Shown piece after piece: positions 1 to 24,244 of a stretch of DNA of 24,244 bases; within the stretch, counting starts at the first letter, position 1; every line of letters begins with the position of its first letter. The notes beneath the pieces were generated by a model. That model saw only the letters and a program-made list of their open reading frames with translations. It searched no databases and was not told the origin of the DNA. The stretch lies in the IMG/VR virus record IMGVR_UViG_3300025102_000283, positions 1 through 24,244 of that record. One strand, written 5' to 3'. The position numbers and the translations under genes were made by a program. Source of the stretch: a virus.

Positions 1-17
1 CTGAGAAAGGTACTCAC

Positions 18-506
18 ATGGCAAAGAAAAAATCAAAGAACCCTGTCGGTAGGCCGAGGTTCGAGGTCACAGAGGAAGTTCTGGCGAACACTAGGCGTTT
101 CATGGCGCAGGGTTTGACAAAGGAGCAGTGTGCTGCTGCGCTGGGTATATCACGCTCTAAATTCTTTGAAATTCAGGAACAAAATGTGGATTTCTTGGAT
201 GCAATAAAAGGTGGCGAGGCCGAGGGCGTACAGCAAGTCACCAATGCTCTCTATGAAAAGGCCACGATAGATCGTGATAACACTGCGATGATCTTCTACC
301 TCAAGAACCGCGCAGGCTGGGTGGATAAGCAAGAGCATAAAGTAGAAACAGAAAACACAGTAACATTAGATCTGACAAGGATTGGCATCAATGAACTCAG
401 CGCAATTGAAAGAGCTTTTGAGCAATCTAACTCTGGAGCAAGTCAGGGCAGAGAAATACCGCCGCTCATTGAGGGAGTTTACGAAGAACGCATGGCCGAC
501 GATTGA
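18..506 (+). CDS. Terminase small subunit (TerS)
   Basis: A 162-aa protein likely to recognise phage DNA and load it onto the large terminase for packaging. Its N-terminus is basic (KKKSKNPVGRPRF, roughly residues 3-15). A helix-turn-helix-type segment follows (TKEQCAAALGISRSKFFEI, about residues 34-52), typical of TerS DNA-binding domains. The stretch NTAMIFYLKNRAGWVDKQEH (about 88-107) matches the conserved C-terminal part of phage small terminases, where it precedes the oligomerisation and TerL-contact region. The ATG has an AAAGG Shine-Dalgarno sequence at 6-10. The large terminase gene starts inside this gene in another frame, so the last 116 bases are shared. The role rests on motif recognition plus position directly before TerL; no pac or cos site was identified. 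Confidence 0.87.
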   Translation: MAKKKSKNPVGRPRFEVTEEVLANTRRFMAQGLTKEQCAAALGISRSKFFEIQEQNVDFLDAIKGGEAEGVQQVTNALYEKATIDRDNTAMIFYLKNRAGWVDKQEHKVETENTVTLDLTRIGINELSAIERAFEQSNSGASQGREIPPLIEGVYEERMADD

Positions 507-1899
507 ACCGGGCGTAGACTTCCAGAACAATTGGCATGTCGATGCAATCAGCGATCACCTTCAGGCTGTTGTCGAGGGAGACATCAAACGACTGATCATC
601 AACGTGCCGCCACGCCACATGAAGTCGATCAGCGTGGCCGTTGCGCTGCCAGCGTGGACGTGGACCCATCAGCCACACAAGAAGTTCCTGTATGCCTCTT
701 ACGCAAGCTCTCTGTCGATCAGAGATAGCACCAAGTGCCGCCGACTAATCGATAGCCCTTGGTATCAGTCGCACTTCAGTGACAGGTTCGCGCTGACTGG
801 TGATCAAAACCAGAAGCAAAGGTTCGAGAACGACAGGACAGGATACCGCATAGCAACGTCTGTGGGTGGCGCTCTGACTGGTGATGGCGGTGACATCATC
901 TGCATCGATGATCCGCACAACGTAGTGGACAGCGACAGCTCCAAGGTGCGTGAGGGCGTTCTGGAGTGGTGGGATCAGGCGATGCAGACGCGGCTCAACG
1001 ATCCCCGCACTGGCGCATTCGTTATCATAATGCAGCGCGTCCATGAGCAAGATCTGACCGGGCATATCCTCTCAAATCAGCTTGGTGATGAGTGGGATCA
1101 CCTATGCCTGCCTGCCAGATACGAAATTGGTCACCCAACTCCAAGCCAGTCAATGCTGGGGTTCTCAGATCCACGCACAGAGGAGGGTGAGCTGCTCTGG
1201 CCTGAACGTATCGATGACAGGACACTATCAAACCTAGAGCGCAGCCTTGGCACTTACGCAGCGGCTGGGCAGCTCCAGCAGCGCCCATCGCCAAAGGGTG
1301 GTGGAATCCTAAAGGCGAGCTGGTGGGTTCCGTGGGAGAAGGAAGATCTGCCCGAAATCGATTACGTCTTGCAGTCGTATGACACAGCATTCGAGGCCAA
1401 GGAAAGTTCGAGCTTCAGCGCACGAACAACGTGGGGCGTGTTTAAACACAATGGCCACGATTGCGCTATTGTGCTTGAGTGTTGGTATGACAAAGTCAGC
1501 TATCCTGACCTACGGCGCTTGGCTCAAGAGGCATACGATGACTGGGAGCCCGACGCAGTGCTGATTGAGAAGAAAGCGTCAGGCCAGTCGCTCCTGCAAG
1601 ATTTACGCATGGCAGGCGTACCAGTTCTGGCCTACAGCCCAGACCGAGACAAGGAAGCTCGCGCCCATGCTTCGAGCGCACTTTTGGAAGATGGCAGGAT
1701 TTTCTTCCCTTCCAATCGAAAGTGGGCTAAAGATTTAATTGATATATGCGCGGCGTTTCCAGCACATCCGAATGATGATGTTGTTGATACATGCACACAG
1801 GCTTGGTTACGCTTACGCAGAGGATGGTTTGTTGGGCATAGCGAAGATCCCGATGATGACGATTTTGTAGAGACTAGAAGGATGACGATGTATGGCTGA
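391..1899 (+). CDS. Terminase large subunit (TerL), ATPase/nuclease
   Basis: The packaging motor that cuts concatemeric DNA and drives it through the portal. With the ATG at 391 it has 502 aa. The ATPase domain carries a variant Walker A, VPPRHMKS (residues 72-79, Lys78), and a Walker B, IICIDDPH, with acidic residues Asp173 and Asp174. The C-terminal RNase H-like nuclease shows acidic residues in the expected order: SYDTAFE (Asp331), VLIEKK (Glu393) and PNDDVVD (Asp462, Asp463, Asp466). I chose ATG 391 because an AAGG at 377-380 lies ten bases upstream; an in-frame TTG at 382 would sit only one base from that site. The start lies inside the small terminase gene, giving a 116-base overlap. 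The last eight bases overlap the portal start, so translation is probably coupled across all three genes. Confidence 0.95.
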   Translation: MNSAQLKELLSNLTLEQVRAEKYRRSLREFTKNAWPTIEPGVDFQNNWHVDAISDHLQAVVEGDIKRLIINVPPRHMKSISVAVALPAWTWTHQPHKKFLYASYASSLSIRDSTKCRRLIDSPWYQSHFSDRFALTGDQNQKQRFENDRTGYRIATSVGGALTGDGGDIICIDDPHNVVDSDSSKVREGVLEWWDQAMQTRLNDPRTGAFVIIMQRVHEQDLTGHILSNQLGDEWDHLCLPARYEIGHPTPSQSMLGFSDPRTEEGELLWPERIDDRTLSNLERSLGTYAAAGQLQQRPSPKGGGILKASWWVPWEKEDLPEIDYVLQSYDTAFEAKESSSFSARTTWGVFKHNGHDCAIVLECWYDKVSYPDLRRLAQEAYDDWEPDAVLIEKKASGQSLLQDLRMAGVPVLAYSPDRDKEARAHASSALLEDGRIFFPSNRKWAKDLIDICAAFPAHPNDDVVDTCTQAWLRLRRGWFVGHSEDPDDDDFVETRRMTMYG

Positions 1900-4360
1900 A
1901 CCAGAAAACATTATCCCATTTGCTGAAGGCGCTCCCGCCGACAATCTAATGATCGAAGAGCTGCCAGACGGCGATGTCCTGATTGGTGATCCAGAATTAG
2001 ACATGATGCAGGAAGTCGAGGACGCAGAGTTTGATCAAAACCTTGCAGAAGCAATCGATGAACGAGAGCTGGAGCGCAAGGCGCAAGAGCTGATCGAGTT
2101 CTTTGAGAACGATAAGGAAGCCAGATCTGAGTGGGAGCATCGCTACAAGCAGGGTCTAAAGACGCTAGACCCAGACGGTGGCCTTGATGAAAGCGAGGAT
2201 GAACGCGCAACTCGCGGTCTGTCCATCGTTATCCACCCACTAATCGCAGAAGCAGCAACCCAGTTTAACGCTCGCGCTGTCGCGGAGCTGTACCCATCAG
2301 GTGGTCCAGTCAAATCTGTCATTGTTGGTGAGCCAGACGAAAAAATGGAAGAGCAAGCTCGCAGGGTGCGCGAGTTTATGAATTACCAGATCACGCAGGA
2401 AATGCCTGAGTATTTCCCTGATCTGGACCAAATGCTGTTCCACCTTCCGCTGATCGGCCACACTTTCAAGAAGGTCTGGTGGGATGCCAACATGGATCGG
2501 CAGTGCAGCCAGTTCGTAAAGGCTGAAGATTTTGTTGTGGCTCCAGAGAGCAAGGATCTCTACACCAGCCCACGCTACACTCACGTCATCCGTATGCCGA
2601 AAAATGATTTCAATCGCTACGTCCAGAACGGTTACTATCTCCCGACAGCCTACATTGGTGATAGCATCGATCCTATTGATGACGTGATCGGAGAGATCGA
2701 AGGCGTCGATGAATACAGCGACAACAGCCAAGACGATGTGATGACGCTGCTCGAAATGCACGTCTATGATTTGTTCGAGGGCATCGATGGCAAAGAAATG
2801 GATAGCGATGAGGCAGACGAAAATGCTGTCGCCATCCCATATGTCATAACCATCGACTATGAAAACCAGCGCGTTGTCAGTGTTAGACGCAACTGGAAGC
2901 AAGACGATGAGATGAAGAAGCGCCGTGACTGGTTTGTGAGCTACAAGTTCTTGCCCGGTCTAGGGTTCTATGGCTTTGGACTGTACCACATGATCGGTGG
3001 CTTGGGCAAAGCAGCGACTGGATCGCTCCGCGCCCTACTCGACAGTGCCGCATTTGCAAACATGCAGGGTGGATTCAAATTGCGTGGCCGTGTCAATGGC
3101 GGCGATATGCAGATCAGCCCCGGTGAATTTGTGGATCTCGACAGTACAGTTGATGATGTCAACAAGGCGATCATGCCGCTGCCGTTCAAGGAGCCTTCGG
3201 GCTCTCTGTTCAATCTGCTTGGCTACATGGTTGATGCTGGTCAGCGATTTGCTAGTACGGCAGATCTCAATGTCGGTGACGTGAACCCCAACGCCCCAGT
3301 TGGATCTACAGTCGCTTTGATTGAGCAGGGGTCCAAGGCATTCAGCGCAATCCACAAACGGTTGCACTACGCGCAAGGTCAAGAGTTCAAGCTGCTGGCT
3401 GAATTGAACGCAGAGAATTTGCCTGATGAGTTCAGCTTTGCAAAGGTTGGAGCGGCAGATGTTATCTATCGCAGCGACTTTGATGATCGCATTGACATCG
3501 TGCCAGTGTCGGACCCGAATATCTTTTCTACAGCCCAGCGCATCGCACAGGCACAAGCTGTCTTGGAAATGGCGCGATCTGCTCCCCAGCTCCATGATTT
3601 GTATTCAGCATATAAGCGGATGTACGAAGCAATCCGCATACCAAACATCGATGAGATACTGAAGAAGCCAGAAGACGCTGTTCAGATGGACCCAATTGAT
3701 GAGAACATGAGCGTGATGTACGGCAAGCCAATCCGCGCATTCCCAGAGCAAGACCATGACGCGCACATTGCGGTTCACATGCAGTTCCTGCAAGATCCAT
3801 CACTGGCAGGCAACCCCGGCGCGAAGGCAATGCAGCCTGTGTTGATCGCACACATCGCAGAGCATATCGCGCTGCTGTATCGCCAACGCATGGCAGCAAG
3901 TGTCAATATGCCAATGCCTCCACTGCCCGATTTCAAAGAAAAGATGATCAAGTTCGAGGATGTAGATCCAGAGCAAGATCGACTGATCAGCCAACGCGCA
4001 GCGCAAGTTGTGGCTGCGTCACCTCAGATGAAGCAAATCGAGGCAATCCGAGGCATAGGTGCTCAACAGGGGCAGCAAGGAAATCCGTTGCAATACGCAC
4101 AAGAGCTGGCCAAGTTGGAGACAGAAGCTCTGAAGGCGAGAACCCAAGCCCAGATCGAAGCAGATCAGGCCAAGGCTCAGTCAAATATTCAGATCAAAGA
4201 GGCAGAGGCGCGTCAGGATATGGAGATCGACATGGCCAAGGCGCAAGCCGATTTGCAGGCCAAGGTCACCAAGCTAGAGGCAGAATTGCAGCTTGAGCGA
4301 GAAAAGAACGCAGCTAAAATCCAAATGGAGGCAATTAAAAACAATGTACCCCCAGTATAG
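1892..4360 (+). CDS. Portal protein
   Basis: An 822-aa protein forming the dodecameric ring at the unique head vertex through which DNA is packaged and ejected. The first 100 residues are highly acidic. The core (about 110-560) contains the patterns expected of large podovirus-type portals, including NYQITQEMPEYFPDLD, LIGHTFKKVWWD and AEDFVVAP. The last roughly 110 residues are a long uninterrupted helical region rich in Ala, Gln, Glu and Lys (from about QYAQELAKLETEALKAR onward). This resembles the C-terminal barrel or coiled-coil extension seen in P22-like portals. It follows TerL with an 8-base overlap and has an AAGG site at 1879-1882. Identification combines position, length and motif pattern; the family assignment within the portals is less certain than the role. 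Confidence 0.9.
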   Translation: MAEPENIIPFAEGAPADNLMIEELPDGDVLIGDPELDMMQEVEDAEFDQNLAEAIDERELERKAQELIEFFENDKEARSEWEHRYKQGLKTLDPDGGLDESEDERATRGLSIVIHPLIAEAATQFNARAVAELYPSGGPVKSVIVGEPDEKMEEQARRVREFMNYQITQEMPEYFPDLDQMLFHLPLIGHTFKKVWWDANMDRQCSQFVKAEDFVVAPESKDLYTSPRYTHVIRMPKNDFNRYVQNGYYLPTAYIGDSIDPIDDVIGEIEGVDEYSDNSQDDVMTLLEMHVYDLFEGIDGKEMDSDEADENAVAIPYVITIDYENQRVVSVRRNWKQDDEMKKRRDWFVSYKFLPGLGFYGFGLYHMIGGLGKAATGSLRALLDSAAFANMQGGFKLRGRVNGGDMQISPGEFVDLDSTVDDVNKAIMPLPFKEPSGSLFNLLGYMVDAGQRFASTADLNVGDVNPNAPVGSTVALIEQGSKAFSAIHKRLHYAQGQEFKLLAELNAENLPDEFSFAKVGAADVIYRSDFDDRIDIVPVSDPNIFSTAQRIAQAQAVLEMARSAPQLHDLYSAYKRMYEAIRIPNIDEILKKPEDAVQMDPIDENMSVMYGKPIRAFPEQDHDAHIAVHMQFLQDPSLAGNPGAKAMQPVLIAHIAEHIALLYRQRMAASVNMPMPPLPDFKEKMIKFEDVDPEQDRLISQRAAQVVAASPQMKQIEAIRGIGAQQGQQGNPLQYAQELAKLETEALKARTQAQIEADQAKAQSNIQIKEAEARQDMEIDMAKAQADLQAKVTKLEAELQLEREKNAAKIQMEAIKNNVPPV

Positions 4361-4637
4361 GCTCCCTCCAATTAATCCTGCTGCTTTTGGTGGATTGCCA
4401 CCACAGCAGGGTCCACAAGGTGGTCCCCCTGTGCCTTCTCCCGCGCAGGGTGGACCACAAGGTAACCCTCCAATGGATATGAATAAATATCTGATGAACA
4501 AAGTCGCAGAGATCCGCGAGAGGATGGGCGCTGGTGATATGGGTGCATTGAGTGCAATTGCAGACGCAATGCCACAACCACAGATGAATGTGGCAGCGCA
4601 GCCCCCACAACCACAGCCACAACAAAGGATGGGTTGA
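4344..4637 (+). CDS. Small Pro/Gln-rich protein of unknown function
   Basis: A 97-aa protein I do not recognise. The first 50 residues are low complexity and rich in Pro, Gly and Gln (for example GLPPQQGPQGGPPVPSP). A short predicted helix follows (NKYLMNKVAEIRERMGAGD), and the C-terminus is again Pro/Gln-rich (PPQPQPQQRMG). I chose ATG 4344 because GGAGG at 4327-4331 lies 12 bases upstream; an earlier in-frame TTG at 4293 lacks support. The gene begins inside the end of the portal gene (17-base overlap) and its stop shares a base with the next ATG, so it is probably translationally coupled to the portal. It could be a disordered virion component or an assembly helper; no function is assigned. 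Confidence 0.7.
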   Translation: MYPQYRLPPINPAAFGGLPPQQGPQGGPPVPSPAQGGPQGNPPMDMNKYLMNKVAEIRERMGAGDMGALSAIADAMPQPQMNVAAQPPQPQPQQRMG

Positions 4638-5053
4638 TGGACTACTGCTTACTTGGCGCTGTGATGGATTTGATCTTAAATGATCCGTACTACGCGAAGA
4701 AAAGCGTTTGGAGCCAGAGAAATTCTGTGTACTATGCAATTAAGCACGGTAAGTGTTTGGTCCATAGGGTGGATGGAAAAGTGGCAGGGTTTTGCGCCTA
4801 TGGATTTTTTACTCAGGAAGAGATAGACAGTGACTTGTGGAATGGAGATGAGGCGTATGCGCGGGAAGACGGAGAAGTTTTTTACTTCACTAAGTTCCAG
4901 TGTAGGCTTGGTTTCCGAGAAGTTATTAAGTTTGCTAGGGATGTTCGATTGGCTGTGTCAAAGAAATATCCTGAAAAAGAAATTGGGAATGGTGTGCGTA
5001 TATACCCAGACGGTGGCAGGCGCGATGAAAAATGGCATAGGAAAGTAGCATGA
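4637..5053 (+). CDS. Acyltransferase-like protein (HlyC/RtxC toxin-acyltransferase resemblance)
   Basis: A 138-aa protein with the overall pattern of toxin-activating lysine acyltransferases (HlyC family, GNAT-like fold). It has an N-terminal LLGAVMDLILNDPYY block, then a basic strand pair KHGKCLVHRVDGKVAGFCAY, then FFTQEEIDSDL, and finally a hydrophobic segment and a KKYPEKEIGNG C-terminus. In bacterial HlyC proteins a catalytic His lies in the early S/D-P-x-H block; here that place reads DPYYAKKS with no His, so catalysis by the classical mechanism is doubtful. Phage proteins of this general type next to portal genes are usually annotated as acyl- or acetyltransferases, but their substrate is unknown. 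ATG 4637 overlaps the preceding stop (TGATG) and has AAAGGA at 4624-4629. A divergent GNAT acetyltransferase is the main alternative. Confidence 0.55.
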   Translation: MDYCLLGAVMDLILNDPYYAKKSVWSQRNSVYYAIKHGKCLVHRVDGKVAGFCAYGFFTQEEIDSDLWNGDEAYAREDGEVFYFTKFQCRLGFREVIKFARDVRLAVSKKYPEKEIGNGVRIYPDGGRRDEKWHRKVA

Positions 5054-6705
5054 CTAGACTTATGGAGATGATGGGCCTTGGATTTATGCCGAGGATTGTT
5101 CTCGAAGGCGGCGGCGGTGGCGGTGGCGGTGGTGGCCCCGACACTAGCGGCGACAGAGATACTGCTGAACAGACAGGTTTGAGTATAACAGGCTACAGCA
5201 GAGACAAAGGCGAGATCGGTGGTGTTGCAGATGCAATGGGCAATGTGGCCACAGGCGATGAACTTATAGCCAATGTTGCTAGGGCAAAGGCGAGAAGTAC
5301 GGCGGCTAAAGATATACAAGCAGCCAAGGCTAATCCAAAAGATACGGCTGCTGTAGCAAAAGCCCAAGCCTCATTAGACGCATATGACCAAGCCGTTCAA
5401 ACCGCTAAGGATGTGGCAGATAAAAGCTTGGCAGCATCAAATCCAAATCCTGAATTGGCAGCATTCAGACCCAAGTCGAGGCCAAAATCAGTTGAGGCCA
5501 AAGCCAAGGCAATAGCAGACAAAAAAGCAGCAGACGCTAGAGCAGCAACAATAGCTGCTACAGCAAAGGCAACAGGCTTAACAAAAGAAGCTGTTGAAGC
5601 GAATATAAATAGTGCAACGAACACAGATGATAAGTGGGGATACACCAAACCTGACGGCACACCAGTATCTGCTTTTAATGACAGAAGGGATGGCGGTGGA
5701 ATAAATTCTGCTGGTGCTGGCTTTGCTAGAAGTGGTGGTCGTGCGGCTGATACAAATGCTGACGGCTTCGTCACAGCGGAAGAGGCAGAGGCTGTCGGTG
5801 GATTACAAGGAAACTTTGCGTCTAGTATCTCTAATTCAATAGGCGCTACGCCCTACGGATCTGGTTTAGCTCCGACTGGAATTGCAAGAGCACTTAGTTT
5901 TACTGGTCCGGGTCTTATTTATGGCGCATTAAGAGATGTTGGCCGAGGTAGTAGGCGGCAAGATAAAGGCTATACTGCGCCGGGGCCGGGATACACAGTG
6001 CAAGGCCAGTCTGAGGTTAGTGGCTCAAGTGATCCTAGTCTTGTTGATGAGGGTATGCCTACTGATGGAATTGTGCGTGAAAACATATATAGTACACGCC
6101 CCACATCTGAGACATATACCCGAAGATACAAGGGTGGCGGTATGGGTGCGTATTCCCCAAGCTACTTGCGTCAATACGCTAGCGGGCGAAAAATCAATGA
6201 GCTAGTGCGCGAAGTCACACTTGCGGATGGATCTAAGGCATACCTAACCCCTGATGGTAAATATTTAGAGATGGATCAGTTTGATAACACTGCTACTGGT
6301 AGTCAGACAGAAATCGATACTGGGACAGAAAGATATGTCTCAGGATATAGAATGACAGATTCAGATGGTAATGTAACAGAGTATGATGCAGCGGGTAATA
6401 TAGTTTATCCTAGTTTGTATCCTGAACTCGAAGGGGTGGATTTTAAAGTACCTAATGTTGGAGATCAAATTCCCGGCTATTCTGAGCCTGAACTTAATTA
6501 TGATCCTGATCAGCTTACTCCTCTGCCCAACCCATATCCTGAGCTTTTCGAGCCCGGCGGCCCCTATTCTGAGCCTTTCCTTAATTATGATCCTGATCAA
6601 CTTGTTCCGTTGCCCAACCCATATCCTGAACTTTTTGACCCCGATTATGTTCGCAGCCCACCAAGAGCAGGATTTGACCCAAACAACCCCGGATCAGGAA
6701 TATAG
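5050..6705 (+). CDS. Gly-rich protein with EF-hand-type loop and C-terminal repeats, probable virion protein
   Basis: A 551-aa protein of unknown function with a mosaic build. Residues 20-29 are ten consecutive glycines. Residues about 75-190 are Ala/Lys-rich and likely helical. Residues 234-245 (DTNADGFVTAEE) fit a 12-residue EF-hand calcium loop exactly, with D, N, D, backbone, T and E at positions 1, 3, 5, 7, 9 and 12. The middle is Gly/Ser/Thr-rich. The C-terminus carries two 29-residue copies of a Pro/Tyr/Asp-rich unit (NYDPDQLTPLPNPYPELF and NYDPDQLVPLPNPYPELF). No signal peptide is evident. The gene starts in an ATGA overlap with the preceding gene. A structural or ejected virion protein is plausible from position, but nothing in the sequence proves it. 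Confidence 0.7.
   Translation: MTRLMEMMGLGFMPRIVLEGGGGGGGGGGPDTSGDRDTAEQTGLSITGYSRDKGEIGGVADAMGNVATGDELIANVARAKARSTAAKDIQAAKANPKDTAAVAKAQASLDAYDQAVQTAKDVADKSLAASNPNPELAAFRPKSRPKSVEAKAKAIADKKAADARAATIAATAKATGLTKEAVEANINSATNTDDKWGYTKPDGTPVSAFNDRRDGGGINSAGAGFARSGGRAADTNADGFVTAEEAEAVGGLQGNFASSISNSIGATPYGSGLAPTGIARALSFTGPGLIYGALRDVGRGSRRQDKGYTAPGPGYTVQGQSEVSGSSDPSLVDEGMPTDGIVRENIYSTRPTSETYTRRYKGGGMGAYSPSYLRQYASGRKINELVREVTLADGSKAYLTPDGKYLEMDQFDNTATGSQTEIDTGTERYVSGYRMTDSDGNVTEYDAAGNIVYPSLYPELEGVDFKVPNVGDQIPGYSEPELNYDPDQLTPLPNPYPELFEPGGPYSEPFLNYDPDQLVPLPNPYPELFDPDYVRSPPRAGFDPNNPGSGI
5107..5136 (+). repeat. Ten-codon glycine run (GGN)10
   Basis: Ten glycine codons in a row, mixing GGC and GGT, encode residues 20-29 of the Gly-rich protein. 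The mixed codons argue against simple trinucleotide slippage as its only origin. It probably forms a flexible linker after the short N-terminal helix. Confidence 0.9.
6478..6651 (+). repeat. Two tandem 87-bp in-frame repeats
   Basis: Copies at 6478-6564 and 6565-6651 each encode 29 residues starting YSEP and containing NYDPDQL, PLPNPYPELF. Most differences between the copies are synonymous or conservative, so the duplication has been kept under protein-level selection or is fairly recent. The unit is rich in Pro, Tyr, Asp and Glu. Confidence 0.9.
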
Positions 6706-6720
6706 AAAAGGATTAAGACT

Positions 6721-7149
6721 ATGGATGAAGAAATGCAGATGAACCCAGATTTTCAATTGGTGATGAAGTTTCTCCAAAACATTCGCCCCGGTGATATGGA
6801 TGAGGAATCATCTCAGCAGTTGATGGCGATTGGTCAACGCATTCAAGGCGGCGGCGTTTTATCAGAAAAAGAGCGTGAGATGTTCGAGAGTGTCGTGGGT
6901 GCGATGCCAGAGATGGAAATGTCTTACGAAGTTGATGGCCGCGTGGAAGCTATGACGCCCTCACAAATGGACGCTGCAAGATCTAGTGGAGAGATCACAC
7001 CCATGACAGACGCAGAGCGTCAAATGGCCGAAGAGGATGCATATTTCCAGCGTCTGCGTGAAGAGCAAGAGAAGATGTTTTACATGAACCAGATGCAACA
7101 AGAGGGTGCAGCCCCAATGACATCAATGCGCCCACGAATGCGCCCATAA
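6721..7149 (+). CDS. Acidic, Met-rich protein of unknown function
   Basis: A 142-aa protein I do not recognise by family. It is acidic and unusually rich in Met and Gln. It consists mostly of predicted helix (DFQLVMKFLQNI, SSQQLMAIGQRI, SEKEREMFESVVGAM) with a charged helix near the end (DAERQMAEEDAYFQRL). It ends in a basic, Pro/Met-rich tail, TSMRPRMRP. The ATG has AAAAGGA about eight bases upstream. It lies between the Gly-rich protein and the Cys/His protein, all in one direction with short spacers. A small structural or assembly protein is possible, but no function is claimed. Confidence 0.75.
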   Translation: MDEEMQMNPDFQLVMKFLQNIRPGDMDEESSQQLMAIGQRIQGGGVLSEKEREMFESVVGAMPEMEMSYEVDGRVEAMTPSQMDAARSSGEITPMTDAERQMAEEDAYFQRLREEQEKMFYMNQMQQEGAAPMTSMRPRMRP

Positions 7150-7160
7150 AGGAGGTTAAA

Positions 7161-7481
7161 ATGGCTCAAATAAATGTAGAAAATATGGAAGAAAACGCAG
7201 ATCTGTTCTTTGCAAAAATGGGTTTTTCGCATGACGCTGACGGTCTGAACATGACTGAAGAGCAGCTCGTAAACTTTGTATTGCTCTGCCAACAAGAGTA
7301 CATGCTTGGCGATGAATACGATGAAGAGTATGAGCATGATTGCGACTGTGAAGGCGAAGACGATTGCGATTGCCATCACGACAAAATGATGATGCCTGAA
7401 GAGGGTGACGTTAAGGTAAAGGTCATGCGGCTTGGCGGCGGTAATGTCCATGAGCTGATGAACGAAATCTTGGGCGGCTAA
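7161..7481 (+). CDS. Acidic protein with Cys/His cluster, possible metal binder
   Basis: A 106-aa acidic protein with a compact cluster, HDCDCEGEDDCDCHHD, at residues 59-74. It includes Cys61, Cys63, Cys69, Cys71, His72 and His73, followed by three methionines. Such a C-x-C ... C-x-C-H-H arrangement in an Asp/Glu background suggests binding of one or more metal ions (zinc, iron or copper), although the spacing is not a zinc finger I know. The N-terminal half (ENADLFFAKMGF, MTEEQLVNFVLLCQQ) looks like an alpha-helical domain. A near-consensus AAAGGAGG Shine-Dalgarno precedes the ATG, suggesting strong expression. The family is not recognised. Confidence 0.78.
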   Translation: MAQINVENMEENADLFFAKMGFSHDADGLNMTEEQLVNFVLLCQQEYMLGDEYDEEYEHDCDCEGEDDCDCHHDKMMMPEEGDVKVKVMRLGGGNVHELMNEILGG

Positions 7482-7482
7482 T

Positions 7483-7608
7483 ATGCCTGTTCGCAAGGTC
7501 AAGGGCGGCTACCGATGGGGCAGCAAGGGCAAGGTCTATAAGACTAAGGCCCAAGCTGAGAAGCAGGGCCGTGCGATTAGAGCCGCTGGATATAAGGGCA
7601 AGAAGTAA
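7483..7608 (+). CDS. 41-aa basic microprotein
   Basis: A 41-aa protein with ten Lys and four Arg against one acidic residue. It contains the pattern GGYRWGSKGKVYKTKAQAEK and a C-terminal AIRAAGYKGKK. I recognise this WGxxGKxYKTKAxAExQGRAI pattern from small phage proteins, where it occurs alone or as a C-terminal appendix of larger phage proteins; its role is unknown. It starts one base after the preceding stop and ends directly before the next ATG (TAAATG). Its size and charge would suit binding DNA or an acidic partner. The open frame is short, so the call rests on the conserved pattern and tight packing. Confidence 0.75.
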   Translation: MPVRKVKGGYRWGSKGKVYKTKAQAEKQGRAIRAAGYKGKK

Positions 7609-8997
7609 ATGGCTGGAATTTTGCGTGTATTAAAAAAGGCAGGAGAAAAAATAAATTCTGCTGTTGATGATATTGAGGTTGATGCTCTTGGTAACCCAAT
7701 TGGCGGTTTAGCTACTATAGGAGACAATATGCCTCCTCTGAGTAAGCGTATAGATCCACTTGAGAGTGTTGATTATCCCGCAGGATACTTCCCAGAATAC
7801 CGTGGCGCAGCTCCAAATCGAACTGAGCCATATCCACGCTATGTTCCAAAAAATACAACAGATCGGATGCAACGCCTAGAAGCAGCAATTGCTGATGAAG
7901 ACAATCCAATCAACACAGTTTTTGATAATTACATTGAAAAAGGCAAAGAATTAGCTGGGCCTGACTGGTATAACACTGAAGAACTTCGCGACTGGATGGT
8001 CGGGGTTCTAGGCGAAGCAGAAGGCGACAAGCAATGGCGCGAGTATTTGGAGCTTGTAGGCACAACATCTACTGGATCTAAAGTCCCTCAGAACATTCGT
8101 TTTGCAAGCCTGTACAGAGCTATTGCTCCAGAAGATCGCATAAGAGTGGCGCAGATGGTGAAGGATGAAGGCGTCAAGCCACTTGATGCCGCAAAAAAGC
8201 TGGGTGTTGAGCCAGCCAATATCCCAGAAGATTTTAGCTATGGACACATCAAGCAACGTAACCAAGCTGGTAATGTGGTCAACAGAGAGATGGGTTTGTG
8301 GGAAAGAGAAATCCCAGAAGATCTAACTGGTGCAGCGCGTACTAAGCGGTTACAGGCTAACCCCAAAGTTAAGGGCTTTGGCAATGACCTTCTGGGGGAT
8401 GATACGAATATTGCTGCCGACATGCACTTTATGAGAATGTTGGCTATGGCTGATGGCGGTGGAGATTTTCTTAATCCTCAAGCGAAACTAAGCGAGGAAA
8501 ATGCAAAAATTGCTGCTGAAGTAATTGGACCTAGAAAAATTAAAAAATATACAAGAACACGCGAAGTTAATGGTAAGGAAGTTTCAGAGATAAATCTGTT
8601 CAAAGCGTGGCAGGATGGAAATATTAAAGATACTTCTGCATTCCAAAAAATTCCGACAGCATGGTCGGATACTCCAAAACCAAATGAATATGCTGCCTAC
8701 GAAGACATGGCCAATCGTGTGGCGTCTAAGTACGACATGACTCCTGCACAGTTTCAAGCGAGCCTGTGGATGGGAGCTGGCGACATAACAGGTCTGGCTG
8801 ACGAAAGCCAAGGCACATTTATGGAACTGTTCAGACGCAGCTTGGACAAGCGTGGCTCGGAGCGTGGATTGACACGCAAAGAAATGCTAGATGATTTTAT
8901 TAGAAACAAAGCAGTGCTTTCTGTTCCCCTTGTTGGGGGAGCTTCTTTAGGTGCGCTGCCATCAGAAGAAGAAATTCTAACAGAAAATGGTGAATAA
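7609..8997 (+). CDS. 462-aa phage polyvalent-type protein, probable virion/ejected protein
   Basis: A soluble, mixed-charge protein of unknown function. Its middle segment KVKGFGNDLLGDDTNIAADM, followed by HFMRML (Asp271, His273), resembles a K-xx-F-xx-L-G ... D-x-H-xx-R motif I associate with large phage polyvalent proteins. It is followed by MTPAQFQASLWMGAG (from about residue 378), which fits the conserved TPxxxQAxxW segment of the same proteins. The C-terminus is a short hydrophobic, Gly-rich stretch, SVPLVGGASLGALPSEEE, closely similar to the end of the 1067-aa protein encoded downstream. Proteins of this kind are often packaged and delivered with phage DNA, but that is inference here. 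The start is ATG 7609, immediately after the preceding stop. Confidence 0.65.
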   Translation: MAGILRVLKKAGEKINSAVDDIEVDALGNPIGGLATIGDNMPPLSKRIDPLESVDYPAGYFPEYRGAAPNRTEPYPRYVPKNTTDRMQRLEAAIADEDNPINTVFDNYIEKGKELAGPDWYNTEELRDWMVGVLGEAEGDKQWREYLELVGTTSTGSKVPQNIRFASLYRAIAPEDRIRVAQMVKDEGVKPLDAAKKLGVEPANIPEDFSYGHIKQRNQAGNVVNREMGLWEREIPEDLTGAARTKRLQANPKVKGFGNDLLGDDTNIAADMHFMRMLAMADGGGDFLNPQAKLSEENAKIAAEVIGPRKIKKYTRTREVNGKEVSEINLFKAWQDGNIKDTSAFQKIPTAWSDTPKPNEYAAYEDMANRVASKYDMTPAQFQASLWMGAGDITGLADESQGTFMELFRRSLDKRGSERGLTRKEMLDDFIRNKAVLSVPLVGGASLGALPSEEEILTENGE

Positions 8998-8999
8998 TA

Positions 9000-9167
9000 A
9001 TGCCAGCAAAAAAGCCAAAACGCGATGCATGTTATAGAAAAGTAAAGGCGCGGTATACGCGCAATGGTGGGACGTGGCCGTCAGCTTATGGGTCAGGAGC
9101 TTTAGTAAAATGCCGCAAGGTTGGCGCAAAAAACTGGGGTAAGAAAAGTGCCAAGAAAAAAAAGTAG
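9000..9167 (+). CDS. 55-aa basic microprotein with WPSAYGSGALVKCRK motif
   Basis: A 55-aa protein with 14 Lys and 5 Arg against one Asp. Its core ACYRKVKARY ... WPSAYGSGALVKCRKVGAKN is a pattern I recognise from tiny proteins in phages and large DNA viruses; no function is known for it. Two Cys (residues 11 and 38) and two Trp are kept in the motif, so this is a small folded unit and not a random Lys-rich frame. The ATG starts two bases after the preceding stop. Its 3' end overlaps the next gene by 20 bases and contains a run of eight adenines (9156-9163). Confidence 0.78.
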   Translation: MPAKKPKRDACYRKVKARYTRNGGTWPSAYGSGALVKCRKVGAKNWGKKSAKKKK

Positions 9168-9399
9168 CAGCAGCGATAGCTTACGCAAGTGGTTTGGCCG
9201 CAATAAGGGCAAGGGCTGGGTTAATTGCAAAACAGGTGGCCCATGTGGTAGGTCTGATCGTACTAAGGGTGGCTACCCTGCGTGTCGGCCAACAATGGCG
9301 CAATGCAAAAGTAAATCGGCTAAGTCAGCGGCTAAACGCAAGACATCAGCCAAGCGTGTAAACTGGAAAGGCAAGAAAAGTGGTAAAAAAAGCAGTTGA
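9148..9399 (+). CDS. 83-aa basic four-cysteine microprotein (DUF5872-like)
   Basis: A very basic protein (18 Lys, 8 Arg, 2 Asp) with the core KWFGRNKGKGWVNCKTGGPC and then GGYPACRPTMAQCKS. Four Cys (27, 33, 46, 53) could coordinate one zinc ion. The pattern resembles small proteins of phages and nucleocytoplasmic large DNA viruses with a CGR ... YPxCxP signature, which I tentatively place near DUF5872. The tail is Lys/Ser-rich with KRVNWKGKK. I chose GTG 9148, preceded by GGGGTAAG, over the upstream TTG 9121, which gives a 92-aa version. It overlaps both neighbours by 20 bases. Confidence 0.75.
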   Translation: MPRKKSSSSDSLRKWFGRNKGKGWVNCKTGGPCGRSDRTKGGYPACRPTMAQCKSKSAKSAAKRKTSAKRVNWKGKKSGKKSS

Positions 9400-9526
9400 A
9401 GCCCCCAAGGGCTACCATTGGATGAAGTCTGGCAAAGGCTACAAGCTGATGAAAGGTGAATACAAACCACATAAAGGCGCTGTTAAGAAGGCGTCCTTTG
9501 ATATTCAGAAGGTGCATAAAAAATGA
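9380..9526 (+). CDS. 48-aa basic microprotein (PKGYHWMKSGKGYKLMK motif)
   Basis: A 48-aa protein from GTG 9380 with 14 Lys and only three acidic residues. The sequence PKGYHWMKSGKGYKLMKGEY followed by PHKGA and a QKVHKK end matches a tiny conserved protein type I associate with marine phages. Its function is unknown. It overlaps the four-cysteine gene by 20 bases, and its TGA stop is part of an ATGA junction with the next gene. It is too short for a typical gene-finder cutoff, so the conserved aromatic and His positions are the main support. Confidence 0.68.
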   Translation: MVKKAVEAPKGYHWMKSGKGYKLMKGEYKPHKGAVKKASFDIQKVHKK

Positions 9527-9633
9527 AAAAACTAAGCCCAGCGCAAAAAAAGATCGCATCTAAAGCCAAGCCCAAAAACAAGATTACTGGTGCTGACTTC
9601 AAAAAAATGAAGAAAAAGAAGAAGAAAAAGTAA
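9523..9633 (+). CDS. 36-aa Lys-rich microprotein (KITGADFKK motif)
   Basis: A 36-aa protein, 17 of whose residues are Lys, with the conserved pattern LSPAQKKIASKAKPKNKITG followed by ADFKK and a final run of seven Lys. I recognise the LxPAQKKIAxxAxPxxKITGADFKK pattern from small phage proteins of unknown role. It begins in an ATGA overlap with the preceding microprotein and ends in a TAATG overlap with the ParB-like gene, so it sits in a translationally coupled chain. The polylysine tail suggests binding to nucleic acid or another polyanion. Confidence 0.68.
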   Translation: MKKLSPAQKKIASKAKPKNKITGADFKKMKKKKKKK

Positions 9634-10343
9634 TGGCTGGTCTTGGTGCATTAGGCAGATTAACAAAATCTCTGGGACGTGAGCTGGTTGGCTTCCAAGT
9701 TCGTTCAAACCCAAAGATTGAGCAGCTCGCAAAAGATTCTGCTATTGACCCTAAGAAGCTAGAAGACGCCTCTCCAGAAGCTCTAGCAGAGTTTCTGGAT
9801 AGAGCTGCGCGTCAGAGGCTAATAGACCCTAGAAGGGCTAATAGCATAAAGATACAGATTATTAAGGATGAGCAGGAGGTTGTTCCAGATGTTCCTAAAC
9901 TTCGAGTGGACAACCCCGGCGGTGATTGGCTGGCAGGAAAGTTAAGACGCGCACTAGAGAAACGTCAGAGCGCAGAGCCAAATACCTATCAGTCTACTTT
10001 GGGGTCTGGAGAAGGGGTCACAGGATACTTCAAAGAGCCAATTCGCCTTAATCCAAAAATGCTTTCTAACATAGCAGGATCTGTCGGTGAAGAAACATAC
10101 AGGCCAGATCCAGCAAAAATGCGGAGGTTGCGCGATTCTATTGCAGAGACAGGCTACGATGAATCGCCAATCTTGATCCAAGTGCGCGAAGATGGTGTGC
10201 CGTTTGTGGTTGAAGGCAATCACAGGATCATTGAGGGCGTTGAGAGTGGCAGGCCAACTATACCAGTCGAGATCAAATACCTTAGAGGCGCAGAGGATGT
10301 TGATGGTCCACTTAGCCCAGTAGCTTTAGGAGTACCGAGGTAA
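9633..10343 (+). CDS. ParB-like nuclease-domain protein
   Basis: A 236-aa protein. The C-terminal half carries a ParB/sulfiredoxin-like domain: DPAKMRRLRDSIAETGYDES (about residues 159-178), then PILIQVREDGVPFVVEGNHR with the signature EGNHR at 194-198, then IIEGVESGRPTIPVEIKYL. In ParB this region binds CTP; in related phage and plasmid proteins it can be a nuclease or another nucleotide-dependent enzyme. The N-terminal half is charged and helical (PEALAEFLDRAARQRL) and of unknown role. It has no HTH centre-binding domain, so a partitioning function is unlikely. Its place among virion genes, and between basic microproteins, suggests a polyvalent or ejected effector rather than a plasmid partition protein. 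It shares one base with the genes on both sides (TAATG). Confidence 0.78.
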   Translation: MAGLGALGRLTKSLGRELVGFQVRSNPKIEQLAKDSAIDPKKLEDASPEALAEFLDRAARQRLIDPRRANSIKIQIIKDEQEVVPDVPKLRVDNPGGDWLAGKLRRALEKRQSAEPNTYQSTLGSGEGVTGYFKEPIRLNPKMLSNIAGSVGEETYRPDPAKMRRLRDSIAETGYDESPILIQVREDGVPFVVEGNHRIIEGVESGRPTIPVEIKYLRGAEDVDGPLSPVALGVPR

Positions 10344-10600
10344 TGGCAACGTACAAAGGCAAAAAAGTATCGCTGAATAAACCGCGCCGTATTTCCAAGG
10401 GCGAGACATCTTACGGCAAAAAAAAGTCTGTGGTCTATGTGAAGGATGGCGACAAGGTAAAGCGCGTGACCTTTGGCGATCCCAAGATGACCATTAAGAA
10501 GGCTCAGAAGGGGCGTCGATCTAACTTTAGGGCGCGTCATAACTGTGATAACCCCGGCCCCAAAACTAAGGCCAGATACTGGTCATGTAAGGCGTGGTGA
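10343..10600 (+). CDS. 85-aa basic microprotein (FRARHNCDNPGPKTKARYWSCKAW motif type)
   Basis: An 85-aa basic protein. The C-terminal half contains VTFGDPKMTIKKAQKGRRSN, FRARHNCDNPGP and KARYWSCKAW. This is a highly conserved small-protein signature I recognise from phages and giant viruses and do not connect to a known function. Two Cys (68 and 82) flank the Pro/Gly turn and may bind metal or pair. The N-terminal half is a Lys-rich strand-forming segment (KKSVVYVKDGDKVKRV). The ATG overlaps the ParB-like stop (TAATG), and the next gene starts one base after this stop. Confidence 0.82.
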   Translation: MATYKGKKVSLNKPRRISKGETSYGKKKSVVYVKDGDKVKRVTFGDPKMTIKKAQKGRRSNFRARHNCDNPGPKTKARYWSCKAW

Positions 10601-10601
10601 T

Positions 10602-13600
10602 ATGGCAGATAAAAGTTTCCCCGAAGGTGCGTTTCTTCCAGATGGACAGCCCAATATTCCATCACAGGCGTATGCTGATTACTTAAAAGAAATCAATCCA
10701 ATGATGGTTCCAGTCGCAGATCCAGAAGGATATGTTGCGCCACCGCGAGATACCAGTGAAAAACCCTTTAGTAATTATGCCTTTGATAAGGCGTTTGACA
10801 CAGCCACTGGGGCTGGCAGAAGTTTTAAAAATGCATTCACAGGCCAAGGTGTGGCTCAGTTAATGCCAAAAATGCAGTTTTACCCCGGCGGTCCAACTGG
10901 AGCCGAAAAAATCTATGGTGGCGCAGCAGATGTGGGCTTGGGTGTACTCTCAACCGCCCTTGCTGGGCTAGAAGCTGGAGCTGGGTTTATAGCCGAGAGA
11001 ATTCCATTCCAGAATGAAAACCAAGAAGATAGGCTTTCTAGAGATCTTTTGGGTGGTATAGAGTTCTTAGAGCAATATACCGCGCCATATCTTGGACTGT
11101 TTAGTAAAATAGGAAGAGCGTCTAAAGCTGCTACAACAGCCAACAGAGCGCCTGAACCACCAGTGTCGGTTGCGCCTGAACCAGAAATTACAATAGCGCC
11201 TACCCTTTCAGGTGGGACATCACTCACAGACGCTATAACAGCAGCACAGGCGGCTGAACGTGCAAATCGGCTACCAGATGAACTTACAGACGCAGAAATG
11301 GATGCCGCTTTTGAAGATATCATTGATGATATCATTCAAGAGGAAACAGATCCAGAAGTTCTAATAAACAACGCCTTGCTGGAGCGCGAGGCAGAGCGTT
11401 CAACAGTCTTTACTCCCGAAGACCAGCAAATCTTAGATGATTTAGAGCTTATAGATTCTGATTTTAGCGAAATAGATGAAGCCAATGCTGATTATGATCG
11501 CATGTTAAATGAGCGCATTGATATAGCACTCGACAGTAGCCCAGAGTATCAAGATCCATCTGTTCGATTGGGTGTGCAAAATCTTAGAGAATCAGGTCAG
11601 CCCCCAAGAGTGATTGAAGAGTATTTAGCTGGCATAAAAAAAGATCAAGAACCAGTATACCAAATTTCAGATGCTCGATATGCTGACCAATTGCGTGATC
11701 TGTACGAAAGAAATAATCTACCGATACCCAAGAATGACGCAGAAGAGCGCGCAGCGGATCTTATAATTCAAGTCGCTGCTGGCGAAGATATGAGCGCGTC
11801 TTTGCGCCGTGGTGTCGATCTTGCTTACCTTAAAGCCAATGCTCCAGAAGAAGTCTTCAACCAAGCAAAGCCCACAATTCAAGAAACGCTTGAGACTGAG
11901 AGGCAGTACGGCGTACTTAATGATATAAACGTGGATCAAGATACAGACATAGGCGCTTTGACAGGGGCTTTTGGTTTTTATAATAAATATCCCCCTATTT
12001 TTAGCCCATCGATGAAAGCAGCAGAACGCCTTCCCCAAGAAAAGGGCGCATATAACGATTTAAAGAAATGGATGTTAAAGAATGGCGCTAAAGCTAAAGA
12101 GCTAGAATGGTCTGGAGCAGATGAGGCTTTTGAAGGTCGAACAGACGTTACTAAGGATGAATTAATCCAATACCTCAATGATAATAAAGACTTAGTGGAA
12201 GCAGAAAGAAAAGTTGCATATGGTATTTTGAGGGGAGAAGGTGGAGACACCAGAATGGCCGAAGAGGAATACATAGACAGCGCTCTTGATTTTGAAATCG
12301 AAGAGCATCGAAATATGTTTTTAGAAAATTGGCAATATAATAATAATATGGAGAGCATAGAAGATTATGTCGCTTCAGAAAATATAGTTCCCTTAGATAG
12401 ATTAATAAATCAAATTGATGGCATTGATACCGTAGAAGAATTAATCGAAAGGTTTCCAGAAGGATATATTGACGATAGAGACCCCTTGACTGGCTTTCGT
12501 CGGGTCTTTGAAGATGCAGATGAAGCATCTGAATTTGACTTAGATCATAACGCTTCTTATATCGAAGAAAACGCACGTCAATCATTACGAGAATATATAG
12601 ATGAGATGGAGTCATATGATCCAGAGCAATATGGTAGAATGATTTTCGGTGACGATGCAGCGCCTGCTGATACAAGCGAACTAGAATACACAAAATATTT
12701 TCCATCAGGCGGCACTGATACAGCGGAAACCACATATCAATTCAGAGATCCGACAGGCAAACTGCCTGACGATTATTTTAGTGAAGATCACTTTGGTGAA
12801 AGTGGAAGAGACACAAACTTAGTTGCTCACGCCAGAACAGCAAAATTTCCTGTTAAGAGTGGCGGTACAGCATTTCATGTTGGAGAAATGCAATCTGATG
12901 CCGCTCAATCTCTCAGAGAGAAAAACAAACGAACAGGCAAAGTTAAAAAATATTCTCCAAGAACTCGTGATGAAGAAATTCAACTTCAGGAATATGATTA
13001 TTTATCTCGCGAACTTCACTATGAGGTAAGACAATCTGAAAATGATCTAAATAAGATTATTTTTGATGATGATATTAGTATAACTGCTCCGGCCCGAAGG
13101 GAGGAACATCCAGAAAAACTTGAAACTTATAGAACAATTATTGCTGATTTTAAGAACTATAACGAATACACTAATTCATATGGTGACAAATGGACGCCTA
13201 ATCACACGTTCTTTGGTGAGGCTCACGGCAATATTGATGATATGAGTTCAGAATTACAGTCGTTTGCTCAATATATTAAAGGTAGGCAAGGATCTATACC
13301 AGAGGAATACACCGCGTGGGCTGATTCCCATATTCAAAATACTATTCCCAGAATAGATGTCTTGTCTTCAGGTTTAAAAAGATTTGACAATCAAGATTTT
13401 TCAAGAAAAAGGACTGGCGCACCATTCATTGAAAACACAGATTCATGGGTCAATATGGTATTAAGGCGTCAGTTGATGGACGCGATTGAATCTGGGGTTG
13501 ATTATATCACCTTGCCAAACCCAGATATGGTAAAACAATATACCTTTGGAGATCTTGAGGGTCATCGGGCTTTCTATGGTGAAATTGCTCCAAGCAACTT

Positions 13601-13805
13601 ACTTGATATAGCTAAATCGTATGATCCAGATGCACAGCTAGTGGGCAAACTGATAGAAACATCAGAAGCAGTGGAGCCTGTTACGGCGCTGCCTTTAACT
13701 AGACGGCTTGTCGAGTCTATAATGGAAAAAGGCATCCCCACATATGCCGTCCCAATAGCAGTTGGTATGGGTTATGGTGCGCTAGATGAGCTAGGAGAGA
13801 AATAA
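10602..13805 (+). CDS. 1067-aa polyvalent-type protein, probable virion/ejected protein
   Basis: The largest protein in the window, acidic overall and of unknown activity. Two segments match modules I know from large phage polyvalent proteins. The first is KKWMLKNGAKAKELEWSGAD with VTKDELIQYLNDN (about residues 488-528). The second is a split module with NLVAHAR, FHVGEMQSD (Glu762, Gln764, Ser765, Asp766) and later GAPFIENTDSWVNMVLRRQL to about residue 970. The family pattern is LxHxR ... EiQSD ... P-x-P-F ... W ... alkr. The end is hydrophobic and Gly-rich, AVPIAVGMGYGALDELGE, like that of the 462-aa protein. I chose ATG 10602, with AAGG ten bases upstream and immediate continuation from the preceding stop, over GTG 10545. 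It may be an internal head protein delivered with DNA. Confidence 0.7.
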   Translation: MADKSFPEGAFLPDGQPNIPSQAYADYLKEINPMMVPVADPEGYVAPPRDTSEKPFSNYAFDKAFDTATGAGRSFKNAFTGQGVAQLMPKMQFYPGGPTGAEKIYGGAADVGLGVLSTALAGLEAGAGFIAERIPFQNENQEDRLSRDLLGGIEFLEQYTAPYLGLFSKIGRASKAATTANRAPEPPVSVAPEPEITIAPTLSGGTSLTDAITAAQAAERANRLPDELTDAEMDAAFEDIIDDIIQEETDPEVLINNALLEREAERSTVFTPEDQQILDDLELIDSDFSEIDEANADYDRMLNERIDIALDSSPEYQDPSVRLGVQNLRESGQPPRVIEEYLAGIKKDQEPVYQISDARYADQLRDLYERNNLPIPKNDAEERAADLIIQVAAGEDMSASLRRGVDLAYLKANAPEEVFNQAKPTIQETLETERQYGVLNDINVDQDTDIGALTGAFGFYNKYPPIFSPSMKAAERLPQEKGAYNDLKKWMLKNGAKAKELEWSGADEAFEGRTDVTKDELIQYLNDNKDLVEAERKVAYGILRGEGGDTRMAEEEYIDSALDFEIEEHRNMFLENWQYNNNMESIEDYVASENIVPLDRLINQIDGIDTVEELIERFPEGYIDDRDPLTGFRRVFEDADEASEFDLDHNASYIEENARQSLREYIDEMESYDPEQYGRMIFGDDAAPADTSELEYTKYFPSGGTDTAETTYQFRDPTGKLPDDYFSEDHFGESGRDTNLVAHARTAKFPVKSGGTAFHVGEMQSDAAQSLREKNKRTGKVKKYSPRTRDEEIQLQEYDYLSRELHYEVRQSENDLNKIIFDDDISITAPARREEHPEKLETYRTIIADFKNYNEYTNSYGDKWTPNHTFFGEAHGNIDDMSSELQSFAQYIKGRQGSIPEEYTAWADSHIQNTIPRIDVLSSGLKRFDNQDFSRKRTGAPFIENTDSWVNMVLRRQLMDAIESGVDYITLPNPDMVKQYTFGDLEGHRAFYGEIAPSNLLDIAKSYDPDAQLVGKLIETSEAVEPVTALPLTRRLVESIMEKGIPTYAVPIAVGMGYGALDELGEK

Positions 13806-13996
13806 TGGCAAGAGCGGCAATAAAAAGGGTAGCACAAGCAGAGATTAGAGCGGCTAAGAGCTTCTTAGAGCGCCGTGGCCTCAAGTCTGATGAGATATCC
13901 CCCAAAAAGTTTGCTATGGCAGCTAAAGAGCTGGATAAGGGGTTCTCAGAGACACTTAAAGTATTGGCGCGTGAATTATCTGGGGGTAATGTCTAA
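13805..13996 (+). CDS. 63-aa helical basic protein of unknown function
   Basis: A 63-aa protein predicted to be nearly all helix (AAIKRVAQAEIRAAKSFLER, KKFAMAAKELDKGFSETLKV). It has an amphipathic pattern and net positive charge. The family is not recognised. The ATG overlaps the preceding stop (TAATG), with AGGAGA at 13792-13797. It could be a small assembly or DNA-associated protein like its neighbours, although it is less Lys-rich than the microproteins. Confidence 0.65.
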   Translation: MARAAIKRVAQAEIRAAKSFLERRGLKSDEISPKKFAMAAKELDKGFSETLKVLARELSGGNV

Positions 13997-14044
13997 GTGA
14001 ACCGCGCAAGTTTTTCATCACTAATGTCTAAAGGAGGACAAAAA

Positions 14045-14131
14045 ATGAAGTATGGCAAAAAGAAACCTATGAAGTCTGTCAAAAAGAAGGTAATGAAGAA
14101 AAAGGCGAAGCCTAAAAAGAAGGGGTACTAA
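14045..14131 (+). CDS. 28-aa Lys-rich microprotein
   Basis: Of 28 residues, 15 are Lys; the start is MKYGKKKPMK and the end KKKGY. ATG 14045 has an excellent AAAGGAGG site just upstream. An in-frame GTG at 13997, directly after the preceding stop, would give a 44-aa form with an extra N-terminus containing ASFSSLMSKGG. In that form the strong ribosome site would lie inside the gene. I favour the short form because of the ribosome site, but both may be made. Function is unknown; the next ATG follows the stop directly. Confidence 0.6.
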   Translation: MKYGKKKPMKSVKKKVMKKKAKPKKKGY

Positions 14132-14263
14132 ATGCCAGAAACAAAAAATGTTGAAGTTCACGTTACTGGTGTTTCAATGTCAGGAGCTGTGAAAGATGAC
14201 AACAAGCGATCTGCTCCAACAGATCAGAAAAAATCTGGAGAAAAGGCGGCTAGAGATAGCTGA
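14132..14263 (+). CDS. 43-aa hypothetical protein
   Basis: A short open frame starting immediately after the preceding stop, with AAGAAGGGG about ten bases upstream. The sequence begins with a likely beta segment (NVEVHVTGVSMSGAVK) and ends polar and Lys/Asp-rich. Its last 68 bases are also used, in another frame, by the 65-aa gene downstream. I know no family for it. Its support is tight packing and a plausible ribosome site, so it may be a real microprotein or a leader that couples translation of the next gene. Confidence 0.42.
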   Translation: MPETKNVEVHVTGVSMSGAVKDDNKRSAPTDQKKSGEKAARDS

Positions 14264-14393
14264 AGATATGGTTGATGGCCGCATGACGGACATCAACGCA
14301 TACCACAAAAACGTAGGGATCGCAGAGGGTCTAATGCAAGCCTCTGAGGTTATCCGCGAAACATTGAAAAAATTAAACGAAGAGGATGTATAG
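14196..14393 (+). CDS. 65-aa helical protein conserved in marine phages
   Basis: A 65-aa, mostly helical protein: TSDLLQQIRKNLEKRRLEIA, EDMVDGRM, AYHKNVGIAEGLMQASEVIR. The pattern DLLxxIRxxL ... DxxVDGR ... YxxxVGxxxGLxxAxxVI is one I recognise from many phage structural modules, where it lies just before head genes. No function is established. ATG 14196 has AGGAG at 14182-14186 at good spacing. It starts inside the preceding small frame and its last eight bases overlap the ATG reading of the GroES-like gene. A small assembly chaperone or regulator is possible, but this is not shown. Confidence 0.8.
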   Translation: MTTSDLLQQIRKNLEKRRLEIAEDMVDGRMTDINAYHKNVGIAEGLMQASEVIRETLKKLNEEDV

Positions 14394-14799
14394 CGTGTCT
14401 CATCAACATGATCGAATATTTACAGATGAAGAAACCAATGCCACTATTGGATCTCATCAATTACCAGTTCCCTTGAACTGGAAAGTTTTAGTTCAGCCAA
14501 ATCAGGCAAAGACAAAAACATCAGGTGGAGTTCTTCTGCCAGAATCATCCAAAGATAACGAAGAATATCTAACAGCTCATGGAACCGTGTGTGCCTTGGG
14601 TGACTTAGCGTATCGTGACAGAGATACAGGCCAACGATGGCGGTCTGATGTATCTCCAAGGGTTGGAGATCGCGTGACCTATGGTAAATACGCTGGTCAG
14701 AAACTTGTTGTAAAAGGCGTCAAATTCCTTCTGCTGAACGATGATGAAATCACATCGATCTTGCCAGATGGTGTTGAAGTCGCAGCATATGTGGGGTGA
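14386..14799 (+). CDS. GroES-like co-chaperonin (Cpn10)
   Basis: A 137-aa protein with the Cpn10 pattern. PLNWKVLVQPNQAKTKTSGG corresponds to the first strand and the start of the mobile loop. GGVLLPES follows, with hydrophobic tripeptide V49-L50-L51 in the place of the GroES Ile-Val-Leu that docks on GroEL. Then come GTVCALG, VGDRVTYGKYAGQKLVVKGV and FLLLNDDEITSIL. Known phage co-chaperonins (T4 gp31, RB49 CocO) cap host GroEL to fold the capsid protein; its place directly before scaffold and capsid genes fits that role. An insertion (YRDRDTGQRWRSDVSP) sits between the loop and VGDRV. The start could be ATG 14386 or, with better ribosome-site spacing (AGAGG at 14381-14385), GTG 14395; the latter gives 134 aa. 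No GroEL gene lies in this window. Confidence 0.87.
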   Translation: MYSVSHQHDRIFTDEETNATIGSHQLPVPLNWKVLVQPNQAKTKTSGGVLLPESSKDNEEYLTAHGTVCALGDLAYRDRDTGQRWRSDVSPRVGDRVTYGKYAGQKLVVKGVKFLLLNDDEITSILPDGVEVAAYVG

Positions 14800-14804
14800 T
14801 TGAT

Positions 14805-15701
14805 ATGGCAGAAAAAGAACAAATTCTGGAAGAAATCGAAGCCGAAATTCAAAAAGCTAAAGGTGAACCAGAAGATTTTGAAATAGAATTGGTCGATGAG
14901 CCAGCCCAAGAAGCTAGGGAAGAAGCAAAAGATCAGGCCGAAGCGAAAGAAGATGACTATGGACCAAAAGTTCAGAAGCGTATTCAAAAGCTAGTCGGTC
15001 AACGTCGAGAAGCTGAAATCCAAGCTAGGCAAATTCAGGAGCAGAATGAGCAGCTCCAGAAACGTCTGTCGCGCTTGGAGCAGGGATCTCAGCAAAACGC
15101 AGAGAAGGCGTTTAATCAACGCTATAACCAAACAAAAGCAGCCTTGCACAAGGCTGTTGAGGAAGGTGACACAGACGCTCAAGTATCGTTCCAAGAGCAA
15201 ATGGCCGACATGAGAGCTGCTATGCGTATTGCCGAAATGCAGAAGCAACAAAATCAACAACGTGCGGCGGCTTCGCCTACGGTGGGTCGAGCGCAACAAG
15301 CTGCACAAAACCCAGCACCACAAAAAGCTATGCAGTGGTGGCAAGCCAATAACTGGTTTAACGCTCAAGGTTTCGAGCGCGAAACAGCGGCGGCACGTTC
15401 AATTGATGTTCAGCTTGACCTAGAAGGTTATGACAAAAATTCTGACGAATATTATCATGTTTTAAACAACCGTTTACAAAAAATGTTTCCTGAGATATCG
15501 TCAGAGCCAAGTCCTAGTAAGGCAAGAACGAAAAGTAGACCACCAGTCGCCCCAACTACAGGCGGTTCTTCCAACTACAAGGGCAATAGAGTGAGGATGT
15601 CGCAAGAACAACTCAGAATGGCTAGAGAGCTTGGAATCAATGATGAAAAAGGTCTTAAAAAATACGAAGCCGAAATTCGGCGTCAACAAAGGAGCCAATA
15701 A
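14805..15701 (+). CDS. Capsid scaffold protein
   Basis: A 298-aa, very polar protein likely to direct prohead assembly and then leave the head. The N-terminal third is acidic (EEIEAEIQKAKGEPEDFEIE). A long Gln/Glu/Arg-rich coiled coil follows (KRIQKLVGQRREAEIQARQI and on, about residues 55-155). Then come a Trp-containing segment (MQWWQANNWF) and a basic C-terminus (KGLKKYEAEIRRQQRSQ), where scaffold proteins usually contact the capsid protein. Position two genes before the decoration and capsid genes supports the call. I chose ATG 14805, which has GGGGTGAT upstream, over the in-frame GTG 14796. No protease motif was seen, so a scaffold-protease fusion is unlikely. Confidence 0.78.
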   Translation: MAEKEQILEEIEAEIQKAKGEPEDFEIELVDEPAQEAREEAKDQAEAKEDDYGPKVQKRIQKLVGQRREAEIQARQIQEQNEQLQKRLSRLEQGSQQNAEKAFNQRYNQTKAALHKAVEEGDTDAQVSFQEQMADMRAAMRIAEMQKQQNQQRAAASPTVGRAQQAAQNPAPQKAMQWWQANNWFNAQGFERETAAARSIDVQLDLEGYDKNSDEYYHVLNNRLQKMFPEISSEPSPSKARTKSRPPVAPTTGGSSNYKGNRVRMSQEQLRMARELGINDEKGLKKYEAEIRRQQRSQ

Positions 15702-15703
15702 TA

Positions 15704-16186
15704 ATGTCTGAGAAAAGAAATGTTCGCGCAAACGAAGCTCGCAATTCCGTGCGTGATGAGGAATCTCGTCCCATGACGGCATGGAAACCACCATCACTTT
15801 TGGATGCACCCGAAGCACGTCCCGGTTATGTTCAAAGGTGGGTAGCTACCTCGATTCAGGGTAAGGATAGCCCAGACAACGTATACAAACGTATGCGTGA
15901 AGGATGGGAACCGCGCCCTGCTGATACTGTGAAAAGTAAGTTGTTTCCAACTATCAATCACGGCCAGTGGGCAGGATCAATTGGAATTGAAGGCATGTTG
16001 CTCTGCGAAATGCCAGAAGAAGTTCATGTTCAAAAGCAGAACTACTTTTCTGGTAAAAACGAAGAGCTTAATGAGTCAATTGCAGGAGATCTTGATGCGT
16101 TAGGACGGCGAAGTGGACAACCAATCTATCAAGAACGGAAGTCTGAAATCAGTCGTGGCAGATCTCTTTCTGCCGCAAGCGACTAA
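15704..16186 (+). CDS. Conserved head-module protein
   Basis: A 160-aa protein between scaffold and decoration genes. The segment RPMTAWKPPSLLDAPEARPG, followed by YVQRWV, QGKDSPDNVYKRMREGWEPR, is a strongly conserved pattern (RPMxxWxPPxxLDxPxxxPGxxxRWVR ... NVxxRxxEGWE) that I recognise from phage structural modules just upstream of capsid genes. Its precise job is not established. An assembly or minor head role is inferred from the position. The C-terminus (ISRGRSLSAASD) is basic and flexible. The gene starts two bases after the scaffold stop. Confidence 0.78.
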   Translation: MSEKRNVRANEARNSVRDEESRPMTAWKPPSLLDAPEARPGYVQRWVATSIQGKDSPDNVYKRMREGWEPRPADTVKSKLFPTINHGQWAGSIGIEGMLLCEMPEEVHVQKQNYFSGKNEELNESIAGDLDALGRRSGQPIYQERKSEISRGRSLSAASD

Positions 16187-16209
16187 ATTAACGCTAAAAG
16201 GAGCGAAAA

Positions 16210-16761
16210 ATGGCAAATGCAGATGCAGCCTTTGGGTTTGTCCCAGTTCGTCACATGAGCGGTAATGCACCTCGCACTAACCAATACACCATCACAAGTG
16301 GTCTTGCAGAAAACATCTTCACAGGTGACCTTTGCATCCTCACAGCAGATGGCGTTGTTACTCCACATTCGGCAACGGAAGTGAATAACATTGGTGTTTT
16401 TGCGGGTGTGTCTTACACAGCAAGTGACGGTTCTTACGTCTATAGTGAATACTGGCCGTCAGGCACAGTAGCTACTGACATCATCGCATATGTATATGAT
16501 GATCCATATACTGTGTTCAAAGTTCAGTCAGCGGGTTCCCCTGCTCAGACCAATATCGGCAACTGCGCCGATGCTGTTGCTGGGGCTGGGTCCACAACGA
16601 CTGGTCAATCAGGCTTCGAAATCAGTGGAACAATGGCGGCTGGCGCTGCTACTTGTAAGCTGATTGCATTGGTGGATTCACCAGAAAATGCATTCGGGGC
16701 TAACGCTGTCATGGAAGTGCTTATCAATGAGCATCTTCTTAAAGACAGTGCTGGCATCTAA
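16210..16761 (+). CDS. Probable head decoration/cement protein
   Basis: A 183-aa, beta-rich protein beginning ANADAAFGFVPVRHMSGNAP, with YTITSGLAENIFTGDLCILTADG soon after. This start is typical of a capsid-associated protein family common in marine phages and located directly before the major capsid gene. A high content of Gly, Ala and Thr, little charge and no signal peptide fit an outer-surface capsid-stabilising protein. AAAAGGAG at 16196-16203 gives strong translation, as expected for a protein made in many copies. An alternative is a minor capsid protein; the next gene is the better candidate for the major subunit. Confidence 0.72.
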   Translation: MANADAAFGFVPVRHMSGNAPRTNQYTITSGLAENIFTGDLCILTADGVVTPHSATEVNNIGVFAGVSYTASDGSYVYSEYWPSGTVATDIIAYVYDDPYTVFKVQSAGSPAQTNIGNCADAVAGAGSTTTGQSGFEISGTMAAGAATCKLIALVDSPENAFGANAVMEVLINEHLLKDSAGI

Positions 16762-16775
16762 GGAGGGTATAAACA

Positions 16776-17675
16776 ATGGCTATGAATAGAGCAAATTTTG
16801 CTAAAATGCTTGAGCCGGGTCTGAATACTCTTTTCGGACTCGAATACGACAGCTATCCAGCCGAGTATGAGGCAGTTTTTGAATCAAACACTTCACAAAA
16901 AGCGTTTGAAGAGGACGTCCTCTTATCCGGTTTTGGAAATGCTCCAACAAAATCAGAGGGTTCTGCGGTTTCTTATGACGCAGCCTCTCAACAGTGGACT
17001 GCGCGTTATCAGCACGAAACAATCGCTTTGGCTTTCTCAATCACTGAAGAAGCTGAAGAAGACGGCCAGTATGGTTCGATTGCTTCTCGCTACACAAAAG
17101 CGTTGGCTCGCTCAATGGCCTCTACTAAAGAGATCAAAGCAGCTAACATTTTGAATACCGCGACAACTGTGAATGGTGGTGATGGCGCTACTCTTTTGAG
17201 TGCATCACACCCAACACAGGCTGGAAACCAGTCTAACATTTTGGCGACACCAGCCGATTTGTCTGAAGTGTCACTTGAAGCAATCCTTATTCAGATTGCT
17301 GACATGAAAGATGATCGCGGTCTTCGCGTTGCAGCGCAGGGTACGCAGTTGGTTATTCCAACAGCTTACACTTTTGTTGCAGAGCGTTTGCTGGAATCTC
17401 AGCTTCGCACTGCTACTGCTGACAACGATATCAACGCGATTCGTCAAGGTGGGTATCTCCCAAAAGGCTACCACATTATGCGCCGTCTAACAGACAGCGA
17501 TCAGTGGTTTGTCCAAACGGATATTCCTGATGGTCTGAAAATGTTCCAACGCTCGCCTATGAAAAAAGGCATGGAAGGTGACTTCGAAACTGGCAACGTG
17601 CGCTACAAAGTTCGTGAGCGTTACAGCTTCGGTGCTACTGACTGGCGTGGGGTCTTCGGATCACAAGGCGCTTAA
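16776..17675 (+). CDS. Major capsid protein
   Basis: A 299-aa protein with the layout of Mu gpT-type (HK97-fold) major head proteins. It has an N-terminal arm (MNRANFAKMLEPGLNTLFGL), an extended E-loop-like region (YDSYPAEYEAVFESNTSQKA through YDAASQQWTARYQHETIALA), then SITEEAEEDGQYG and a long helix (KALARSMASTKEIKAANILN). The peripheral/axial core follows (GTQLVIPTAYTFVAERLLES) and the end is KVRERYSFGATDWRGVFGS. A near-perfect AAGGAGG lies directly upstream, and an intrinsic terminator follows the gene. Both suit a highly expressed coat protein. A second ATG at 16782 is an alternative start. The fold assignment is by pattern; a structure prediction would settle it. Confidence 0.9.
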   Translation: MAMNRANFAKMLEPGLNTLFGLEYDSYPAEYEAVFESNTSQKAFEEDVLLSGFGNAPTKSEGSAVSYDAASQQWTARYQHETIALAFSITEEAEEDGQYGSIASRYTKALARSMASTKEIKAANILNTATTVNGGDGATLLSASHPTQAGNQSNILATPADLSEVSLEAILIQIADMKDDRGLRVAAQGTQLVIPTAYTFVAERLLESQLRTATADNDINAIRQGGYLPKGYHIMRRLTDSDQWFVQTDIPDGLKMFQRSPMKKGMEGDFETGNVRYKVRERYSFGATDWRGVFGSQGA

Positions 17676-17677
17676 TT

Positions 17678-17702
17678 ACCTAACTTCTCCTCTCTGTTAG
17701 GT
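17678..17702 (+). other. Inverted repeat downstream of capsid gene
   Basis: ACCTAAC and GTTAGGT form a perfect 7-bp stem around an 11-base pyrimidine-rich loop, three bases after the capsid stop. No T-run follows it directly. Together with the next hairpin it makes a tandem stem-loop that could block 3' exonucleases and stabilise the capsid mRNA, or assist termination. Confidence 0.6.
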
Positions 17703-17708
17703 TTGATT

Positions 17709-17739
17709 GAGGCGGTCTTCGGATCGCCTCTTTCTTTTT
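17709..17739 (+). terminator. Rho-independent terminator after the capsid gene
   Basis: GAGGCGGTC (17709-17717) pairs with GATCGCCTC (17722-17730), nine pairs including one G-U, around a TTCG loop, an especially stable tetraloop. The T-rich stretch TTTCTTTTT follows. This is a textbook intrinsic terminator and should end, or partly end, transcripts running through the scaffold-to-capsid genes. Confidence 0.93.
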
Positions 17740-17794
17740 GTTTGGATGTGATGTATATTTTTTGGAAGGGCATCATATCAGCTTTGTAGACAGG

Positions 17795-17824
17795 TTTACT
17801 TGCCCACCTGACGTTGCATAGACT
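17795..17824 (+). promoter_or_regulatory. Possible sigma70-like promoter overlapping an inverted repeat
   Basis: TTTACT (17795-17800) and TAGACT (17819-17824) are 18 bases apart and each match four of six consensus positions. The -10-like element overlaps the 15-base inverted repeat TTGCA-TAGAC-TGCAA (17814-17828), an operator-like arrangement. A promoter here would make sense after the strong terminator, but the match is weak. The rest of the 183-base gap shows nothing else I can name. Confidence 0.28.
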
Positions 17825-17858
17825 GCAAAGCAAATCCTTATGCAAAAAGGTACTAAAA

Positions 17859-18083
17859 ATGGCTAATACTACATTTACAGGTCCAGTCACTTCTACTAAT
17901 GGCTTTATTGGTGACATCATTGTTCCTACTTACACAGTTGCAAATGCTCCATCTGCTTCAGATGCTGGAGCTGGTACGGTTGTATTTGTTTCCAACGGCG
18001 CGGCGGGTGCTGCTATCCTAGCTTTCTCTGACGGAACAAATTGGAAGCGCTCTGACACTGGTGCTACAATAGCAGCGTCATAA
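17859..18083 (+). CDS. 74-aa virion structural protein of marine phages
   Basis: A 74-aa beta-rich protein beginning ANTTFTGPVTSTNGFIGDII and containing AGTVVFVSNGAAGAAILAFS followed by DGTNWKRSDTG. I recognise this pattern from many marine phage structural modules; it resembles short stretches found in fibre or capsid-surface proteins where a DGTNW turn recurs. A head fibre or capsid decoration role is plausible but unproven. I chose ATG 17859, which has AAAAAGG eight bases upstream; the TTG at 17814 lies in the inverted repeat and lacks a ribosome site. It is the first gene after the terminator and may depend on read-through or its own promoter. Confidence 0.8.
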   Translation: MANTTFTGPVTSTNGFIGDIIVPTYTVANAPSASDAGAGTVVFVSNGAAGAAILAFSDGTNWKRSDTGATIAAS

Positions 18084-18094
18084 GGAAGTAGGTT

Positions 18095-18283
18095 ATGAGT
18101 AGGTTTAAACCCGCATCAGAAGAAGAACTAGCAGCCAGAGGAATCGGTGTTGTTAAAGTTCGCGCTCGAAAATCAGATGGCACACTTAAAGCTGACGATC
18201 CATCCACGCCTGATGTAAATGAGGCTTGGGAAGACGCTCCAGTTGCAAAGAAACGTGGCCGTCCTGCAAAAAAGAAGGACTAG
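18095..18283 (+). CDS. 62-aa protein with AT-hook-like basic tail
   Basis: A 62-aa protein of unknown function with an acidic middle (DDPSTPDVNEAWEDAPV) and a basic end, KKRGRPAKKKD. The RGRP core within basic residues is the minor-groove-binding AT-hook signature, although a short phage tail of this type may simply be a polyanion-binding or flexible end. The ATG has AAGGAAG upstream. It lies among structural genes, three bases before the next start. A small connector or head protein is an alternative. Confidence 0.68.
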   Translation: MSRFKPASEEELAARGIGVVKVRARKSDGTLKADDPSTPDVNEAWEDAPVAKKRGRPAKKKD

Positions 18284-18286
18284 CAA

Positions 18287-18700
18287 ATGGCTGACATCGT
18301 ATCAGTAAAAAAGCTCAGTGATAGCACCAGAGAGGCCGTGTTTGCGTTCCAATATCAATATGTTGATACTGGCGACGAAAGTGCTGTTCTAAAGATTGAT
18401 GTTTCTACACTCGCTCCCAACGCAAATGGCGAGGCTTGCACGGCTGTTCGCATCATCGAAGGATGGTGGGTCATTAAAAGCATGACCGTGAGGATCTTGG
18501 CAGATGCTGACGTAGACATAATCTTGATGAATATTGGTGACGACGATATCGGTTATCACGATTTTTCAAAGTTTGGTGGCCTTCCTTCAACGAAGTCGTA
18601 TGGAACAAACCCAACTGGGGATGTGAAGTTTACGACTGCTGGCGCAGGAGCAGTAGGAGACTCATATCAACTGGTTCTAAGGGTAATCAAAGAATACTAG
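18287..18700 (+). CDS. Conserved virion structural protein, function unknown
   Basis: A 137-aa, beta-rich protein. The segments IIEGWWVIKSMTVRILADAD, SKFGGLPSTKSYGTNPTGDV and YQLVLRVIKEY follow a pattern (GW ... GGL ... TGDI ... TTxGxxxxxxYxIxLxxxK) I recognise from structural genes lying between capsid and head-tail adaptor genes of marine phages. It may be a head completion or decoration protein. It has no signal peptide, membrane segment or catalytic motif. The start, ATG 18287, lies three bases after the previous stop. Confidence 0.75.
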   Translation: MADIVSVKKLSDSTREAVFAFQYQYVDTGDESAVLKIDVSTLAPNANGEACTAVRIIEGWWVIKSMTVRILADADVDIILMNIGDDDIGYHDFSKFGGLPSTKSYGTNPTGDVKFTTAGAGAVGDSYQLVLRVIKEY

Positions 18701-18709
18701 GAGTTTTCA

Positions 18710-19390
18710 ATGGCAACTTCAGGAACCGTGGCGTTTCAACCAAATGTCGAAGAAATCATAACTGAAGCATTCGAGCGTTGCGGTATTGATACCCAAACTC
18801 AAACTGGTGACAAGGCTGTGTCTGCGCGGCGCAGTCTCAATCTACTCTTCTCTGAGTGGGCTAATAGGGGTATAAACTATTGGGCTGTAGAGCAGCAGAC
18901 CTTGACGCTTGTTAATGGAACGTTGCAATACACACTGCCAGTGGGAACGATTGATATCATCGATGCTGTGATCCGCGATACCTCTGGAACAGATACGTCT
19001 GACCAGACCATAAATCGTGTATCGATTGCAGATTATAATCAGCTTCCAAACAAAAATTCTGGCGGTAAGCCAAGCCAGTACATGCTTGATAAGCAATACA
19101 CACCTGTCGCATATTTTTGGCAAGTTCCAGATAAGACAACATATAGTATGGTGTACTGGGCGATCAGGCAGCTTGAGGATGTCACGGCATCAAATCAAGA
19201 TCCAGATATTCCATATCGTTGGAATGAATGCATATGTGCTGGTCTTGCAAGTAAGTTGGCAATGAAATTTGCAGTTGATAAATTTAATATGTTAAATGAA
19301 ATGTATGAAAGATCATTTAGCTTTGCAGCAGCGTCAGACAATGACGGTGTATCTCTGAGGGTTCAGCCCACTGCGCTGAATTTATATTGA
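18710..19390 (+). CDS. Head-to-tail adaptor (P22 gp4-like)
   Basis: A 226-aa protein resembling the P22 tail accessory factor gp4, which binds under the portal, seals the DNA-filled head and opens the way for tail parts. The helical N-terminal segment EEIITEAFERCGIDTQTQTG, then ARRSLNLLFSEWANRGINYW, matches the typical start of this family. The middle is beta-rich (LQYTLPVGTIDIIDAVIRD, a YWAIRQLED strand), with a C-terminal helix pair (ICAGLASKLAMKFAVDKFNM). An AGGAG site precedes the ATG. Its position after the capsid genes and before tail genes fits. The next gene's ATG shares the last A of its stop (TGATG). Confidence 0.85.
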   Translation: MATSGTVAFQPNVEEIITEAFERCGIDTQTQTGDKAVSARRSLNLLFSEWANRGINYWAVEQQTLTLVNGTLQYTLPVGTIDIIDAVIRDTSGTDTSDQTINRVSIADYNQLPNKNSGGKPSQYMLDKQYTPVAYFWQVPDKTTYSMVYWAIRQLEDVTASNQDPDIPYRWNECICAGLASKLAMKFAVDKFNMLNEMYERSFSFAAASDNDGVSLRVQPTALNLY

Positions 19391-20316
19391 TGGCAAAATA
19401 CGCAAGAGGCAAAAAATCCCAAGCGATTAGCGACAGAGGCGGTCTAAAGGTTCCATATACGGATCTTATGACTACTTGGGATGGCCTTCGCGTGTCTCCA
19501 GACGATTGGGAGCCAAAACAACCACAGCTCACACCCGCTAAAAATGTTGTCGATGCTACGGCACTTTTTAATCCACGCCCAGATACAGACCCCGAAAATG
19601 CAGAGGTATTTATAGGGTACAATTTTGACTTCTTCACACCCATACAAGACCGCCCTCCAGTGGGCATACATGGGCTTGGTGTTGTGTCTCATGGGTCTGT
19701 ACTAGAAATGGACGTTTCAGTCACTGGCGTGGCTGGTACAGGCGCTGTGGGGACAGTCTATCCAAACCCTGATATCAATCCAGCAGTCGGCACAGGCGCA
19801 ATTGGTGATTTTGAATTAGTAGTGTCTCTTGATGTAAACGTCACCAGTGCTATTGGTACAGGCGCTCTAGGTGTATTTGCTACGGCCACAACTACTGCTG
19901 GGGTATCTGGCACAGGAGCAATTGGGACTGAAGTCCCAGAATCTGAAATTGAAGAAACAGGCGTGGCTGGTACAGGTGCAATTGGAACTTACACAGTAGA
20001 AAATGTACTAACTGCTACAAGTGCAATTGGAACAGGAGCGACAGGCACTGAGACAGCAGTATCTGAAATATCAGTATCTGGTATATCTGGCACTGGATCT
20101 GTCCATGTGATTGGAACTGGTGCTGGTAGTGACTTTAATCTTATTGTTGGCCCAATAACTGGATTGGGCGGCGTAGGAACGACAGGCAGCGAGGTTGCAG
20201 AAACTGAAATATCTGAAACAGGTTTAGCTGGTACAGGCGCAATAGGATCTGTAGATCCAGCAGTTGGGTGGGGCAACAACGCTTGGGGCAATGGAACATG
20301 GGGTAATGGAATATGA
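19390..20316 (+). CDS. Repeat-rich virion structural protein
   Basis: A 308-aa protein. Residues 1 to about 75 form a conserved domain (SDRGGLKVPYTDLMTTWDGL, PKQPQLTP, FNPRPDTDPEN) that I recognise from marine phage structural genes of unknown role. From about residue 110 to 290 it consists of nine or ten degenerate units centred on GTGAIGT (for example GVAGTGAIGT, SAIGTGALG), 15-25 residues apart. It ends with WG-rich repeats, WGNNAWGNGTWGNG. This build suggests a rigid beta-structured spike, fibre or baseplate-like part of the short tail. The start is ATG 19390, overlapping the adaptor stop. No enzyme motif is visible. Confidence 0.75.
   Translation: MAKYARGKKSQAISDRGGLKVPYTDLMTTWDGLRVSPDDWEPKQPQLTPAKNVVDATALFNPRPDTDPENAEVFIGYNFDFFTPIQDRPPVGIHGLGVVSHGSVLEMDVSVTGVAGTGAVGTVYPNPDINPAVGTGAIGDFELVVSLDVNVTSAIGTGALGVFATATTTAGVSGTGAIGTEVPESEIEETGVAGTGAIGTYTVENVLTATSAIGTGATGTETAVSEISVSGISGTGSVHVIGTGAGSDFNLIVGPITGLGGVGTTGSEVAETEISETGLAGTGAIGSVDPAVGWGNNAWGNGTWGNGI
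19726..20250 (+). repeat. Degenerate in-frame GTGA[IVL]G repeats
   Basis: Nine to ten copies of a short unit with core Gly-Thr-Gly-Ala-hydrophobic-Gly, spaced irregularly (about 45-75 bases apart). They are diverged at the DNA level, so they look ancient and kept for structure, not freshly expanded. Confidence 0.8.
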
Positions 20317-20939
20317 ATTACACACAATTAGTATCAAACATTCAAAACTTCATGGAAGATGATAGCGCAGAGTTGTCAGCATCTATTGATCAGATTATAG
20401 AGCAGGCCGAAGAAATGATTTTTCAACGGTTACCTAATTTACCTTGCTTTAGAAAAAACGCATCAGCAGCTCTGGTGCAAGGCACAACGGATTACACTGT
20501 TCCGTCTGCAAGGATGATCAGACAAGTTTCTGTTATTACCGCAAATGTGACAGCATATTTAAATCACAGAGTAGATTCATATGTGCGTGATTACTGGCCA
20601 AATGCCACAACTCAAGGCGTTCCAGAGATGTATAGCACTAAAACAGCGGCGATTGGCGGCACGACTTTTACTGTTGCACCCACTCCAGACGCAACAACAT
20701 CAACTTATCAAGTTGATTTTATAGCCCCAGAAACTGGATTGAGTTCAAGTAATGCAAATACTTGGATTGGAGATAACGCAGAAAATGTGTTATTATCAGC
20801 GTGTCTTTACGAAGCATCAGCCTTTTTGAAGGCGGGTGAAACTTTGGCACTTTACAAGACACAATTTGACGAAGCAGTGCAATTATTTGTACAAGAGATG
20901 CAGCGAGACTACGCAGCAGAATATAACGGAGGTTTATAA
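20313..20939 (+). CDS. Conserved connector/tail protein, function unknown
   Basis: A 208-aa protein starting with a helical region (YTQLVSNIQNFMEDDSAELS, QIIEQAEEMIFQRLPNLPCF). A beta domain follows (VQGTTDYTVPSARMIRQVSV, LNHRVDSYVRDYWPNATTQG, STYQVDFIAPETGL) and it closes with helices (LLSACLYEASAFLKAGETLA). The order of helix pair, beta core and final helices recalls head-tail adaptors, and the protein recurs beside gp4-like adaptors in marine phages. I would place it at the neck or short tail, possibly as a second adaptor or nozzle part. It starts in an ATGA overlap with the repeat-rich protein and shares one base with the next gene. Confidence 0.77.
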   Translation: MNYTQLVSNIQNFMEDDSAELSASIDQIIEQAEEMIFQRLPNLPCFRKNASAALVQGTTDYTVPSARMIRQVSVITANVTAYLNHRVDSYVRDYWPNATTQGVPEMYSTKTAAIGGTTFTVAPTPDATTSTYQVDFIAPETGLSSSNANTWIGDNAENVLLSACLYEASAFLKAGETLALYKTQFDEAVQLFVQEMQRDYAAEYNGGL

Positions 20940-21361
20940 TGGCTATCGCACAAGCAATGTGTACAAGTTTCAAGGAAGACTTGTTCCAAAAAGAACAAGA
21001 TCTGGATTCAGATACAATCAAAATTGCGCTGTATACTTCATCAGCGTCATTAGGTGCTGCAACAACAGCATATACCACAAGTGGTGAAGTTGCTTCTGGA
21101 AATGGATATACAACAGGTGGTGAGACACTTACTTCACCAGTTATTGGTACAAGCGGAACAACAGCTTATGTTGACTTCGCTAATCCAGAGTGGACATCAG
21201 CATCATTCACAACTGCTGGCGCTTTGATTTATAACGACACAACGGCAGGCAACAATTCGATTGCGGTTCTAAATTTTGGCGGTGACTTTACAGTTACTTC
21301 TGGCACATTTCGCATTGTGTTCCCATCACCCGGCGCTGCTGGTTTGATCCGTATCGACTAA
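20939..21361 (+). CDS. Conserved virion structural protein preceding the fibre
   Basis: A 140-aa beta-rich protein starting AIAQAMCTSFKEDLFQKEQD and continuing with IKIALYTSSASLGAATTAYT, GNGYTTGGETL, FTTAGALIYND and VLNFGGDFTVTSGTFRIVFP. The pattern (SFK ... IALY ... LGAxTTxYT ... YxxGGxxL ... GALIYN ... FGG) is one of the most recurrent in marine phage structural modules. It is usually labelled tail or structural protein, but no biochemical role is known to me. It probably forms part of the tail tip or the fibre attachment. It overlaps the preceding stop by one base (TAATG) and lies 20 bases before the fibre gene. Confidence 0.78.
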   Translation: MAIAQAMCTSFKEDLFQKEQDLDSDTIKIALYTSSASLGAATTAYTTSGEVASGNGYTTGGETLTSPVIGTSGTTAYVDFANPEWTSASFTTAGALIYNDTTAGNNSIAVLNFGGDFTVTSGTFRIVFPSPGAAGLIRID

Positions 21362-21381
21362 TAAAAAAAGGATAGTACAAC

Positions 21382-23751
21382 ATGGCTAGTACCTATGAAA
21401 ATGACCTTCGCCTCGAAGAAATGGCCACAGGGGAAAACTCTGGCTCATGGGGTACGAAGACCAATACAAACCTCGAATTAATCGCGGATGCGTTTGGTTA
21501 TGGCACAGAGACTATAACAACTAATGCTGACACTCACACGACAACAATTGCAGATGGAGCTTCTGATGCTGGACGTGCGATTTACTTAAAATATACAGGT
21601 ACTTTAGACAGTGCCTGCACAATTACTATTGGGCCGAATACAGTCAGTAAAATGTGGTTTATTGAGAACGCTACAAGTGGATCTCAAAATATCATTATCT
21701 CTCAAGGATCTGGAGCTAATATAACTATTGGCGCAGGGAAAACTAAAATAGTTTACAGCGATGGGGCTGGCGCTGGCGCTGCATTTGTTGAAGCTACAGA
21801 TGGAATTTCAATAAATAGCCTGTTTGCAACTGGAGGCGTAGACATCACGGGTGGATTTACCGCAACTGATGGCTCATCAATCACAACTGCTGATAACACT
21901 GTACAGCTTACTCTTATCTCTACAGATGCAGATGCAAGTGTTGGCCCTCAATTAGAACTATATCGTAACTCTGGTTCTCCAGCAGACAGTGATACTTTAG
22001 GGTTTGTAACTTTCAAAGGTCGCAATGATAATTCTCAAGATGTTGTTTATGCGGGGTTACAATCTTACATATTAGATGCTTCAGACGGCACAGAAGATGG
22101 CTACCTTGTTATAGATACGATGGTTGCAGGAACAGCAAGGGAAAGAATATCAATAGATTCAACAACAACGACCTTTAATGAAGAAGGTGAAGACATAGAT
22201 TTCCGTGTTGAGAGTGATAGCAGCGCCAATGCTCTGTTTGTTGAGGGTAGCAGCGGTCGGGTAGGAATAGGCACAAGCTCAATGGACGCACCGCTTCATG
22301 TGGAGGGAGCAAGCGGAACGCAGTTGGTAGTTGAGGCAACATCTGGTGATTTTGCTCAGATGGATTTTAAAATTGGTGGTACTCAAAAGGGTGCTATTTG
22401 GACACACGAAGCGACAGACCTAATGGGCTTCTTTGCGCCGTCTGGCTGGGGTCAAAACTTCTACACCAATGGCACAGAGACTATGCGGCTCACATCATCG
22501 GGTAATGTTGGAATTGGAGATACTTCTCCTTCCAGAGCCTTATCAACAAAATCTGCGAGTGTGACTGTTGGTAGTTTTGAAAGCACATCAGCCAGCGGCG
22601 GTCTTATTAGTTTTGTTGACCCAAATACGACTAATGATGTTACAGTTAGGGTAGGCTCGCTAGGAAATAATTTAGTTCTTCAGTCTGGCGGCTCAGAACG
22701 TATGCGGATCGACAGCAGCGGTATTGTCTACACAGGAAAATCTAGCTCAAACTTTAATGTCGCAGGAATAGAGGCTAGTGCGGCTAACGGGCTGTGGGTT
22801 TCAAGAACTAACCTACCACCTACGTCATTGAACCGTTTAAGTTCTGATGGTCAAATTGCAACATACTACAAAGATAATACTTTGATTGGCAACATTGCAA
22901 ACTCTGGAACTAATTTTATTATTCAACAAAGTAATTCAGGCGGTGTTATTCAACTAACAAATCACGACAACACTGAGGACATTGAGTTCGGTCAAGACTA
23001 CTTCCGCATAAAACAGGGCGGTGCACAGCGTATGCATATGAACAGTGCTGGTGAGACTACGTTTACCACAAAAGTAAGTGTTACAGCAGCGGATGGAGTA
23101 AGAGATGCAGATTACGTTGCATCGTTCCATAACCAAGAAGCTACTTCTGGCCGAAACTTTGGGGTATCTATTGCTGGTGGGACTAGCAGTGCTGATATTG
23201 CTCTAAATGTAGTTAACGGCGCTGCCAATACTGCCTTGTTGCGAGTACATGGAGATGGGACTACCAATATTGGTACGACTTTAACTTTTGGTGGTAAAGT
23301 CAATGTCCATGAGGGAGGTGTTGGCGTAGGCGAAGCCAGTAGTGCTGGTTCCTACAGACGCATGTACTGGAACGCTTCTAATAATGAAATGCGTTTTTGG
23401 AATGGAAATAATGAGGCGCGAATAACTGATGCTGGGGCGTTTACAGATGCTTCAGACGTTAGCCTTAAAAAAGACATAGCTGAAATTGAGTATGGCATTG
23501 ACACTGTAAAAGCGTTGAAGCCACGTAGATACAAACTAAAAAGTTCAAATTTAGAACAAGTAGGGTTTGTTGCACAAGAAATGGAAACTCAAGTCCCAGA
23601 AGTTGTTTCAACAGGCGTTACTCCAGATGGTGATGAGCAGAAAGGAATTTCTTACGGGCAAATTACAGCGGTTCTTACCAAAGCTATCCAAGAGCAGCAG
23701 ACAGTAATTGAAGCGTTAACCGCAAGAATAACAGCACTAGAAGGAGCCTAA
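21382..23751 (+). CDS. Tail fibre/spike with C-terminal S74 intramolecular chaperone
   Basis: A 789-aa receptor-binding fibre. The N-terminal part (STYENDLRLEEMATGENSGS, then WGTKTNTNLELIADAFGY) is a virion-attachment type common in marine phages. The long middle is beta-rich with GNVGIGDTSP and RVGIGTSS elements and repeated SGGSERMRIDSSG-type units. The C-terminus is a peptidase S74 chaperone domain: SDVSLKKDIAEIEYGIDTVK, ALKPRRYKLK, QVGFVAQEMETQVPEVV and a final coiled coil. The catalytic pair fits Ser691 and Lys696 (spacing of five, as in endosialidase). Cleavage before Ser691 would yield a mature fibre of 690 residues and a released 99-residue chaperone after trimer folding. No glycan-degrading active site was recognised in the middle. 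AAAAAAAGGA lies upstream of the ATG. Confidence 0.94.
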   Translation: MASTYENDLRLEEMATGENSGSWGTKTNTNLELIADAFGYGTETITTNADTHTTTIADGASDAGRAIYLKYTGTLDSACTITIGPNTVSKMWFIENATSGSQNIIISQGSGANITIGAGKTKIVYSDGAGAGAAFVEATDGISINSLFATGGVDITGGFTATDGSSITTADNTVQLTLISTDADASVGPQLELYRNSGSPADSDTLGFVTFKGRNDNSQDVVYAGLQSYILDASDGTEDGYLVIDTMVAGTARERISIDSTTTTFNEEGEDIDFRVESDSSANALFVEGSSGRVGIGTSSMDAPLHVEGASGTQLVVEATSGDFAQMDFKIGGTQKGAIWTHEATDLMGFFAPSGWGQNFYTNGTETMRLTSSGNVGIGDTSPSRALSTKSASVTVGSFESTSASGGLISFVDPNTTNDVTVRVGSLGNNLVLQSGGSERMRIDSSGIVYTGKSSSNFNVAGIEASAANGLWVSRTNLPPTSLNRLSSDGQIATYYKDNTLIGNIANSGTNFIIQQSNSGGVIQLTNHDNTEDIEFGQDYFRIKQGGAQRMHMNSAGETTFTTKVSVTAADGVRDADYVASFHNQEATSGRNFGVSIAGGTSSADIALNVVNGAANTALLRVHGDGTTNIGTTLTFGGKVNVHEGGVGVGEASSAGSYRRMYWNASNNEMRFWNGNNEARITDAGAFTDASDVSLKKDIAEIEYGIDTVKALKPRRYKLKSSNLEQVGFVAQEMETQVPEVVSTGVTPDGDEQKGISYGQITAVLTKAIQEQQTVIEALTARITALEGA

Positions 23752-23755
23752 AAAA

Positions 23756-24064
23756 ATGGCTGTAACATACACTTGGACTATCCCTAATTGTGAGCGTGAC
23801 GTCGCAACAGGTGGCATCAACATAATCCACTGGCGCTGCACAGGCGTTGATGGTGAACATTCATCGTCAAATTGTGGCACTGTAGGTTTAACCTATGATC
23901 CGTCTGACAGCGACTTCATTGCATACGCTGATGTAACTGAGGAACAGGCTCAGGCATGGGTTTGGGAGAAAGTGTCGAAAGAAGATATTGAGGCATACAT
24001 TGCTGCTAATATCGACAAACAAATTAACCCTACCATAGCCTCTGGAAATCCGTGGGCTGCATAA
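23756..24064 (+). CDS. Small fibre-adjacent phage protein (DUF7936-like)
   Basis: A 102-aa protein with AVTYTWTIPNCERDV, INIIHWRCTGVDGEHSS, CGTVGLTYDPSDSDFIAYAD and VTEEQAQAWVWEKVSKEDIE, ending NPWAA. The order YTWxI ... HWRxTGxDG ... GTVxL ... FIxYxxLTEEQVxxW ... NPW matches a small family commonly found after tail fibre genes in phages, which I tentatively link to DUF7936. A fibre assembly factor or minor tail protein is a reasonable inference. It lies four bases after the fibre stop and is likely co-transcribed and translated with it. Three Cys are present; no metal-site pattern stands out. Confidence 0.75.
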   Translation: MAVTYTWTIPNCERDVATGGINIIHWRCTGVDGEHSSSNCGTVGLTYDPSDSDFIAYADVTEEQAQAWVWEKVSKEDIEAYIAANIDKQINPTIASGNPWAA

Positions 24065-24080
24065 ACGAAAGGAGATCACA

Positions 24081-24244
24081 ATGGCTGAGAAAAAAACAAA
24101 AACCATTACGATCAACAACAAAGACTATACTGAAGATGAGCTAACAGATCAGCAAAAGGTAATGGTAAATCATATCAAAGACCTTGATCGTAAAGTGGGA
24201 TCTGCTCAGTTCAATCTTGATCAACTGCATGTTGGCAAACAGGC
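24081..24244 (+). CDS. Small phage protein, 3' end cut off by window (DUF6447-like)
   Basis: The frame starts at ATG 24081 after a strong AAAGGAG site and runs off the window edge after about 54 residues. It begins AEKKTKTITINNKDYTEDEL and continues TDQQKVMVNHIKDLDRKVGS, then AQFNLDQLHVGKQ. The pattern TITINxKxYxxxELxxxxK followed by a helical QxxLxxLxxxKQ end resembles a roughly 80-100 aa phage family that lies after tail genes (tentatively DUF6447). Its function is unknown; a coiled-coil assembly role is possible. Confidence 0.72.
   Translation, partial: MAEKKTKTITINNKDYTEDELTDQQKVMVNHIKDLDRKVGSAQFNLDQLHVGKQ

Follow-up and report, generated by a model that had tools for sequence, protein, structure and literature searches.

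A capsid-linked GroES co-chaperonin in an uncultured relative of Roseobacter phages CRP-901 and CRP-902, a probable lid for host GroEL

Among phage co-chaperonins the textbook case is T4 gp31, which is needed because the T4 capsid protein is oversized. The 24,244-base viral record analyzed here, a marine phage fragment taken whole and called the window below, encodes a GroES-like protein directly before its scaffold-like and capsid genes, which raises the question of what such a lid might do for a phage with a capsid protein of 299 residues. The genes concerned are the following.

382-1899, plus strand: terminase large subunit (PHROG 38, E 9e-94)
1892-4360, plus strand: portal protein (PHROG 1216, E 5e-34)
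14196-14393, plus strand: conserved small helical protein of 65 aa directly upstream of GroES (weak PHROG 32603 match), with its stop codon just before the start at 14395
14395-14799, plus strand: GroES/Cpn10 co-chaperonin gene (PF00166 at 58.6 bits, PHROG 3188, PDB matches), 134 aa from GTG 14395 or 137 aa from ATG 14386
14796-15701, plus strand: scaffold-like protein, charged and probably coiled-coil (PHROG 28737), same position in relatives
15704-16186, plus strand: conserved head-cassette protein (PHROG 36003), same order in relatives
16210-16761, plus strand: conserved head-cassette protein (PHROG 37556), same order in relatives
16776-17675, plus strand: major capsid protein, 299 aa, presumed main chaperonin client (PF25209, PF10124, PHROG 371)

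This arrangement, which runs from the portal through the ~65-aa protein, GroES, the scaffold-like protein and two small genes to the major capsid protein, is that of the CRP-901/HTVC023P-type phages and is repeated in CRP-902, HTVC023P, 023Pt_psg01, Caulobacter RW, HTVC027P and DSL-LC04. GroES also lies between the portal and scaffold-like genes in Alcaligenes QDWS535, Planktothrix Pag-Yong1 and several groundwater phages, and the cassette order is common to phages of Roseobacter, SAR11, Caulobacter, Alcaligenes and cyanobacteria. In relatives a ~65-aa helical protein usually stands immediately ahead of GroES, with the capsid gene following at a distance of about 2 kb; a homologue of the 65-aa protein is found directly 5' of GroES in 205 of the 209 loci with such an ORF. 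This small protein carries a D-x-x-x-Y ... G-x-x-x-G type motif, and neither Pfam nor the PHROGs gave a usable name for it. The place and composition of the 14796-15701 product suggest a scaffold role, and the portal and adaptor types, together with the classification of relatives, point to a short-tailed phage; the text of the CRP-901/902 paper describes no morphology.

Inspection of the remaining window yields several separate observations. The head-tail adaptor appears to be duplicated, since two separate genes (18710-19390 and 20313-20939) each hit PF24175, the SU10-type adaptor family. The product of 19387-20316 carries repeated GTGAIG-type units, has no Pfam match and probably forms a tail or fibre component built from repeats. 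Small, very lysine-rich proteins are encoded between the portal and GroES at 9121-9399, 10343-10600 and 14046-14132 (about 28 aa), the first two of which have no Pfam match. No toxin gene was seen near 4634-5053, whose 139-aa product resembles the HlyC acyltransferase family below cut-off (19.7 versus 25 bits) and probably belongs with the GNAT-like acyltransferases. Also between the portal and GroES is a gene of more than 1,000 aa (10545-13805) without a Pfam match, and the corresponding stretch of CRP-902 holds a shorter gene called a nuclease.

The open frame at 14386-14799 (plus strand, 137 aa) encodes Cpn10. Its match to Pfam PF00166 scores 58.6 bits against a cut-off of 21.1 and spans profile positions 4-92 of 93, with an E-value of 6e-16 that excludes chance as the source of the assignment. 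The frame also matches PHROG 3188, 'co-chaperonin GroES', and draws fifteen weaker NCBIfam matches, all below their own cut-offs and all except one carrying the GroES name. Profile matches and solved GroES, Hsp10 and Cpn20 chains in the PDB cover residues 28-126. The AlphaFold2 model (mean pLDDT 78; 65-67 in the mobile loop) is predicted to contain both the GroES beta-barrel and the mobile loop, and its best Foldseek matches in the PDB are GroES/Hsp10 lids inside chaperonin complexes (E 2.9e-8, probability 1.00, TM-score by target about 0.65-0.81). The Cpn10 pattern recognized by the sequence-only reading is therefore confirmed by Pfam, PHROG, NCBIfam, PDB sequence matches and the AlphaFold model. 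That is to say, this is a genuine Cpn10/GroES co-chaperonin gene. It is under strong purifying selection, with a median dN/dS of 0.08 among close relatives (55 comparisons with dS > 0.2).

The reading frame proposed earlier stands, but its start is better placed at GTG 14395 than at ATG 14386, such that the gene probably spans 14395-14799 and encodes 134 aa. This preference rests on codon conservation, on annotation and on a short upstream sequence: among 80 close relatives, the codon equivalent to GTG 14395 is ATG in 44 and GTG in 36 without exception, whereas that equivalent to ATG 14386 is a TGA stop in 19; the CRP-902 GroES annotation starts at the 14395 equivalent; and AAGAGG lies 9 bases 5' of the GTG.

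To describe the anatomy of the protein, loop lengths and spacings were counted in an alignment of 63 relatives clustered at about 78% identity. Three segments differ from cellular GroES.

14395-14463, plus strand: N-terminal extension before the Cpn10 domain, poorly conserved (mean conservation 0.34)
14506-14580, plus strand: mobile loop with the VLL docking tripeptide (GG-VLL at 14524-14538), then an arm with 4 residues more than its cellular GroES counterpart
14605-14667, plus strand: roof-hairpin segment between G72 and G94, with 21 residues versus the 17 of E. coli GroES

The extension places 28 residues ahead of P29, versus 4 in E. coli GroES; pLDDT is below 50 for residues 1-7 and higher from there up to P29. 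Further along, GG-VLL has the form of a mobile loop with a hydrophobic tripeptide suited to GroEL docking. The substitution of Val-Leu-Leu for Ile-Val-Leu, singled out by the sequence-only reading, is real but unremarkable: the first tripeptide position is I, V or L and the third L, I, F, M or V in 63/63 relatives, with the middle position free, and GG precedes it throughout apart from SG in two. What that reading missed is a 4-residue lengthening behind the tripeptide, which the alignment indicates is fixed across the phage family. The spacing from GG to G66 is 17 residues in all 63 relatives (17-18 in phage isolates) versus 13 in E. coli GroES, and four GroES sequences from rhizobia and sphingomonads have a 4-residue gap at the same arm site, as do the displayed PDB alignments. 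AlphaFold places a short helix at residues 53-61 within this arm, with moderate confidence. In contrast, the insertion of roughly 15 residues described earlier before VGDRV is absent; the stretch is a normal GroES roof hairpin plus 4 residues. The G72-G94 segment holds 21 residues, while the number between the matching glycines is 17 in E. coli GroES, 10 in T4 gp31 and 18 in most relatives.

The lid has no phage chamber beside it. No Cpn60 (PF00118) was found in the window, as had been noted from the sequence, and extending the search to 28 related records (26+2, of which 14 are whole phage records) again returned none, with all control genomes positive. Each of these 28 records encodes exactly one Cpn10. 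The pairing of a phage GroEL with an adjacent GroES, as in marine viruses and jumbo phages, was thus seen neither in the window nor in the 28 relatives. Because Cpn60 is missing from all of these, the phage protein must use host GroEL if it acts as a lid.

The strength of the association with the capsid gene was assessed in loci fetched via the capsid protein alone, with no selection for GroES. Among viral contigs that extend 3.5 kb or more ahead of the capsid gene, 39/39 carry Cpn10 upstream of it (median distance 2,047 bases), as do 58 of 60 loci from a genome collection (median 2,124 bases); in linked loci the distance is 1.8-2.7 kb. The organism titles in that collection are no evidence of host, since many of its loci are metagenome bins. 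The two loci lacking Cpn10 were rejected as true absences, both being broken before its expected place: L280 is a chimeric contig that turns into bacterial sequence within a head gene, and in L293 a scaffolding gap of 100 Ns precedes the scaffold gene. Across uninterrupted loci with this capsid type, Cpn10 is present ~2 kb upstream in 97/97, such that its position directly before the scaffold and capsid genes holds more strongly than was originally claimed. The loci were not dereplicated; those with both genes form 21 capsid clusters at 70% identity. Beyond this capsid range the link loosens. The distant relative MW202601 seemed free of Cpn10 until the gene was found outside the head cassette, and vir526 (BK063670.1, L095:1027-1383), with a distant relative of this capsid protein, has Cpn10 ahead of its terminase gene. 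The latter record is assigned to Methanomicrobiales, i.e., archaeal hosts, and lacks Cpn60.

We consider it probable that the phage Cpn10 is a lid for host GroEL that serves head-protein folding, most likely that of the 33-kDa capsid protein. Seven subunits would form the lid, their flexible loops docking the hydrophobic VLL tripeptide into host GroEL. Produced together with the late head genes, the lid would have as its main job the closing of the host chamber over new head proteins, most likely the major capsid protein, allowing enough of it to fold for procapsid assembly. We infer head-protein folding by host GroEL because the GroEL-capping features are kept, no phage chamber is present and the linkage is to one capsid type; we likewise infer host GroEL as the partner, the capsid protein as the substrate, the heptamer and late expression. 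Several points weigh against this explanation. The ordinary GroEL-GroES chamber has room for a 33-kDa capsid protein, co-location alone, in so compact a head operon, does not single out the capsid protein among the head proteins as the client, and Cpn10 sits outside the head cassette in MW202601 and ahead of the terminase gene in vir526.

The main rival holds that the protein is a general replacement lid, which swaps with or supplements host GroES to keep GroEL working or to favor phage proteins, and that it is encoded among head genes simply for the sake of late expression. Both gp31 and CocO are able to substitute for GroES in all essential E. coli folding (PMC3012670), and infection of SAR11 by HTVC027P, which carries GroES, down-regulates host chaperones and folding catalysts (PMC12753301). 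However, the same down-regulation is reported for HTVC022P, which is T7-like, belongs to another group and falls outside the gene-content comparison (PMC12753301), and the near-fixed place of Cpn10 ahead of one capsid type, across 21 clusters of that protein, argues for a head-specific need. We regard a general lid as unlikely. Less probable by far is that the protein acts outside the chaperonin cycle, as a component of head structure or assembly (for instance a ring or cement protein) that has the GroES fold. The location among head genes would suit such a part, as would an N-terminal extension of varying length and a lengthened arm that are absent from cellular GroES, but retention of the GroEL-docking motif in 63/63 sequences would be needless for a structural protein.

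The enlarged cage proposed by the sequence-only reading, in which a gp31-like lid makes room for an oversized head protein, is also very improbable. Folding of the T4 capsid protein needs gp31 plus host GroEL, which demonstrates that phages can require a lid of their own (PMC3012670), and gp23, at ~56 kDa, requires the larger chamber that gp31 makes without roof loops over its dome (PMC6318259). What recalls such a lid in the phage protein is that it exceeds E. coli GroES by 4 residues at each of two places. Inspection of the alignment nevertheless reveals neither a missing roof nor a longer loop ahead of the tripeptide: the roof is kept, the lengthening is on the other side of the tripeptide, identity to gp31 is about 16%, and the 299-aa (~33 kDa) capsid protein is far smaller than gp23. 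With the roof present, the wrong side of the loop extended and a small client, the enlarged-cage reading was rejected. gp31 is likewise a weak Foldseek match to the phage model (E 7.6e-3). Since a capsid protein of 33 kDa is no oversized client, the gene is more likely explained by the lid's surface, the kinetics of its loop or simply by supply.

If the capsid protein is the client, its size cannot be the reason, leaving lid surface, loop or supply to matter. A broader form of this proposal, that a supergroup of SAR11, Roseobacter, Caulobacter and cyanobacteria phages depends on a dedicated lid with the 4-residue arm to fold one capsid type through host GroEL, is put forward only tentatively and may well not hold; it would amount to a second route for phages to retool the chaperonin, distinct from gp31 and without a bigger cage. 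The interest of the locus lies in the shared loop lengthening and in the strict capsid link, by which, among phages that include some of the ocean's most abundant, a lid gene almost always accompanies a capsid protein of small size. HTVC023P-type phages account for about 7.6% of viromic reads (PMC12753301). A literature search, with the main virioplankton chaperonin paper outside its range, found no paper on a link between GroES and capsid folding in these phages.

Comparison with known systems places the protein apart from both cellular and T4-type lids. Bacterial GroES proteins, from E. coli and alphaproteobacteria, share the Cpn10 domain, a mobile loop with GG and a hydrophobic tripeptide, and the roof hairpin, but are only 26-30% identical and lack the 4-residue lengthening behind the tripeptide. 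Recent capture from a host was rejected, as identity to alphaproteobacterial GroES does not exceed that to distant phage relatives and the longer loop is common to the phage copies; bacterial contamination was rejected because a phage operon encloses the gene, which is also present in cultured phage genomes. T4 gp31 and RB49 CocO resemble the protein as phage-encoded lids of Cpn10 fold, with no phage GroEL and a tie to head assembly. In contrast, the roof region of gp31 is reduced to 10 residues versus 21 here, its longer loop precedes the tripeptide rather than adding 4 residues behind it, and its gene is not adjacent to the capsid gene.

The closest likeness is to phages in which the gene is already annotated, among them CRP-901/902, HTVC023P/027P, Caulobacter phage RW and others, so a phage GroES in a head module is not unusual. 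HTVC023P-type pelagiphages, Caulobacter RW, DSL-LC04, Pag-Yong1 and QDWS535 share the cassette order, a 17-18 residue arm and the lack of GroEL, at about 27-37% GroES identity; their roof segment is usually 17-18 residues in the HTVC phages and DSL-LC04, versus 21 here. GroES is among the 13 core genes of 82 HTVC023P-type genomes (PMC9599517) and is a standard, already annotated part of this large phage group. The CRP-901/902 paper presents GroES in its genome figure and likens the structural module to those of pelagiphages HTVC023P and HTVC027P (PMC10149686). In CRP-901 and CRP-902 the annotated co-chaperonin GroES (CRP902_gp61) occupies the same place before scaffold-like and capsid genes, with identities to the window of 92-95% for GroES and 96-98% for the capsid protein. 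The differences are at the sequence level only, and the phage studied here is an uncultured relative of these two.
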